In this document: positions 1-64,000 of the stretch, piece after piece
Layout of the letters: each line of letters opens with the position of its first letter
Position numbering within the stretch: the first letter of the stretch is position 1
NCBI RefSeq assembly: GCF_000264315.1
Contig: NZ_AJXU01000042.1
Location: 1-64,000 of the forward strand
Direction: 5' to 3'
Source: Rhodanobacter fulvus Jip2
Lineage (GTDB): Bacteria > Pseudomonadota > Gammaproteobacteria > Xanthomonadales > Rhodanobacteraceae
DNA: 64,000 nucleotides
Notes under the pieces: generated by a model
What the model saw: only the letters and a program-made list of their open reading frames with translations
The model's database searches: none
Told to the model about the DNA's origin: nothing
Program-made: the position numbers and the translations under genes

Positions 1-228
1 GGCGCGGGCGGCGCGGGCACCGGCGGCGCCGGCATGGGCGCAGCCGGTGGTGCCGGCGGAGCCGGCGGCACGTCGTACGCGGATGCCGGCAGCTTCGACA
101 TGTCCAACCAGATGAACGGCACCGCCGTAGGTGCCGCGGGTATCGCGGTGCTCGCCCAGAACAGTGGCGCCGCCGCGCTGGTGCAGCAGAGCGTGAATGT
201 GCAGGCCAACCTCACCGTCGGCCCGTAA
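1..228 (+). CDS. Glycine-rich secreted protein, C-terminal part (substrate-like protein of the Fap-like cassette)
   Basis: The reading frame is already open at the first base, so the start lies upstream of the window. The visible 75 residues begin with Gly/Ala-rich low-complexity sequence (repeated GAGG) and end in a segment containing LAQNSGAAALVQQSVNVQ. The same QNS-x4-[LH][IV]Q[NQ] pattern recurs near the ends of the next two small exported proteins (331-717 and 1421-1951). This suggests one family of surface or fibre subunits handled by the peptidase and barrel encoded downstream. Gly-rich low complexity plus N/Q motifs fits an amyloid-like or fibrous exoprotein, but this is inference; I do not recognise a named family. 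A strong terminator follows immediately. Confidence 0.6.
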   Translation, partial: GAGGAGTGGAGMGAAGGAGGAGGTSYADAGSFDMSNQMNGTAVGAAGIAVLAQNSGAAALVQQSVNVQANLTVGP

Positions 229-237
229 CGGAAAGCC

Positions 238-267
238 CGCCGTGGAGTCTTGCTCCACGGCGTTTTT
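238..267 (+). terminator. Rho-independent terminator
   Basis: A perfect 10-bp stem (238-247 with 253-262) closes a 5-base loop and is followed by five T residues. It lies 9 bases after the stop codon of the Gly-rich gene and separates it from the next gene. Confidence 0.8.
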
Positions 268-330
268 CCAGACTCGTCATGGCGCGGCGCTACGCCGTGC
301 CATGACGCCGAGCATTCACGGAGTGACGCC

Positions 331-717
331 ATGCGAAGCTGCCGATCTTTCCTGTCCACATCCTTGGGATGCCTGCTGGCGTCCTTTGCGATGGCGGGCC
401 TCGCACAACCACCGCCCCCGGCGGCTCCCTCGCCGGTAACTGCCGCTGGAGCCGTGCCGGCCAGCACCGACGGCTTTGGTCCCGGCGTTACCCCTGCCAC
501 CCTGGCCACGATGCGTGGCGGTACCGACGTCGTGGAAAACATGCACCTGCACGGCACCGTGGACAACAACCGCGCCGACCATGTCGTCAGCGGCTACAAC
601 ACGATTTCCGGTGGGGCGTTCACGGGGGCGGCGGGCGTGCCGATGGTGATCCAGAACAGCGGCAACAACGTGCTGATCCAGAACGCCACGATCATCAACG
701 TGCAATTCCAGCCATGA
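331..717 (+). CDS. Small exported protein with double-glycine-like LxxMRGG site and QNS motif
   Basis: 128 residues from the ATG at 331, which is preceded by GGAG and followed by a signal peptide (hydrophobic residues about 7-23, cleavage near GLAQ). An upstream in-frame start at 250 would put the signal sequence internally, so it was not used. A Pro/Ala linker leads to TLATMRGG (residues 57-64), matching the ELxxIxGG consensus of double-glycine leaders cut by C39 peptidases: L at -7, M at -4, GG at -2/-1. Residues 106-120 read VIQNSGNNVLIQNAT, the motif shared with neighbours. The stop overlaps the start of the C39 peptidase gene (ATGA), so the two are translationally coupled. Likely a peptidase substrate; no named family recognised. 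Confidence 0.72.
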   Translation: MRSCRSFLSTSLGCLLASFAMAGLAQPPPPAAPSPVTAAGAVPASTDGFGPGVTPATLATMRGGTDVVENMHLHGTVDNNRADHVVSGYNTISGGAFTGAAGVPMVIQNSGNNVLIQNATIINVQFQP

Positions 718-1406
718 AACATGGCTGCTGGTGCAAGGTGTTGCTGGCGGTGGCGATGCTGCCGCTCGGGTCGGCGTGGGCGGCCACGATGGAGGTGCCC
801 GGCATCCAGGGCAACGGCTATACGTTCCACCTCACCAGTCTCAAGGAAGCGCGTTTCAAGAACACCATCCGCCAGCATTTCGACTTCAGCTGCGGCTCCG
901 CGGCCACCGCCACCTTGCTGACCTACCAATACGGCTATCCAGTGGGCGAGCAATGGGTGTTCGAGCAGATGTACGCCCATGGCGACCGCGCGAAGATCCG
1001 CCGCGAGGGGTTCTCGCTGCTGGACATCAAGCGCTTCCTGCATGCCAACGGTTTCGAGGCCGACGGGTTTCATGTGCCGCTGGACAAGCTGCGCCAATCC
1101 AGCGTGCCGGCTATCGTGCTGTTGAACGAAAAGGGCTACCACCATTTCGTGGTGGTGAAGGGCCTGCGCAACGGTCGCGTGCTGGTGGGCGACCCCGCGC
1201 GCGGCACCCGGGCAATGGCGCGCCGCACGTTCGAGACGGCATGGCAGAGCAAGCTGGTATTCGTCATCCATAACCGCCGCACATTGGCGGTATTCAACAG
1301 CACGGACGATTGGCGCGCCGCGCCGCTGGCCTCGCTGGGCGATGGCATCGACCGGCGCGGGCTGGATCGGATCACCCTGCCCAAACGCGGCCCCAACGAT
1401 CTCTGA
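714..1406 (+). CDS. Periplasmic C39-family cysteine peptidase (FapD-like)
   Basis: 230 residues with an N-terminal signal peptide (residues 1-23, ending GSAWA), so the enzyme acts after Sec export. Unlike bacteriocin C39 peptidases it carries no ABC-transporter domain. The C39 signature is visible: Gln54 (oxyanion) six residues before catalytic Cys60 in FDFSCGSA, then His144 in YHHFVVVKG and Asp160 in VLVGDPARG. Overall spacing fits a complete stand-alone C39 fold. FapD of the Pseudomonas Fap amyloid system is also a C39-like protein. Both flanking small proteins carry LxxMRGG sites that fit C39 specificity, suggesting it trims them in the periplasm. The ATG at 714 overlaps the previous stop. 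Confidence 0.82.
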   Translation: MKHGCWCKVLLAVAMLPLGSAWAATMEVPGIQGNGYTFHLTSLKEARFKNTIRQHFDFSCGSAATATLLTYQYGYPVGEQWVFEQMYAHGDRAKIRREGFSLLDIKRFLHANGFEADGFHVPLDKLRQSSVPAIVLLNEKGYHHFVVVKGLRNGRVLVGDPARGTRAMARRTFETAWQSKLVFVIHNRRTLAVFNSTDDWRAAPLASLGDGIDRRGLDRITLPKRGPNDL

Positions 1407-1420
1407 GCGTGGAACGAACC

Positions 1421-1951
1421 ATGACCAAGCCCCGACATTCGCGACATCTTCGTTCTTGCTCGTTGGGTTTGATCGCGGCGGTCATGGTTGGCGCGGCACC
1501 GCTGGCGACGGCGGCATGCGGGTCGCCCTGCGTGAATGCCTGGTCGCTTCCGGTCGGCAACGTGCAGCTCGATGCCATGCGCGGTGGCTTCGACAGCGGC
1601 AACGGTTTGCTGGCGTCGTTCGGCATCGATCGCGTGGTTTATATCAACGGCAATCTGGCCACGCGCACGAGCGTGTCGATACCCGATATCGGCCACATGT
1701 CGCCTGCGCAGGCGCGGGCGCTGGCCGCGGTCGATGGCGTCCTCACGGTAGTGCAGGGCGGGCAGGGCAACACGGCGGCGCTGGTGCCATCGGGCGCCGC
1801 CACGGCCACCGTGATCCAGAACAGCCTCGACGGCCAGCACATCCAGAACCTCACCACGATCGACGCGTCGGTGGATCATCTGGACCAGTTTCGCAGCGCG
1901 CGCCTGGGCGACACCTTGCAGGGTGCGTTGATTCAGTCGCTGGGGCATTGA
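1421..1951 (+). CDS. Exported protein with LxxMRGG site and QNS motif, second substrate-like protein
   Basis: 176 residues from the ATG at 1421; this start gives a good signal peptide (basic start, hydrophobic residues 14-31, cleavage near ATAA). A double-glycine-like site QLDAMRGG lies at residues 49-56. Residues 131-143 read VIQNSLDGQHIQN, matching the motif of the proteins at 1-228 and 331-717. The middle is rich in G, N and V with no recognised domain. It lies 14 bases after the C39 peptidase and 67 bases before the outer-membrane barrel, so it is probably in the same operon. A secreted or surface structural role is inferred from context only. Confidence 0.72.
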   Translation: MTKPRHSRHLRSCSLGLIAAVMVGAAPLATAACGSPCVNAWSLPVGNVQLDAMRGGFDSGNGLLASFGIDRVVYINGNLATRTSVSIPDIGHMSPAQARALAAVDGVLTVVQGGQGNTAALVPSGAATATVIQNSLDGQHIQNLTTIDASVDHLDQFRSARLGDTLQGALIQSLGH

Positions 1952-2018
1952 GTGGTGATGCAGACAACGCGGTGAGGTGCGGCTTCGCACGCGCTTTTTT
2001 GGCTCACGAGGAAAGGGC

Positions 2019-3356
2019 ATGGCAGGGAAATCGTCGCGAAGCAAATATGCCGCCGGTTGCGCCGGCTTGCTGTGTCTCGGCATGGCGCATGCCCAGCAGC
2101 CGGCGTCCACCGCCGATGGGCTGCCCGCCGCCATCAGGCAGAACGTGATCCAGCAGGGCGAGCGGCTGGATGCGATGCGCAGCCAGCTGGCCGCCCAGAT
2201 GGCGCAGATCGAACAGCTCAAGCGCGCGCTGGCGGCACAGGAGGCGGACTACCGCGCCTTGCGCCACGAGATGGGCATGGACGGCAGCGGCAAGCCGCCG
2301 GGCACGGCGAACACGGTCGCCACATCCGGCGCCGCGACAACGGAAACGGCCGCTGCCGCCGCACCGCAACCGGTGGGCCGCGCACCCGTGCGCGAACCGG
2401 GGCCGCCTGCGGTGGCACCCATCTTCGAGCAGCCCGGCGTGCTCACGCCGCGCGGCAAATTCGTGATCGAGCCGTCGTACCAGTTCGGCTATTCCTCGGC
2501 CGATCGGGTCGACCTGATCGGCTACACCGTGATCCCCGCCGTGCTGATCGGCCTGATCGACGCACGCCAGGTCAGGACCACCACGCAGACCGGCGCGCTG
2601 GCACTGCGCTACGGGCTCACCAACCGGATGGAGCTGGAGCTGCGCGTGCCGTATCTGTACAACCACACCGACACGACCAGCCGCGAGATATTCACCGGCA
2701 GCGCGGAGGATCGCGTGTTCACTTCGAGCGGCCATGGTTTGGGGGATATCGAAGCGACGGCGCGCTACCAGATGAACGACGGCGGCGCCGACAAACCCTA
2801 TTTCGTGGGCTGGCTGCGCTTCAAATCGCGCACCGGCCGCGATCCGTTCGAGGTCACCACCGATTGCGTCAACCGCTGCATCCAGAACGTCACCGGCACC
2901 GGCATGCCGCTGCAACTGCCGACGGGTTCGGGTTTCTATTCATTGCAGCCGGGCGTGACCTGGCTGTATCCGTCCGACCCGGTGGTGTTTTTCGGCAACC
3001 TCAGCTACCTGCACAACTTTGCCCGCCATGGCGTGAGCCGCCGCGTGCTGGGTGGGGACAGGGAGTCGCTGGGCACGATCGAGGTGGGCGACGTGGTGGA
3101 TCTCAGCCTCGGCATGGGCTTTGCGCTCAACGACAAGGCGTCCATCAGCCTGGGCTATGACCAGAGTTTCGTGGGCCTGACCAAACAGAACGGCAAGACG
3201 GTGGCGGGGTCGGCGAAGACGGTGCTGGGCACCTTGCTGGTCGGCGGCTCCTATCGCCTCAGCGACCGGCGCACGCTGAACGTGGCGCTGGGTGTGGGCA
3301 TTACCCGCGACACGCCCGACGCCACCGTGACCGTGCGCCTGCCCACCACGTATTAA
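2019..3356 (+). CDS. Outer-membrane beta-barrel with N-terminal coiled coil (FapF-like / MetA-pathway-type porin)
   Basis: 445 residues. The ATG at 2019 is preceded by GAGGAAAGG and starts a signal peptide (residues 1-25, ending MAHA). Residues about 36-86 are Q/A/L-rich heptads predicted to form a coiled coil, followed by an Ala/Pro-rich linker to about 140. A C-terminal barrel starts at LTPRGKFVIEPSYQFGYS, with alternating amphipathic strands up to an aromatic last residue (Tyr). The order coiled coil, linker, barrel matches FapF, the trimeric amyloid-export porin; the barrel also resembles the Phenol_MetA_deg transporter family. Together with the C39 peptidase this suggests export of the small neighbouring proteins. 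A plain uptake porin is the alternative. Confidence 0.75.
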   Translation: MAGKSSRSKYAAGCAGLLCLGMAHAQQPASTADGLPAAIRQNVIQQGERLDAMRSQLAAQMAQIEQLKRALAAQEADYRALRHEMGMDGSGKPPGTANTVATSGAATTETAAAAAPQPVGRAPVREPGPPAVAPIFEQPGVLTPRGKFVIEPSYQFGYSSADRVDLIGYTVIPAVLIGLIDARQVRTTTQTGALALRYGLTNRMELELRVPYLYNHTDTTSREIFTGSAEDRVFTSSGHGLGDIEATARYQMNDGGADKPYFVGWLRFKSRTGRDPFEVTTDCVNRCIQNVTGTGMPLQLPTGSGFYSLQPGVTWLYPSDPVVFFGNLSYLHNFARHGVSRRVLGGDRESLGTIEVGDVVDLSLGMGFALNDKASISLGYDQSFVGLTKQNGKTVAGSAKTVLGTLLVGGSYRLSDRRTLNVALGVGITRDTPDATVTVRLPTTY

Positions 3357-3389
3357 GGCAACGCTGACCAAGTATCACCGCCGCCTTAA
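3353..3389. repeat. Minimal copy of the MITE-like palindromic element (copy A)
   Basis: 37 bp starting TTAAGGC and ending GCCTTAA, with the intervening bases nearly identical to the left terminal inverted repeat of the 293-bp element at 48697. It looks like an internal-deletion derivative holding one terminal repeat plus the last seven bases of the other end. The stop codons of the barrel gene and the convergent terC-family gene lie within its two ends. Confidence 0.7.
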
Positions 3390-4093
3390 CCGTGAGGGAC
3401 GGCTTTCGATGCCGTGGCGGACCGCGCCGCGCGTCGCCGTTGCGCCAGCCAGCCGCCCGCGCAGACCGCGCCAACCAGCACCACGTCCAGCGCGTACTGC
3501 GCCCAGCCGTGCGCGGCGAACCAGCCCGCCAGCCAGTGATCGTGCCCGATCATGCGCGCGGCGGTGAACGCGATGGCGCCAGCACCCACGTACATGATGA
3601 TTGGAAAGCGCTCGATCAGTTTCAGGATCAGGGTCGAGCCCCACACCACCAGCGGCACGCTGATCAGCAGGCCGATGATCACCAGGCCCAGGTGGCCGCG
3701 CGACGCACCGGCGATCGCCAGCACGTTGTCCAGACCCATCAGCGCGTCGGCCACGATGATCGTGCGCAAGGCGCTCCAGAACGTGCGGCTGGCCTTGATC
3801 TCGTGACTTTCATCGCCGTCGTGGCGCAGCAGGTTCCAGGCGATCGGCAGCAGCAACGCACCGCCGACCAGCATCAGGCCTGGCAACTTCAGCAGGTAGA
3901 CCACCACCGCGGTCAGGGCGAAACGTACGGCGACGGCGCCGAAGGTGCCCCAGAACACCGCTTTCTTCTGCAACTCCTTGGGCAGGCGGCTGGCGGCCAT
4001 CGCGATGACGATGGCGTTGTCGCCCGCCAGCACGAGGTCGAGCAGCACGATGGCCAGCAGGCCGGAGAAGAAATCAGGGGTGAAAAAATCCAT
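3386..4093 (-). CDS. TerC/YjbE-family integral membrane protein, probable metal (Mn) exporter
   Basis: 235 residues starting MDFFTPDFFSGLL. About seven membrane helices are visible. The family signature LDLVLAGDNAIVIAMA lies near residues 18-33 and the second conserved segment ADALMGLDNVLAIAGA mid-protein; the acidic/Asn residues in these helices are the presumed metal ligands. TerC-family members such as Alx and YceF act in Mn homeostasis. The gene follows a yybP-ykoY riboswitch, which supports Mn2+ efflux. A longer upstream ATG would run into the riboswitch and was rejected. Confidence 0.88.
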   Translation of the reverse strand: MDFFTPDFFSGLLAIVLLDLVLAGDNAIVIAMAASRLPKELQKKAVFWGTFGAVAVRFALTAVVVYLLKLPGLMLVGGALLLPIAWNLLRHDGDESHEIKASRTFWSALRTIIVADALMGLDNVLAIAGASRGHLGLVIIGLLISVPLVVWGSTLILKLIERFPIIMYVGAGAIAFTAARMIGHDHWLAGWFAAHGWAQYALDVVLVGAVCAGGWLAQRRRAARSATASKAVPHG

Positions 4094-4145
4094 AGGACAA
4101 TCCATGCGCGGCGGACAATGCAGCGGGTACGGACGCGCGCGGCCC

Positions 4146-4266
4146 GTAGCCACCGCAAAAGTCTCGTTCGCAACGTGGCTGCCGCGGTGACCGGAGCGAA
4201 GCGTCGCTCGTGTTGACGATCACCGCACCGATGCGGGAAGCCGCGTCGGGAACTACTCCCTTTTGG
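4146..4266 (-). promoter_or_regulatory. yybP-ykoY manganese riboswitch
   Basis: On the minus strand the leader of the TerC-family gene contains the conserved elements in order: AAAAGGGAGTAG (4264-4253), then GTCAACA in an internal segment (near 4210-4218), then CGAGACTTTTGCGG (about 4166-4153). CAAAAG and CTTTTG can pair to close the P1 helix. These are the hallmark sequences of the Mn2+-sensing yybP-ykoY aptamer, which often controls TerC/MntP-type exporters. The gene starts about 50 bases downstream. The outer boundaries are approximate. Confidence 0.88.
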
Positions 4267-4359
4267 GAGCGGCCATTGTCCCCATGTGTCCCCCGCGTGG
4301 CAAGCGGTCGACGGGTGCTCAGGCTAAAATGGTCGTTTCCGATTTAGCGAGAAGACACC

Positions 4360-5811
4360 ATGAGTGCGCCCGACGTCCGCTCCGCCATCCGCCCCGATCC
4401 CGATCAGCCGATGGTCGACATCGCCGACTACGTGATCGACTACCGCATCGACTCGACCGAAGCCTACGACACCGCCCGCTACGTCCTGCTCGATTCGCTG
4501 GGCACGGCGATGCTGGCGATGAAATTTCCCGAATGCGTGAAGCATCTGGGCCCGTTGGTGCCCGGCGCCAGCTTGCCCGGCGGCGCACGCGTACCCGGTA
4601 CCAGCCACGAGCTGGACCCGGTGCAGGCGGCGTTCGCGATCGGCACGCAGATCCGCTGGCTGGATTTCAACGACACCTGGCTGGCGGCGGAATGGGGCCA
4701 TCCTTCCGACAATCTGGGCGCGATCCTGGCGGTGGCCGATTACCTCAGCCGCAAGGCCGTGCGTGAAGGCGGCCAGCCGCTGACCGTGCGCGACGTGCTT
4801 GGCTATGCCATCAAGGCGCACGAGATCCAGGGCGGCTACGCGCTGCTCAACAGCTTCAACCGGGTGGGGCAGGACCACGTGATCCTGGTGCGCCTGGCGT
4901 CCACCGCGGTGGCTACGGCGATGCTGGGCGGCAACAAGGATCAGGTGGTGGCGGCGGTATCGCACAGCTGGATCGACAACGGTGCGCTGCGCACCTATCG
5001 GCACGCACCCAACACCGGCCCGCGCAAGAGCTGGGCTGCCGGCGACGCCTGCCGCCGCGCGGTAACCCACGCGATCAACGCGGTGCACCGCGGCGTGGTG
5101 GGTTATCCCTCGGCGTTGAGCGCGAAGACCTGGGGCTTCTACGACGTGGCGTTCAACGGCAAGCCGTTCGAGTTCGAGCGCCCGTTCGGCAGCTACGTGA
5201 TGGAAAACGTGTTGCTGAAAATCAGCTACCCCGCCGAGTTCCATGCGCAAACCGCGGTGGAATGCGCGATGCAGTTGCACGCGCAGGTTGCCGGCCGGCT
5301 GGACGATATCGACCGGATCGTGATCGAAACCCAGGAAGCGGGCTGCCGTATCATCGACAAGACCGGCCCGCTGGCGAACTACGCCGATCGCGACCATTGC
5401 ATCCAGTACATGGTGGCCGTGCCGCTGATCTTCGGGCGACTGGTGGCCAGCGACTACGGCGACGACGTGGCCGCCGACCCGCGGATCGACGCGCTGCGCA
5501 ACAAGATGACGGTGAGCGAGAACCCGCAGTTCACCCGTGATTATTTCGACCCGGCCAAGCGTTACATCGGCAATGCCGTGCAGGTGTTCTTCAAGGATGG
5601 CAGCAGCACGGAGAAAGTCTCCGTCGATTTCCCGATCGGCCATCGTCGCCGCCGTGCCGAAGGCATCCCGGTGCTGCTGAGGAAGTTTGAATCCGCCCTG
5701 CGCGGGCATCTGCCCGAGCACCGGGTGAATGCCATACTGGCAGCAACCGGTGACGCGGCCGCCCTGGATAAAATGCCAATTCAGGACTTCCTCGGTCTAT
5801 TCACACTGTAA
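4360..5811 (+). CDS. prpD: 2-methylcitrate dehydratase (MmgE/PrpD family)
   Basis: 483 residues, the normal PrpD length. It dehydrates 2-methylcitrate to 2-methyl-cis-aconitate in the methylcitrate cycle for propionyl-CoA. PrpD hallmarks are visible: DSLGTAMLAM, the stretch WLDFNDTWLAAEWGHPSDN, and YPAEFHAQTAVECA, all near-identical to proteobacterial PrpD. The ATG follows GCGAGAAGACACC. No prpB, prpC or acnD is nearby; it stands alone, divergent from the TerC-family gene, so its partners must be encoded elsewhere. Confidence 0.9.
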   Translation: MSAPDVRSAIRPDPDQPMVDIADYVIDYRIDSTEAYDTARYVLLDSLGTAMLAMKFPECVKHLGPLVPGASLPGGARVPGTSHELDPVQAAFAIGTQIRWLDFNDTWLAAEWGHPSDNLGAILAVADYLSRKAVREGGQPLTVRDVLGYAIKAHEIQGGYALLNSFNRVGQDHVILVRLASTAVATAMLGGNKDQVVAAVSHSWIDNGALRTYRHAPNTGPRKSWAAGDACRRAVTHAINAVHRGVVGYPSALSAKTWGFYDVAFNGKPFEFERPFGSYVMENVLLKISYPAEFHAQTAVECAMQLHAQVAGRLDDIDRIVIETQEAGCRIIDKTGPLANYADRDHCIQYMVAVPLIFGRLVASDYGDDVAADPRIDALRNKMTVSENPQFTRDYFDPAKRYIGNAVQVFFKDGSSTEKVSVDFPIGHRRRRAEGIPVLLRKFESALRGHLPEHRVNAILAATGDAAALDKMPIQDFLGLFTL

Positions 5812-5995
5812 AGACGACATAAGCGGAAAATGAACGAGCCGTCGCGGAAGCGGTCGGGTATGTTTATTTTTTGCTAAAGTTCGCGTCGAACGTGGCACGG
5901 CGAATCGGTGAACGAGCCGTTGTCATCAGCCATTCGTTCGATCCCCGTATTTATGTTGTCAAGCGGACGAAAAATCCCACACAAGGAGACACCCG

Positions 5996-7114
5996 ATGAA
6001 ACGTAAGGGCTTGTATTTTCTGATTGCGCTGGCTTTGGGCGGCGTTGGCGCCGTTCACGCGCAGGACACCACGGGCGCTGTCGATACCGCCTCTTCGTCC
6101 ACCGCGGCGGCCGACTATGATGGTCGCTGGTACATTGCCCCGACCGTTGGTGGCTATTACAACGACACCGACCGCAATACCAACAGCCGCCAGGTCTATT
6201 ACGGTCTGGGTGTCGGCCGCTTCATCTCGCCGAATGCGTCCATCGACATTTTCGCCGACCGCACCAAGCGCGACGTCGATGGCGGCGGCAGCTGGGCCAA
6301 CAACACGGTCGGCGCAGCCGTTCGTTTCTACGCTGGCGCCTGGGATTCATGGCGTCCGTACGTGCTGGCCGGCGTCATGGGCAGCCACCACCAGAACGCG
6401 GGCAACAATGGCTGGTCGCCGGCTGCCGAACTGGGCGGCGGTCTGTCCAAGACCATCACCGACAGCTCCGATGTCCGCATCGAAGCCGGCTATCGCTACG
6501 ACTGGGATGACAAGTCCCAGCCGGCCGAAGACGGTTATGGCGACTGGTTCCTGGGCTTCAGCATCGTTTCGCGCTTTGGCGAACCGGCCGCGGCTCCGGC
6601 CCCGGTTGAAGCACCGGCCCCGGTGGCTGACTGCTCCACCATGGACAGCGACAACGACGGCGTGAACGACTGCGAAGACAAGTGCCCGGCGACCACGGCC
6701 GGCACCATCGTCGGCCCCGACGGTTGCGCGCAGAAGGTCGTCATCGACCTGCGTGGCGTGAACTTCAAGTTCGATCGCCCGAAGAAGAACGAGACCGACA
6801 TCTCCGGCGCGCTGGCTGAGCCGAGCTCCGATTCGATCGCCGTTCTGAACCAGGCCGTCGACACCCTGCAGCGTTACCCGCAGGTGCACGTGACCGTCGC
6901 CGGCTACACCGACTCGGTGGGCACGGATGTCTACAACCAGAGCCTGTCGGAGCGTCGCGCCTCGATCGTCTACAACTACCTGACCAGCCATGGCATCGAT
7001 GCCAGCCGTCTGGAAGGCCCGATCGGTCACGGCGAAAGCAACCCGATCGGTGACAACGAGACCGATGCCGGTCGCGCGCAGAACCGTCGCACGGAACTGC
7101 AGGTTCAGCAGTAA
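5996..7114 (+). CDS. OmpA-family outer-membrane protein with thrombospondin type-3 repeat
   Basis: 372 residues with a strong RBS (AAGGAGA, 7 bases before ATG). A signal peptide (residues 1-22) is followed by an eight-strand-type OmpA barrel (about 35-185), a Pro/Ala hinge (APAPVEAPAP), a Ca-binding TSP3-like segment (DSDNDGVNDCEDKCP), and a C-terminal OmpA peptidoglycan-binding domain (about 235-372) containing AGYTDSVGTDVYNQSLSERR and the NRRTEL end. It anchors the outer membrane to the cell wall. Synonymous codon use is even and C-rich, as expected of a highly expressed gene. A terminator follows. Confidence 0.92.
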   Translation: MKRKGLYFLIALALGGVGAVHAQDTTGAVDTASSSTAAADYDGRWYIAPTVGGYYNDTDRNTNSRQVYYGLGVGRFISPNASIDIFADRTKRDVDGGGSWANNTVGAAVRFYAGAWDSWRPYVLAGVMGSHHQNAGNNGWSPAAELGGGLSKTITDSSDVRIEAGYRYDWDDKSQPAEDGYGDWFLGFSIVSRFGEPAAAPAPVEAPAPVADCSTMDSDNDGVNDCEDKCPATTAGTIVGPDGCAQKVVIDLRGVNFKFDRPKKNETDISGALAEPSSDSIAVLNQAVDTLQRYPQVHVTVAGYTDSVGTDVYNQSLSERRASIVYNYLTSHGIDASRLEGPIGHGESNPIGDNETDAGRAQNRRTELQVQQ

Positions 7115-7164
7115 TCGAACCGCGGCAGTAAATGCCGGGCTCCACTCGGAGTCCGGTGAATAAG

Positions 7165-7192
7165 AAAACCCGGCTTCGGCCGGGTTTTTTTT
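7165..7192 (+). terminator. Rho-independent terminator after the OmpA-family gene
   Basis: An 8-bp stem (7167-7174 with 7179-7186) closes a TTCG tetraloop and runs into a T8 tract. It is about 50 bases after the OmpA stop. Confidence 0.9.
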
Positions 7193-7238
7193 GCCCTCGC
7201 GGTCGGCGTTTGCCATGTGTATTCGTTACGCTATCGCG

Positions 7239-8012
7239 ATGCGTTCCCCCATTTCCGGCAACACCCGCACCGGTCAAAAGACCGCCGTTCCACGCCACGG
7301 TCTTGCGCGGGTATTGTCGAAGGCCGGCGTTTGTTCCCGCAGCCAGGCGGAACAATGGATCCGCGAGGGGCGGGTCAGCGTGGCGGGGCGCGTGGTCAGC
7401 GATCCGCATTTTCCCGTCCGGCCGGACGGTCCGCCGATCACCGTCGACGGCAAGCGGTTGGCGTCGGCGGAAAAAGTCCATGTGATGTTCAACAAGCCGC
7501 GCGGCCTGGTGGTGAGCGCATCCGACGAGCACGGCCGCGACACGGTCTACACAGCGCTGGCCGCTGCCGGTTTGCCCTGGCTGGGCCCGGTGGGGCGACT
7601 GGACAAGGCCAGCGAGGGATTGCTGTTGCTGAGCAACGACACGACGTGGGCAGCCGGCATTACGGACCCGGCCACGCATCTGGACAAGACCTATCACGTG
7701 CAGGTGGCGGGGCAGCCGGATGCAGTCGCCCTGGCCGCCATGCATGCCGGGATTGCGGATGGCGATGAGTGGCTGAAAGTGCGCTGCGCCAGCGTGTTGC
7801 GGCAGGGTGAAAAGAACGCCTGGCTGGAGGTGGTGCTGGATGAGGGCCGCAATCGCCACATACGCCGCCTGCTGGCCGCGCTGGGGTTTGACGTTCTGCG
7901 CCTGATCCGCGTGGCGATCGGCTCGTTGCCGCTGGGCGATCTGCCGAAGAACCAGTGGCGTCGCCTGAGCGCCGCCGAAGTGGCGATGCTGGACCGGCGG
8001 CACGCGAAGTAG
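7239..8012 (+). CDS. RsuA/RluB/E/F-family pseudouridine synthase
   Basis: 257 residues from the ATG at 7239; in-frame starts at 7191 and 7215 are possible but lie against the terminator. An N-terminal S4 RNA-binding domain (ARVLSKAGVCSRSQAEQWI) is followed by the catalytic domain with GRLDKASEGLLLLSND, where the Asp is the nucleophile, then LDEGRNRHIRRLL. It isomerises a uridine in large- or small-subunit rRNA; which site cannot be told from the sequence. Confidence 0.85.
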   Translation: MRSPISGNTRTGQKTAVPRHGLARVLSKAGVCSRSQAEQWIREGRVSVAGRVVSDPHFPVRPDGPPITVDGKRLASAEKVHVMFNKPRGLVVSASDEHGRDTVYTALAAAGLPWLGPVGRLDKASEGLLLLSNDTTWAAGITDPATHLDKTYHVQVAGQPDAVALAAMHAGIADGDEWLKVRCASVLRQGEKNAWLEVVLDEGRNRHIRRLLAALGFDVLRLIRVAIGSLPLGDLPKNQWRRLSAAEVAMLDRRHAK

Positions 8013-8039
8013 ACGGGCGGGCGGCGCGCGTCCGGGCTG

Positions 8040-10184
8040 CTAGGCGATCGTGCTTTTTTCGATGGTGGTGGCTTTGCGCGCGGCCAGCCAGCGCAGGTAG
8101 TCCGCCTCGGGGAGCGGGCGGCAGATCAGGTAACCCTGCAGCGTGTCGCAACCCATGGCGCCCAGCCGCGCGCGTTGTTGTTCCGTTTCCACGCCTTCGG
8201 CGATGGTCGCCATGCCCAGGCGGCGGCCGATGTCCACGATGAATCCAGCCAGCGGGTCGGGAACCGACGGCTGCAACGCGCTGACGAAGGAGCGGTCGAT
8301 TTTCAGCTCGTCCAGCGGCAATTGCTGCAGATAGGCCAGCGATGAATAGCCGGTGCCGAAATCGTCCATCGCCAGCCGGAAGCCGATGTTCGAGAGCGCA
8401 TGCAAGGTGGCCAGCGCCGCCTCGAAATCGTTCAGCAGCGCGCTTTCCGTAAGCTCCAGCGTCAGCCACTCCGGATCGATGCCGGCGGTCACCACGATGG
8501 CCTGGATGTGTTCGACGAACTGGGGGTGAGCAATCTGCCAGGGGCTGACGTTCACCGCCAGGCGGCCGCCGAAATCCACGCCCTGGCTGCGCCAGGCCTG
8601 GATATGCGCGCAGGCGCGCGTGATCACCCAGCTGCCAAGCGCGTGGATCAGGCCGGTTTCCTCGGCCACCGGGATGAAGACGTCTGGTGGTACGTCGCCC
8701 AATTCCGGGTGGCGCCAGCGCAGCAGCGCTTCGGCGCCCATCAGTTTGCCGCTCATGCTCACTTGCGGCTGGAAATGCAGCGACAGCTGGTTGCGCTCCA
8801 GCGCGGTGCGCAGGCCACGCTCCAGCTCCAGGCGGTTGTCCGCGTCCTGTTGCATGTGCGGCAGAAACAGTCGCGCGCCGTTGCGCCCGGCGGCCTTGGC
8901 GCGATACAGCGCGATGTCGGCGCAGCGCACGATGTCGGCTGCTTCGGCATCGCCGTTGGGGAAAACCGCGACGCCGATGCTGGCGCCGATGGCCAGGATG
9001 CGGCTGTCGATCGGCAGCGGAACGGAAAGCCGTTCCACCATGCTTTCGGCCACGCCCATGGCGAGCGCGGCGGTGGCGTCCGCGTCCATGGCGTCGTGCG
9101 ACCCGGCATCCAGCAGCACCAGGAACTCGTCGCCGCCGAGCCTGGCCACGGTGGATTCGCCGGGCGCTACCGCAAGCAGGCAATCGGCGATGGCCTCCAG
9201 CACGCGGTCGCCGACGTGGTGGCCCAGCGAGTCGTTGATGGTCTTGAAGTTGTCCAGGTCGATCATCAGCACGGCGCCATGCCGGCCGGACTGGCTGGCG
9301 TCGGCCAGCATTTCGGCCAGCGAATGCAGTGCGCGCGAACGATTGGGCAGGCCCGTCAACGGATCGTGGTAGGCGATGTGGCGCAGATCCAGCTCGGCTT
9401 CGCGCCGGGTCTCGGCTTCGGCGCGCAGTTCGAGCGTGGTCTGTTCCAGCTGTAGCGTGCGGGCGCGCAACTGGCTGGCCAGCGAAACGCCCATCAGCAA
9501 CACGAACGGCAGGAACGCGAAGGCGTCCAGATAGGGGTAGGGCTGGTCGAAAATATCGATCACGATATCGCCCCACAGCATGGCGGTGAATTGCACCAGC
9601 AGGCAGATGCTCAGCAGCAGCCCGGGCCGCGCCTGGCCGCCCCGGTAGAACCGCCACGAGCGCAGCAGCGCCCAGAGAAAAACCACGTAGGTCAGGCTGT
9701 GGAAGGCCTGGCTGGCGACGGATGGCTGAACCTTCAGCGTGAACAGGGATTCCCCCCATGGAAGCACCATCGGCGCGCCGGCGCTGAAGCCGGCATGCAG
9801 TCCGTAAGGTGCCCGCAGGTCGAACCAGAAGAAGCCCGTTGCCACCATCAGGATCACGCCGAAGGCGAAGCGGCTTACGGGTTTTCGCGTGTAGGTGCTG
9901 ACAAAAACGATGAAAGCCGGGAACGAGAAGATCGACGAGGCGTACATGAGCCGCAGCGCGAGCGTGGCTTGCGCGAGCGTCGTGGCGCAGTCCAGCAGCA
10001 CGTTGGAGAGGGCGAGGGCGGCGATGCAGATGCACAGCACCGCATACGCCTGGTACATGAGTTCACGCTGATGGCGCAGGCCGATAACCAGAAACTGCGT
10101 GCCCGACGACAGTGCCACGGCCGCCGTTGCCAGCAAGGCGGTCGTGAAATAGCCGAAGCTCGGTTGGCTTGCAATTTCGTGCAT
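8040..10184 (-). CDS. Membrane-bound GGDEF-EAL cyclic-di-GMP protein
   Basis: 714 residues. The N-terminal part (1-240) has about seven membrane helices. A short coiled linker (241-268) precedes a GGDEF domain (GGDEF intact at 350-354) and an EAL domain (EALLRW at 485-490, later DDFGTGYSS, KIDRSFV and AEGVET all present). Both active sites look competent, so it could make and degrade c-di-GMP. No RxxD inhibitory site precedes GGDEF at the usual spacing. The membrane sensor has no recognised ligand. It is transcribed alone, convergent with the pseudouridine synthase gene. Confidence 0.9.
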   Translation of the reverse strand: MHEIASQPSFGYFTTALLATAAVALSSGTQFLVIGLRHQRELMYQAYAVLCICIAALALSNVLLDCATTLAQATLALRLMYASSIFSFPAFIVFVSTYTRKPVSRFAFGVILMVATGFFWFDLRAPYGLHAGFSAGAPMVLPWGESLFTLKVQPSVASQAFHSLTYVVFLWALLRSWRFYRGGQARPGLLLSICLLVQFTAMLWGDIVIDIFDQPYPYLDAFAFLPFVLLMGVSLASQLRARTLQLEQTTLELRAEAETRREAELDLRHIAYHDPLTGLPNRSRALHSLAEMLADASQSGRHGAVLMIDLDNFKTINDSLGHHVGDRVLEAIADCLLAVAPGESTVARLGGDEFLVLLDAGSHDAMDADATAALAMGVAESMVERLSVPLPIDSRILAIGASIGVAVFPNGDAEAADIVRCADIALYRAKAAGRNGARLFLPHMQQDADNRLELERGLRTALERNQLSLHFQPQVSMSGKLMGAEALLRWRHPELGDVPPDVFIPVAEETGLIHALGSWVITRACAHIQAWRSQGVDFGGRLAVNVSPWQIAHPQFVEHIQAIVVTAGIDPEWLTLELTESALLNDFEAALATLHALSNIGFRLAMDDFGTGYSSLAYLQQLPLDELKIDRSFVSALQPSVPDPLAGFIVDIGRRLGMATIAEGVETEQQRARLGAMGCDTLQGYLICRPLPEADYLRWLAARKATTIEKSTIA

Positions 10185-10482
10185 GCGCGGTTTTCCCCTG
10201 CGTGCGCCTGTCCGGGGCTACGGCGCGCAACGCTCGGAGAACGATAGCCTATTGCAGCACCGGTGCCCACTGAGTGCGGCCGTAGACGAGCAGTTGCCGC
10301 TGCGACGGAGCGACGCATGGGCCGGAATGCTTATGGACGTCTCTTTGTCCTTCATCCCGCCAGCCGGCGCCGGATCGGCTAGCCGGTGGCCTTTTGCGCC
10401 AGGATCCCTCAAGCGCCATCGATAGTGCCGGTGAAACGCGCGAATATGCGAGCATCAAGCGTTTCACCGATGGGCTGAAACC

Positions 10483-10683
10483 ATGACGCACGATCCGGCA
10501 GGCCCGAGTGATCCACCCCCGATTCCGCCCGTTGCGCCGGACCCGGGCGATTGCTGTGGCGAAGGCTGCGTCCGCTGTGTCCATGACGTATACGAGGCGT
10601 CGCTCGAACGTTACCGTATGTTGCTGGAGGCGTGGCAGGCGCGGCATCCGGACGATGGGGATGGCCACGGCCCCTCGTGTTGA
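10483..10683 (+). CDS. Small Cys-rich protein with oxidoreductase-like N-terminal domain
   Basis: 66 residues. After a Pro-rich start the sequence DCCGEGCVRCVHDVYEASL matches the short oxidoreductase-like family (PF09791), whose P..P..P.CC...C..C..D.Y pattern is diagnostic. Five cysteines in the core suggest metal or redox chemistry, but the family is uncharacterised. The 298 bases before it (10185-10482) contain no gene I can support. Confidence 0.7.
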   Translation: MTHDPAGPSDPPPIPPVAPDPGDCCGEGCVRCVHDVYEASLERYRMLLEAWQARHPDDGDGHGPSC

Positions 10684-10733
10684 ACATCGGCAACGCCGTC
10701 TTCGAAACGGCCTTTGGAGCAAAGGGATGACGC

Positions 10734-11450
10734 ATGCGAACGAGTGACGGCGATACCGTGTGGAGCATGCGTCGTTTGCGGTGGCTTGCCATCCTCATCC
10801 GCCATCCGTCCGCGGCACTGCTGCTGGTGCAGTTGGCCGGGTTGCTGCTGTATCCGTTCATCGAGCAGACGCGTGCCGCACGCGCCCTGTTCGGCGCCTT
10901 CGGCGTGGTGGTGCTGATGCTGGCCATTTCGATGGTGCAGCGTACCCGCGGCCGGGGCTGGATAAGCGTGGCCATCGCCGTGCCCGCGGTCGTGTGCAAC
11001 GCGATGGGTTTGATGCTGGACATGCCGGCGCTAAAACCGTGGTGGGCAGCGCTGGAAGCACTGTTCTACTTCTACGCGGCCGGTTGTCTGATCGCCTACA
11101 TGCTGGCCGATCGCCGCGCTACCACCGACGAGATGTTCGCCGCCGGCGCCACCTTCACCCTGCTTGTCTGGGGCTTCACCTACCTGTTCGTGCTGTGCCA
11201 GGTATTGCAGCCGGGCTGCTTTGCCGCCGCGGTCAATCCGGCCGCTCCGCGCAGCTGGACCGAACTGCTGTTTCTGAGCTTTGCCCTGATGTCGAGCACC
11301 GGCATCGGTGACGTCATCCCGATCACCGTGCACGCGCGCGCGCTGGCCTGCCTGGAGATGTTCGTGGGCGTGATGTATATCGCGCTGGTGGTCTCGCGGC
11401 TGATCGGACTGAGCGTCAGCCGGGAGGATGACCGCGAACTCCACCGCTGA
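10734..11450 (+). CDS. Two-pore-type ion channel family membrane protein
   Basis: 238 residues with about six hydrophobic helices. The C-terminal part has the pore arrangement of bacterial K+ channels: a pore helix ending in STGIGDVIPIT (filter-like T-G-I-G-D) followed by a last helix, MFVGVMYIALVVSRLIGL. Other channels have TxGYGD, so Ile replaces Tyr. No cytoplasmic RCK/TrkA domain follows. Ion selectivity cannot be assigned from sequence. An in-frame Met at residue 12 is an alternative start. Confidence 0.75.
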   Translation: MRTSDGDTVWSMRRLRWLAILIRHPSAALLLVQLAGLLLYPFIEQTRAARALFGAFGVVVLMLAISMVQRTRGRGWISVAIAVPAVVCNAMGLMLDMPALKPWWAALEALFYFYAAGCLIAYMLADRRATTDEMFAAGATFTLLVWGFTYLFVLCQVLQPGCFAAAVNPAAPRSWTELLFLSFALMSSTGIGDVIPITVHARALACLEMFVGVMYIALVVSRLIGLSVSREDDRELHR

Positions 11451-11474
11451 CGGTCATGCCGAATGGCGCGGCGC

Positions 11475-12524
11475 TCAGATCGATTTTTCGGCCGCGGGAA
11501 AATGGCGCCGCAGATCCTGCTGGCAACGCGCCAACAGCGCCGGCGCAAAGGCATCGGGCCAGGTGTGGCTGAGGTCCACGTCGCGATCCAGTCGCTCGTG
11601 TTCACCCAGCAATTGCGCCATCGCCAGGCCATCGGCGGCGGCCAGCGTCTTGCCCAGTGGCGAACTGGTGGCGACGGTCTTGCCGGGCTGGCGATCGGCC
11701 ATCGCCTCCACCACGCGCGCCGGCAGCTCCCAGTGCTGTGCCGCCTGCAGCGACAGCCGCGCCGCCAGTGCGCCGCAACTGGCAATGAATTCCGTCGAGG
11801 GTGATGTGAGTGCGGAATCCTGCGCCAGCTGGTCGAGCAGGCGCACCACCGCGCCGGTACCGGTGTGGCAGATGGTGCCGACCAGGTAGGCCTCGAACGT
11901 ATCGCCGCCGTTGTGCCGGGCCAGCCATGCGCACGCGTGCGAGCAGCGCTCGGCGTGATCCCACAGGCGCTCGCCGGCAGCCTGGCCGAAGCTGCCGGCA
12001 TTGGCCTGCAGGATGGGTTTCATCACGTATTGCGTAAGCACCCGGCGCAAGCCGTCCTGGCCCAGCAGGACCACCGCCTGCTGCAGGCTGCTGATCGGCT
12101 GGGCGGAGCGGTAATACGAGCTGCTGGTGACCCGCATGACCTCGCCCACCATCAGCGGGTCGCGGCCCACGAGTTTGGCGAGCTGACCACCGGCCGCATT
12201 GTCGTTTTTCAGCGTGCGCAGCAGTTGCGGCAATACGCTGGGCAGGCGCGGCAGGCTGCGCATGTCGAAGCGTGTGCTGAGCAGGTCCAGGCGCTTGAGC
12301 ATGGCCTGCTCGGCCGCACTGGGTTCGCCCGCCTCGCTGGGCGGCAGATCGAGTACGAAGCGGTGAAAGCGATCTTCGATTTCAGTCAGCGGGAAGTCCG
12401 GCTCCACCACCACGTCATCGTCGGGAATCCGCGCGGACGCCCGCACGGATCCGGTCGCCATGAGCCGCACGCGACCCGCAACCGGCTTCTGGCTGCGAAA
12501 CAAGCGCTGCCAAAGATTCCCCAT
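11475..12524 (-). CDS. HDOD-domain signalling protein
   Basis: 349 residues, soluble. The region about 90-285 has HDOD-domain features: LPRLPSVLPQLLRTL, LVGRDPLMVGEVMRV and SLQQAVVLLGQDGLRRVL. This is the degenerate HD-like helical fold found in regulators of motility, c-di-GMP signalling and stress. It is convergent with the ion channel gene, with 24 bases between their ends. Target unknown. Confidence 0.82.
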   Translation of the reverse strand: MGNLWQRLFRSQKPVAGRVRLMATGSVRASARIPDDDVVVEPDFPLTEIEDRFHRFVLDLPPSEAGEPSAAEQAMLKRLDLLSTRFDMRSLPRLPSVLPQLLRTLKNDNAAGGQLAKLVGRDPLMVGEVMRVTSSSYYRSAQPISSLQQAVVLLGQDGLRRVLTQYVMKPILQANAGSFGQAAGERLWDHAERCSHACAWLARHNGGDTFEAYLVGTICHTGTGAVVRLLDQLAQDSALTSPSTEFIASCGALAARLSLQAAQHWELPARVVEAMADRQPGKTVATSSPLGKTLAAADGLAMAQLLGEHERLDRDVDLSHTWPDAFAPALLARCQQDLRRHFPAAEKSI

Positions 12525-12694
12525 GCAAACGTCCCTTTTTCAGAAAACGCAAGCGTCCCACAACTTGCGGAGATAACGGCAGGGCGACGGAAAAATTGAG
12601 TGATCCGATCGTTCGCTGCGATGCCTGGTGCAGCCGGCCGTGGTGAGCCGGCTGCCTGCGATGGTGCGGTTCGCTGTCCGAATTTCAGCCCTGA

Positions 12695-12796
12695 TTACTG
12701 GCTTTTTTTCTTTTCCTGCTTAGCCGCCCTTTTTTCCTTCATGGTCTTGGCCGGCTTTTTCTTCTCGGTTTTCTTTGAATCCATGCCCTTGCTCAT
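12695..12796 (-). CDS. Very small lysine-rich protein (33 residues)
   Basis: The sequence begins MSKGMDSKKTEKKKPAKT and ends KQEKKKSQ; 13 of 33 residues are Lys. The ATG (12796) has a good RBS (CGGAG, 8 bases upstream). An open frame continues upstream to 13093, but that part overlaps the downstream coding region and reads as non-coding. Similar short Lys-rich peptides occur in many proteobacteria as I recall. Nucleic-acid binding is plausible but unproven. Confidence 0.6.
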   Translation of the reverse strand: MSKGMDSKKTEKKKPAKTMKEKRAAKQEKKKSQ

Positions 12797-12975
12797 GTCG
12801 TGCTCCGCAATGTGGAAGGTTGGGCGGGAGCGGCATAGCCGATCCGGGCACCGGCGAAAAACATCAAGCGCGGTGCGATCGGAGTTTAGGGGCGGGCGAT
12901 ATGGAAGCCAAGCCGCTGCAGCGTGGCTTTTTTCAAACGGCTGTGGCGGTGATTCCGGTCGCCACAACGCCGCTG

Positions 12976-13698
12976 TCAGATACGCTCGTGCGGCGCCAGG
13001 TAGCGCCATTGCCCGGGCGGCAGGCGGCTCAGTGAAATACGGCCCACGCGCAGCCGTTTCATCGCCACCACCTGCAGGCCCACCGCGTTGCACATCGGTT
13101 CGATCTGGCTCGGTTGCAGGCCCTTGAAGGCGAAGCGCAGGCGCTGCTCGCTTTGCCAGCTGACCTTGATCGGCGGCATCGCGTAGTTGTTGAAGCGCAA
13201 TCCATGGTTGAGCAGCGCCAGGCCGTTATCGATCAGTTCGCCTTCCACCTCGACCACGAACTCCTGCTCGATCCGGCTGGCGTCCTCGGTGAGCTTGCGC
13301 GCCACGCGCCAGTCCTGGGTGAAAAACAGCAGGCCGCTGGCCTTGGCCGGCAACGGCAGCGGCGCCGCGAGGCGGGACATGTGCCGCTTCAGCGGCCGCA
13401 CGCCGGAAGCGTCGTCGGCGCTGCGCGTTGCCGGCGTGACCAGTGCGCCGGCACCGTCCGGTCCGGGCCCGTCGTCAATGCCGGCCGGCTTGTTGAGCAC
13501 CAGCGTGATCGCTTCCAGCGGCGCCAGCCGGGCGGCGGGGTCGATCGCCACGGTTTGCGTGTCCACCATGAACTGCGGCTCTTCCACCACCACGCCATCC
13601 ACCTGCACCCAGCCGCCTTCGATGAATTGCTCCGCCTCACGGCGCGAGCAGCCCGCCAGGGCGACGACCCGTTTGGCGAGGCGGACAGGTTCGGTCAT
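12976..13698 (-). CDS. Pseudouridine synthase-like protein (RluF/RsuA family) lacking the catalytic Asp
   Basis: 240 residues from MTEPVRLAKRVVAL. The S4 domain (LAKRVVALAGCSRREAEQF) and flanking catalytic-domain blocks (LVLNKPAGI; MKRLRVGRISLSRLPPGQWR) fit the RluF/RsuA family. The motif that should read GRLDxxTxGLLLLTxD is instead SRLAAPLPLPAKASGLLFFTQD, with no Asp at the nucleophile position and extra residues. It may be inactive as a synthase and act as an RNA-binding factor, or use an altered mechanism. The frame is intact, so it is not an obvious pseudogene. Confidence 0.8.
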   Translation of the reverse strand: MTEPVRLAKRVVALAGCSRREAEQFIEGGWVQVDGVVVEEPQFMVDTQTVAIDPAARLAPLEAITLVLNKPAGIDDGPGPDGAGALVTPATRSADDASGVRPLKRHMSRLAAPLPLPAKASGLLFFTQDWRVARKLTEDASRIEQEFVVEVEGELIDNGLALLNHGLRFNNYAMPPIKVSWQSEQRLRFAFKGLQPSQIEPMCNAVGLQVVAMKRLRVGRISLSRLPPGQWRYLAPHERI

Positions 13699-13832
13699 GG
13701 GGCAGGCCAGCGCGGAGGAGGCCGCCATTGTAGGGAACTGCGAGCCCGCGCACGAAAGCCGCCACCATCGGCGATGGCATTTCCGGTGTTCGCCCCCAAA
13801 TGGAAGGACTTGACCATGGTGAGTGTTTCCAC

Positions 13833-14819
13833 ATGATTCCTTTCTCGATTCTCGATCTGGCGCCCGTCACCGAAGGCAGTGATGCCGCTCAGGCATTCCG
13901 CAACACGCTGGATCTGGCGCAATTGGCCGAGCGGCTCGGCTACCACCGCTACTGGCTGGCGGAACACCACAACATGCCCGGCATCGCCAGTGCGGCGACG
14001 GCGGTGTTGATCGGGCATGTGGCCGGCGGCACCTCGACCATCCGCGTGGGCGCCGGCGGCATCATGCTGCCCAACCATGCGCCGCTGCAGGTGGCCGAGC
14101 AGTTCGGCACGCTGGCGTCGCTGTATCCGGGCCGCATCGATCTGGGGCTGGGTCGCGCCCCTGGCACCGACCAGCCCACCGCGAAAGCCTTGCGCCGCTA
14201 TTTCGACAGTGCCGACGCGTTTCCACAGGATGTGATGGAACTGCTCGGCTATTTCGAGCCCGCCACGCCGGGCCAGCCGGTACGCGCGGTGCCCGGCGCC
14301 GGTATCGACGTGCCGGTGTGGCTGCTGGGTTCCAGCCTGTTCAGCGCCAAGCTGTCGGCGGCGTTGGGCCTGCCGTTCGCGTTTGCCTCGCATTTCGCCC
14401 CCGATGCGATGGACGAGGCGCTGGCGCTGTACCGCCGCGATTTCCGGCCCTCCGCGCGTCTGCAACAGCCGTACGCCATGCTGGGCTTGAACGTGGTTGC
14501 GGCCGACAGCGATGCCGAGGCGCGGCGGTTGTTCACCACCCAGCAACAAAGTTTCATCAACCTGCGTCGCGGCCGGCCGGGGCTGATCCCGGCGCCGATC
14601 GACGACATCGAAACGTACTGGTCGCCGGTGGAGAAGATCGGCGTGGAGCGCGCGCTGGCCTGTGCCGTGGTCGGCGACGAGGCGACGGTGCGGCAGGGCA
14701 TCGACGCGTTCGTCGAACGGCATCGGCCGGATGAGGTGCTGATCACCGCGAACGTGTTCGACCACGCCGCCCGGCGGCGCTCGTTCGAGATCGCCGCGGC
14801 GGGCGCGGCGAACAACTAG
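13833..14819 (+). CDS. Luciferase-like (LLM class) flavin-dependent oxidoreductase
   Basis: 328 residues from ATG 13833, giving the typical [12 protein letters not shown] start of the YhbW-like group. Conserved blocks include [37 protein letters not shown] and [13 protein letters not shown], which shape the FMN-binding TIM barrel. Substrate unknown. It is monocistronic; a 9-bp perfect hairpin lies 69 bases after the stop. Confidence 0.88.
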
Positions 14820-14887
14820 GAGCCTGGGCCGCAGAAATCTTCCGGGCTGCAAAAGCGTCTGCGTGGTCCATATTTCTGCCGCTTCTT

Positions 14888-14910
14888 GGCCCATGGAACC
14901 ACCATGGGCC
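14888..14910. other. Perfect 9-bp inverted repeat between the LLM and RIO genes
   Basis: GGCCCATGG (14888-14896) pairs with CCATGGGCC (14902-14910) across a 5-base loop. There is no T tract on either side, so it is a weak terminator candidate at best; it may be an operator. The region 14820-15041 has no convincing gene. Confidence 0.35.
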
Positions 14911-15041
14911 GGCGAATCGTCAAAAATCTGTCCTCACGCAGCCGCTTTTTCGCCTCGGAAGTTTCTACGGCCCAGACTCCTAGCAACATCCGATCGGCCA
15001 TAATCGCGACCTTTCCACGACGACTTGAAGCTTTCCAACGC

Positions 15042-15899
15042 ATGAAGACACCCCAGGGCCTGCAGACATTGATCGAGGAAGGCGTGATCGACCAGGTGCT
15101 CCGCCCGCTCAAGAGCGGCAAGGAAGCCTCCGTCTACGTCGTGCGTTGTGGCGAGGACGTTCGTTGCGCCAAGGTCTACAAGGACATGGGCCAGCGCAGT
15201 TTCCAGGCGCGCGTGCAATACCAGGAAGGGCGCAAGGTGCGCGGCAGCCGCCAGGCGCGCGCGATCGGCAAGGCCAGCAAGTTCGGCCGCAAGGAGATGG
15301 AGGAGAACTGGAAGAACGCCGAGGTCGACGCGCTGTACCAGCTCACCGCCGCCGGCGTGCGGGTGCCGCGGCCGTTTGGCTATTTCAGCGGCGTGCTGGT
15401 GATGGAGCTGGTCACCGATGCGGACGGGCATTCGGCACCGCGATTGGGTGAGGTGGACTTGTCGGCCGACACCGCGCGCGACTACCACCGCTTCCTGATG
15501 CAGCAGGTGGCGCGCATGCTGTGCATCGGCCTGATCCACGGCGACCTGTCCGAATACAACGTGCTGGTGGGCCCCGAGGGTCCGGTGATCATCGACTTGC
15601 CGCAGGTGGTCAGCGCGTCGGGCAACAACGCCGCGCGCGCCATGCTGCGCCGTGACGTGGGCAACATCACCATCAGCCTTTCGCGCTTTGCGCCGGAGCT
15701 GCTGGACACGTACTACGGCGAGGAGATGTGGGCCCTGTACGAGCTGGGCGAACTGCACCCGGACACCGAGCTGACCGGCCAGTTCGAATTCGACGAAAGC
15801 ATCGCCGACGTGGACAGCGTGATGCAGTCGATCATCGATGCGCGCGAAGAGGCGATCATCCGCCAGCAGGGGCGCGAGGCCGCGGCGCAGGAAGACTGA
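15042..15899 (+). CDS. RIO-family serine/threonine protein kinase
   Basis: 285 residues. RIO1-type motifs are present: the loop GKEASVY (26-32), the ATP-binding Lys in CAKVYK (K44), the catalytic HGDLSEYN (166-173, Asp168) and the metal-binding IIDLPQ (Asp185). Archaeal and eukaryotic RIO kinases act in ribosome maturation; bacterial members are poorly characterised. The in-frame open region upstream back to 14886 lacks family similarity, so the ATG at 15042 was chosen. Confidence 0.88.
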   Translation: MKTPQGLQTLIEEGVIDQVLRPLKSGKEASVYVVRCGEDVRCAKVYKDMGQRSFQARVQYQEGRKVRGSRQARAIGKASKFGRKEMEENWKNAEVDALYQLTAAGVRVPRPFGYFSGVLVMELVTDADGHSAPRLGEVDLSADTARDYHRFLMQQVARMLCIGLIHGDLSEYNVLVGPEGPVIIDLPQVVSASGNNAARAMLRRDVGNITISLSRFAPELLDTYYGEEMWALYELGELHPDTELTGQFEFDESIADVDSVMQSIIDAREEAIIRQQGREAAAQED

Positions 15900-15923
15900 T
15901 TGATCATGGGAGCGGCAGCTCTT

Positions 15924-16015
15924 GTGGGAGCGACTTCAGTCGCGATGCTTTTTCGAATCCCGAATCCCGAATCCCGAATCCCTCTCAAGAGCATCGCGAC
16001 TGAAGTCGCTCCCAC
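15924..16015. repeat. REP-like palindrome with gaatccc tandem heptamers in the loop
   Basis: The arm gtgggagcgacttcagtcgc (from 15924) is matched by its reverse complement ending at 16015. The loop holds about four tandem gaatccc heptamers. Related copies lie at 57841 and 63390, always between genes. Sequences of this form are common intergenic palindromes in Lysobacterales and Pseudomonas. Confidence 0.85.
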
Positions 16016-16028
16016 AGACACGCAGGCA

Positions 16029-16463
16029 TCAATGCTTGCTGACGTCGATCAGTTCCACATCGAACACCAGTGACGCATTGGGCGGGATGTCGCCACCCGC
16101 ACCTTCGGCGCCATAGCCGAGCGCGGCGGGGATCAGCAGGGTGCGCTTGCCACCCACGCGCATGCCGGCTACGCCCTGGTCCCATCCCTCGATGACCCGG
16201 CCGGCGCCCAGCTGGAAATTGAACGGCGCGCCGTTGTCGCGCGAGCTGTCGAATTTCGTGCCGTGCTTGTCCTTGGCGTTCTCGTCGTACAGCCAGCCGG
16301 TGTAGTGCACCAGCACGTCCATGCCGGCCTTCGCCTCGGCGCCGGTCCCTACGGTGTGGTCGATGACGGTGAGCTTGTCCACGTGGCCACTGGCGCGGGC
16401 TTGCGGTGAGCCGCCGCAGGCGGCGAGGGTGAATACGGCGAGCAGGGGCAGCAACCAGCGCAT
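16029..16463 (-). CDS. FKBP-type peptidyl-prolyl isomerase, lipoprotein
   Basis: 144 residues. A lipoprotein signal ends in lipobox LAAC (Cys16), so it is anchored in the cell envelope. The rest is one FKBP domain: LVHYTGWLYD, FDSSRDNGAPFNFQLGAG, VIEGWDQGVAGMRVGGKR and ALGYGAEGAGGDIPPNASLVFDVEL are all canonical. It should catalyse proline isomerisation of exported proteins. It lies 26 bases upstream (minus strand) of the YaeQ gene end and is likely co-transcribed with it. Confidence 0.92.
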   Translation of the reverse strand: MRWLLPLLAVFTLAACGGSPQARASGHVDKLTVIDHTVGTGAEAKAGMDVLVHYTGWLYDENAKDKHGTKFDSSRDNGAPFNFQLGAGRVIEGWDQGVAGMRVGGKRTLLIPAALGYGAEGAGGDIPPNASLVFDVELIDVSKH

Positions 16464-16488
16464 GGGTGACTCCGGGAATGGGGGAAGG

Positions 16489-17046
16489 TTATTTCGACGC
16501 GTCCGTGGCGAGCATGCGTTTCACCGGATCCACGGCCACCGCGTCGGTATCGTTCATCAATTGCAGCTGGCCATCCTGGATCAGGCATTGCAGGCGCATG
16601 CCACGCTGCAGCAGGGTCACCAGTTCGGCCACTGTCGGGGCGGGGATGTCGAGCACGGTGAGGTTCTTGTTGCGGGCCAGCGTGGAACCGACCTTGCTCC
16701 ACCAGATCTCCGCGGTATTGCCGCCGTAACTGATCACCACCACCTGGCGCGAGCGGCCGCAGGCCTTTCGGATGCGCGTTTCGTCGGGCTGGCCCACTTC
16801 TATCCACAGCTCGATCTCGTCGGTGTATGCCTTGCGCCACAGGGCGGGCTCGTCCTCGTCGCTGAGGCCCTTGCCGAACTCCAGCCGGTCGTCCGCATAC
16901 AGCGCGAACGCCAGCAGCCGCACCATCAGGCGCTCCTCGGTTTCCGAGGGATGCCGCGCCAGGGTCAGCGCGTGGGTGGCGTAGTAATGCCGATCCATGT
17001 CGCTGATCTGCAGTTCGACTTTGTAGATGGTGGAGTTGAGCGCCAT
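16489..17046 (-). CDS. yaeQ: YaeQ family protein
   Basis: 185 residues starting MALNSTIYKVELQISDMDR, a near-exact YaeQ N terminus, followed by HPSETEERLMVRLLAFAL. YaeQ has a PD-(D/E)XK-like fold; its function is unclear and was once linked to RfaH suppression. An upstream in-frame ATG at 17064 is less conserved and was not used. Confidence 0.92.
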   Translation of the reverse strand: MALNSTIYKVELQISDMDRHYYATHALTLARHPSETEERLMVRLLAFALYADDRLEFGKGLSDEDEPALWRKAYTDEIELWIEVGQPDETRIRKACGRSRQVVVISYGGNTAEIWWSKVGSTLARNKNLTVLDIPAPTVAELVTLLQRGMRLQCLIQDGQLQLMNDTDAVAVDPVKRMLATDASK

Positions 17047-17105
17047 GGGCCAGCCTTGAGACAACAGCCGGCCATTCTACGCGCTGGCTCTAGACTGCGG
17101 TGCTG

Positions 17106-18020
17106 ATGACTGACGCCTTCCACGACCCCCACGCCAGCACCGTGCACCTGCCTGTCGGCGAATGGGCCACGGTGCTGGACGCGTTGTGCGCGCATTTCGC
17201 CAGCGTGGGCCGTGCGCAATGGCTGGACCGGATCGAGCGCGGGCGGGTGCTCGATGCGCAGGGGCAGGCGATCACGCCGCACACGCCGTACCGCGCAGGA
17301 CTGCGCATCCACTATTACCGCGAGGTGGCGCATGAGATGCCGATCCCCGGCGTCGAAACCGTGCTGCATGCCGACGCGCATCTGGTGGTGGCGGACAAGC
17401 CGCACTACCTGCCGGTAACGCCGGCGGGCGGCTTCGTGGAGCAGACCTTGCTGCGGCGGCTGATGCGCCGGCTGGACAATCCGAACCTGGTGCCGCTGCA
17501 CCGGATCGATCGGGCCACTGCGGGGCTGGTGCTTTTCTCGGCCAACCCGGGCAGTCGCGCGGCGTACCAGGCGCTGTTCCGCGAGCGGCGCATCGACAAG
17601 CTTTATCACGCGCTGGCGCCGGGCTTGCCGCAGCTGTCGTTTCCGCAGCGCCGTCGTTCGCGCATCGTGGCGGGCGAGCCGTTTTTCCGCATGCGGGAGA
17701 TCGCCGGCGAACCCAATAGCGAAACGCTGATCGAGGTGATCGAACGCGCGGCCGATATCTGGCGCTATGCGCTGCGACCGGTCACCGGCAGGAAGCACCA
17801 GTTGCGCTTGCATATGGCCGCGCTGGGCGCGCCGATCCTGCACGACACGCTGTATCCCGAACTTGCGGCTGCGGCGGCCGACGACTATCGCCGCCCGCTG
17901 CAATTGCTGGCGCGCAACCTGGCGTTCGACGATCCGCTGTCGGGCGAGCGGCGCAACTTCCAAAGCGCGCTGGAGCTGGCCGGGCCAGTGCCAGAAGTTG
18001 GTTACGCCGGCCCGCGGTAA
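17106..18020 (+). CDS. RluA-family pseudouridine synthase
   Basis: 304 residues. The RluA catalytic motif HRIDRATAGLVLFS holds the nucleophilic Asp; YHALAPG and VTGRKHQLRLHMAALGAPI follow as expected. The N-terminal 70 residues are S4-like but divergent. The usual start could also be GTG at 17100, two codons earlier. Target RNA not assignable. Confidence 0.87.
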   Translation: MTDAFHDPHASTVHLPVGEWATVLDALCAHFASVGRAQWLDRIERGRVLDAQGQAITPHTPYRAGLRIHYYREVAHEMPIPGVETVLHADAHLVVADKPHYLPVTPAGGFVEQTLLRRLMRRLDNPNLVPLHRIDRATAGLVLFSANPGSRAAYQALFRERRIDKLYHALAPGLPQLSFPQRRRSRIVAGEPFFRMREIAGEPNSETLIEVIERAADIWRYALRPVTGRKHQLRLHMAALGAPILHDTLYPELAAAAADDYRRPLQLLARNLAFDDPLSGERRNFQSALELAGPVPEVGYAGPR

Positions 18021-18071
18021 GCGGCCATTCCGCGTTATCGTTGCCGCCATTATTGGCGCGGGAGAGTCGTC

Positions 18072-20063
18072 GTGAATGCACAACCCCTGCCCGGCGCCAC
18101 GCCGCGCACCGAGCTCACCGTACGCGGCCTGATCATCGGCATCGTGATTACCCTGGTCTTCACCGCGGCCAATGTGTTCTTCGGGCTCAAGGCGGGGCTG
18201 ACCTTCGCCACCTCGATTCCCGCGGCGGTGATCTCGATGGCGATCCTGCGCGCCTTCAAGAATTCCACGATGCAGGAAAACAACATCGTGCAGACGGTGG
18301 CCTCGTCGGCGGGCACGCTGTCGGCGATCATCTTCGTGCTGCCCGGGCTGGTGATGATCGGCTGGTGGAACGGGTTCCCGTTCTGGATCACGTTCGGCAT
18401 CTGCGCCACCGGCGGCATCCTTGGCGTGATGTACACGATCCCGCTGCGGCGTGCGCTGGTCACCGATTCCGACCTGCCGTATCCCGAAGGCGTGGCCTGC
18501 GCCGAGGTGCTGAAGGTGGGCGGTGGCGACGATGCGGCTGCCGGGTCCGAGGAAAGCAGCCGCGTCGGTTTGCTGGCCGTGGCCGCCGGCACCGTGGTGT
18601 CGGCGGTGTTTGCGGTGGTGGTCGCCACCCGCGTTTTCGCCGGCAACGTGGCGCAGTATTTCCGCTTCGGCGATCGCGGCGGCGTCACTGGCTACGACTT
18701 CGCGCTGTCGTTCGCACTGCTGGCGGTAGGTCACCTGGTGGGTCTGTGGGTGGGCCTGGCGATGTTGCTGGGCGCGGTGATCGCGTGGGGCTGGGCGGTG
18801 CCGCATTACACGATGCTGGCGGCGACCGCCGGTGCCGCGGTCGACGTGGCGCAGGCGGCGTGGAGCGCCAAGGTGCGTTTCATCGGTGCCGGCACGATCG
18901 GCGTGGCGGCCATCTACACGCTGGCCAAGCTGGTGAAGCCGGTGATCAGCGGCCTGACCTCGGCGATGGCCTCGTCGCGGGCGCGCAAGGCCGGCCAGGG
19001 CGCCACCTTGCCGCGCACCGAACACGACATGCCGATCGGGCTGGTAGGTCTGATCAGCGTGGCCTGCCTGTTGCCGATCGCCTGGTTGCTGGGCGACTTC
19101 AGCCTCGCCACCGGGCTGGGCGATCATCTGTGGCTGCTGGTGATCGGTGGCCTGATTTTCGTGGTGGTGATGGGCTTTCTGGTCTCGGCGGTGTGTGGCT
19201 ACATGGCGGGGCTGATCGGCTCGTCCAACAGTCCGCTGTCGGGCGTGGGCATTCTGGTGGTGATCATCGCCGCGCTGCTGCTGATGCTGGGCGTGCAGGC
19301 GCAAACCGGCGACACCGGCAAGGGCATGGTGGCGTTTGCGCTGTTCGCCACCTCAGTGGTTTTCGCGGTGGCCACCATCGCCAACAACAACCTGCAGGAT
19401 CTGAAAACCGGCCAACTGGTCGACGCCACGCCGTGGAAGCAGCAGGTGGCATTGGTAGTGGGCGTGCTGGTGGGCGCGGCGGTGATCCCGCCGGTGCTGG
19501 ACCTGTTGAACGAGGCCTATGGCTTTGCCGGCATGCCCGGCGTGGATCCCACGCGGGCGCTGGCGGCGCCGCAGGCCGGGTTGATCTCGGCGCTGGCGCA
19601 GGGCGTGATCCAGGGCAATATCGACTGGAGCCTGATCGGCCTGGGCGCCGCCATCGGCGTGGCGCTGATCGTGCTGGACGAGATGCTGGGCCGCACCACG
19701 CGTACCGCGCGGTTGCCGCCGCTGGCCGTGGGCCTGGGCATCTACCTGCCCAGTTCCACCACGCTGATGATCGTGGTCGGCGCCATCGTGGGCTGGTACT
19801 TCGACAAGCGCGCCGAGCGCGGCGCCAACCCCGAGGGCACCAGGCAACTGGGTGTGCTGCTGGCCTCGGGCATGATCGTGGGTGAAAGCATCATCGGCGT
19901 GGTGATCGCCGCGATCGTGGTGTTCTCCGGCAAGAGCACGCCGCTGGCACTGGTGGGTGATGGCTTCGGCACCGCCGCGATATGGATCGGCGGCATCGCC
20001 TTCGTGCTGGTCAACGCGGCGCTGTACCGCTGGGTGGCGCGGCTGGGGCGGACCGTCGCCTGA
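18072..20063 (+). CDS. OPT-family oligopeptide transporter
   Basis: 663 residues with a GTG start preceded by GGGAGAG. About 15 hydrophobic helices are visible. OPT hallmarks include ANVFFGLKAGLTFATSIPAA near the N terminus and SDLPYPEGVACAEVLKVG. Bacterial OPT proteins of this length import peptides or metal chelates. It stands between the RluA-type gene and mprF, with 51 and 77 bases on either side. Confidence 0.92.
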   Translation: MNAQPLPGATPRTELTVRGLIIGIVITLVFTAANVFFGLKAGLTFATSIPAAVISMAILRAFKNSTMQENNIVQTVASSAGTLSAIIFVLPGLVMIGWWNGFPFWITFGICATGGILGVMYTIPLRRALVTDSDLPYPEGVACAEVLKVGGGDDAAAGSEESSRVGLLAVAAGTVVSAVFAVVVATRVFAGNVAQYFRFGDRGGVTGYDFALSFALLAVGHLVGLWVGLAMLLGAVIAWGWAVPHYTMLAATAGAAVDVAQAAWSAKVRFIGAGTIGVAAIYTLAKLVKPVISGLTSAMASSRARKAGQGATLPRTEHDMPIGLVGLISVACLLPIAWLLGDFSLATGLGDHLWLLVIGGLIFVVVMGFLVSAVCGYMAGLIGSSNSPLSGVGILVVIIAALLLMLGVQAQTGDTGKGMVAFALFATSVVFAVATIANNNLQDLKTGQLVDATPWKQQVALVVGVLVGAAVIPPVLDLLNEAYGFAGMPGVDPTRALAAPQAGLISALAQGVIQGNIDWSLIGLGAAIGVALIVLDEMLGRTTRTARLPPLAVGLGIYLPSSTTLMIVVGAIVGWYFDKRAERGANPEGTRQLGVLLASGMIVGESIIGVVIAAIVVFSGKSTPLALVGDGFGTAAIWIGGIAFVLVNAALYRWVARLGRTVA

Positions 20064-20140
20064 CCGGGGCCGATACGGTACGTCGTGGCGGAGCGATCGA
20101 CGCCCTACACTAGCGCGCTGGCAGGGGAGTTCGTCGTCGC

Positions 20141-22750
20141 GTGGAACAGCAAGAAGTCGAGCGGTCCGCGGAACCCGGGTCGATCCATGTGCCGGCTCGG
20201 CACATGCTGCCGTTGCTGCGCCGGCTCGGTGGGCCGCTGCTGTCGGTAACCCTGCTGTGCCTCGCCTTGTGGGCGCTGCACTCGCTGGCCCATGAAGCGA
20301 ATTACCACCAGGTGCGCCGCTACGTGCACGGCCTGTCGCACGCCCGTCTGTTGCTGGCGGCACTGCTGACTGTAGCCGGCTACGCGGTGATGACCCTGTA
20401 CGACCGTTTTGCGCTGGCTTCCATCGGCAGGTCGCTGCCGTGGCGCAAGGTCGGCCTGATTTCGTTCATCAGCTACGCGTTCAGCAATGCGGTGGGCATG
20501 TCGCTGCTGGTGTCCGGGTCGATCCGCTATCGCTTCTACCTCCAGCACGGTCTGAGCACGGTCGAGATTGCGCGGGTGGTGCTGTATTGCACCGGCAGTT
20601 TCTGGCTCGGCCTGCTGGCGGTTACCGGAGTGACGCTGCTGTGCGTGCCGCTTCCGCCGGAGCTTCCACTGGCCACCTTCAGCCTCTACCTGGGTGGCTT
20701 GCTGGCATTGCCGCCGCTGGCCTGGCTGGTGGCGGGCAGTGTGTGGCGGCGGCCGCTGAAGGTATGGCGCTGGCGCATCGGCCTGCCGCCGTTCGGTGTG
20801 GCCCTGCGGCAGGTGGTGGTGGGCGCGCTTGATTGGGGCCTGGCCGCGGGCGTGCTCTATGTGCTGATGCCCGAGCAGCTCAACTACGGCTTCGGGCATT
20901 TCCTGGCGATCTTCGTGATTGCCCAGATCGTCGGCCTGGTCAGCCATGTGCCGGGCGGCCTGGGTGTGTTCGAAGCGGTGATGCTCGCCGGCTTCGGCGC
21001 GACCGGCAACGGTGCCTTGGCCGCCCCGATTCTCGGCGCGCTGGCGGCGTTTCGCGTCATCTACTACCTGTTGCCGCTGTGTGCGGCGACCGTGCTGGTA
21101 TTGCAGCGGGAGGCGCGCGGCTTGCGCCGGAAATCGTTGCTGTCGCCCTGGTTCACCGGCTTGCTGCCCTCGTTCTTCGCCGGGCTGACCCTGGTGTCAG
21201 GCGCGGTGCTGCTGTTTTCCGGCGCCACACGGGCGCTGCCGTTGCGCATGGCGATCCTGAGCGAGGTGCTGCCGCTGTCGGTGCTGGAGGTGTCGCACCT
21301 GCTGGCCAGCGTGATCGGCATGCTGCTGCTGATTCTTGCCCGCGGCCTGCAGCGGCGCCTGGACGCGGCGTACGTGCTTACCCTGATTCTGCTGCTGGCC
21401 GGCGCCGCGTTCTCGCTGCTCAAGGGCATCGATTACGAGGAGGCGGCCCTGCTGACGCTGTTGGCGATGGCGCTGGCGCCGGCCCATCGATTGTTCTATC
21501 GACGGGCGTCGCTGTTCAACACCACGTTTTCGCTGGGCTGGATCGCGGCGATCGTGGCGGTGTTCGTTTGCGCCATCTGGCTGGTGATGTTCAGCTACAA
21601 GCACGTCGACTACAGCGCCGACCTGTGGTGGGAATTCAGCTTTCACCAGGGCGGGGCGCCGCGCGCATTGCGTGCGCTGGTGGGAGCGGCCGCGGCCGGC
21701 CTGCTGTTTGCGCTGGGCAGCCTGATCCGGCCGGTTCGCCTGCATTGCCAACCGCCGAGCGAGGCCGAGCTTGCGCGGGCCTTGCCGCTGATCAAGCACG
21801 CCGCCTCGGCGCAGGCGCACCTGGCCTTGATGGGCGACAAGGCGCTGTTGTTCGACGAGCAGCAAAAGGCCTTCGTGATGTACGACATCGAGGGCCGCAG
21901 CTGGGTGACGATGGGCGACCCGGTGGGTGTCGACGAGGAGGCTCGCCGCGAACTGGTGTGGACGTTCATGGAGCAGTGCGAGCGCGCCGGTGGATGGCCG
22001 GTGTTCTATCAGGTCAGCCCGACGGATCTCGACCTGTACCTGGAGGTGGGGCTGTCCTTGCTGAAGGTGGGCGAGGAGGCGCGCGTGCGGCTGGCGACGT
22101 TCAACCTCGACGGCAAATCCCGCAAGGTGTTGCGCAATACGGTGAACCGGCTTTCGCGCGAGGGCCTGCGGCTGGAGGTGGTGCCGGCCGAGGCGGTGGC
22201 GCCGCTGCTGCCGCGGCTGCGGGAAGTTTCCGACGCCTGGCTGCGCGACAAGCACGTGCGCGAGAAGCGTTTTTCGCTGGGCGCTTTCGATCCGGCCTAT
22301 CTGGTGCGCACGCCGATGGCGCTGGTATGGCAGGGCGATCGACTGGTGGCGTTTGCCAACCTGTTCCTGGGCGACACGCGGGAGGAAGCCTCGGTCGACC
22401 TGATGCGGCATTTGCCGGATGGGCCGGTCGGCATCATGGACTACCTGTTCGTGGAACTGATGCAGTGGGCGCGCGAGCAGGGCTATCAGTGGTTCAACCT
22501 CGGCATGGCGCCGCTGGCGGGTTTGCACAGTCGGCGGCAGTCGCCGCTGTGGAATCGATTCGGCGCGCTGGTGTTCGGTCGCGGCGAGCGTTTCTACAAT
22601 TTCCGCGGCCTGCAGCGCTACAAGAACAAGTTCGACCCGGAGTGGGAGTCGCGCTACATGGCAGTGCCCCGCGGCATTGCCTTGCCGTTGATCCTGGCCA
22701 ACGTGGCCAGCCTGATCTCCGGCGGGTTGTCCGGCGTGGTGCGTCGATGA
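20141..22750 (+). CDS. mprF: Bifunctional lysylphosphatidylglycerol flippase/synthetase MprF
   Basis: 869 residues, GTG start. The N-terminal 530 residues contain about 13-14 membrane helices (flippase part, with the family segment GLVSHVPGGLGVFE). The C-terminal cytosolic synthase domain (about 545-860) carries MGDPVG, YQVSPTDLDLYLEVG, EVSDAWLRDKHVREKRFSLG and FNLGMAPLAG. It transfers an amino acid from aminoacyl-tRNA to phosphatidylglycerol, lowering surface charge and raising resistance to cationic peptides. The stop overlaps the start of the AcvB/VirJ-type gene. Confidence 0.93.
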   Translation: MEQQEVERSAEPGSIHVPARHMLPLLRRLGGPLLSVTLLCLALWALHSLAHEANYHQVRRYVHGLSHARLLLAALLTVAGYAVMTLYDRFALASIGRSLPWRKVGLISFISYAFSNAVGMSLLVSGSIRYRFYLQHGLSTVEIARVVLYCTGSFWLGLLAVTGVTLLCVPLPPELPLATFSLYLGGLLALPPLAWLVAGSVWRRPLKVWRWRIGLPPFGVALRQVVVGALDWGLAAGVLYVLMPEQLNYGFGHFLAIFVIAQIVGLVSHVPGGLGVFEAVMLAGFGATGNGALAAPILGALAAFRVIYYLLPLCAATVLVLQREARGLRRKSLLSPWFTGLLPSFFAGLTLVSGAVLLFSGATRALPLRMAILSEVLPLSVLEVSHLLASVIGMLLLILARGLQRRLDAAYVLTLILLLAGAAFSLLKGIDYEEAALLTLLAMALAPAHRLFYRRASLFNTTFSLGWIAAIVAVFVCAIWLVMFSYKHVDYSADLWWEFSFHQGGAPRALRALVGAAAAGLLFALGSLIRPVRLHCQPPSEAELARALPLIKHAASAQAHLALMGDKALLFDEQQKAFVMYDIEGRSWVTMGDPVGVDEEARRELVWTFMEQCERAGGWPVFYQVSPTDLDLYLEVGLSLLKVGEEARVRLATFNLDGKSRKVLRNTVNRLSREGLRLEVVPAEAVAPLLPRLREVSDAWLRDKHVREKRFSLGAFDPAYLVRTPMALVWQGDRLVAFANLFLGDTREEASVDLMRHLPDGPVGIMDYLFVELMQWAREQGYQWFNLGMAPLAGLHSRRQSPLWNRFGALVFGRGERFYNFRGLQRYKNKFDPEWESRYMAVPRGIALPLILANVASLISGGLSGVVRR

Positions 22751-23544
22751 AACGCGCGCGACCGATCCTGTTGGCCGTGCTGGTTGTGTGTCTGGCGGGT
22801 GCGCTGGCGCTCTGGAGCCCGTGGTCGCGCGTGAGCCTGGAACGTGCCACGGTAGTTCTGCCGGCGGCGTCCGGCGCCGTTGCACCGGTGGGCAAAAGTG
22901 ATGTGCTGGCGATCATCTACTCCGGTGACGGCGGCTGGGCCGATCTGGACAAGCAACTCGGCGATGCCTTCAGCGCGCGCGGCATTCCGGTATTGGGCGT
23001 CAATACCTTCAAGTACTACTGGCGCAACCGTAGCGCCGACGAGTCGGCCGCCCAGCTCGATGCGTTGATGACGAAATACGTCGCCCAATGGGGCAAGCGG
23101 CGGGTATGGCTGGTGGGCTTTTCGTTCGGCGCCGACGTGCTGCCCACCATCGTGTCCCGGCTGAGCCCGGCCAACCGCGCGCGGGTGACCCAGCTGGTGC
23201 TGCTCTCGGCCAGCAAGAACCTGAATTTCGAGATCGAACTCGAGGGCTACATGTCGAGTCAGGGCTGGTGGAAGGAGCACATCAAGACCTTCCTGCAGCG
23301 CGTCAACCCGGTCCGGCACTACGACGCGCGCCCACCGCTGCTCGCGCTGCAGGGCAAGCCACCGGTGGTCTGCTACTACGGTTTGGACGAGCGCGATGAC
23401 AGCGTCTGCGCCGAGCCGGGTCTGCCCGCATGGATCAACGTCCACGCCAAGCCCGGCGGCCATCATTTCGACGGCGGCTACCAGCCGCTGGCGGCGCAGA
23501 TGATCGACGAACTGCCTGCCGCTGCCGCCGATCCCGCGCCTTGA
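22747..23544 (+). CDS. AcvB/VirJ-family alpha/beta-hydrolase (probable lysyl-PG hydrolase)
   Basis: 265 residues with an N-terminal membrane anchor or signal (residues 5-22). The VirJ domain shows IIYSGDGGWADLDK, the nucleophile elbow GFSFGADVLP (Ser) and the late His in KPGGHHFDGGY. In Agrobacterium and Rhizobium AcvB hydrolyses lysyl-phosphatidylglycerol and sits beside the MprF homologue LpiA. Here the ATG overlaps the mprF stop, the same pairing. It would act in the periplasm to tune the level of MprF product. Confidence 0.88.
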   Translation: MKRARPILLAVLVVCLAGALALWSPWSRVSLERATVVLPAASGAVAPVGKSDVLAIIYSGDGGWADLDKQLGDAFSARGIPVLGVNTFKYYWRNRSADESAAQLDALMTKYVAQWGKRRVWLVGFSFGADVLPTIVSRLSPANRARVTQLVLLSASKNLNFEIELEGYMSSQGWWKEHIKTFLQRVNPVRHYDARPPLLALQGKPPVVCYYGLDERDDSVCAEPGLPAWINVHAKPGGHHFDGGYQPLAAQMIDELPAAAADPAP

Positions 23545-23632
23545 TCGGCGGCCGCACCGCTGACCACGCGGGTGATGTAACGCGACGCCGGCTTTACACT
23601 ACGCGCCCGCCCGTATTGCGAAGCCCCACGTG

Positions 23633-24700
23633 ATGGTTGCCGGTTTCTCTGCTGCCTCGCCGGACACGGCGCTGGCCGCGTTGTTCGTTCCCTTCGAGTC
23701 GGGACACCTGCGCCTGCCGCCGGATGGCCGCGTGCTGTTCCTGCGTGCGCGGTCCGGCGCGCGTCTGCGCGAGATGGCGCAATCGGCGTGGCTGTGCGAA
23801 CAAAGCTTCATGCCGTTCGCCGATGAACTCAGTCGCTGTGGCCTGCATGTGGGCGAAGCATCCGGGGGCGAGCGTTTCCCGCTTGTACTTGTCCTGCCGC
23901 CACGCCAGCGCGACGAGGCGCGCGCGCTGTTCGCCCGCGCGTTGCAACACACGGCGCCGGGCGGCACGGTATTGGTCAGCATGCCCAATGCGGAAGGTGC
24001 GAAATCCGGCGAGGCCGACCTGATGAAACTGGCCGGCTCAGTGCAGCATCTGTCCAAGCACAAATGTCGCGTTTTCTGGACCACGCCGACGGCGGACAAC
24101 GTCGATCGCGATTTGCTGGCGCAATGGCTGGCGCTGGATGCGCCGCGCGAAACCGACGACGGCTTGGTCAGCCGGCCCGGCCTGTTTGCCTGGAACCGGA
24201 TCGACCCCGCCTCCGCCTTGCTGGCCGCGCATCTGCCGGCCGATCTGCGCGGGCGGGTGGCCGACCTGGGGGCCGGCTATGGTTATCTGGCCACACAAAT
24301 CATCGCCCGCTGTCCGCGGGTGCAGGCGATCGACCTGTACGAAGCGGAGGCGCGGGCGCTGGAACCGGCGCGGATCAACCTGGCGCGTGCGCAACAGGCC
24401 AGTGGTCGCGACGTGGAAGTGGCGGTGCACTGGCACGACGTCACCCGCGGTTTGCCGCGGCGCTACGACGCCATCGTCAGCAATCCGCCGTTCCACCAGG
24501 GCCGCGCCGACCTGCCCGAACTGGGCCGCGCCTTCATCGCCAGCGCCGCCGATGCGCTGCTGCCGGATGGCCGGCTGTGGCTGGTGGCGAACCGACACCT
24601 GCCGTATGAGGCGATCCTGGCGGCGCGTTTCCATCACGTCACCACGGTGACCACGCAGGACGGGTTCAAGGTGATCGAAGCGAACGGGGTGCGTCCATGA
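23633..24700 (+). CDS. rsmC: 16S rRNA (guanine-N2) methyltransferase, RsmC-like
   Basis: 355 residues from ATG 23633. A weakly conserved N-terminal half is followed by the SAM-binding motif VADLGAGYGYLATQI (about 208-222) and the N-methyltransferase motif SNPPFHQG, as in RsmC/RlmG. RsmC methylates G1207 of 16S rRNA; RlmG is the main alternative. The end overlaps the next gene (ATGA), forming an rRNA-modification operon with rsuA and miaA. Confidence 0.82.
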   Translation: MVAGFSAASPDTALAALFVPFESGHLRLPPDGRVLFLRARSGARLREMAQSAWLCEQSFMPFADELSRCGLHVGEASGGERFPLVLVLPPRQRDEARALFARALQHTAPGGTVLVSMPNAEGAKSGEADLMKLAGSVQHLSKHKCRVFWTTPTADNVDRDLLAQWLALDAPRETDDGLVSRPGLFAWNRIDPASALLAAHLPADLRGRVADLGAGYGYLATQIIARCPRVQAIDLYEAEARALEPARINLARAQQASGRDVEVAVHWHDVTRGLPRRYDAIVSNPPFHQGRADLPELGRAFIASAADALLPDGRLWLVANRHLPYEAILAARFHHVTTVTTQDGFKVIEANGVRP

Positions 24701-25410
24701 AACTGGTCAAGTTGATCGCCAACCTGGGCTACGGCAGCCGCAAGGACGTGACCCAGCTGTTCCGCGCCGGGCGCATCACCGACACGGATGGCGAGGTGCT
24801 GTACGCCGATGACGTGGTGCCACACGAAAACATCCGCGTCGACGACGAGCCGCTCGATCCGCCGCCCGGCCTGGTGCTGATGCTCAACAAGCCGCTGGGC
24901 GTCACCTGTTCGCGCAAGGATCCGGGCCGGGTGGTGTACGACCTGCTGCCGCCGCGGTTCAACGTGCGCACGCCGGCCTTGTCCAGCGTGGGCCGGCTCG
25001 ATCGCGACACCACCGGCCTGCTGCTGTTTACCGACGATGGCGCGCTGCTGCACCGGATCATTTCGCCCAAGGCGCAGGTGGCCAAGGTGTACGAGGCCAC
25101 GCTGGCACAGGACCTGCGCGGCGACGAAGGCGCGCTGTTCGCCAGTGGCAGCCTGATGCTGGAATCGGAAAAGGAGCCGCTGGCACCCGCGCAGTTGCAG
25201 GTGCTGGGCCCGCGCCATGCGCGCCTCACCGTCACCGAAGGGCGCTATCACCAGGTGCGGCGGATGTTTGCCGCCGCGGGCAACCACGTGGAAACCCTGC
25301 AGCGCGTCGCGGTCGGCGCGTTGACGCTGGGCGAGCTGCCGCTGGGCGAATGGCGGGCGCTGGACGCGGATGAGGTAGCCGCCGTTTTCGCGCCGCCGAC
25401 GGTTGGCTGA
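24697..25410 (+). CDS. rsuA: 16S rRNA pseudouridine(516) synthase RsuA
   Basis: 237 residues. The S4 domain (KLIANLGYGSRKDVTQLF) precedes LMLNKPLGVTCSRKD, the active-site motif SVGRLDRDTTGLLLFTDDG with the catalytic Asp, and EGRYHQVRRMFAA. Length and N-terminal shape fit RsuA, which forms pseudouridine 516 in 16S rRNA. It is coupled to the upstream methyltransferase by a 4-base overlap. Confidence 0.85.
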   Translation: MKLVKLIANLGYGSRKDVTQLFRAGRITDTDGEVLYADDVVPHENIRVDDEPLDPPPGLVLMLNKPLGVTCSRKDPGRVVYDLLPPRFNVRTPALSSVGRLDRDTTGLLLFTDDGALLHRIISPKAQVAKVYEATLAQDLRGDEGALFASGSLMLESEKEPLAPAQLQVLGPRHARLTVTEGRYHQVRRMFAAAGNHVETLQRVAVGALTLGELPLGEWRALDADEVAAVFAPPTVG

Positions 25411-25419
25411 TTGACCGCG

Positions 25420-26379
25420 ATGCCCATTGACCAGCGCCCCCTCGCCATCTTCCTGATGGGCCCCACTGCCTCGGGCAAGACCGCGCTGGCGTGTGCGTTG
25501 AGCGAACAGTTTCCGCTGGATCTGGTCAGTGTGGATTCCGCGCTGGTCTATCGCGGCATGGACATCGGCACGGCCAAGCCCGACGCGGCGACGCTGGCGC
25601 GCTACCCGCACGCGTTGGTGGATATCCGCGACCCGGCGCAGCCGTATTCGGCGGCGAATTTCAGCGACGACGCGCTGGTGGCGATGCGGTCGATCAGCGG
25701 GCGGGGCAGGGTGCCGCTGCTGGTCGGCGGCACCGGGCTGTATTTCCGGGCCTTGCAGCAGGGGCTGTCGGCGTTGCCGCAAGCCGACGCGTCGATCCGG
25801 CAGCGACTGGGTGCCGAGGCGCGGCAACTCGGCTGGCCCGCGCTGCATGCGCGGCTGGCGCAACTCGATCCGGCGGCGGCCGCACGCATCGGCAGCAACG
25901 ACGCGCAGCGGTTGCAGCGCGCGCTGGAGGTGATCGAGCTGAGCGGCCGCCCGTTGTCCGAATTGCAGCAGCGTGGCCACGAGGCGCCCTTCCCCTGGCG
26001 CGTGCTGAAACTGGCATTGATGCCTCGCGATCGCAGCGTGTTGCACGAACGCATCGCTCAGCGTTTCGACATCATGCTGGCGGACGGTTTTCTGGACGAG
26101 GTGCGTGTGCTGCGCGAACGTGGGGACCTGCATGCCGACCTGCCCGCCATCCGCGCGGTGGGTTACCGCCAGGCGTGGCAGTACCTGGAAGGCAGCATCG
26201 ACGCGGCCGCCTTCCGCGACCAGGCTATTTTCGCCACCCGCCAGCTGGCGAAGCGGCAGATCACCTGGCTGCGCAGCGACCTCGGCGCGCGTTTTTTCGA
26301 CCCCGACGAATCGGGCTGCAGACCCCGCGTGACCGACGCCGTGCAATGGCTGCTGGACGGTGCCGCCGGGCCTCGCTGA
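25420..26379 (+). CDS. miaA: tRNA dimethylallyltransferase MiaA
   Basis: 319 residues. The P-loop [26 protein letters not shown] and [10 protein letters not shown] are diagnostic, as is [14 protein letters not shown] near the C terminus. It adds the dimethylallyl group to A37 of tRNAs reading U-starting codons. A TTG directly after the rsuA stop (25411) could also start it; ATG 25420 preserves the normal N terminus. It precedes hfq, as in many gammaproteobacteria. Confidence 0.94.
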
Positions 26380-26528
26380 ACGTGCTTTTGCCAACCCTTG
26401 CTCATTTGCGCCAGCAGGTTGAAAACCACCTTTCATCAAGCATTTGAAAGCGGTTACCATCACCGGAGTTGGGCCGGACGCCGCAGGCGCTTTTTTTCCG
26501 GACCCGTCCGTCGCCAGGGGAACAAAAC

Positions 26529-26822
26529 ATGTCCAAGGGACAATCGCTGCAGGATCCGTTTCTCAATGCATTGCGGCGCGAGCGCGTGCCGGTGGCCATC
26601 TACCTGGTCAACGGCATCAAGCTGCAGGGTACGGTGGAATCGTTCGACCAGTTCGTGGTGTTGCTGCGCAATCAGGTAAGCCAGATGGTCTACAAGCACG
26701 CCATTTCCACCGTGGTGCCCAGCCGCAACGTGCGCATCAGCGGTGGCGCGGATGACCACGAGGGCCACGCCGACCACGACGCCGCGCCCGCCGCCGGCAC
26801 GCCGGCCGACGCCGGCGCTTGA
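26529..26822 (+). CDS. hfq: RNA chaperone Hfq
   Basis: 97 residues. Sm1 ([20 protein letters not shown]) and Sm2 ([12 protein letters not shown]) motifs are canonical; the N terminus [12 protein letters not shown] is near-universal. A short acidic/His tail ([14 protein letters not shown]) follows the ring-forming core. It pairs sRNAs with mRNAs. An RBS-like AGGGG lies 8 bases upstream. The 149-base gap from miaA probably contains its own promoter. Confidence 0.97.
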
Positions 26823-26880
26823 TTGATGGGGTGGCGGCCCGCATGAAGTAGGTTCGCTTCCGCAAAGGCCCACCCCATTC

Positions 26881-28179
26881 GTGTTTGATCGACAGAAGAA
26901 AGGCGACCGCGCCGTACTGGTCATGCCGCATTCGCGCGGTGAGGGCGACAGCGCCCGCCGCGCCGAGGAATTCGCCGAACTGGTCAAGTCGGCCGGCGCC
27001 GAGGTGCTGACGGCCATCGCCGCCCGTATCGACGTGCCCAACCCGCGCTTCTACATCGGCAGCGGCAAGGCCGACGAAGTGGCCGAGGCGGTGGCCGCGC
27101 TGGAGGCCGACCTGGTGCTGGTGGATCACGAGCTGACCCCGGTGCAGGAGCGCAACCTCGAAAAGCAGCTCAAGGTGCGCGTGGTCGACCGCGCCGGACT
27201 GATCCTGGACATCTTCGCCCAGCGCGCCCGCTCGCACGAGGGCAAGCTGGAAGTGGAGCTGGCCCAGCTCAAGCACATCGCCACCCGGCTGGTGCGCGGC
27301 TGGACCCATCTGGACGCGCAGCGCGGCGGCGCCATCGGCAACCGCGGCCCCGGCGAAACCCAGCTGGAAACCGACCGTCGCCTGCTCAACGAGCGGGTGA
27401 AGATCCTCGGCAAGCGACTGGAAAAAGTGCAGACCCAGCGCACCCAGCAGCGCCGTGCGCGGTTGCGCAACACGGTGCCGCGCGTCGCCCTGGTGGGCTA
27501 CACCAACGCGGGCAAATCCACGTTGTTCAATGCGCTCACCACCGGCGAGGTGTACGCCGCCGACCAGTTGTTCGCCACGCTGGACCCCACCGTGCGCAAG
27601 ATCGACGGCCTCAGCTGCGGCCCCGCCGTGCTGGCCGATACGGTCGGCTTCATCCGCGAGCTGCCGCATGACCTGGTGGCCGCGTTCCGCGCCACCCTGG
27701 CCGAGGCGCGCGAGGCGGATCTGCTGTTGCATGTCAGCGATGCCGCCGACGACGAGCGCGAGCCGTTGCATCGGGTGGTCAACAAGGTGCTGCAGGAGAT
27801 CGACGCCGGCGATCTGCCGCAGTTGCAGGTGATGAACAAGATCGACCTGGCCGGCCTTGAGCCGCGGATCGACCGCGATGGCGACGGGCGGCCATATCGG
27901 GTGTGGCTGTCGGCCGCCACCGGCGCGGGGGTGGAGTTGCTGCACCAGGCGCTGGGCGAGTTGCTGGGTGGCGACCGGGTGCAGTCGTCGCTGCATCTGC
28001 CGCTGACCGCCGGTCGCCTGCATGCCCGGCTCAAGGCCTCCGGTGCGATTGCCGAGGAAACGGTCGACGAGCACGGCTGGCGGTTGCGGATCGATGCGCC
28101 GCGCAGCGTGCTGGCGCCGCTGGGCGCCGATGCGACGGAGGCCGGCATGCTGCGTGATCTGCTGGCCCCGGCGTCCTAG
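26881..28179 (+). CDS. hflX: GTPase HflX
   Basis: 432 residues, GTG start. The HflX N-terminal domain (PRFYIGSGKADEVAEAV; DRAGLILDIFAQRARS; GNRGPGETQLETDRR) precedes the G domain: G1 GYTNAGKS, G3 DTVGF, G4 NKID. HflX splits stalled or heat-damaged ribosomes. Standard neighbours hfq and hflK surround it. Confidence 0.96.
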   Translation: MFDRQKKGDRAVLVMPHSRGEGDSARRAEEFAELVKSAGAEVLTAIAARIDVPNPRFYIGSGKADEVAEAVAALEADLVLVDHELTPVQERNLEKQLKVRVVDRAGLILDIFAQRARSHEGKLEVELAQLKHIATRLVRGWTHLDAQRGGAIGNRGPGETQLETDRRLLNERVKILGKRLEKVQTQRTQQRRARLRNTVPRVALVGYTNAGKSTLFNALTTGEVYAADQLFATLDPTVRKIDGLSCGPAVLADTVGFIRELPHDLVAAFRATLAEAREADLLLHVSDAADDEREPLHRVVNKVLQEIDAGDLPQLQVMNKIDLAGLEPRIDRDGDGRPYRVWLSAATGAGVELLHQALGELLGGDRVQSSLHLPLTAGRLHARLKASGAIAEETVDEHGWRLRIDAPRSVLAPLGADATEAGMLRDLLAPAS

Positions 28180-28407
28180 CGGTGCTCTCCATCCAAGGCG
28201 CCTGGCAGCGCCGGCGTGGCCCGGTCGAGACGGTCGCGGGCAGCGGATCAATGCGTCAGGCTCTGCTAAACTGTCCGGCGTTTGTGCTGCCGCCTGACCG
28301 GGTCGGCACATGCCCCCATCGTTATGGCAGACATCATGTGGTTTCCCCTTTCAACGTGTGCTCCGGCCGTGGCTGCCGGCCTCCAGCGGTCCCAAGGAGA
28401 CTGACTC

Positions 28408-29484
28408 ATGGCGTGGAATGAACCCGGTAAGGGACAACAGGGCGATCCATGGAATCGCAAGCGGCCTTCGGGCGGCGCGCCGAACCTGGACGACCTGCTC
28501 AAGCAGCTGAAGGGCCGTTTCGGCAAGTTCGGCAATGGCGCGGGCGGCATCGTCACCGTCGTGGTGGCCTTGCTGGTGTTGAGCGTGCTGTTCAGCAGCT
28601 ACACCATCGTCGGTGCGCGCGAAGCGGGCGTGGTACTGCGTTTTGGCCAGTATTCGCGCACGTTGCCGCCGGGCTTCCACCTGAAGCTGCCGATACCGTT
28701 AGAGACGATCACCAAGGTCGAAGCCACCCGCATCCGCTCGGTGACCGACAAGGTCGCCATGCTGACCCGCGATGAAAACATCATCACCATCGATTTCACC
28801 GTGCAATACCAGGTGGACGACGCCCGCAAATACCTGTTCTCGCTGAACGACCCCGATGGCACCACGGGCGCGGCGGCGGAGGCGGCGGTGCGCTCGGTGA
28901 TCGGCGGCAGCGACATGGACCAGATCCTGTCCGCGGCCGGCGCCAGCCTGGTCAGCGAGGCGCAGGTGGCGTTGCAGAAAACGCTGGATAGCTACAACTC
29001 GGGCCTGCGCGTCACCGAGGTGAGCTTCCAGAACGTGGCGCCGCCGAACGAGGTGAAGGACGCCTTTGACGACGTCAACAACGCCCGCGAAGACAAGCAG
29101 AGCATCGAGAACGGCGCCCTGGCCTACGCCAGCAAGGTGGTGCCGGTGGCGCGCGGCGACGCGGCGCGCATCGCGGCCGAGGCGGCAGGCTACAAGGCCG
29201 AGCGCATTGCCCGCGCCGAAGGCGACACCGACCGCTTCGACCTGATGCTGAAGCAGTACCAGGCGGCACCGGAGGTCACCCGCAAGCGGCTGTGGCTGGA
29301 AACCATGGAACAGGTGATGGCTGACAACCCCAAGGTGATCGACGGCTCCGACGGCCGCAACATCATCAACCTGCCGGCACACCAGGGCGGCACGGCCACC
29401 TCGGCCAATGCGGATTCATCCAGCGCGAGTGTCGTGGTGCCCGCTGCCAGCAGCAATTCAGCCGACAAGGGAGCACAGCCATGA
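28408..29484 (+). CDS. hflK: FtsH protease modulator HflK
   Basis: 358 residues. One membrane helix (about residues 47-65) follows a Gly/Pro-rich N terminus. The SPFH/band-7 domain begins SYTIVGAREAGVVLRFGQY. The Ala/Ser-rich tail lacks defined structure. With HflC it forms the cage around FtsH on the periplasmic side of the inner membrane. The stop overlaps the hflC start by 4 bases. Confidence 0.95.
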   Translation: MAWNEPGKGQQGDPWNRKRPSGGAPNLDDLLKQLKGRFGKFGNGAGGIVTVVVALLVLSVLFSSYTIVGAREAGVVLRFGQYSRTLPPGFHLKLPIPLETITKVEATRIRSVTDKVAMLTRDENIITIDFTVQYQVDDARKYLFSLNDPDGTTGAAAEAAVRSVIGGSDMDQILSAAGASLVSEAQVALQKTLDSYNSGLRVTEVSFQNVAPPNEVKDAFDDVNNAREDKQSIENGALAYASKVVPVARGDAARIAAEAAGYKAERIARAEGDTDRFDLMLKQYQAAPEVTRKRLWLETMEQVMADNPKVIDGSDGRNIINLPAHQGGTATSANADSSSASVVVPAASSNSADKGAQP

Positions 29485-30350
29485 GCCGGATAGCCGCAGG
29501 CGTCGTCGCGGTGCTGTTGATCCTGCTTGGGCTCAACAGCATGTTCGTGGTTCGCGAAGGGCACAGCGCGCTGCTGCTGCAATTCGGCCGCATCGTGCAC
29601 ACCGATTACCAGCCGGGGCTGCATTTCAAGATCCCGGTGATCCAGCAAGTGATGCATTTCGACAAGCGCATCCTGTCGCTGGATGCGCCGCCGGAGCGTT
29701 ATTTCACCTCCGAGAAAAAGAGCGTCAACGTCGACTTCTACGTGAAATGGCGGGTGCTGGACAACGCCGCGTATTACCGCGCCACCGGCGGCGACCAGTT
29801 GCAGGCGGCGCAGCGGCTGACCCCGATCGTGAAGGATGCGCTGCGCTTTGAGTTCAACGCCCGCACGCTGCCTGACCTGATCTCCGGCGGCCGCAAGGAC
29901 ATCACCGAGCGCGTACGCGCGCAGACCGATGCGTCGGCGCGCAAGAACCTCGGCATTGCCGTGGTCGACGTGCGCATCAAGCGCATCGACCTGCCCAACG
30001 AGGTCAGCGAATCGGTCTACAAACGCATGCGCGCCGAGCGGCTGCAGCTGGCCAATGAACTGCGTTACACCGGTCAGGAAGCGGCCGAGAAGATCCAGGC
30101 CGACGCCGATCGCCAGGGCCAGGTCTTGCGTGCCGATGCGATGCGTGACGCAGCCAAGATTCGTGGTGAGGGCGATGCGCAGGCCGCGGCGATCTACGCC
30201 AAGGCCTATGGTCAGGATGCGGAGTTCTTCACCTTCTACCGCAGCCTGGCGGCCTACCGTAAGTCGTTCGAGGATGGCAAGGGCATGCTGATCCTGAAGC
30301 CCGACTCGGAGTTCATGCGCTACTTCAACCAGCCCGTACAGAAGCGCTAG
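29481..30350 (+). CDS. hflC: FtsH protease modulator HflC
   Basis: 289 residues. One N-terminal membrane segment (about 4-20) and a band-7 domain (VREGHSALLLQFGRIV onward), ending in the conserved EFFTFYRSLAAYRKSF. Partner of HflK. Confidence 0.95.
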   Translation: MSRIAAGVVAVLLILLGLNSMFVVREGHSALLLQFGRIVHTDYQPGLHFKIPVIQQVMHFDKRILSLDAPPERYFTSEKKSVNVDFYVKWRVLDNAAYYRATGGDQLQAAQRLTPIVKDALRFEFNARTLPDLISGGRKDITERVRAQTDASARKNLGIAVVDVRIKRIDLPNEVSESVYKRMRAERLQLANELRYTGQEAAEKIQADADRQGQVLRADAMRDAAKIRGEGDAQAAAIYAKAYGQDAEFFTFYRSLAAYRKSFEDGKGMLILKPDSEFMRYFNQPVQKR

Positions 30351-30359
30351 GCAACATCG

Positions 30360-31914
<1,555 letters not shown>

Positions 31915-31935
31915 TCGTCCTTCGCCGATTGCTGC

Positions 31936-31965
31936 AAAAAAAGCCCCGCGTTGTGGGGCTTTTTT
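31936..31965 (+). terminator. Rho-independent terminator after purA
   Basis: An A-rich left side, stem agcccc/ggggct and a T6 run. The A7/T6 symmetry means it could also serve the convergent lrp gene. Confidence 0.9.
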
Positions 31966-31982
31966 GTTCGACATCAAGCAGT

Positions 31983-32504
31983 CTAGGACACCTTTTCGGC
32001 GTTCCCGCCATCGGCACGACCTATGCGGTCACCGATGGGAAGAGTGAGCGTTTCCTTGGCTTCTTCCATCACGATGTAACTTTTCGAATCGCGCACGTTC
32101 GGCAGCGTCAGCAACGTGCTGCCGAGTAGCTTGCGGTACGACGCCATGCCGGAGATGCGCGCCTTGATGAGGTAGTCGAATGCGCCGGAGACCAGGTGGC
32201 ATTCCAGCACGTTGGGCAGGCGCAGCGCGGCGGTGCGGAACTCCTCGAAGATGTCGCCCGATTTGTAGGCCAGGCTGATCTCCACGAACACCAGCAGGCC
32301 GGCGCCGACCAGCTGCGGATCGAGTCGCGCGTGGTAGCCGGTGATCACGCCGTCGCGCTCCAATCGGCGCACGCGTTCGGTGCACGGCGTGGTGGACAGG
32401 CCGACCCTTTCGCCGAGGTCGGTGAACGATATGCGGCCCTCTTCCTGCAGCACGCGCAGGATTTTCCGGTCGATTTTGTCGAAGTTGCGGCGTTGGCCGG
32501 CCAT
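31983..32504 (-). CDS. lrp: Lrp/AsnC-family transcriptional regulator
   Basis: 173 residues from [19 protein letters not shown]. The HTH ([28 protein letters not shown]) and AsnC ligand domain (about 75-150) are typical of Lrp, and residues 1-160 are close to leucine-responsive Lrp. It is divergent from dadA across 141 bases, a common arrangement in which Lrp controls D-amino-acid dehydrogenase in response to amino acids. Confidence 0.9.
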
Positions 32505-32645
32505 GAAAGCTCCGTTGCTTGCCTGTTTGGCAGTGACTTTACCTGTCATTGGCACAAAAGACGGAAAACAAGCCTGGTCCAACCTTCCTATACTCGCCTC
32601 CGATTCCCGCGCAGGTGCGGGCGAACGACAGGGTGGGCGAGGGCA
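32505..32645. promoter_or_regulatory. Divergent lrp/dadA control region
   Basis: The 141-base gap holds the promoters of both genes. A TATACT -10-like hexamer at 32589-32594 faces dadA; no good -35 hexamer sits 17 bases before it (AAACAA), as expected of an activator-dependent promoter. Lrp binding is inferred from gene order only. Confidence 0.4.
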
Positions 32646-33923
32646 ATGCGGGTATTGATATTGGGTAGTGGCGTGATCGGCACCTGCAGCGCGTGGTATC
32701 TGGCGCGCGCCGGGTTCGAGGTCACCGTGGTCGATCGCCAGCCGGCGCCGGGCCAGGAAACCAGCTTCGCCAACGCGGGCCAGATTTCGCCGGGCTATGC
32801 ATCGCCATGGGCCGCGCCCGGGGTGCCGCTGAAGGCGCTGAAGTGGCTGTTCATGCGCCACGCGCCGCTGGCAATCCGGCCCGGGCTCGACCCGCAGCAA
32901 TACCTGTGGCTGCTGCAGATGTTGCGCAACTGCACGGCCAGCCGCTATGCCATCAACAAGGCGCGGATGGTGCGCCTGTCCGAATACAGCCGTGATTGCC
33001 TGGATGAGCTGCGCACGGAAACGGGGCTGGAATACGAAGGCCGCCAACTTGGCACCATGCAGGTGTTCCGCACCCAGGCGCAGCTCGACGGCGCGGACAA
33101 GGACACAGCCGTGCTCGACCAGTACGGCGTGCCGTACGAACTGCTGGACCGCGCCGGCATCGTGCGCTTCGAGCCGGCGCTGGCCGGCGTGGTCGACCAG
33201 TTGAGCGGTGCCTTGCGCCTGCCTCACGACGAAACCGGTGATTGCGAGCTGTTCACCCGGCGACTGGCCGAGCGCGCGCAGGCGGCCGGCGTGGAGTTCC
33301 GCTTCGGTGCCACCATCGAGAAATTCGAGCATGATGGTGGCCGCATCACCGGTGTTCAAATAGACGGCCAAATGGAGCGCGCCGATCGCTACGTGCTGGC
33401 GCTGGGCAGCTATTCGCCACGGCTGCTGGCGCCGCTGGGAATCCGGTTGCCGGTCTATCCGTTGAAGGGCTATTCGCTGACCGTGCCGATCACCGACCCG
33501 GCAATGGCTCCAACCTCCACTATCCTTGACGAAACCTACAAAGTCGCCGTGACCCGGCTTGGCCAGCGCATCCGCGTTGGCGGCATGGCCGAGGTTGCCG
33601 GCTTCGATCTGTCGCTGTCGCCGCGCCGGCGCGCGACGCTGGAGAAAGTGATCAACGACCTGTATCCCCAAGGCGGCGACCTCACCCGCGCCACGTTCTG
33701 GACCGGCCTGCGCCCGGCGACGCCGGACGGCACGCCCGTGGTCGGCGCCACCCGCCTCGACAACCTTTACCTCAACACTGGCCACGGCACGCTGGGCTGG
33801 ACCATGGCCTGCGGCTCGGGGCGCTACCTGGCCGACCTGATGACCGGGCGGCCGCCGCAGATCAGTGGCGAGGGCCTGGATATTTCCCGCTACGGCATGC
33901 GCGCTGCCGGGACGGCTGCCTGA
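32646..33923 (+). CDS. dadA: D-amino acid dehydrogenase
   Basis: 425 residues. An N-terminal FAD-binding fold ([16 protein letters not shown]) and the DadA segment [20 protein letters not shown] are clear, with [17 protein letters not shown] at the C terminus. It oxidises D-alanine and other D-amino acids to keto acids. The ATG (32646) follows GGGCGAGGGC. The downstream racemase start overlaps its stop (TGATG), so L-alanine would be converted to D-alanine and then oxidised. Confidence 0.94.
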
Positions 33924-34996
33924 TGCGCCCGGCACGTGCGCTCATCGACCTGGCCGCGCTGCGCCACAACTATCGCCTGGCGCGCGAACTGGGTGGCCGC
34001 AAGGCGCTGGCCGTGGTCAAGGCCGACGCCTATGGCCACGGCGCGGTGCGCTGTGCCCGCGCGCTGGAACCCGAGGCCGACGGTTTTGGCGTGGCCTGCA
34101 TCGAGGAAGCGCTGGAACTGCGCGAGGCCGGCATACGCGCGCCGATCCTGCTGCTGGAAGGTTTTTTCGAGGCGGCCGAGCTGGCGCTGATCGAAGCGCA
34201 CGACCTGTGGTTCGTGGTGCAGGCGCACTGGCAGATCGATGCCATCGAGCGCGCGCGGCCGGCAAAGCCGTTCACGGTGTGGCTGAAGCTCGACTCGGGC
34301 ATGCACCGTCTGGGTCTGGCGGCGCAGGATTACCGCGCCGCGCTGCATCGCCTGCAGGCGATGTCGCACGTCGGTGACGTGGTGGCGATGACTCATTTCG
34401 CCCGCGCCGACGAACTGGGTTGCGACCGTACCGAGCAACAGCTGGCGCTGTTCAATCAGGTCTGCGCGGAAGCGTCGCTGCCGACCAGCCTGGAGAATTC
34501 GCCCGCACTGCTGGGCTGGCCGGAGGTGCACGATGCATGGTCGCGGCCCGGCCTGATGCTGTACGGCGCATCGCCGTTCGCCGGTGCCCATCCCGTGGCC
34601 GACCGCTTGCGTCCGGTGATGACCGTGGAGTCGGGAATCATCAGTGTGCGTGACCTCGGCGTGGGCGAGCCGGTGGGCTATGGCGCGCGCTTCGTCACCC
34701 GCCGGCCCAGCCGCATCGGCGTGGTGGCGATGGGTTATGCGGACGGCTATCCGCAATTCGTGCCCAACGGTACGCCGGTAACCATTGATGGCCGCCCGGG
34801 AGATCTGGTGGGCCGCGTGTCGATGGACATGCTGACGGTGGACCTCACCGACCACCCCGCCGCCGGCCTGGGCAGCCGGATCGAGTTGTGGGGAGCGCAG
34901 GTGCGCGTGCATGACCTGGCTGCGCGTTGCGAGACCAGCGCGTACCAGCTGCTGTGCGCGCTGAAGCGGGTGCCGCGCAGTTACGTGGGCGAGTAG
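33923..34996 (+). CDS. alr: Alanine racemase
   Basis: 357 residues. The PLP-binding lysine is K33 in [10 protein letters not shown]; the second catalytic Tyr lies in VGYGARF. It interconverts L- and D-alanine. The dadA coupling suggests the catabolic (DadX-type) role, although a biosynthetic role cannot be excluded. Confidence 0.93.
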
Positions 34997-35181
34997 GCGT
35001 ACTCGTCTCCTTCGTGCTCGTCGTTGCGGCGGCCGACCAGGCCGGGCTCGCCATCGCCGGCCCGATTGTTGATACTCGGGAGTGCCATCACGGCCGAGGC
35101 AGGGGGAACGCGTTGCCAGCAAGACATGCGATCGCGGTGTGCGCTCGGCCCTCGTCTCGACGCCTCCGGCATTCTCTTCCA

Positions 35182-35502
35182 ATGACCCATTCCCGTATTG
35201 CCGACCTGTTCCGCGAGCACCCGAAAGCTGGGGTTTGCGAGCTGACCCATGGCCGTGCGATGCACTGGCTCCTGCCCTGGCCGATGCCCGTTTGGGCGGA
35301 GGACGGCCAGTCATTCGAGGCATTGCTGGCGCGTCGGCACCAGCGCTTGGTCAGAGTGACGTTGTCCACGGACGAGTTGGTGTGCGTGCCGGCCTTTGCC
35401 CATGGCGGCATATCCAGTGGCCATATCGGCCCATCGTTCTGTAGCGGTACGGCGTTGCCCTTGCTACTGGCCCGATTCCACCGCGCCAGCGCGTCCCACT
35501 GA
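35182..35502 (+). CDS. Hypothetical protein upstream of hsdM
   Basis: 106 residues from [17 protein letters not shown]. No family recognised. It ends 20 bases before hsdM in the same direction. An antisense frame overlaps it; I prefer this one because it has a plausible amino-acid composition and position. The 185 bases before it (34997-35181) hold no supported gene. Confidence 0.4.
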
Positions 35503-35522
35503 TCCTCAGGTTTTTAGAACAA

Positions 35523-37361
35523 ATGAATCAAGCTTCGCTTTCCGCCCTCATCTGGTCCGTCGCCGACCTGCTGCGCGGTGACTACAAACAATCCGAATAC
35601 GGCCGGGTGATCCTGCCGTTCACCGTGCTGCGACGGCTGGATTGCGTGTTGCAGCCAACCCGGAAAGCGGTGCTGGCCGAGTTCGAGGCCAAGACCAGGG
35701 CCGGCCTCAACCCCGATCCGTTCCTGCTGCGCAAGGCGAAGCAGTCGTTCTACAACACGTCGGCACTCGATCTGCCCACCTTGGTGGGCGATCAGGACCA
35801 CATCCGCCAGAACCTCTACACGTACGTACAGGCGTTCTCGCCCGCGGTACGAGAAATCTTCGAGCGCTTCGATTTCTTCACCCAGGTCGAGCGTTTGGCC
35901 AAGGCCAACCTGCTGTACCTGGTCACCGAGAAATTCGCCAACATCAACCTGCATCCGCACGAAGTCGACAACGCGCAGATGGGCCTGGTGTTCGAGGAGC
36001 TGATCCGCAAGTTCGCGGAAATCTCCAACGAAACCGCCGGCGAGCACTTCACCCCGCGCGAAGTGATCCGGCTGATGGTCAACCTGATCTTCATCGAGGA
36101 CGACGACGTGCTCGAGCCCGGCAATGCCGTGGTGCGCACCATCTACGATCCGACGGCCGGGACGGGCGGCATGCTCTCGGTCGCCGCCGAGCACCTGTTG
36201 CAGCACAATCCGGCGGCCAAACTCGTGCTGTACGGGCAGGAGTTGAACGACGAGTCCTACGCCATCTGCAAGGCCGACATGCTGATCCGCGGCCAGGACG
36301 TGGCCAACATCGTCGCCGGCAACACGCTCAGCGAGGACGGCCACGGCGGCCAGAAGTTCGACTACATGCTGTCCAACCCGCCGTTCGGCGTGGAGTGGAA
36401 GAAGGTCGAGAAAGCCGTGCGCAGGGAGCACGAGGAGAAAGGCTTCGACGGCCGTTTCGGCCCCGGCCTGCCGCGCGTGTCCGACGGTTCCATGCTGTTC
36501 CTGATGCACCTGCTGGCCAAGATGCGGCCGGCCATCGACGGCGGCAGCCGCTTCGGCATCGTCCTCAACGGCTCGCCGCTGTTCACCGGCGGCGCCGGCA
36601 GCGGCGAAAGCGAAATCCGCCGCTACGTGCTGGAGAACGACCTGGTCGAAGCCATCATCGGCCTGCCCACCGACATGTTCTACAACACCGGCATCGCCAC
36701 CTACGTGTGGATCATCTCCAACAAGAAACCCGCCGACCGCAAGGGCTTTGTGCAACTGATCGATGCCGGCAGCTTCTGGCAGAAGATGCGCAAGAGCCTC
36801 GGCAGCAAGCGCAAGGAGATGAGCGACGACCACATCGCCACCATCACCCGATTGTTCGGCGACTTCGCCGAAGCTGAACTGGCCACCGTCTTCGACGCCG
36901 CCGGCAAGGAAACCGGCCGCCAAGTGATCGCCGCCGCCGAATTCGCTCCCGAACCACCCGCCGGTGGCAAGGTGAAGGTCGCGCCGATCGCGCGCATCTT
37001 CAGGAACGAGGACTTCGGCTACACCACGATCACCGTCGAACGCCCGCTGCGCGACGAGGCCGGCAAGGTCGTGCTGGGCCAGAAAGGCAAGCTCAAAGGC
37101 AAGCCGCAGCCGGACAGTTCACTTCGCGACACCGAGAACGTCCCCTTGAACGAGGACATCAAGGCCTACTTCAAGCGCGAGGTGCTGCCGCACGCGCCCG
37201 ACGCATGGATCGACGAAGCGAAGAGCAAGGTCGGCTACGAGATCCCGTTCAACCGCCACTTCTACGTGTTTGAGCCACCGCGGGATTTGCACACCATCGA
37301 CCAAGAACTGAAGGGCGTGTCGGCGCGGATCATGGCGATGCTGGGGGAGTTGGCGGAATGA
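35523..37361 (+). CDS. hsdM: Type I restriction-modification DNA methyltransferase subunit M
   Basis: 612 residues. An N-terminal HsdM helical domain (to about 150) precedes the SAM motif [10 protein letters not shown] (about 208-217) and the catalytic NPPFGVEW (N at about 285), an N6-adenine methylase signature. The C-terminal quarter extends beyond the core, with a Lys/Glu-rich segment. It methylates the recognition site and is needed, with HsdS, for both modification and restriction. hsdS follows after a small nuclease gene; hsdR lies 6 kb away. Confidence 0.93.
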
Positions 37362-37390
37362 GTTTGCCTGCAACGACCAGCACACCCCAC

Positions 37391-37418
37391 CGTCATTCCC
37401 GCGAAGGCGGGAATCCAG
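37391..37418. repeat. dRS3-like palindrome (cgtcattcccgcgaaggcgg type)
   Basis: One copy of an ATTCCCGCGAAGGCGGGAAT palindrome with flanking cgtc/ccag, between hsdM and the GIY-YIG gene. Two more copies lie in the next 430 bases. The core matches the ATTCCC-N8-GGGAAT form known as dRS3 in Neisseria. Confidence 0.8.
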
Positions 37419-37428
37419 TGAGCCAGCC

Positions 37429-37857
37429 ATGACGCGTGAACTCCACCCAGCCGTATACATCATGGCCAGCGCCCGCAACGGCACGCTCTATATCGGCGTC
37501 ACCTCCAACCTGGTGCAGCGCGTCTGGCAGCACCGGGAAGGCGTCGTTGAAGGATTTACCCACCGATACCGGATCAAGACACTCGTCTGGTACGAACAAC
37601 ACGACACCATGGAAAGCGCGATCACCCGCGAGAAAGCCCTGAAAAAGTGGAACCGCGACTGGAAGCTGCGTCTGATCGAGGCGTCCAACCCGGATTGGCG
37701 CGATCTGTGGCCCGAAATCGTCGGTGACGAAGCGCCTCATTCCTCGCAGCCCCCTGCTCGTCATTCCCGCGAAGGCGGGAATCCAGAACGCGACCAACCA
37801 TCAATCCCTCAAGCACTGGATTCCCGCCTTCGCGGGAATGACGGAGAGGCACCATGA
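37429..37857 (+). CDS. GIY-YIG nuclease-superfamily protein with repeat-derived C terminus
   Basis: 142 residues. Residues 8-90 form a compact GIY-YIG domain (AVYIMASARNGTLYIGVTS gives the Y-I and Y-I-G elements; Arg in QRVWQHREG; later Glu in EKALKKWNR). The last 40 residues (RHSREGGNP and LDSRLRGNDG) are translations of two inverted dRS3-like repeats, so the tail is probably not conserved. It overlaps hsdS by 4 bases. Such small GIY-YIG proteins (UPF0213/YhbQ-like) are DNA-associated; a specific role in the RM locus is not established. Confidence 0.82.
   Translation: MTRELHPAVYIMASARNGTLYIGVTSNLVQRVWQHREGVVEGFTHRYRIKTLVWYEQHDTMESAITREKALKKWNRDWKLRLIEASNPDWRDLWPEIVGDEAPHSSQPPARHSREGGNPERDQPSIPQALDSRLRGNDGEAP
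37759..37843. repeat. Inverted pair of dRS3-like palindromes
   Basis: A cgtcattcccgcgaaggcgg-type copy at 37759-37786 and a reverse-complement copy at 37816-37843, separated by 29 bases, all inside the 3' end of the GIY-YIG coding region. Confidence 0.82.
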
Positions 37858-39224
37858 GCCTGCCGCGGTATGCGCAGTACAAGGACAGTGGCGTGGCTTG
37901 GCCGGGCGACGTGCCGGCCCATTGGAGCGTCAGCAAGGTAAAAACGGTCATCAAAGCGATCGATTCCGGCGTAAGCGTCAACGCAGTTGACACACCGGCG
38001 GCTGATGGATCGGCCGGCGTGCTGAAAACCAGCTGCGTGTATGACGGCACGTTTCGTTTCGAAGAGAACAAGGCTGTGCTCGAAGAGGAGCTGAGCCGCG
38101 TTGCATGCGCTGTCGAAAAAGACACTGTCATCGTTAGTCGCATGAACACGCCGGCCTTGGTCGGTGCAGCCGGCTTGGTCAAGGAGAATCGGCCTAATAT
38201 CTATCTTCCCGATCGTCTTTGGCAGATTCATTTTCATAACTGTGTACCCAGTTTCGTGCACTACTGGACGCTGAGCCCGGTCTATCGACATCAAGTGGAG
38301 ATTGCGTGTGCCGGCACCAGCTCAAGCATGCAGAATCTAGGGCAAGATCAGTTCAAGAGTTTTTGGATTCCGCTGCCGACGCTAGATGAGCAATCCGCCA
38401 TCGCCGCCTTCCTCGACCGCGAGACCGGCAAGATCGATGCGCTGATTGCCGAGCAGGAAAAGCTGCTGACGCTGCTGGCCGAAAAGCGCCAGGCCACGAT
38501 TTCTCACGCCGTCACCCGCGGCCTCAACCCCAACGCTCCAATGAAAGACTCCGGCGTGTCGTGGCTGGGCGAAGTGCCGGCGCATTGGCGCGTTACGCGT
38601 CTCAAGTTCGTTGCATCTGTGCAGACTGGGATCGCGAAAGGCAAGGACAATCAAGGGAAGGAGACCATCACGGTTCCTTATCTGCGTGTCGCCAATGTTC
38701 AGGACGGTCATCTCGCATTGGAGCAGGTCACGACGATCGATATCGAACCAGAGCAGCTCGACAGATATCGCCTTCAGGTTGGCGACGTGCTAATGAACGA
38801 AGGTGGGGACTTTGACAAGCTTGGGCGTGGTGCCATCTGGGGTGGTGAAATCGAAGACTGCATTCATCAAAACCACGTCTTTGCCGTGCGACCGCATGCA
38901 GTCAGTCCGCAGTGGCTCAATCAGATCACCAGTTCGCAGTACGCCCAGTTCCACTTCATGGGGAGATCCAAGCAGAGCACCAATCTTGCCTCGATCTCGT
39001 CCACGAACGTCATGGAGCTTCCCATCCTGTTTCCGCCACACGAAGAGCAAGCGGCGGTTCTCGCTTTCGTTGAATGTGAGAATGCGAGACTCGATGCGCT
39101 TCATGATGCTTCCACTCGGGCCATTTCGCTTCTCAAGGAACGCCGCAGCGCTCTGATCGCTGCTGCCGTCACCGGCAAGATCGACGTGCGAGGGGCGATG
39201 GAGGCGCAGGATGATCCGCATTGA
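37854..39224 (+). CDS. hsdS: Type I restriction-modification specificity subunit S
   Basis: 456 residues with two target-recognition domains (about 1-185 and 225-400). Each starts with the similar phrase YKDSGVAWPGDVPAHW / MKDSGVSWLGEVPAHW and is followed by a coiled spacer, ALIAEQEKLLTLLAEKRQA and ALHDASTRAISLLKERRSA. It determines the bipartite DNA site. The recognition-domain DNA is slightly less GC-rich than neighbouring genes, common for frequently exchanged hsdS. The end overlaps the next gene by 14 bases. Confidence 0.92.
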   Translation: MSLPRYAQYKDSGVAWPGDVPAHWSVSKVKTVIKAIDSGVSVNAVDTPAADGSAGVLKTSCVYDGTFRFEENKAVLEEELSRVACAVEKDTVIVSRMNTPALVGAAGLVKENRPNIYLPDRLWQIHFHNCVPSFVHYWTLSPVYRHQVEIACAGTSSSMQNLGQDQFKSFWIPLPTLDEQSAIAAFLDRETGKIDALIAEQEKLLTLLAEKRQATISHAVTRGLNPNAPMKDSGVSWLGEVPAHWRVTRLKFVASVQTGIAKGKDNQGKETITVPYLRVANVQDGHLALEQVTTIDIEPEQLDRYRLQVGDVLMNEGGDFDKLGRGAIWGGEIEDCIHQNHVFAVRPHAVSPQWLNQITSSQYAQFHFMGRSKQSTNLASISSTNVMELPILFPPHEEQAAVLAFVECENARLDALHDASTRAISLLKERRSALIAAAVTGKIDVRGAMEAQDDPH

Positions 39225-40635
39225 AGATTTCGTGGCCGACGGAGTAATACCGGACATCGCCTATCGCACGGCAGAGTCGCCCGAGGAGGTGATTCATCCT
39301 CGTGTGGATGTCCGCGATGGGATGCTCACTTTCTATTCGCATAAAGAACGTCATGAGTCCCATCGCGGCTATGTGCTCGTTTCGGATTTTCTTGAACGCT
39401 TAGCCCAAGGAGAGGTAGGGCTTGCCATTACTGGAAATCGGCCAAGCAACGGCTTGCGCACCACGATCACATTCGACAGAGTTGATCGCATCACTATTTC
39501 GCCTCGTCTGGAGCAATTCCTTGCCGAGTTGCGTGCAACGGGGCGTGTTGCGGATACCGATGTGACCAATGCTCGTCAAGCAGTGTTTGATGTCGAAGCG
39601 CGACGCTTCCTCGACGGGTTTATGGCGTCCGACAACCCTCAATTCGTCTACTGGTTGCCGCGTTATACGCAAACCTTGGCGCGAGTGCGTGAGGCTTTGT
39701 CCCGGAAAGCACCCGAGGATCTGTTCGATCTCATCTGGAAATCCCGCGACAATGCGGTGAGCAATGCCGGGCAGGGTGTCATGGGTTTTGCGGTCGCCGA
39801 CCGGCTGCGTGGAAGGTTGATTGAAGTGATCGGAAACATCGCTGCCGATGGCAGTCCTGCCACTTTCGGCGCGATCATTGACCGATTCGAGCAGTGGCGC
39901 GTGCAGGGTGAACTGGCCAGTGTGCCAAGGTTGCTGGTGGCGCGTGCATTCGCTGCGGTTCATCCAGAGCGATACCACACGACAGTAGATGCATCCAAAC
40001 AGGAACGCATTGTTCCGTGGTTTGCTGAACACACGGGGTTTGTCGCACCGGAAGGCGGCTGGGCTGCGAAGGCGGCCGCGTTGTCAAACCATCTCGCACG
40101 GTGTGGTGTCTTTGGCGGCGATCTCGAACGGCAGAACATGTTTCCGTGGTTCGTGTTCGAGCAGTTGAGGGGGGCAAACGGAAAGGTTCCTTTCCGGCCC
40201 GGACATACGTCAAAGCTAGCAACGGGCGATGCGCGTGGTTCTCCGGAAGGCCGGGAAATCGACTACCGTCACAATGTCATCCAGGATTGCTTGTTCGAAC
40301 TTCTGTGTGCCCGCCATGGCGAGGACGCTGTGGGCACCGAGCGTCCGACTGGGACCGGTGGCCGTGCGGACGCTTTGGTGTGTCTACCCGATGGCCGTTT
40401 CGAGTTATACGAGATCAAGCCGGCTCCGACCGCAGCCGATGCGGTACGTCAAGCCATGGGGCAACTGTTGGAATACGCCTACCGTCGTGGCGGATTGCAA
40501 CCCGTGTCCATGCATGTCGTATCTGATGCCCCACTCGATGAAATCACTAGCGAGTTTCTGTCGCACCTGAGATCCGAGTTCGCGTTACCAATCGAATACC
40601 TGCAGATCGCCTGTGAAAATGGAGATGAGCGATGA
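39211..40635 (+). CDS. Unrecognised RM-embedded protein with C-terminal PD-(D/E)XK nuclease domain
   Basis: 474 residues, translated from an ATG overlapping hsdS. I recognise no full-length family. The C-terminal 100 residues show a PD-(D/E)XK core: Asp387 in GGRADALV, Glu401-x-Lys403 in ELYEIKPA, then Gln418 in AMGQLLEYAY, the Q..QL.EYA helix typical of Mrr-like and related nucleases. The middle (about 225-300) contains VARAFAAVHPERYHTTVD, resembling DNA-recognition modules of McrB-type proteins. Base composition is lower in GC than the housekeeping genes, suggesting acquisition. Probably a defence nuclease or RM accessory factor. Confidence 0.72.
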   Translation: MIRIEDFVADGVIPDIAYRTAESPEEVIHPRVDVRDGMLTFYSHKERHESHRGYVLVSDFLERLAQGEVGLAITGNRPSNGLRTTITFDRVDRITISPRLEQFLAELRATGRVADTDVTNARQAVFDVEARRFLDGFMASDNPQFVYWLPRYTQTLARVREALSRKAPEDLFDLIWKSRDNAVSNAGQGVMGFAVADRLRGRLIEVIGNIAADGSPATFGAIIDRFEQWRVQGELASVPRLLVARAFAAVHPERYHTTVDASKQERIVPWFAEHTGFVAPEGGWAAKAAALSNHLARCGVFGGDLERQNMFPWFVFEQLRGANGKVPFRPGHTSKLATGDARGSPEGREIDYRHNVIQDCLFELLCARHGEDAVGTERPTGTGGRADALVCLPDGRFELYEIKPAPTAADAVRQAMGQLLEYAYRRGGLQPVSMHVVSDAPLDEITSEFLSHLRSEFALPIEYLQIACENGDER

Positions 40636-40645
40636 GAGAAAATTC

Positions 40646-41575
40646 ATGAGCGATATCCAGTTGTTCCGCCTGACCGGCAGCGATGCGGTGGAACTGTCCG
40701 GCCGCGCCGCATCAGTCGAAAAGCAGTTGCAGTCCCTGATCGAAGCGCAGATGCCGACTTTCCTCGGCGTGCGTTTCCTCGCCAGCGAATACGCCACCGG
40801 CAAGACGCATCGCGGCCGCATCGACTCGCTGGGCCTGGACGAGAACGGTTGCCCGGTGATCATCGAGTACAAACGTCACAGCAACGAGAACGTGATGAGC
40901 CAGGGCCTGTTCTACCTGGACTGGTTGCTCGATCACCGCGCCGAATTCCAGTGGTTGGTAATGGAGAAGCTGGGCAAGGACGTGGCCAACGAGATCGACT
41001 GGACTGGCACCCGGCTGCTGTGCATCGCGGCCGACTTTACCCGCTACGACCAGCACGCCGTGCAGCAGATTCCACGCAATATTGAACTGATCCGCTACAA
41101 GCTGTTCGGCGATGATTTGCTGCTGCTCGATCTGGTCAATGCGGTGACGGTGGACGACGCCACCACGGTGAAAGAGAAGCACGTGGACGGAACCACGGCC
41201 ATCAAGACAAAGCCCGTCGGCAAGGACAAGACCGCCGAGGAGCAGTTGGAACAGGCGCATCCGGAAATCCGTGCACTGTATGAAGCCGTCTCCAGCCAGT
41301 TGCTCGCGCTCGGCGACGACGTGCAGGAAAAGCACCTGAAACTGTATGTCGCCTTCCGCCGCCTGAAGAACTTCGCCTGCGTGATTCCATACAAGGACAA
41401 GCTGCTGGTCATGCTCAAGCTGGACCCTGACACGGTTGCGCTGGAAGCGGGCTTCAGCCGCGACGTGCGCAACATCGGCACCTGGGGCACGGGCGATCTC
41501 GAACTGTGCCTGCGAACCATGGCTGATTTTGAACGGGCAAAGCCACTGATTGAACGCAGCTACGGCGAGAGCTGA
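40646..41575 (+). CDS. DUF5655-type protein with PD-(D/E)XK-like nuclease domain
   Basis: 309 residues from MSDIQLFRLTGSD. The N-terminal domain has the nuclease pattern Asp60 (RGRIDSLGLD) and Glu74-x-Lys76 (PVIIEYKR), then a hydrophobic helix GLFYLDWLLDH. The C-terminal domain (about 205-309) is the DUF5655 form (LYVAFRRLKNFACVIPYKDKLLVMLKL). This family often lies next to type I RM genes. Start chosen over the upstream ATGs because it aligns with the family start. Confidence 0.8.
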   Translation: MSDIQLFRLTGSDAVELSGRAASVEKQLQSLIEAQMPTFLGVRFLASEYATGKTHRGRIDSLGLDENGCPVIIEYKRHSNENVMSQGLFYLDWLLDHRAEFQWLVMEKLGKDVANEIDWTGTRLLCIAADFTRYDQHAVQQIPRNIELIRYKLFGDDLLLLDLVNAVTVDDATTVKEKHVDGTTAIKTKPVGKDKTAEEQLEQAHPEIRALYEAVSSQLLALGDDVQEKHLKLYVAFRRLKNFACVIPYKDKLLVMLKLDPDTVALEAGFSRDVRNIGTWGTGDLELCLRTMADFERAKPLIERSYGES

Positions 41576-41611
41576 GGGCCTGGATGAACTTGAGCGGACG
41601 CACTGCCTGAC

Positions 41612-41696
41612 GTAGGTTGGGGTGAGCGCAGCGATGCCCAACATGGTTTGCGGCACGGCGAAAATGTTGGGGTTCGCAAGCTCACCCCAACCTACC
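41612..41696. repeat. gtaggttggggtgagc-type palindromic repeat, copy 1
   Basis: The left arm gtaggttggggtgagc is matched by gctcaccccaacctac at the right end; the middle holds a second pair around cccaacat / atgttggg. A nearly identical copy in the same orientation starts at 42366. This type of repeat is widespread in proteobacterial genomes. Confidence 0.85.
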
Positions 41697-41699
41697 CAG

Positions 41700-41771
41700 C
41701 CGCGCCTGCGCAACCGGGCCGGCCTGCAACGTGCGTTGCCGTTGCTGGAACGCAGTTACGGCGAGGGCTGA
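41700..41771 (+). pseudogene. Remnant of a second DUF5655 C terminus
   Basis: Frame 41700-41771 encodes LRNRAGLQRALPLLERSYGE-then-stop, aligning over 21 residues (about 13 identical) with the end of the intact upstream protein (LRTMADFERAKPLIERSYGE). It is separated from that gene by the palindromic repeat at 41612. It looks like a diverged tail left by recombination between related genes or by an insertion event. Confidence 0.65.
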
Positions 41772-41805
41772 GCATGACGTTTTGGAATAGTCCGGAGGGG
41801 GCAAG

Positions 41806-42237
41806 ATGACCGTCGAACGTCAGTTGATACGCGATCTGGCGGCGACTTTGCGCGCCCAGGTCGCCGGGTTGGTGGTGAAGGATCTCGAAGAGATGCTGGA
41901 GGGCCTCAGCGACGACTCCGGCCTGGCGAACGTGTGGGAGGAGTTTTGCGTCCAGGTTCAGGGCGAGCACTCTTTCTTCTGGGAAACGTATCTGGAGATT
42001 GTCGAAGACTTCGTCGTCGGCCATATCGATGAACTTCCATTGGCCATGCAACGGGTGCTGTCGATGGGCACTGACGTTGGAGATGGATGGCTGGATGATC
42101 CGGAGGAGGGCGGCGTCGTACCGATCTTCGCCGACGATGTGGCGGTGATGTTGTCGAGTGACGTGCTTGCGTTGGCGGCCGACTTTGAGAGCCCATCCAT
42201 TGAGCGCTACAAGGCGCGTGGGTACGAAGGGGATTGA
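41806..42237 (+). CDS. Strongly acidic hypothetical protein in the RM locus
   Basis: 143 residues, good RBS (GGAGGGGG). No family recognised. Asp and Glu outnumber Lys and Arg about three to one, with acidic clusters such as GWLDDPEEGG. It is flanked by two direct copies of the gtaggttgggg repeat, suggesting a separately acquired cargo gene. Acidic small proteins next to RM systems can be DNA mimics or immunity factors, but nothing in the sequence proves this. Confidence 0.55.
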   Translation: MTVERQLIRDLAATLRAQVAGLVVKDLEEMLEGLSDDSGLANVWEEFCVQVQGEHSFFWETYLEIVEDFVVGHIDELPLAMQRVLSMGTDVGDGWLDDPEEGGVVPIFADDVAVMLSSDVLALAADFESPSIERYKARGYEGD

Positions 42238-42328
42238 GTCGGGAGCGGAACCCAATTCAGTGATTGCCGGTACTGATTTGCAGGCGGTCGACATTCGCCT
42301 CACGGCTTGCTTACTAGCCCGGCTATTG

Positions 42329-42360
42329 CGATATCCGCAATTCGCGAATTGCGAATATCG
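42329..42360. promoter_or_regulatory. 32-bp near-perfect palindrome upstream of the MNT-HEPN pair
   Basis: Centred on ATTCGCGAAT; 15 of 16 base pairs match (mismatch 42335/42354). It lies about 150 bases before the nucleotidyltransferase gene, with a repeat in between. Candidate operator for an autoregulated toxin-antitoxin pair or an element end; no protein partner is identified. Confidence 0.5.
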
Positions 42361-42365
42361 AGCCC

Positions 42366-42450
42366 GTAGGTTGGGGTGAGCGAAGCGATGCCCAACATGA
42401 CTTGCGGCGCGGCAAAAATGTTGGGGTTCGCAAGCTCACCCCTACCTACC
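42366..42450. repeat. gtaggttggggtgagc-type palindromic repeat, copy 2
   Basis: Same orientation and nearly the same sequence as the copy at 41612; the right arm has one change (cccctacc for ccccaacc). Together they form direct repeats about 754 bp apart around the acidic protein gene. Confidence 0.85.
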
Positions 42451-42508
42451 CGGCTGCAGTTCGCTCGATATTGCAGAGTGTTGCCGATTTGGCTACATTC
42501 GTCGCCTA

Positions 42509-43138
42509 ATGAGCAACACAACGGCACTGATGGATCTGCTCTTCCCCGCCACCCGGCAACGGGTGCTGGCGCAGTTGCTGCTGAATCCGGATGAGAGTTT
42601 CCATTTGCGCGAGCTCGCCCGACTGACCGGCAGTCACGCGGGCACCGTAGGGCGTGAACTGGAAAAACTGGTGAGCGTTGGCTTGCTGCTGCGTACCGAG
42701 CAAGGCAATCAGGTGCGCTACCAGGCCGATGCACAGTGTCCATTGTTTGCTGAACTCACGGCCATGTTCCGCAAGACCCTTGGCATGGTGCCGGTGCTGC
42801 GTGAGGCATTGCTGCCGCTGGTGGGTAATATCAACGTGGCTCTGGTGTTCGGCTCGATGGCACGCGGCACGCAGTCGGCCGGTAGCGACATCGACCTGCT
42901 GGTGATTGGCGAGGTGCGGTTTGCCGAGCTGGCGCAGGCCTTGTATCCGGCGCAACAGGCGTTGCAGCGAGAGATCAATCCGGTGCTGTATGCACCGACT
43001 GAGTTTCGGCGACGGGCAGGCGAGGGTGATGCTTTCATCCGCCAGTTTCTGGACAAGCCCAATGTGTTCCTGAGGGGGGGTAAGGATGACCTTGCAAAAC
43101 TTGCTGGCGATCAAACGCCTGCTGGCGCACGCGCCTGA
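42509..43138 (+). CDS. HTH-MNT nucleotidyltransferase (antitoxin of a MNT-HEPN pair)
   Basis: 209 residues. An N-terminal winged helix-turn-helix (about 15-75, FHLRELARLTGSHAGTVGREL) precedes a minimal nucleotidyltransferase domain with G115-S116-x10-D127-x-D129 (GSMARGTQSAGSDIDLLV). MNT proteins can AMPylate and silence a HEPN RNase partner; the HTH suggests self-regulation. The following HEPN gene overlaps it by 53 bases, the classic two-gene arrangement. Confidence 0.82.
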   Translation: MSNTTALMDLLFPATRQRVLAQLLLNPDESFHLRELARLTGSHAGTVGRELEKLVSVGLLLRTEQGNQVRYQADAQCPLFAELTAMFRKTLGMVPVLREALLPLVGNINVALVFGSMARGTQSAGSDIDLLVIGEVRFAELAQALYPAQQALQREINPVLYAPTEFRRRAGEGDAFIRQFLDKPNVFLRGGKDDLAKLAGDQTPAGARA

Positions 43139-43535
43139 CGGCGCGGCGGTGCGCAAGCTGCTGGCGGCGGCGCAACGCAATCTGACGGATGCACGTGTGG
43201 CGGCCATCAGCACCGACAACCGCTTCGACGCGGCCTACAAGTGCGTGATGCAATGCGCGATGCTGGGTCTGTGGGCCAGCGGCTATCGCACCGCGACCAG
43301 CCAGCCGGGCCATCACCAGACCGCGATCCAGTGCCTGACCCTGACCATGGGCGTGCCGACGCCTACCGTGATTGTGTTGGATGCGTTGCGCAAACAACGC
43401 AATCTCAGTGACTACGAAGGCGATCCGATTTCCGAGGCGACACTGGCGTCGTGTCTGGACGAGGGCAGCAAGTTGCTGGCGCATACCGAGCAATGGCTGC
43501 ACGACAACCATGCCGATTTGCTGGGTGAGGCATGA
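43086..43535 (+). CDS. HEPN-domain protein (probable toxin partner)
   Basis: 149 residues, mostly helical. HEPN features: DNRFDAAYKCVMQCAMLGLW in the central helices and the late RKQRNLSDYEGD, corresponding to the R-x4-6-H active-site region of HEPN RNases, with Tyr where many families have His (as in the SAV_6107-like group). It overlaps the upstream MNT gene and abuts hsdR by 4 bases. Likely the effector half of a toxin-antitoxin module; RNase activity is unproven. Confidence 0.72.
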   Translation: MTLQNLLAIKRLLAHAPDGAAVRKLLAAAQRNLTDARVAAISTDNRFDAAYKCVMQCAMLGLWASGYRTATSQPGHHQTAIQCLTLTMGVPTPTVIVLDALRKQRNLSDYEGDPISEATLASCLDEGSKLLAHTEQWLHDNHADLLGEA

Positions 43536-46500
43536 ACCTGCACAAGGAAGTCCATTTCGAGCAGGCCATCGTCGAGCATCTGGCCGCCAACGGCTGGCTC
43601 TACGCCGAAGGTGACGCTGAGCATTACGACCACACGCATGGCCTGTATCTGCCCGACCTGCAGGCCTGGATCGAGGCGACCCAGCCGGACAGCTGGCAGC
43701 GCCTGAGCAAGACCCACGGCCCGGCCGCCGCCGAACGCATTGCCGAGCGCGTACGCAAGAACCTCAACGAGCGCGGCACGCTGGAGGTGTTGCGCCGGGG
43801 CGTGGAGATGCTGGGGTTGAAGCAGCCGTTGTCGCTGGTGCAGTTCAAGCCGGCGCTGGCGATCAATCCGCTGATCCTTCAGCACTACGCGGCGAACCGG
43901 TTGCGCGTGGTGCGGCAGGTGCGGCATTCGCCGAACAACACCAAGGATGCGCTGGACCTGGTGCTGTTCGTCAACGGCATCGCGGTGGCCACGGCCGAGC
44001 TGAAATCCGATTTCACCCAGAGCGTGGGCGATGCGGTGGACCAGTACCGCTTCGACCGTCACCCGCAGCCCAGGGGCGGACAATTGGAACCGCTACTGGG
44101 GTTTCCCGGTGGCGCGCTGGTGCATTTCGCGGTGAGCCAGGCCGAGGTGATGATGACCACGCGGTTGGCCGGACCAGCGACGCGCTTTCTGCCGTTCAAC
44201 CGCGGCGATCACGGCGCGGCCGGCAATGCGCCGAACCCGGACGGATTTGCCACGGCGTATCTGTGGCAAGAGGTGTGGGCGCGCGACAGCTGGCTGGAAA
44301 TTCTCGGCCGCTACCTGATCGGCAAGCGCGACGACAAGAAGCAGCTCACCAGTGTGATCTTTCCGCGCTACCACCAGCTCGACGCCACGCGGAAGCTGGT
44401 GGCCGACGTGCTGGCCGAGGGCGCGGGGCAGCGCTACCTGATCCAGCATTCGGCCGGTTCGGGCAAGACCAATTCGATCGCCTGGAGCGCGCACTTCCTG
44501 GCCGACCTGCACGATGCGCAGCACAAGAAAATGTTCGACAGCGTGCTGGTGGTATCCGACCGCAACGTGCTGGATGCGCAATTGCAGGAAGCCATCTTCG
44601 ACTTCGAGCGCACCACCGGCGTGGTGGAAACCATCACCAGCGAGCACGGCAGCAAGAGTGCGCAACTCGGCCAGGCGCTGAAGGATGGCAAGAAGATCAT
44701 CGTCTGCACCATCCAGACCTTTCCGTTCGCGCTGCAGGCGGTGCAGGAGCTGGCCGCCACCGAGGGCAAGCGCTTCGCGGTGATCGCCGACGAGGCACAC
44801 AGCTCGCAGACCGGCGAGGCGGCGGCCAAGCTCAAGCAGCTGCTGAGTGCCGAGGAATGGGCGGAGCTGCAGGACGGCGGCGAGATTGATACCGAAGCCA
44901 TGCTGGCTGCCGGCATGGCGGCGCGTGCGGGTGGCAACAGGGGCCTGACCTACGTGGCGTTCACCGCCACGCCCAAGCAGAAGACGCTGGAGCTGTTCGG
45001 CCGCCCCGGTGCGGATGGCCTGCCGCAGCCGTTTCACGTGTATTCGATGCGCCAGGCGATCGAGGAAGGTTTCATCCTCGACGTGCTGAAGAACTACACG
45101 CCGTACAAGCTCGCCTTCAGACTGGCCCACGATGGCAAGGAGTACGACGAGGCGCAGGTGGAACGCAGCGCGGCGATGAAGGGGATCATGCAGTGGGTGC
45201 GCCTGCATCCCTACAACATCGCCTCCAAGGTGCAGATCGTGGTGGAGCACTACCGCGAGAACGTGCAGCCGCTGCTGGATGGCAAGGCCAAGGCGATGGT
45301 GGTGGTCGGCAGCCGCAAGGAGGCGGTGCGCTGGCAGAAGGCGATCCGCGCCTACATCGCCCGGCAAAACTATCCGCTGGGCGTGCTGGTGGCGTTCTCC
45401 GGCGAAGTGAATGACCCGGACAGCTATCCGCAGGCGGTCACCGAGACCAGCGCCGACCTCAACCCCGGCCTCAAGGGTCGCGACATCCGCGAAGCATTTG
45501 CACGGCCCGACTACCACCTGTTGCTGGTGGCCAACAAGTTCCAGACCGGCTTCGACCAGCCGTTGCTGTGCGGCATGTACGTGGACAAGATGCTGGGCGG
45601 CATCCAGGCGGTGCAGACGCTGTCGCGTTTGAACCGGGCGCACCCGGGCAAGGACACCACGTACATTCTCGACTTCGTCAATGACGCCGGCGAGATCCTC
45701 AAGGCGTTCAAGACCTATTACGACACCGTCGCGCTGGAAGCGAACACCGATCCGCACCTGGTCTACGACCTGCGCCAGAAGCTGGATGCCAGCGGTCATT
45801 ACGACGATTTCGAAGTGGAACGCGTGGCCAAGGTGGAAACCGACCCGCGCGGAACCCAGGCCCAGTTGAGCGCCGCGATCGCGCCGGTGGCCAATCGTCT
45901 GCTCCAGCGCTACAAGGCGGCGCAACAGGCGCAGGCCACCGCGCTGGTCGCCGGCGACGACAAGGCGGCCGAGTCGAACAAGGACGCGCTCGATGCGCTG
46001 GCATTGTTCAAGAGCGACATGGGGAGCTACGTGCGCCTCTATGCGTTTCTTTCGCAGGTGTTCGATTACGGCAACACCGACATCGAGAAGCGCTTCGTGT
46101 TCTACAAGCGCCTGAGTCCGCTGCTTGAATTTGGCCGTGAACGCGACACCGTGGATTTGTCCAAGGTGGTGCTGACCCATCACACGCTGCGCAGCGCCGG
46201 GCGCCAGCCACTCGGCCTGAACGGTGACGGCAGCTACAAGCTGCCGCCGATGGATGCGGTCGGCAGTGGCTCGGTGCAGGAAAAGCAGCAGGCCTATCTG
46301 GCCGAGATCATCCAGAAGGTCAACGGGCTGTTCGAGGGACAGCTGACTGACGACGACCAGCTGGTCTACGTCAACGGCGTGCTCAAGGGCAAGCTGCTGG
46401 AGAACGAGACCCTGGTGCAGCAGGCCGGCAACAACAGCAAGGAGCAGTTCGCCAACTCGCCCGATCTGAAGAACGCGCTGATGAACGCGATCATGGATGC

Positions 46501-46639
46501 GCTGGATGCCCACTCCAGCATGAGCTCGCAGGCGCTGGGCTCCGAGCGGGTGCGCGATGGGTTGAAGGACATCTTGTTGGGCCCGGCGCAGTTGTACGAA
46601 GCCTTGCGCGTGAAGGCGCAGCAGGCAGCCATCCGCTGA
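43532..46639 (+). CDS. hsdR: Type I restriction endonuclease subunit R
   Basis: 1035 residues. The N-terminal nuclease domain shows Asp142 and Glu156-x-Lys158 (DLVLF...ATAELKSD). Helicase motif I AGSGKTNS (about 307-314) and motif II DEAH (about 419-422, VIADEAHSSQTG) belong to the translocase. The C-terminal helical part binds the methyltransferase core. It translocates and cleaves unmethylated DNA with HsdM2S. It is coupled to the HEPN gene by a 4-base overlap. Confidence 0.93.
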   Translation: MNLHKEVHFEQAIVEHLAANGWLYAEGDAEHYDHTHGLYLPDLQAWIEATQPDSWQRLSKTHGPAAAERIAERVRKNLNERGTLEVLRRGVEMLGLKQPLSLVQFKPALAINPLILQHYAANRLRVVRQVRHSPNNTKDALDLVLFVNGIAVATAELKSDFTQSVGDAVDQYRFDRHPQPRGGQLEPLLGFPGGALVHFAVSQAEVMMTTRLAGPATRFLPFNRGDHGAAGNAPNPDGFATAYLWQEVWARDSWLEILGRYLIGKRDDKKQLTSVIFPRYHQLDATRKLVADVLAEGAGQRYLIQHSAGSGKTNSIAWSAHFLADLHDAQHKKMFDSVLVVSDRNVLDAQLQEAIFDFERTTGVVETITSEHGSKSAQLGQALKDGKKIIVCTIQTFPFALQAVQELAATEGKRFAVIADEAHSSQTGEAAAKLKQLLSAEEWAELQDGGEIDTEAMLAAGMAARAGGNRGLTYVAFTATPKQKTLELFGRPGADGLPQPFHVYSMRQAIEEGFILDVLKNYTPYKLAFRLAHDGKEYDEAQVERSAAMKGIMQWVRLHPYNIASKVQIVVEHYRENVQPLLDGKAKAMVVVGSRKEAVRWQKAIRAYIARQNYPLGVLVAFSGEVNDPDSYPQAVTETSADLNPGLKGRDIREAFARPDYHLLLVANKFQTGFDQPLLCGMYVDKMLGGIQAVQTLSRLNRAHPGKDTTYILDFVNDAGEILKAFKTYYDTVALEANTDPHLVYDLRQKLDASGHYDDFEVERVAKVETDPRGTQAQLSAAIAPVANRLLQRYKAAQQAQATALVAGDDKAAESNKDALDALALFKSDMGSYVRLYAFLSQVFDYGNTDIEKRFVFYKRLSPLLEFGRERDTVDLSKVVLTHHTLRSAGRQPLGLNGDGSYKLPPMDAVGSGSVQEKQQAYLAEIIQKVNGLFEGQLTDDDQLVYVNGVLKGKLLENETLVQQAGNNSKEQFANSPDLKNALMNAIMDALDAHSSMSSQALGSERVRDGLKDILLGPAQLYEALRVKAQQAAIR

Positions 46640-46670
46640 CGCCAACGCAGGGCCCGCCACATCAAAAGCA

Positions 46671-47150
46671 TCAACCCGCTGACTTGCGGATCAGCGTGAT
46701 CTTCCCGTTCGGCTCCAGTCGCGCCAGCACCACGTTGGACTCGTCCTCCAGCCCATGTGCATGCAGCGCGCGATCGAATTCGGTGTCGGCCACGTCGCAT
46801 CGCCGCAGCGCCCGGGAATCGCGGTGGCCATCGCGCGCCAGGATGCTTGGCCGACCCTCGATCCAGCGATTGAAGCCGTGCCAGCGCGCGCTGATCCAGC
46901 CGATGATCTTGTTCAAGGCAAGGATGCTGGCCACAGCGATCAGCGGTCCCAGCAGCGAATGATCCTCGCCGATGATCGCCGTGCGCAGCAAGCCGCCCAC
47001 CACCATCAGCACCACGATGTCGAACGCGGCCATGTCGCCGAACGCACGTTTGCCTGACAGCCGCAACAACAGCAACACGATCAAGTAGACGGCCACGCCG
47101 CGCAGTGTGAATGCCCACCACGGCATCGCAAGATCGAAAAGGCCTTTCAT
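46671..47150 (-). CDS. DUF421 (YetF-like) membrane protein
   Basis: 159 residues from MKGLFDLAMPWWAFTL. Three N-terminal hydrophobic helices, with the DUF421 signature RLSGKRAFGDMAAFDIVV, and a small C-terminal soluble domain (RPSILARDG onward). Role unknown; family members affect envelope and spore properties in Bacillus. It ends 31 bases from the convergent hsdR gene and marks the return to core genes. Confidence 0.85.
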   Translation of the reverse strand: MKGLFDLAMPWWAFTLRGVAVYLIVLLLLRLSGKRAFGDMAAFDIVVLMVVGGLLRTAIIGEDHSLLGPLIAVASILALNKIIGWISARWHGFNRWIEGRPSILARDGHRDSRALRRCDVADTEFDRALHAHGLEDESNVVLARLEPNGKITLIRKSAG

Positions 47151-47395
47151 GGTTGCTCTCCCGTTTTTCCAGTGGTGGAAACCATGTGATGCCACGGCGC
47201 GCGTGGAGAGGCGGTACATGTTTGCCGCCGTGGTGGCGTGCGACGCGATCGTCCCGCTCGGTCCGGTGCGTGCGAAGCCCGGCATCGCATTCGCCCGGCA
47301 GGCGCGCTGATCGTCGGGGCCTTGCGGTTGAACGTCCACTTCCCGCGGCCGGCGTGTCACGCTGGCGATATCCACCGGCGCCAACAGGGGAAATC

Positions 47396-48688
47396 ATGTC
47401 ACTGACACCGCAAGCGCTGGAGCATGTCCATGCCATCCTGGCCCAGGCGGACGCCAAGCTGGACCAGTTGCGCCACATTGAGCCGTACCTGATCGATCTG
47501 TCGCTGCGGGAGAACCCGGTAGGCTCGAACCTGGGCCAGACGCTGGCGGACAAGTTGGCGATCCTGCCGAAGCTGCGTGAGTTCGGTTTCCGGAATATCT
47601 CGCTCGGCACGCTCGATTACGCGATGCCGGACGAGCTGGAAGTCGACGATGATTTCATGCAGCACCTGCGCGACCAGCAGGCCGACATGACCGGCTGCTT
47701 CGCGTTTACCGCGATGGGCATCCAGTCGGCCGATGGCACGTTCACGCCCGATCCGTCGCAGCTCAAGCTGCGTGCCTACGGCGTGCCCAACACGATGCAC
47801 GAGATCTCCATCACCAAGGCGGGCAGGGGCACGCAGTACGACCTGGAGACCTTGCGCCGCAGCCTGCCGGCGAGCATCGACTGGCTGTGCCGGAACATCC
47901 GCGGTGAGGGCGGCAAGCAGCCGCGCATTCTGGTCAACATTGTCGATGGCTGCGATGCCTTCGCCGAATGTCCCGATGTGACCTGTTCCATCCTCGACCT
48001 GCTGGCAGGACTGCCGATCGAGGGCGTCTCTTTCGAGGATGACCGCGGCAGCTTCCTGCCGTTCCAGGTCGGCGCCTATGTGGCGGCGGCGCGCAGCCTG
48101 TTGCCGCCGCCAATGAAATTGCTGGTGCATATCCATGCCGGCGCCGGTTTCGAGAATGCCTCGGTGATCGAGGCGCTGCTCCATGGCGCCGACGGTATCT
48201 GGGGCGGGCTGCCCAAGCGCGCGGCGATCATCGGCCATGCCTCGCTGGGCGAACTGATCGCCAACCTGGCGCGCGTGGGCAATCCGCATGTGCAGGATTA
48301 CCAGTTGGACCAGCTATTGCCGTTGGCGACCGGGCTGCAGGAGCTGGACGACCTGAAGCCGGTGCCCGACGACCTGCCGGTGCTGGGCCACAACGCGTAT
48401 CGCCTCACGCTGAGTTCGTTCAGGCAGATCCCGGGTCGCTTCATGGACCTGGCGCCGCGGGCGATCGGTGGCGATTACGGTTATCGCGTCTGTCCGGTGG
48501 TCAGCGATCCGGTGGTGATCGCGGGCCGGCTGGCGGAAGTGACCGGACGGCCGGCGAGCGATTTCCCCGAGGAGATCACCCGGCAGATGATCCGGCTGAT
48601 GCGCCGCGATTTGCGCGCCGGCGAGCGCATTGACTATGACGAGCCGCAGCAGCTGCTGGCGTTGCTGGCTCGCGCCGAACAGTCCTGA
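47396..48688 (+). CDS. Atypical DRE-TIM metallolyase-like protein (HMGL-like)
   Basis: 430 residues from ATG 47396. A TIM-barrel of the pyruvate-carboxyltransferase/HMGL class is suggested by the start LIDLSLRENPVGSNLG (in place of the usual TLRDG) and by the metal ligands His245 and His247 in VHIHAGAGFENAS, equivalent to H-x-H...N of isopropylmalate and homocitrate synthases. The metal-binding Asp of TLRDG is Glu39 here. The C-terminal 100 residues are unlike LeuA regulatory domains. Reaction unknown; it may condense or cleave a 2-oxoacid. Confidence 0.62.
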   Translation: MSLTPQALEHVHAILAQADAKLDQLRHIEPYLIDLSLRENPVGSNLGQTLADKLAILPKLREFGFRNISLGTLDYAMPDELEVDDDFMQHLRDQQADMTGCFAFTAMGIQSADGTFTPDPSQLKLRAYGVPNTMHEISITKAGRGTQYDLETLRRSLPASIDWLCRNIRGEGGKQPRILVNIVDGCDAFAECPDVTCSILDLLAGLPIEGVSFEDDRGSFLPFQVGAYVAAARSLLPPPMKLLVHIHAGAGFENASVIEALLHGADGIWGGLPKRAAIIGHASLGELIANLARVGNPHVQDYQLDQLLPLATGLQELDDLKPVPDDLPVLGHNAYRLTLSSFRQIPGRFMDLAPRAIGGDYGYRVCPVVSDPVVIAGRLAEVTGRPASDFPEEITRQMIRLMRRDLRAGERIDYDEPQQLLALLARAEQS

Positions 48689-48696
48689 GGAGTACT

Positions 48697-48989
48697 TTAA
48701 GGCGACGCTGATCAAGTATCGCCGCCGTCACCCACCCTCTCTGTTCGCAAACCACAGGCCCGTCGGCGAAGGCAGACTGGCCGTCTGCCGAGGCGGCGGG
48801 CCGAAGGTGTGCGGACAGAGAGGATGGGCCTCAACCGATGGAATTTGAAATGATGAGGTGATGACTGGAAGGCCCGCAGGCGATGCCGCGCGGCTTGGCA
48901 AGACGGCCAGTCTTGCCGGCGCCGCGCAACACCACCTGCGGGCCTTCCAGTCATCATGACGGCGGCGATACTTGATCAGCGTCGCCTTA
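48697..48989. mobile_element. MITE-like palindromic element (copy B), full with nested insertions
   Basis: 293 bp with near-perfect terminal inverted repeats of about 32 bp (left begins ttaaggcgacgctgatcaag). There is no coding capacity. Compared with copy C (58756-58909, opposite orientation) it has two extra blocks. One is about 39 bp around 48759-48797 that folds back on itself. The other is 90 bp at 48863-48952 bounded by gactggaaggcccgcagg and its reverse complement. The remaining core matches copy C. A non-autonomous element moved by a transposase encoded elsewhere is likely. It fills most of the 403-base gap before the PAS-GGDEF gene; I see nothing else there. Confidence 0.8.
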
Positions 48990-49091
48990 AGCGGGTAGAT
49001 GGCATGCAACGCTGCGTCTCATCGCCTGATTCGCGGCCCCCGCAAAATCACAAACCCGTCGGCATGCCGGCTCTGGATCGGATGGAGAACG

Positions 49092-50039
49092 ATGGTGGAC
49101 ATCGAAGCAAGGACCGAGCTTGACGGTGACGTCTACAGGACGTTGCTGGAATCCACCAAGGCGATTCCCTGGAAGATCGACTGGGCCACGATGGCGTTTG
49201 CCTACATCGGGCCGCAGATCGAAAGCCTGCTCGGCTGGACGCCGGAAAGCTGGGCCAGCGTGCAGGACTGGATCGACCGCATGCACCCGGAAGACCGCGC
49301 CTGGGTGGTGGATTTCTGCGTGGCGCAGTCGAAGGACGGCGTCGACCACGAGGCGGACTACCGCGCGCTGAGCAAGAGCGGCGAGTACGTGTGGATCCGT
49401 GACGTGGTGCACGTGGTGCGCAATGCCGATGGCGAGGTCGAGGCCCTGGTCGGTTTCATGTTCGACATCAGCGAGCGCAAGCGCACCGAGGAGAAGCTGC
49501 TCAACATGCAGCGCGAACTGGAGCGGCTTTCGTTCAAGGACGGCCTCACCGGCGTGGGCAACCGGCGCTGTTTCGACAAGGTGCTGAAGAACGAATGGAA
49601 CTGCGCGCAGCGCAGCCGGCAGCCGTTGTCGCTGGTGATGCTCGATATCGATTATTTCAAGCAGTACAACGACCACTACGGCCACATTCAGGGCGACAAC
49701 TGCCTCAAGCGCGTGGGCGCCTTGCTGGATTCCATGGCCACCCGGCCGCGCGATTTCCTGGCCCGCTACGGCGGCGAGGAGTTTGTGCTGGTGCTGCCCG
49801 AGACCGACGCGCAGTCGGCGCGAAGCATGGCCGAGCGCTGCCGCGAATTGATCGAGCAGACGCAGATGCCGCACGAGAAATCCAGCGCGGCCCCGGTGCT
49901 GACGGTCAGCCTGGGTGTGGGCGCGATGATCCCCGACATGGCCGACGAGCCGTTGTCGCTGATCGGCGCGGTGGATCGCGCGCTGTACCAGGCCAAGTTG
50001 CAGGGCCGCAACCGCATCGCGATGGCCGACGAACCGTAA
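49092..50039 (+). CDS. PAS-GGDEF diguanylate cyclase
   Basis: 315 residues, soluble; the ATG at 49092 follows GGATGGAGAACG. A PAS fold-3 sensor (about 15-125, RALSKSGEYVWIRDVVHVV) precedes the GGDEF domain with RYGGEEF (225-231). The RxxD inhibitory site (R218-D221) stands five residues before GGEEF, so c-di-GMP feedback control is expected. It should synthesise c-di-GMP in response to an unknown PAS ligand. Confidence 0.9.
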   Translation: MVDIEARTELDGDVYRTLLESTKAIPWKIDWATMAFAYIGPQIESLLGWTPESWASVQDWIDRMHPEDRAWVVDFCVAQSKDGVDHEADYRALSKSGEYVWIRDVVHVVRNADGEVEALVGFMFDISERKRTEEKLLNMQRELERLSFKDGLTGVGNRRCFDKVLKNEWNCAQRSRQPLSLVMLDIDYFKQYNDHYGHIQGDNCLKRVGALLDSMATRPRDFLARYGGEEFVLVLPETDAQSARSMAERCRELIEQTQMPHEKSSAAPVLTVSLGVGAMIPDMADEPLSLIGAVDRALYQAKLQGRNRIAMADEP

Positions 50040-50067
50040 CGGGCGACGCGGGCGCCTGGCAAAAACA

Positions 50068-50097
50068 GGCAAAAGCCCCGCGTGCGGGGCCTTTGCC
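50068..50097. terminator. Bidirectional hairpin terminator
   Basis: A long stem ggcaaaagccccgc / gcggggcctttgcc with one mismatch lies between the convergent PAS-GGDEF and gcvP genes. T runs are short, so efficiency is uncertain. Confidence 0.6.
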
Positions 50098-50120
50098 GTT
50101 TCCGATGATGCAACGGCGGT

Positions 50121-53072
<2,952 letters not shown>

Positions 53073-53115
53073 GTCAGGGCATCCGAAGATAAGCGTGCGT
53101 GCCGCACGCGAGGCG

Positions 53116-53297
53116 CCCCTCTGTCCTTTTGCCTGAGAGTTTGGAAGCGCCGGTGTGGTCGCTTCGTGCCCCTTCGGCGCCGGATTCAACCGGTCTCTCC
53201 AGAGTGTTTGCGCGCGGTGGTATGGGAGCCTGAGCGATTACGGGCGTTGCGTCTTCGGCAGCAGTCACGTCCCGCAAGGGACGACCGCTTCTCCCAC
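53116..53297 (-). promoter_or_regulatory. Tandem glycine riboswitch (gcvT type)
   Basis: On the minus strand, two aptamers stand in series upstream of gcvP. The first has GGAGAAGCGG ... GCCGAAG ... CTCAGGC, near 53297-53225. The second has CTGGAGAGACCGG ... GCCGAAGGGGC ... CTCTCAGGCAAAAGGACAG, near 53207-53118. These are the conserved marks of the cooperative glycine riboswitch. The gcvP start is 44 bases downstream, consistent with translational or transcriptional switching by glycine. Confidence 0.95.
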
Positions 53298-53380
53298 CAT
53301 GCGTTTACCGCGGCGATTATACAGGGGCCGGTGACGCGACGGCGCTATCCTCGGGCACGGGTTCATGCAAGGAAAAGGTG

Positions 53381-53839
53381 ATGATCCGCATTGGCGAAAT
53401 CGACCATGTGGTGCTTCGCGCCATCGACATCAAAGCCATGCAGCGCTTCTACGTCGACGTGCTGGGCTGCCATGAGGAGCGCCGGCAGGACGAGATCGGG
53501 CTGGTGCAGTTGCGTGCGGGCGCGTCGCTGATCGACCTGGTCAGCGTGGACGGCAAGCTGGGGCGTCATGGTGGCGCGGCGCCCGGCCGCGAAGGCCACA
53601 ACGTGGACCACATCTGCCTGCGCGTGGAGGCGTATGACGAGGCAGCGATCCTGGCCCATCTCGAGTCGCACGGTGTGCGCATCGGCGAGTTGGGTTCGCG
53701 CTACGGTGCGCGTGGCGAGGGGCCGTCGATCTATCTGTACGACCCGCAGGGCAACATGATCGAGTTGAAAGGGCCGGCGGCGACAGGCGTGGTTCCTCCG
53801 CTGCTGCGCAGGGGAGGGAGCAAGGCGGACGTTCCATAA
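53381..53839 (+). CDS. VOC-family metalloprotein (glyoxalase-like)
   Basis: 152 residues from ATG 53381 (GTG 53378 also in frame), with RBS AAGGAAAAGG. Two beta-alpha-beta-beta-beta modules: IDHVVLRA supplies the first His, VDHICLRVE the second and NMIELKG the Glu metal ligand. The FYVDVLGC and YLYDPQGNMIEL phrases are typical of the lactoylglutathione lyase/dioxygenase superfamily. Substrate not assignable. A terminator follows. Confidence 0.88.
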   Translation: MIRIGEIDHVVLRAIDIKAMQRFYVDVLGCHEERRQDEIGLVQLRAGASLIDLVSVDGKLGRHGGAAPGREGHNVDHICLRVEAYDEAAILAHLESHGVRIGELGSRYGARGEGPSIYLYDPQGNMIELKGPAATGVVPPLLRRGGSKADVP

Positions 53840-53850
53840 ACCCGGAAAAG

Positions 53851-53882
53851 ACGAAGGCCGCCTTGTCAGGCGGCCTTCGTTT
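53851..53882 (+). terminator. Rho-independent terminator after the VOC gene
   Basis: A 12-bp stem acgaaggccgcc / ggcggccttcgt closes a 6-base loop and is followed by a short T run. It lies directly before the 3' end of the convergent tRNA gene and may end both transcripts. Confidence 0.85.
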
Positions 53883-53887
53883 ACAAT

Positions 53888-53974
53888 TGGTGCCCAGAAG
53901 AGGACTCGAACCTCCACGGAGTTGCCCCCGCTAGCACCTGAAGCTAGTGCGTCTACCAATTCCGCCACCTGGGC
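53888..53974 (-). tRNA. tRNA-Leu (anticodon CAG)
   Basis: 87 bases including encoded CCA (53888-53890). The acceptor stem starts gcccagg and pairs with the 3' strand. The anticodon arm ctagc-ttCAGgt-gctag gives CAG (reads CTG, the dominant Leu codon here). A long variable arm (cgggggcaactccg region) and the T-arm ggttcgagtcc fit a class II leucine tRNA. Confidence 0.96.
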
Positions 53975-54111
53975 AGTGGGTCTCACGTCGCTGCAGCAGC
54001 TGCGTGAGCCGCGTAATGTAGGCACCTGCCGATAGCTTGTCAACACTTTTCCACCCCTCTTTCCATCGCGCCGTGGCATTCTCCGCGTCGCGTACACCAC
54101 AAGGACACTGA

Positions 54112-56823
54112 GTGACCAGAAAAACCCCACCCCATTCCGGCAAGCCGCCGGAATCATCGCCCGCGAAGAAATCGGGCCGCCGCGCGCCGCGCGCCGCCGC
54201 TCCCGCGGACAAGCGCAATCGGGCTGCCATCGGCGCCGTGCGCGATCCGCAAGCCGAGCGCGAGGCCCGTCGTTACGACCGGCCCATTCCCAGCCGCGAG
54301 GCGATCCTCGCCCTGCTCGAAGAACGCGGCGAATTGCTGACCGAGGCGCGTATCGCCGAGGCGTTGCAGATCATTGAAGAAGTCGACCTTGAGGCGCTGC
54401 GCAAGCGTCTCGCCGCCATGGTGCGCGACGGCCAGTTGCTGCTGGGCCGTCGCGGCGGCTACGCGCCGACGCAGAAACTCGACCTGATCGCCGGCCGCGT
54501 GCTGGCCAACGCCGAAGGCTACGGCTTCCTGCGTCCGGACGAAGGCGGCGAAGATCTTTACCTGTCGCCGCAGCAGATGCGCGCGGTGATGCATGGCGAC
54601 CGCGTGCTGGCCAGCGTGGTCGGCATCGATCGTCGTGGCCGCCGCCAGGGTGCCATCGCCGAAGTGCTGGAGCGCCGCTCGCCGCGCCTGGTAGGGCGCG
54701 TGGTGATCGAGAACGGCGTGACCCTGGTGACACCCGACGACCGCCGCCTGCATCTGGATGTGCTGATCAAGCCGGGCGAGGACCAGGGCGCACAGTCCGG
54801 TCAGATCGTGGTGGCGGAAATTACCGACCCGCCCACGGCCCAGCGTGGCCCGATGGGCGTGATCCGCGCCGTGCTGGGCGAGCGCCTGCAGCCGTCGCTG
54901 GTGGTGGAAATGGCGATCGCCAGCCACGACCTGCCGCATGAATGGCCCGCCGCCGTGCTGCGCGATGCGGCCCAGGTGGAATCGGTGGTGAGCGCCGCCG
55001 AGCGCGAAGGCCGCACCGATATCCGCAAGCTGCCGCTGGTCACCATCGACGGCGCCGACGCCCGCGATTTCGACGATGCGGTGTACGCCGAACCGAAGCG
55101 CGGTGGTGGCTGGCGGTTGATCGTGGCCATCGCCGACGTGTCGCACTACGTGCAGGTCGGCAACGCGCTGGATCGCGAGGCGTATGAGCGCAGCACGTCC
55201 ACCTATTTCCCCGGCTTCGTGGTGCCGATGCTGCCGGAGACGCTGTCCAACGGCATCTGCTCGCTGATGCCGAAAGTCGAGCGGATGTGCATGGTGTGCG
55301 ACATGGTGGTCGACGCCGATGGCGCGGTCAGCAAGGCGAAGTTCTATGACGCGGTAATGCTGTCGCACGCGCGGCTCACCTACGACAAGGTGTGGCAGGC
55401 GGTGGGTTTGAAAGACGCGGATGCACGCCACGAAGTGGCCGACGTGCTGCCGCAACTGGAGAACCTGCACGCGCTGTACAAGGCGATGGCGGCGCAGCGC
55501 AAGCGTCGCGGTGCGATCGATTTCGAGACGCCGGAAGTGAAGTTCCGCCTGGACAACACCGGCAGCGTGGAGTCGATGGGCGCCACCGAGCGCAACGACG
55601 CGCACAAGCTGATCGAGGAATGCATGATCGCCGCCAACGTGCAGGCGGCGCTGTTCCTGGAGAAGAAGAAAATCCCCGCGCTGTTCCGCGCGCACGAGCC
55701 GCCGCCGGCGGAGAAATACGAGGACCTGCAGCAGTTCCTGCGCGAGTTCAAGTTGCGCATGCCGCCGGTGGACGAAGTGACCCCCGCGGATTTCTCGGAA
55801 ATCCTGGCGCTGGTGCACGACCGCCCCGAGCGCGAGCTGATCCAGAACGTATTGCTGCGCTCGCAAAGCATGGCCGCCTACCAGCCCGAGAACCGCGGCC
55901 ACTTCGGCCTGGCGCTCACCGCGTATGCGCACTTCACCTCGCCGATTCGCCGCTATCCGGATCTGCTGGTGCATCGCGCCATCCGTTACGCGCTGACCGG
56001 CCGCAAACCCGCCGACTACACCTACAGCCCCAGCGACATGGCGGCGATGGCGATCCATTGCTCGCAGCGCGAGCGCCGTGCCGAGGAAGCCGAGCGCGAC
56101 GTGGACGAGCGCTTCAAGTGCGCCTGGATGGCCAAGCACGTGGGCGAGGAATTCGACGGCGTGGTCACCGGCGTCACCTCGTTCGGGCTGTTCGTGGAAC
56201 TGGACGCCTCGAAGGTGTCCGGCCTGGTGCATATCAGCCAACTGGCCAACGACTACTACCACTTCGACGCCACCCGCAAATTGCTGAAAGGCGAGCGCAC
56301 CGGCGCGCAGTTCCGCCTGGGCGACCACGTGCGCATCCAGGTACTGCGCGCCAGCCTGGAAGATCGCAAGATCGACTTCCGGCTGGTGGCACCGCGCGCC
56401 ACGGCGGCGCCCGTCGCCAGCGGCAAGGCCTACGACTATGCCGCCAGTGGTGAGCGTTACTCGCTGCCGAAAGCCGCTGCGGGCAAGAAGCCGGGCATGT
56501 TCGGCCGCGCTGCGAAGGCAATCGGCCGCGCCTTCGGTCGCAAGGACGACGTGGCGCCGCCCGAGGCGGCAGCGCCCGCCGTCACCACCGAGCCCGCGCG
56601 GCGAACACGCCAGCAGGCCGATACCAGCCAGCGTCCGCACGCCACGAAAAAGACGGGCGACGCCACGGCCCGCCGTCCGCGCAAGCAGGGCGGGGAGGCC
56701 GCGGGCAAGCGTGAAAAGGCGGTGGTTGCTCCGAAAACCAAGCCAGCCGGCGCATCGAAAAAAGCCGCGCCCGGCAACAGCGGCCGGCGTCGATCGAAAC
56801 AGAAACCCAAGGGCGAGCAATGA
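54112..56823 (+). CDS. rnr: Ribonuclease R
   Basis: 903 residues, GTG start. An N-terminal winged helix (about 60-130) is followed by cold-shock domains, the RNB catalytic domain with DGADARDFDDAVYAE (clustered metal-binding Asp), and a C-terminal S1 domain (EFDGVVTGVTSFGLFVELD). The last 150 residues are a Lys/Arg/Pro/Ala-rich basic tail, longer than in E. coli RNase R (813 residues). It degrades structured RNA 3'-5' and acts in trans-translation. The rlmB start overlaps its stop. Confidence 0.95.
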   Translation: MTRKTPPHSGKPPESSPAKKSGRRAPRAAAPADKRNRAAIGAVRDPQAEREARRYDRPIPSREAILALLEERGELLTEARIAEALQIIEEVDLEALRKRLAAMVRDGQLLLGRRGGYAPTQKLDLIAGRVLANAEGYGFLRPDEGGEDLYLSPQQMRAVMHGDRVLASVVGIDRRGRRQGAIAEVLERRSPRLVGRVVIENGVTLVTPDDRRLHLDVLIKPGEDQGAQSGQIVVAEITDPPTAQRGPMGVIRAVLGERLQPSLVVEMAIASHDLPHEWPAAVLRDAAQVESVVSAAEREGRTDIRKLPLVTIDGADARDFDDAVYAEPKRGGGWRLIVAIADVSHYVQVGNALDREAYERSTSTYFPGFVVPMLPETLSNGICSLMPKVERMCMVCDMVVDADGAVSKAKFYDAVMLSHARLTYDKVWQAVGLKDADARHEVADVLPQLENLHALYKAMAAQRKRRGAIDFETPEVKFRLDNTGSVESMGATERNDAHKLIEECMIAANVQAALFLEKKKIPALFRAHEPPPAEKYEDLQQFLREFKLRMPPVDEVTPADFSEILALVHDRPERELIQNVLLRSQSMAAYQPENRGHFGLALTAYAHFTSPIRRYPDLLVHRAIRYALTGRKPADYTYSPSDMAAMAIHCSQRERRAEEAERDVDERFKCAWMAKHVGEEFDGVVTGVTSFGLFVELDASKVSGLVHISQLANDYYHFDATRKLLKGERTGAQFRLGDHVRIQVLRASLEDRKIDFRLVAPRATAAPVASGKAYDYAASGERYSLPKAAAGKKPGMFGRAAKAIGRAFGRKDDVAPPEAAAPAVTTEPARRTRQQADTSQRPHATKKTGDATARRPRKQGGEAAGKREKAVVAPKTKPAGASKKAAPGNSGRRRSKQKPKGEQ

Positions 56824-57566
56824 GCGAAAGCTGGATCGCAGGCATCAATCCGGTCGAAGGTGCACTGAGCAATGATGCCGAGCGCGTGCGCGAGGTGCTG
56901 GTGGAAAACGGCCAGCGCAACGCACGCGTGCTGGAGCTGGCCGACCGCGCGAAGAAACTGAAGATCCCGGTGCAGCATCGTCCGCGCGACGAGCTGGACA
57001 AGCTGGCCGGCGAAGCGCGCCACCAGGGCGTGGTCGCGCGTTACGAAGCCGCGCCGGCGGCGCATGAGAATGATCTGGCCGGCCTGCTGGAGCGCGATGG
57101 CGCACAAACGCTGGTGCTGGTGCTCGACGGCGTCACCGATCCACACAACCTGGGCGCCTGCCTGCGCAGCGCGGCGGCGGCGAAAGTCACCGCGGTGATC
57201 GTGCCCAAGGATCGCGCGGTGGGACTCACCCCGGTGGTTCGCCGCGCCTCGGCCGGCGGCGCCGACCGGGTGCCGCTGATCGCCGTCACCAACCTGGCCC
57301 GCACGCTGCGCGAATTGAAGGATGCCGGCGTGTGGATCACCGGCCTGGCCGGCGACACCGACACCTCGATCTATGGCGTCGACTTCAACGGTCCGGTGGC
57401 CATCGTGCTGGGCAGCGAGGGCGAGGGCATTCGCCGGCTCACCCGCGAGTTGTGCGATTTCGTGGCAAAAATCCCCATGCCCGGCACGATGGAAAGCCTC
57501 AACGTTTCCGTTGCCACCGGCGTGGCGCTGTTCGAAGCCTTGCGTCAACGGACGTCCAAACGATGA
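56820..57566 (+). CDS. rlmB: 23S rRNA (guanosine-2'-O)-methyltransferase RlmB
   Basis: 248 residues. An N-terminal substrate-binding domain (GINPVEGALSN) precedes the SpoU knot with LDGVTDPHNLGACLRSA, LGSEGEGIRRLT and the terminal IPMPGTMESLNVSVATGVAL. It methylates G2251. The rnr-rlmB pairing is conserved in gammaproteobacteria; its ATG overlaps rnr and its end overlaps the next gene. Confidence 0.94.
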   Translation: MSESWIAGINPVEGALSNDAERVREVLVENGQRNARVLELADRAKKLKIPVQHRPRDELDKLAGEARHQGVVARYEAAPAAHENDLAGLLERDGAQTLVLVLDGVTDPHNLGACLRSAAAAKVTAVIVPKDRAVGLTPVVRRASAGGADRVPLIAVTNLARTLRELKDAGVWITGLAGDTDTSIYGVDFNGPVAIVLGSEGEGIRRLTRELCDFVAKIPMPGTMESLNVSVATGVALFEALRQRTSKR

Positions 57567-57835
57567 CGACGCTCTACTGGCATGACTGGTCCGGCTACAT
57601 CGGCGTGGTGCTGGTGCTGCTGGCGTTCTTGCTGTTGCAGGCGCATCGCCTGCACGGCAACGGCCTGACGTATCAGCTGCTGAACGCATTCGGTGCGCTG
57701 GGTGTACTGCTGTCGCTGGTATTCGGCAGCTTCAACACCTCCGCCTTCGTGATGGAGGCGGCATGGCTGCTGATCAGCATCTACGGCATCGTGCGCGGCG
57801 CACGCCTGCGCCGCGAAAAACGCGACGTCCTCTGA
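57563..57835 (+). CDS. Small membrane protein (CBU_0592-like)
   Basis: 90 residues from ATG 57563, with a 4-base overlap with rlmB. Three hydrophobic helices (about 9-25, 38-55, 60-78) and a basic C terminus (ARLRREKRD). It resembles the CBU_0592 family of unknown function, usually described as a small permease-like protein. Confidence 0.7.
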   Translation: MTTLYWHDWSGYIGVVLVLLAFLLLQAHRLHGNGLTYQLLNAFGALGVLLSLVFGSFNTSAFVMEAAWLLISIYGIVRGARLRREKRDVL

Positions 57836-57840
57836 TCGCT

Positions 57841-57930
57841 GTGGGAGCGGCTTCAGCCGCGATGCTTTTGCTTCCGGGTTCACCGCAAGAGCATCGCGGC
57901 TGAAGCCGCTCCCACGGAAGCCGCTCCCAC
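57841..57930. repeat. REP-like palindrome, second copy, with extra half arm
   Basis: The arm gtgggagcggcttcagccgc (57841) has its reverse complement ending at 57915, and an additional aagccgctcccac half copy follows to 57930. Same family as the repeats at 15924 and 63390, with T-to-C changes in the arm. Confidence 0.85.
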
Positions 57931-57938
57931 CACCCAGG

Positions 57939-58721
57939 CTAGCGGCCCCGGAACACCGCCTTGCGTTTCTCCATGAAGGCGGTGGTTCCCTCGCGCATGT
58001 CTTCGGTGGAAAACGCCAGTGCGAAGGCCTGCGTCTCGAATTCCAGCCCCTGGTCGAGGGCGGTTTCGCCGCCGCTGAGCACGGCGTCCATGATGCCGGC
58101 TGCGGCCAGCGGCGCGGCCACGGCCAGTTGGTCGGCCAGGGCGTCCACGGTGGTATCCAATGCGTCGGGCGCCACCACGCGGTTGACGATGCCCAGCTCG
58201 AACGCGCGCTGCGCGGTGATCGGTGTGCCGGTGAGGCACAGCTCCAGCGCGGCGCCGCGCCCGGCCAGCCGCAGCAATCGCTGGGTGCCGCCGAAGCCGG
58301 GGATCAGGCCCAGGTTGATCTCCGGCTGGCCGAATTTCGCCTTCTCGCTGGCAACGCGGAAATGGCAGGCCATTGCCAGCTCCATGCCGCCGCCCAGCGC
58401 AAAACCCTGCACGCGCGCGATGACCGGTTTGCCCAGCCGCTCGATCGACGTCATCAATTGCTGGCCGACGCGCGAAAACGCCTGCGCCTGCGTTGCCGTG
58501 TAGCCATGCATTTCCGCGATGTCGGCGCCGGCCACGAAGGCTTTCTCGCCGGCGCCCGCCAGCACCACCACGCGTACCGCGTCGTCGTACGCCGCCTGCG
58601 TGAAGGCCATGCCGAGCTCGTTGAGCGTCTCCCGGTTCAGCGCGTTGAGCTTGTCGGGACGATTGACGGTGATCACGTTCACCGCGCCGCGGTTCGTGAT
58701 CTCCAGATTGCGGTAAGCCAT
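57939..58721 (-). CDS. Enoyl-CoA hydratase/isomerase (crotonase family)
   Basis: 260 residues. Oxyanion-hole sequence GFALGGGMELAMACHF and the second-glutamate segment FGQPEINLGLIPGFGGTQR carry both catalytic Glu residues (GMEL and QPEI) of true hydratases. It hydrates trans-2-enoyl-CoA in fatty-acid or phenylacetate catabolism; which pathway is not clear without partners nearby. Confidence 0.92.
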   Translation of the reverse strand: MAYRNLEITNRGAVNVITVNRPDKLNALNRETLNELGMAFTQAAYDDAVRVVVLAGAGEKAFVAGADIAEMHGYTATQAQAFSRVGQQLMTSIERLGKPVIARVQGFALGGGMELAMACHFRVASEKAKFGQPEINLGLIPGFGGTQRLLRLAGRGAALELCLTGTPITAQRAFELGIVNRVVAPDALDTTVDALADQLAVAAPLAAAGIMDAVLSGGETALDQGLEFETQAFALAFSTEDMREGTTAFMEKRKAVFRGR

Positions 58722-58755
58722 GCCTGACTCCGGCCGGTTGCGGGCCTTCGATGGT

Positions 58756-58909
58756 AGGGCAATGCTGACCAGGTATCACCGCCGTCATCACCTCATCATT
58801 TCAAGTTCAATCGGTTGAGGCCCATCCTCTCTGTCCGCACACCTTCGGCCCTGTGGTTTGCGAACAGAGAGAGTGGGTGACGGCGGTGATACCTGGCCAG
58901 CGTTGCCCT
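58756..58909. mobile_element. MITE-like palindromic element (copy C)
   Basis: 154 bp with terminal inverted repeats agggcaatgctgaccaggta / its complement, two changes per arm. Its core, read on the minus strand, matches copy B (48697) with the two inserted blocks absent. It lies in the 349-base gap between the crotonase and the Mip-type isomerase genes; the rest of that gap (58910-59070) shows nothing I can name. Confidence 0.78.
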
Positions 58910-59070
58910 GGCAGAGGGAACCTTTGTGCCGGCCCGGTTTCTCAGCCATGCATCCGCAAACCGCGCACCCTGCAGGAAACCCGCAGGACGCATGACACTG
59001 GCAGAATCGGCTTGGCATGAACCTACCGTATCGACAATCGCGCCGGGCTTTTCCCGCGTTGGAGCGAGCC

Positions 59071-59772
59071 ATGCGCAGATGGCGCTGGCTGTCGCTCGGT
59101 GCGTTGCTGCTGGCAGGCGCCGCGCAGGCACAGACGCCAGCCGCGCATCCGCCGGGGCTGGACAAGGCCAAGCTGTCGTATGCCATCGGCTACAAGATCG
59201 GCAGCCAGTTTGCCGACCGCAAGCCGCCGCTGGATATCGCCGCGATGCAGCGTGCGATCCAGGATGCCTACGCCAGGCGCGACCCCAGCGTGTCGATGCA
59301 GGATATGCACCAGCAACTGCAATGGCTCGACCAGCAGATGCACGCCGATGCGGTGGCCACGTTCAAGCACATGGCGAGCGAGAACGCGAAGAAAAGCGCC
59401 GCCTACCTGGCGCAAAACCGGAAGCAGCCCGGTGTGGTGCAACTGCCTTCGGGCATCCAGTACGCCGTGCTGAAGAAGGGCAGTGGCAAGGTCCATCCCA
59501 CGGTAACCAGCCGGGTGGTGGTGAATTACCGCGGCATGCTGGTGGACGGCACCGAATTCGACAGCACCTGGGCGCACGGTGCACCGGTGAGCTTTGTTGT
59601 GAACAAGGTCATTCGCGGCTGGCAGGACGTGATACCGCGGATGCGCGTGGGCGACCGCTGGAAGGTGGTGATTCCGTCCCAGCTTGCCTATGGCGAATAC
59701 GGCCAGTTACCGCGCATCGGACCGAACGAGGCGTTGGTGTTCGAGATCGAGTTGCTCGACATCAAAAGCTGA
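59071..59772 (+). CDS. FKBP-type peptidyl-prolyl isomerase, FkpA/Mip-like
   Basis: 233 residues from ATG 59071 (RBS GGAGCGAG), giving a clean signal peptide (residues 1-20, AAQA). The N-terminal helical dimerisation domain (LSYAIGYKIGSQFADR onward, about 30-125) precedes an FKBP domain (VVVNYRGMLVDGTEFDSTW ... ALVFEIELLDI). A periplasmic folding chaperone. An in-frame ATG at 59017 gives a longer N terminus without signal character. Confidence 0.88.
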   Translation: MRRWRWLSLGALLLAGAAQAQTPAAHPPGLDKAKLSYAIGYKIGSQFADRKPPLDIAAMQRAIQDAYARRDPSVSMQDMHQQLQWLDQQMHADAVATFKHMASENAKKSAAYLAQNRKQPGVVQLPSGIQYAVLKKGSGKVHPTVTSRVVVNYRGMLVDGTEFDSTWAHGAPVSFVVNKVIRGWQDVIPRMRVGDRWKVVIPSQLAYGEYGQLPRIGPNEALVFEIELLDIKS

Positions 59773-59809
59773 TCGCGCGCTGGCACCGGCGCGGTACCAT
59801 GGCCGGAGC

Positions 59810-60007
59810 ATGTCGAACGATCGCCCCTCTCCCCCTGCACCGCTGACGCCCTGCATCCAGATCTGCCGCCTCGATGCGCGCGGGTATTGCATCGGTTGCC
59901 GCCGCACGGGCGAGGAAATCGGCCGCTGGAGCGCGCTGGACGATGCCGAACGGTGGCGGCTGATGCGCGACGTGTTGCCGTTGCGTACCCCGGCCGAGCA
60001 GCCATGA
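59810..60007 (+). CDS. DUF1289 family small Cys protein
   Basis: 65 residues; TPCIQICRLDARGYCIGCRR gives the four conserved cysteines of DUF1289 and GRWSALDDAERW follows. Probably a metal-binding protein; function unknown. The stop overlaps the Nudix gene start. Confidence 0.85.
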   Translation: MSNDRPSPPAPLTPCIQICRLDARGYCIGCRRTGEEIGRWSALDDAERWRLMRDVLPLRTPAEQP

Positions 60008-60597
60008 TCGACGAACTGACCGACGCGCTGCGGCCCTTGTCGGCGCCGCCGATCGAGCGGGCCTGGAACCACGCGGACATGGCCGAACTGCTGGGTGATG
60101 CACCCCGCCAGCCGGCCGCCGTGTTGATCGGTCTGCGCGAGGGCGTGCAGCCGCGCATGGTGCTCACCGTACGCACCGACCACCTGCACGCGCATGCTGG
60201 CCAGGTGGCGTTTCCCGGCGGACGCAGCGAGGCGGATGATGGCGACGCCATCACCACCGCGCTGCGCGAGAGCGAGGAGGAGATCGGGCTGGAGCGGCGG
60301 CTGGTGACGCCGCTGGGTTTCCTCGACCGTTTCGAGACCATCAGCGGCTTCTGCATCACGCCGGTGGTGGCGCGGATCGCGACCGAGGCGCAACTGTACC
60401 CGGCGCCCGACGAAGTGGCCGAGGTGTTTGAAGTGCCGCTGGCGTTTTTCATGGAGCCGGCCAACCTGCGCCGCTACACCATGGAATTTCGCGGACACCA
60501 GCGGTCGATGGTGGAATTCGTGCACGGCGGCCACCGAATCTGGGGCGCCACCGCGGCGATACTTCTGAACTTGCTGCAGAGGATGGGACGCGCATGA
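60004..60597 (+). CDS. Nudix hydrolase, CoA pyrophosphatase type
   Basis: 197 residues. LHAHAGQVAFPGGRSE and the Nudix box G-x5-E-x7-REUxEExG (RESEEEIG) fit the NudL/coenzyme A diphosphatase subgroup. It cleaves CoA or related compounds. The ATG overlaps the DUF1289 stop; the end overlaps the sulfurtransferase start by 4 bases. Confidence 0.9.
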   Translation: MIDELTDALRPLSAPPIERAWNHADMAELLGDAPRQPAAVLIGLREGVQPRMVLTVRTDHLHAHAGQVAFPGGRSEADDGDAITTALRESEEEIGLERRLVTPLGFLDRFETISGFCITPVVARIATEAQLYPAPDEVAEVFEVPLAFFMEPANLRRYTMEFRGHQRSMVEFVHGGHRIWGATAAILLNLLQRMGRA

Positions 60598-61442
60598 CCT
60601 TGCTCACCACACTCATTGATCCCGCCACGCTGTCGGCCATGGCGCCGGGCGAGGTGCTGATCGTCGATTGCAACTTCGACCTGGCCGACCCCGGCAAGGG
60701 CGAGCGCGAATTCCGGCTGGGCCACATCCCCGGCGCGGTCTACGCCAACCTCGACCGCGACCTGTCCGACCTTTCGCGCCAGCGCGAAGGGCTGGGCCGC
60801 CACCCGTTGCCGCTGGAAGCGGCCTTCAGCGCCATCCTGTCGCGCTGGGGCTGGCGTGCCGGCATGCCGGTAGTGAGTTATGACGCGGGCAGTGGTGCGC
60901 TGACGGCGGCGCGGCTGTGGTGGTTGTTGCGGCTGGCCGGGGTGCGCGACGTGGCCGTGCTCGACGGCGGTTTCGCGGCCTGGAAAAAGGCCGGTTTGCC
61001 GGAGGAAGAGGGCGAGCCCGCGAGGCGCGCCGCCACCGAAGTGACGCTGCGCTATGACGAAACCCAAGTGTTGATTGACCACGCGGCGCTGCGCGAGGGT
61101 TCGCGGCAATTGCTGGATGCCCGCGCCGCGCCACGCTACCGCGGCGACGTGGAGCCGCTGGACCGCGTCGGCGGCCATGTGCCCGGTGCATTGAACCGGC
61201 CGTTCTCCGACAACCTTGCCGACGACGGCCGCTTCAAGCCGGCGGCGCAATTGCGCGCGGAGTTCTCCGCGGTGCTGGGCGACACCCGGCCCGCCGACGT
61301 GGTGCACATGTGCGGCTCCGGCGTCACGGCGTGCCACAACCTGCTGGCGATGGAACGCGCCGGTTTGCACGGCTCGCGCTTGTACGCGCCATCGTGGAGC
61401 GGCTGGATCAGCGATCCCTCGCGGCCGGTGGCGAAAGGGTAA
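60594..61442 (+). CDS. Thiosulfate/3-mercaptopyruvate sulfurtransferase
   Basis: 282 residues, two rhodanese domains. The C-terminal domain has the active-site Cys240 in MCGSGVTACHNL; LDARAAPRYRGDVEPLD and GHVPGALNRPFSDN are typical SseA features. The CGSGVTAC loop favours 3-mercaptopyruvate sulfurtransferase. Confidence 0.9.
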   Translation: MTLLTTLIDPATLSAMAPGEVLIVDCNFDLADPGKGEREFRLGHIPGAVYANLDRDLSDLSRQREGLGRHPLPLEAAFSAILSRWGWRAGMPVVSYDAGSGALTAARLWWLLRLAGVRDVAVLDGGFAAWKKAGLPEEEGEPARRAATEVTLRYDETQVLIDHAALREGSRQLLDARAAPRYRGDVEPLDRVGGHVPGALNRPFSDNLADDGRFKPAAQLRAEFSAVLGDTRPADVVHMCGSGVTACHNLLAMERAGLHGSRLYAPSWSGWISDPSRPVAKG

Positions 61443-61476
61443 GCTCTTCGACGTGGCGCGTCAGGGAGTCTCGAAG

Positions 61477-61518
61477 ACCTCCAGACGTCCGTCACTCGCT
61501 GGGGCGACGGAGGTTTTT
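61477..61518 (+). terminator. Probable terminator after the sulfurtransferase
   Basis: acctcc (61477) can pair with the ggaggt before TTTTT (61518), with an inner ccgtc/gacgg alternative. The stem is imperfect, so support is moderate. Confidence 0.4.
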
Positions 61519-61607
61519 CGCGGCTCCCTTCAGGGTGTACGCGTCGTTTCCATCCGTGCAGATGCTGCCTTGCGGCCAGAGCGGGAAACTGAAAAAGCAG
61601 AGGCTTC

Positions 61608-63368
61608 ATGCAGACCACAAGCGGATTTCCCCTTGTCCGAACCTTCCTTTTCGTGATGTGGAAAGGGGTGGTTCGACAACTCACGAGCAGGCCGGCGCGC
61701 CGCTGGTGCGTGGTCAATGTGGCTGTCGTGATCATCCTGCTGTTGCCTGGCGTGGCGCTGTCGGCAGCACCTCCGGACGCATCGATGCCGCATCTGGCGC
61801 AGCGCCACGGCGCCATCCAGTTGATCGTGGGCGGCCAGCCGTTCCTGATGCGTGCCGGCGAACTGGAGAATTCCTCGGCGTCCAGCCTGCCGTACCTGGA
61901 CACGCTGTGGCCCAGGCTCGAAGCGATGCATTTCAATGCGGTCATCGCGCCCGTGTACTGGAACCTGATCGAGCCGCAGCAAGGCCGGTTCGATTTCAGC
62001 ACCGTGGACGGGCTCATCGAGGGCGCCCGCGCTCACGACATGCGCCTCGTCCTGCTGTGGTTCGGCAGCTGGAAAAACAGCATGTCGAGCTACGTCCCTG
62101 CGTGGGTCAAGCGCGGTGCCAGTCGCTATCCACGCGCCCGGCGCTCCGACGGTACGCCGATGGAAATACTGTCGGCGCTGGACCAGGCCAACCTGCAGGC
62201 GGATAGCGCCGCGTTCGTGGCGTTGATGAAGCACCTGAAGCAAACCGACGGCCAGCGGCACACCGTGGTGATGGTGCAGGTGGAAAACGAGGTCGGCATG
62301 ATTCCCGAAGCGCGCGACCACGGCCCGCTGGCCGATGCCGCTTTCCATGCGCCGGTGCCGAAGGCGCTGACCGACTACCTGTCGAAGCACAAGGAAAACC
62401 TGGCGCCGGAGCTCGAGGCGGCGTGGCGGGCGCACGGGTTCAAGACCGGTGCCGATTGGGAAGACACGTTCGGCGCCGGCGAGCGCACCGACGAGTTGTT
62501 CACGGCGTGGACGGAAGGTCGCTACACGGGGGAAGTCGCGGCGGCGGGCAAGGCGGTGTATCCGCTGCCCATGTACGTCAATGCGGCGCTGATCCGGCCC
62601 GGCAAGCGTCCCGGTGAATACCCCAGCGGCGGCCCGCTGCCGCACCTTTTCGATGTGTGGCGCGCCGCGGCTCCGGCCGTCGACTTCCTGGCGCCGGATA
62701 TCTATTTCCCGAATTTCACCGAGTGGGGAGAAAAATATGCCTTGCGCGGCGAGCCGTTCTTCATCCCCGAAACCGGGCGGGTGAGCGGTGCGCAAATGGG
62801 CGCCAACGGCTTGCACGCATATGCGCAATGGAACGCCATGGGTTACTCGCCCTACGCGCCGGAGTTCCTCTCGCCCCACGACGCCAGGGCGGTCGGCCAG
62901 GCGTATGACGTGGTCGAGCAGCTGACGCCGCTGATCCTGGCCCACCAGGGCAGCGGAAAAATGGTCGGCATGCTGCCGCGCACGCATTTCGATGGCAGCG
63001 TCGACCTGGAGCCGCAGAGTTTTGTTTTCGGCGATTACAAAGTCGTCGCCAGCTTCCGCAAACCGGGCAGCACATCGATCGGCGCCAAGGTCGACGCCGA
63101 CGCTTCTGCAACGCATGGCGGCCTGATCATCCAGGTCGGGCCCAACGATTTCTGGTTTGCGGGCACCGGCATCACGGTCTACTTCGAGCCCTCCGGCAAG
63201 GGCCGATCCGCCGTGGGCATCGAATCGATATGGGAAGGGCGATTCATCGACGGACGCTGGATAGCGGGCCGCGAAATGAATGGCGACGACACCAACCAGG
63301 GCCGCCACCTGAGCCTGCCGGACGACGAATTCTCGATTCGTCGCGTGACGCTCTACCACTATCACTGA
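61608..63368 (+). CDS. GH35-like beta-galactosidase with DUF5597 C-terminal domain
   Basis: 586 residues with an N-terminal export signal (hydrophobic segment about 33-53). The TIM-barrel (about 65-420) starts FLMRAGELENSSASSLPYL; the acid/base Glu228 is in VQVENEVG and the probable nucleophile Glu388 in FFIPETG. The C-terminal region fits the DUF5597 extension of GH35-like enzymes of Bacteroidota and Lysobacterales. It hydrolyses a beta-galactoside or related glycan outside the cytoplasm. An in-frame ATG at 61656 is an alternative start. Confidence 0.85.
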   Translation: MQTTSGFPLVRTFLFVMWKGVVRQLTSRPARRWCVVNVAVVIILLLPGVALSAAPPDASMPHLAQRHGAIQLIVGGQPFLMRAGELENSSASSLPYLDTLWPRLEAMHFNAVIAPVYWNLIEPQQGRFDFSTVDGLIEGARAHDMRLVLLWFGSWKNSMSSYVPAWVKRGASRYPRARRSDGTPMEILSALDQANLQADSAAFVALMKHLKQTDGQRHTVVMVQVENEVGMIPEARDHGPLADAAFHAPVPKALTDYLSKHKENLAPELEAAWRAHGFKTGADWEDTFGAGERTDELFTAWTEGRYTGEVAAAGKAVYPLPMYVNAALIRPGKRPGEYPSGGPLPHLFDVWRAAAPAVDFLAPDIYFPNFTEWGEKYALRGEPFFIPETGRVSGAQMGANGLHAYAQWNAMGYSPYAPEFLSPHDARAVGQAYDVVEQLTPLILAHQGSGKMVGMLPRTHFDGSVDLEPQSFVFGDYKVVASFRKPGSTSIGAKVDADASATHGGLIIQVGPNDFWFAGTGITVYFEPSGKGRSAVGIESIWEGRFIDGRWIAGREMNGDDTNQGRHLSLPDDEFSIRRVTLYHYH

Positions 63369-63389
63369 AAGGCGTGGCGACAGCGGCAT

Positions 63390-63465
63390 GTGGGAGCGAC
63401 TTCAGTCGCGATGCTCTTGCCCTGGGATTTCAGAGCAAGAGCATCGCGACTGAAGCCGCTCCCAC
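63390..63465. repeat. REP-like palindrome, third copy
   Basis: The arm gtgggagcgacttcagtcgc (63390) and its reverse complement to 63465, with one arm difference (ccg for tcg). Same family as 15924 and 57841; intergenic again. Confidence 0.85.
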
Positions 63466-63481
63466 AGGAGAAGCTTCCTGC

Positions 63482-64000
63482 TCAGCCTTTGTTCTTCAGC
63501 CGCGCCACCAACTGCTGCAAGGTGGCCTGTGCTTCGGGCTGGTAGTACGCGTCGAGAAAATCGTCCAGTGGCAGCGTGTCCGGATCGACGGCGGCGATCA
63601 GGTCCGCGCGGGCCAGCGCGCGGGTGGCGAGCATCGCCTGCGACGGCAGCGCCAGCAGCTCGCCCAGCCAATGCAATGCGCGGGTCGTGACCTGTTCGGC
63701 CACGGTCAGCTCATCCACGAAACCGCAGGCCAGCGCCTGATCCGATTCGATCATCGCGCCGGAGACCAGCAGCCTTTCGGCGCGGTACGTGCCCACCACG
63801 CGGCGCAGCGCATGTTGGATGCTGTCGGGCACGATCAGCCCCACCTGCACCTCGTTGAGGCCGATCCGGTAGGGCCCCTGCGCCATCACCCGGTAATCGC
63901 AAAACAACGCCAGCACCGCGCCGCCGGCGGGGCTGTGGCCGGTGATGGCGGCCACGATGGGGATCGGCAACCGCGCCATCGCATGGCACAGCGAGAAGAA
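63482..64000 (-). CDS. Enoyl-CoA isomerase-like crotonase, C-terminal part
   Basis: The reading frame is open to the window edge, so the start is missing. 172 residues are visible. GHSPAGGAVLALFCDYRVMA and IGLNEVQVGLIVPDSIQ are close to Delta3,Delta2-enoyl-CoA isomerase (ECI): only the second Glu (NEVQ) is present and the first, found in hydratases, is replaced (GGAVL). It would shift double bonds in unsaturated fatty acyl-CoA breakdown. Confidence 0.8.
   Translation of the reverse strand, partial: FFSLCHAMARLPIPIVAAITGHSPAGGAVLALFCDYRVMAQGPYRIGLNEVQVGLIVPDSIQHALRRVVGTYRAERLLVSGAMIESDQALACGFVDELTVAEQVTTRALHWLGELLALPSQAMLATRALARADLIAAVDPDTLPLDDFLDAYYQPEAQATLQQLVARLKNKG

Follow-up and report, generated by a model that had tools for sequence, protein, structure and literature searches.

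The window, i.e. the whole stretch of 64,000 nucleotides that was analyzed (Rhodanobacter fulvus Jip2, contig NZ_AJXU01000042.1), opens with five frames on the + strand: gene 1 (1-228), gene 2 (331-717), the peptidase gene D (714-1406), gene 4 (1421-1951), and the barrel gene F (2019-3356). A sequence-only reading of this DNA had described five genes in one direction with one start/stop overlap; this layout was recovered, the overlap being an ATGA shared by gene 2 and D at 714-717. Position 1 of the window is base 1 of the contig, and the contig end truncates gene 1 to the C-terminal 75 aa of a Gly/Ala-rich exported protein, a candidate bulk subunit. Gene 2 encodes 128 aa with a Sec-type N-terminus, a leader motif (TLATMRGG, 499-522, including LATMRGG), and a putative C-terminal Fap-like repeat. 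D is a FapD-like C39 peptidase of 230 aa (Q54, C60, H144, D160). Gene 4, a divergent FapE of 176 aa, also has a Sec-type N-terminus and carries the leader motif LDAMRGG at 1568-1588. F is a FapF-type outer-membrane barrel protein of 445 aa with a predicted coiled-coil helix (2127-2270; model residues 22-69). The gene 3′ of F is TerC-like and lies on the opposite strand. Immediately 3′ of gene 1, a terminator-like hairpin of 11 pairs is followed by a T run (238-267, + strand), and a weaker one with a T run lies between gene 4 and F (1977-2000, + strand). The region contains five terminator-like sites vs. a mean of 2.2 (sd 1.7) in shuffles, and 9 of 18 loci show, 3′ of gene 1, a stable hairpin similar to that at 238-267, which is a possible attenuator. 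No sigma-70 promoters were found in the window. Of 15 relatives, 14 have an RpoN-type −24/−12 site upstream of gene 1; in L032, the closest relative, it is absent from its usual place.

All five genes are linked in the window, as they are in 17 of the 19 other loci examined. Among 80 loci from Xanthomonadales and Burkholderiales collected by D alone, 62 harbor the complete set, and these two counts rule out chance clustering. A large repetitive gene 1 was found in 66 of these 80. Locus counts are profile matches on all frames; the gene finder truncates signal peptides and calls too few genes in low-GC loci. The peptidase and the barrel are thus co-conserved with the exported proteins, and none of the latter matched an unrelated known family above chance level. 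The proposed restriction to Lysobacterales did not hold, as the cassette is common in Burkholderiales besides Xanthomonadales. Together, these data support a FapD/FapF-type export system with its own co-conserved exported proteins.

F matches the solved FapF in the PDB by sequence (E 1.1e-28) and by fold (E 2.3e-20), the first 18 PDB matches listed all being FapF, and the FapF proteins of canonical operons from the same families by profile comparison (E 2.4e-39). Its score with the NCBIfam FapF model is 149.9 bits, below the cut-off of 700. The single-chain model consists of a coiled-coil helix and a barrel, so that the coiled-coil barrel of FapF layout seen by the sequence-only reading was confirmed at the levels of sequence, fold, and modelled helix. 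An uptake channel of the COG4313 or FadL type was rejected, with 4rl8 and FadL ranking below all 18 FapF chains. The assignment of D as a FapD-like C39 peptidase rests on matches to Pfam Peptidase_C39 (8.1e-21) and to FapD of canonical operons from the same families (profile E 6.9e-42). With the NCBIfam FapD model, D scores 1.2e-39 and 135.9 bits, under the cut-off of 330, as does the canonical-type D of locus L058 (260.9 bits). The C39 residues Gln, Cys, His, and Asp are invariant in 24/24 D proteins. The active-site Cys of FapD is reportedly required for Fap secretion (PMC5557850), and the substrate of FapD is described as unknown in the cited parts of two publications (PMC5557850; PMC6173800, section 8).

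The sequence-only reading had seen no FapA, FapB, FapC, or FapE proteins. This stands for FapA, which was not found among genes 1, 2, and 4, and for FapB and FapC insofar as their NCBIfam models match neither gene 2 nor gene 1 (the L032 protein); it does not stand for FapE. Gene 4, placed between D and F, matched FapE in a profile comparison with broad alignments (probability 92.4, E 5.2e-7, score 51.5); none of 240 shuffles reached this score, the best one attaining 21.0. The clear match needed these broader alignments, the hhalign comparison of close relatives only yielding E 0.0023. A FapE from another class matches the gene 4 HMM at 9e-4. Judged by profile, gene order, and motif, gene 4 is a divergent FapE. 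At E<=1, 0/24 gene 4 proteins match the NCBIfam FapE model, and the full-length protein hits seven scattered weak NCBIfam families, FapE not being among them. Across 24 gene 4 proteins, with identities down to 18%, the invariant positions are confined to R, G, G, and one Asn; nine gene 2 proteins also matched by the gene 4 profile were left out of the gene 4 set. The predicted structure of gene 4 is poor (pLDDT 64).

The C-terminal repeat-like stretch of gene 2 matches the Fap repeat with a profile E of 1.8e-5 (1 of 240 shuffles equally good) when the L120 gene 4 protein, one of 31 rows, is excluded from the profile; with L120 included, 0/240 shuffles are equally good. The gene 2 C-terminus is thus probably a single Fap-like repeat. 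A FapB/C repeat HMM run against 4,882 frames of the cassette loci returned nothing under E 0.4; the head of this list is dominated by gene 2 proteins despite E > 0.4. The description of gene 1 as a small protein had to be revised: the window frame comprises the C-terminal 75 aa of a protein of ~300 aa, its full-length counterpart in the closest relative being a glycine-rich exported protein of 301 aa. A search of the rest of assembly GCF_000264315.1 for the missing N-terminal part was negative. A Pfam search with 16 gene 1 proteins gave no match, and the comparison with the Fap repeat was equivocal (profile E 0.004; 1/240 shuffles equally good). The suggestion of an undescribed system is accordingly retained for the co-conserved exported proteins, which are unnamed in Pfam and NCBIfam, and is weakened by the kinship of gene 4 with FapE and the probable Fap-like repeat of gene 2.

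Double-glycine leaders carry hydrophobic residues at about −12, −7, and −4, and GG at −2/−1. In gene 4, an LxxxRGG motif lies 3′ of the Sec signal in 79/79 loci (77 in aligned columns and two unaligned rows read directly). GG stands at the corresponding place behind the Sec signal of gene 2 in 77/79 loci, and is lacking from gene 2 in 12 of 13 deeper loci. These tallies were made on aligned columns; in stop-to-stop frames, some RGG occur by chance ahead of the actual start codon. The gene 4 proteins show L/V/M at −12, L/M at −7, mostly hydrophobic residues at −4, and GG at −2/−1, and the deeper ones keep the leader geometry across −12 to −1. Nine leader stretches searched against two whole libraries hit, all weakly, only double-glycine peptide families and FapE. 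The motif of genes 2 and 4 therefore has the geometry of a double-glycine leader and looks like a cutting signal for D. The predicted cuts would follow base 522 in gene 2 and base 1588 in gene 4, leaving mature parts of 64 and 120 aa. We infer that D would cut both proteins in the periplasm before their export through F. At the motif place, canonical FapE reads RGR or RGK, and GG is therefore not required in every system.

The cassette shares with Fap the C39 peptidase, the FapE-like protein, the FapF-type coiled-coil barrel, the gene order substrate-substrate-D-E-F, an E protein motif resembling a leader ([LM]xx[ML]RG), and an RpoN-type promoter, as reported for fap (PMC9207406). In contrast to Fap, it has RGG instead of RGR/RGK in the E protein, one repeat in gene 2 vs. 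usually three in FapC, and, where Fap has FapC, a glycine-rich gene 1 unlike FapC. Moreover, D lies on a separate branch: window-type D is split from canonical FapD with a support of 100/100 and in all 200 bootstrap trees. On this sequence evidence the cassette is a sister system of Fap, not Fap itself. The Fil system (a putative pilus, FilA-FilD, of Acinetobacter; also L262-L264) likewise combines a C39 peptidase adjoining a FapF-type barrel with a small exported protein, whose motif reads L..[VI]TGQ. Membership in Fil was rejected: the window D and F resemble FapD/FapF more closely than FilB/FilC, no FilA/DUF6160 match was found among genes 1, 2, and 4, and FilD does not adjoin F. The nap island of Neisseria gonorrhoeae, compared by description only, resembles the cassette in its C39 peptidase (NapP), FapF homologue (NapF), and GG-motif peptides, which are described as cationic, microcin-like, and tied to autolysis; a FapE-like or glycine-rich protein is not mentioned in the cited part of that description (PMC11798529). 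Class II microcins and bacteriocins share the hydrophobic leader positions, the GG, and a C39 peptidase with Cys/His/Asp. Their C39 domain is part of an inner-membrane ABC transporter (PMC10233263; PMC5557850), whereas D carries a Sec-type N-terminus of its own and would be expected to work in the periplasm.

Starting from the computed gene set, its linkage, the homologies of D, F, and gene 4, and the conserved RGG and catalytic residues, we consider it reasonably probable that the cassette represents a sister lineage of Fap functional-amyloid export, in which D trims genes 2 and 4, F exports, and gene 1 provides the bulk. The order of steps would be as follows. The products of genes 1, 2, and 4, as well as D and F, would reach the periplasm by Sec. 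By recognizing the LxxxRGG leaders and cleaving behind GG, D would free the proteins of genes 2 and 4 from an N-terminal propeptide. These two, once trimmed, would pass unfolded through F together with gene 1; F, putatively a trimer, would receive them with its periplasmic coiled coil. At the surface they would assemble into a fibre or matrix, gene 1 making up the bulk.

Part of this evidence can be read differently. RGG might be a docking or folding motif read by D, acting as a chaperone, or by F, with another protein, e.g. F, as the true substrate of D. The RGR/RGK of canonical FapE would fit this, a 2018 review describes C39 domains whose sole role is that of a chaperone (PMC6173800, section 8), cleavage of FapF has been proposed (PMC5557850), and an LxxMRGRY occurs in the N-terminal part of the L265 FapF. 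We nevertheless hold it to be unlikely, given the invariant catalytic residues in D, the reported requirement for the active-site Cys in FapD itself, and the −12 to −1 geometry in deeper gene 4 proteins; moreover, the periplasmic part of the window F has no GG and only one GA. A divergent canonical Fap member that lost fapA and changed its subunits would explain the common gene order and the FapE-like gene 4, and loss of fapA is reportedly common (PMC3792158, section 4). This appears improbable in view of the separate D branch, a gap in barrel scores (from 5e-80 to 6e-49), four genomes that carry both canonical Fap and the window-type system, the dissimilarity of gene 1 to FapC, and the failure to find FapA among genes 1, 2, and 4. 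Very improbable, in our estimation, is an export of bacteriocin-like or signaling peptides without any fibre, genes 2 and 4 being the active products in the way suggested for the nap peptides: the GG leaders and the composition of the nap island speak for it, and it is opposed by the FapE-like gene 4, the probable Fap-like repeat of gene 2, and the large repetitive gene 1 of most loci.

With the reading as a sister lineage of Fap, Xanthomonadales and Burkholderiales gain a common cassette for the export of surface proteins, amyloid export is linked to bacteriocin-type leader processing, and the motif of genes 2 and 4 indicates where the target site of FapD may lie. The strict RGG leader in the FapE counterpart gives an exact prediction of the peptidase target for both systems. 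More tentatively, and with somewhat less than even confidence, Fap, Fil, nap, and the window system may be branches of a single superfamily of outer-membrane export systems. There, a Sec-exported C39 peptidase would read a double-glycine-type leader in the periplasm, whereas such leaders are usually read at the inner membrane by an ABC transporter. The residue preceding the cleavage site would differ between branches: G in the window system, R/K in FapE, and Q in FilA. On this reading, FapE would be the FapD substrate, cut at [LM]xx[ML]RG[RK] just behind the signal peptide. The cassette also contributes, with gene 1, a glycine-rich exported protein without a matching Pfam or NCBIfam model in these searches. 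One stretch of gene 1 (101-130) aligned to FapE 132-161 with E 4.7e-5 (hhalign, close relatives only).

The cassette at the left end of the window is real and of the Fap kind, not a new kind, with familiar machine parts and unusual substrates; it most likely works like Fap. It consists of five plus-strand frames, gene 1 (1-228, truncated on the left), gene 2 (331-717), D (714-1406), gene 4 (1421-1951), and F (2019-3356), and the start of D overlaps the stop of gene 2, the single start/stop overlap in a unidirectional array described by the sequence-only reading. The window starts at base 1 of its contig; the front part of gene 1 was searched for in the own assembly and not found, and the cassette promoter lies off the contig. 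Of the "three small exported proteins" of that reading, gene 1 is not small: in the closest relative, L032 (barrel 96% identical), it encodes a 301-aa exported protein of mostly Gly/Ala repeats with a conserved tail. Two gene 1-like frames occur in one locus in the relatives L116 (4233-5163 and 7654-8644, each with a -24/-12 site shortly upstream) and L120 (3898-4648 and 4996-5623). No second D was found in the own genome. Among 17 relatives with a full cassette, 15 carry prpC (methylcitrate synthase) and 14 an opposite-strand TerC gene within the fetched stretch, a neighborhood that is given no functional weight.

D is a C39 peptidase according to Pfam (8.1e-21) and matches the NCBIfam models FapD (1.2e-39) and FilB (1.6e-33), both under the curated cut-offs. 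All six proteins named FapA, B, C, D, E, and F by NCBIfam in L058, the one canonical operon scanned, are also under these cut-offs, which thus fail to separate the canonical from the window type. Residues Q54, C60, H144, and D160 of D are invariant across 24 diverse members, the Gln presumably also counting as a C39 catalytic residue. Cys, His, and Asp are the catalytic residues in the C39 domain of CvaB (PMC10233263). F matches the solved FapF (5o67) by sequence at 1.1e-28, and its single-chain AlphaFold2 model (mean pLDDT 80.6) comprises a coiled-coil helix and a barrel of FapF fold, as the earlier reading had expected; in the fold search, FapF chains take the first 18 places among the 50 matches listed (E from 2.3e-20, target TM 0.75-0.83). 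Profile, PDB sequence, and fold matches agree with the proposed likeness of peptidase and barrel to FapD and FapF. A Cys pair, DCxxRC, is located in a barrel loop of F (residues 268 and 272 of window 2064-3353) in 19/19 close relatives aligned, window included. In four loci (L116, L118, L119, and L123), the window-type F has only 350-362 aa, lies on the strand opposite to D and gene 4, and is immediately preceded by a putative regulator whose C-terminus reads as a Fis-type helix-turn-helix; in L118 and L116 its N-terminus leaves no space for a coiled coil.

The cassette is a sister lineage of the Fap system. In a tree of D only (73 proteins: 51 of the window type, drawn from a larger fetched set, 14 canonical, and 8 other FapD-like), a single branch with a support of 100/100, recovered in all 200 bootstrap trees, separates the window type from all the others. 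A barrel search of 80 genomes, the own one among them, yielded matches in 27, one of them a fragment (G065, 8e-5). Window-type barrels occur in 20 of the 27, including a remnant in G030, and barrels of 25-29% identity in ten, with both types in four. All ten weaker barrels belong to canonical fap-like operons (FapA 8, B 8, C 10, D 10, E 9, and F 10 of 10 by pattern calls). The five genes are found together in the window and in 17/19 other loci, the exceptions being L050, which lies at a contig edge, and the remnant L049 (G030:C1:1694390-1694863), which retains just the final 158 aa of the barrel, between prpC and TerC. Class-wide, the barrel is matched in 41/369 genomes, counting the own one; 17 of these matches are at <=5.4e-80, and the next is at 5.7e-49. 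With D as query, named genomes yielded at least 585 relatives; the best 80, which were retained, come from Rhodanobacter, Dyella, Luteibacter, Lysobacter, Pseudoxanthomonas, Luteimonas, and many Burkholderiales, and the earlier limit to Lysobacterales does not hold. Among these best 80 loci, some of which end at contig ends, all five genes are present in 62, gene 2 in 79, gene 4 in 79, F in 75 (27 of them on the other strand), and gene 1 in 66; peptidase and barrel are co-conserved with genes 1, 2, and 4.

The sequence-only reading saw no FapA, B, C, or E. As judged from sequence comparison, gene 4 is a divergent FapE: it occupies FapE's place between D and F and matches the FapE profile (probability 92.4, E 5.2e-7, score 51.5; best of 240 column shuffles 21.0, reversed profile 13.5), and the FapE of L265, a locus from another class of the same phylum, matches the gene 4 HMM at 9e-4. 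The NCBIfam FapE model matched 0/24 gene 4 proteins at E<=1, so the link to FapE rests on profiles, gene order, and motif. For FapA and FapB/C the reading stood: neither could be assigned, and gene 1 of L032, the window's gene 2, and two gene 4 proteins all went unnamed by the NCBIfam models. The cassette should therefore not be called Fap. The end of gene 2 appears to resemble the FapB/C repeat (gene 2 rows only: E 1.8e-5, probability 78, 1/240 shuffles equally good; with one wrong row still in the alignment, 3.6e-5 and 0/240), and the end of gene 1 is equivocal as a Fap repeat (E 0.004, 1/240 shuffles as good). Genes 1 and 2 have a repeat in common (E 2.2e-8), and gene 2 is also similar to gene 4 (E 1.4e-9; region behind GG alone 1.1e-6).

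Across 24 gene 4 proteins, which share as little as 18% identity with that of the window, the sole invariant positions are R, G, G, and one Asn. Among the best 80 of at least 585 loci, RGG is present in 79/79 gene 4 proteins (77 on aligned columns plus two unaligned rows, LDDMRGGF) and GG in 77/79 gene 2 proteins. Counted back from the predicted cut after GG, position -7 is always Leu/Met in gene 4 (109/109 aligned rows) and always Leu in gene 2 (111/111 rows) over two pooled sets that overlap in the window and some genomes. In 13 deeper loci, gene 2 is without GG in 12, and gene 4 shows L/V/M at -12, E at -8 in nine, L/M at -7, and L/I/M at -4 in 12, followed by RGG. Double-glycine leaders of bacteriocins have the same layout (L/V/M at -12, L/M at -7, mostly a hydrophobic residue at -4, and GG); that of gene 4 is located behind a Sec-type N-terminus. 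A low-confidence model of gene 4 places a short helix (21-27) ending just ahead of GG. A leader-only scan of two whole libraries (nine of the 13 deeper stretches plus the window's gene 4) gave six matches, all weak: TIGR04149, NF046113, PF16934, and PF04604 (E 0.02-0.06), which we take to be double-glycine peptide families with such leaders, and FapE twice (0.028 and 0.24); the window's own gene 4 had no match in either library. The pattern [LM]..[LMIVATQSE][RK]G[GRK][YF], composed after the families were seen, has 31 matches in 198,041 aa (called genes, 49 loci), 31/31 in gene 4 or FapE; within the window, which has 56 called genes, the matches are gene 4 and an unrelated protein (28408-29484).

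Canonical FapE carries RGR at the RGG place in 9/9 local proteins picked by pattern, LRGR in a tenth (L054), and RGK in L128; three from Pseudomonas-like loci (L259-L261) show LRGRY. According to the 2017 FapF paper, the active-site Cys of FapD is needed for FapC secretion, the FapD target "remains unclear", Fap proteins are without canonical C39 sequences, and none of the peptides observed came from the N-terminal ~70 residues of FapE (PMC5557850); a 2018 review agrees on FapD and describes co-located fapD/fapF homologues in five more phyla (PMC6173800), and a 2013 survey assigns FapD and FapF to larger families (PMC3792158). As a candidate FapD target, the sister system singles out a short stretch of FapE directly after the signal peptide, at about residues 44-55 in the local proteins. 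On a wide reading, Fap, Fil, nap, and this system would form one superfamily in which a periplasmic C39 peptidase reads the leader, and FapD would cut FapE at [LM]xx[ML]RG[RK]. This reading is tentative, with rather less than even confidence; the gene 2 comparison, once cleaned, stands out slightly less from its shuffles, which lowers that confidence a little. Among the titles and abstract starts listed from open-licence PubMed Central papers, none on FapD with double-glycine or FapE cleavage (2018 on) names the proposed site, and none concerns this cassette. The FapF homologue of L265 (9042-10500) carries LAPDDLVTMRGRY, a leader-like motif as in FapE, in its N-terminal part, so FapD could also act on FapF there. 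L262 (6292-10269), L263, and L264 are Pseudomonas-like Fil-type loci (NCBIfam in L262: FilA, FilB, FilC, and FilD, all under cut-offs). Their small DUF6160 protein starts with LDD..L..[VI]TGQ, whose spacing, that of the RGG leader, suggests that the cut site also has a version with Gln.

In the proposed mechanism, all five proteins would be exported by Sec, periplasmic D would trim the products of genes 2 and 4 behind RGG, and F would export these together with gene 1, which may supply most of a fibre or matrix on the cell surface; genes 2 and 4 would be nucleator and export starter, roles modelled on those of FapB and FapE. A terminator-like hairpin after gene 1 (238-267), with a stable hairpin there in 9/18 loci, could raise the gene 1 level above that of the other cassette genes. 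A predicted -24/-12 (sigma-54) site lies 76-103 bases upstream of gene 1 in 14/15 relatives (7-10 of 10 positions), is rare in shuffles (<=6/200) for 10/15, and is missing at the usual place in L032. Among the best 80 of at least 585 loci, the gene 1 start is usable in 56; a strict site occurs in 23 of these, and in all but one of the 23 it falls at -60 to -103. RpoN dependence is also reported for the fap operon in P. fluorescens PF07 (PMC9207406).

Elsewhere in the window, translations at 35523-46639 read as a type I restriction-modification-like locus, with a short GIY-YIG-like frame (37429-37857) between its M and S genes.
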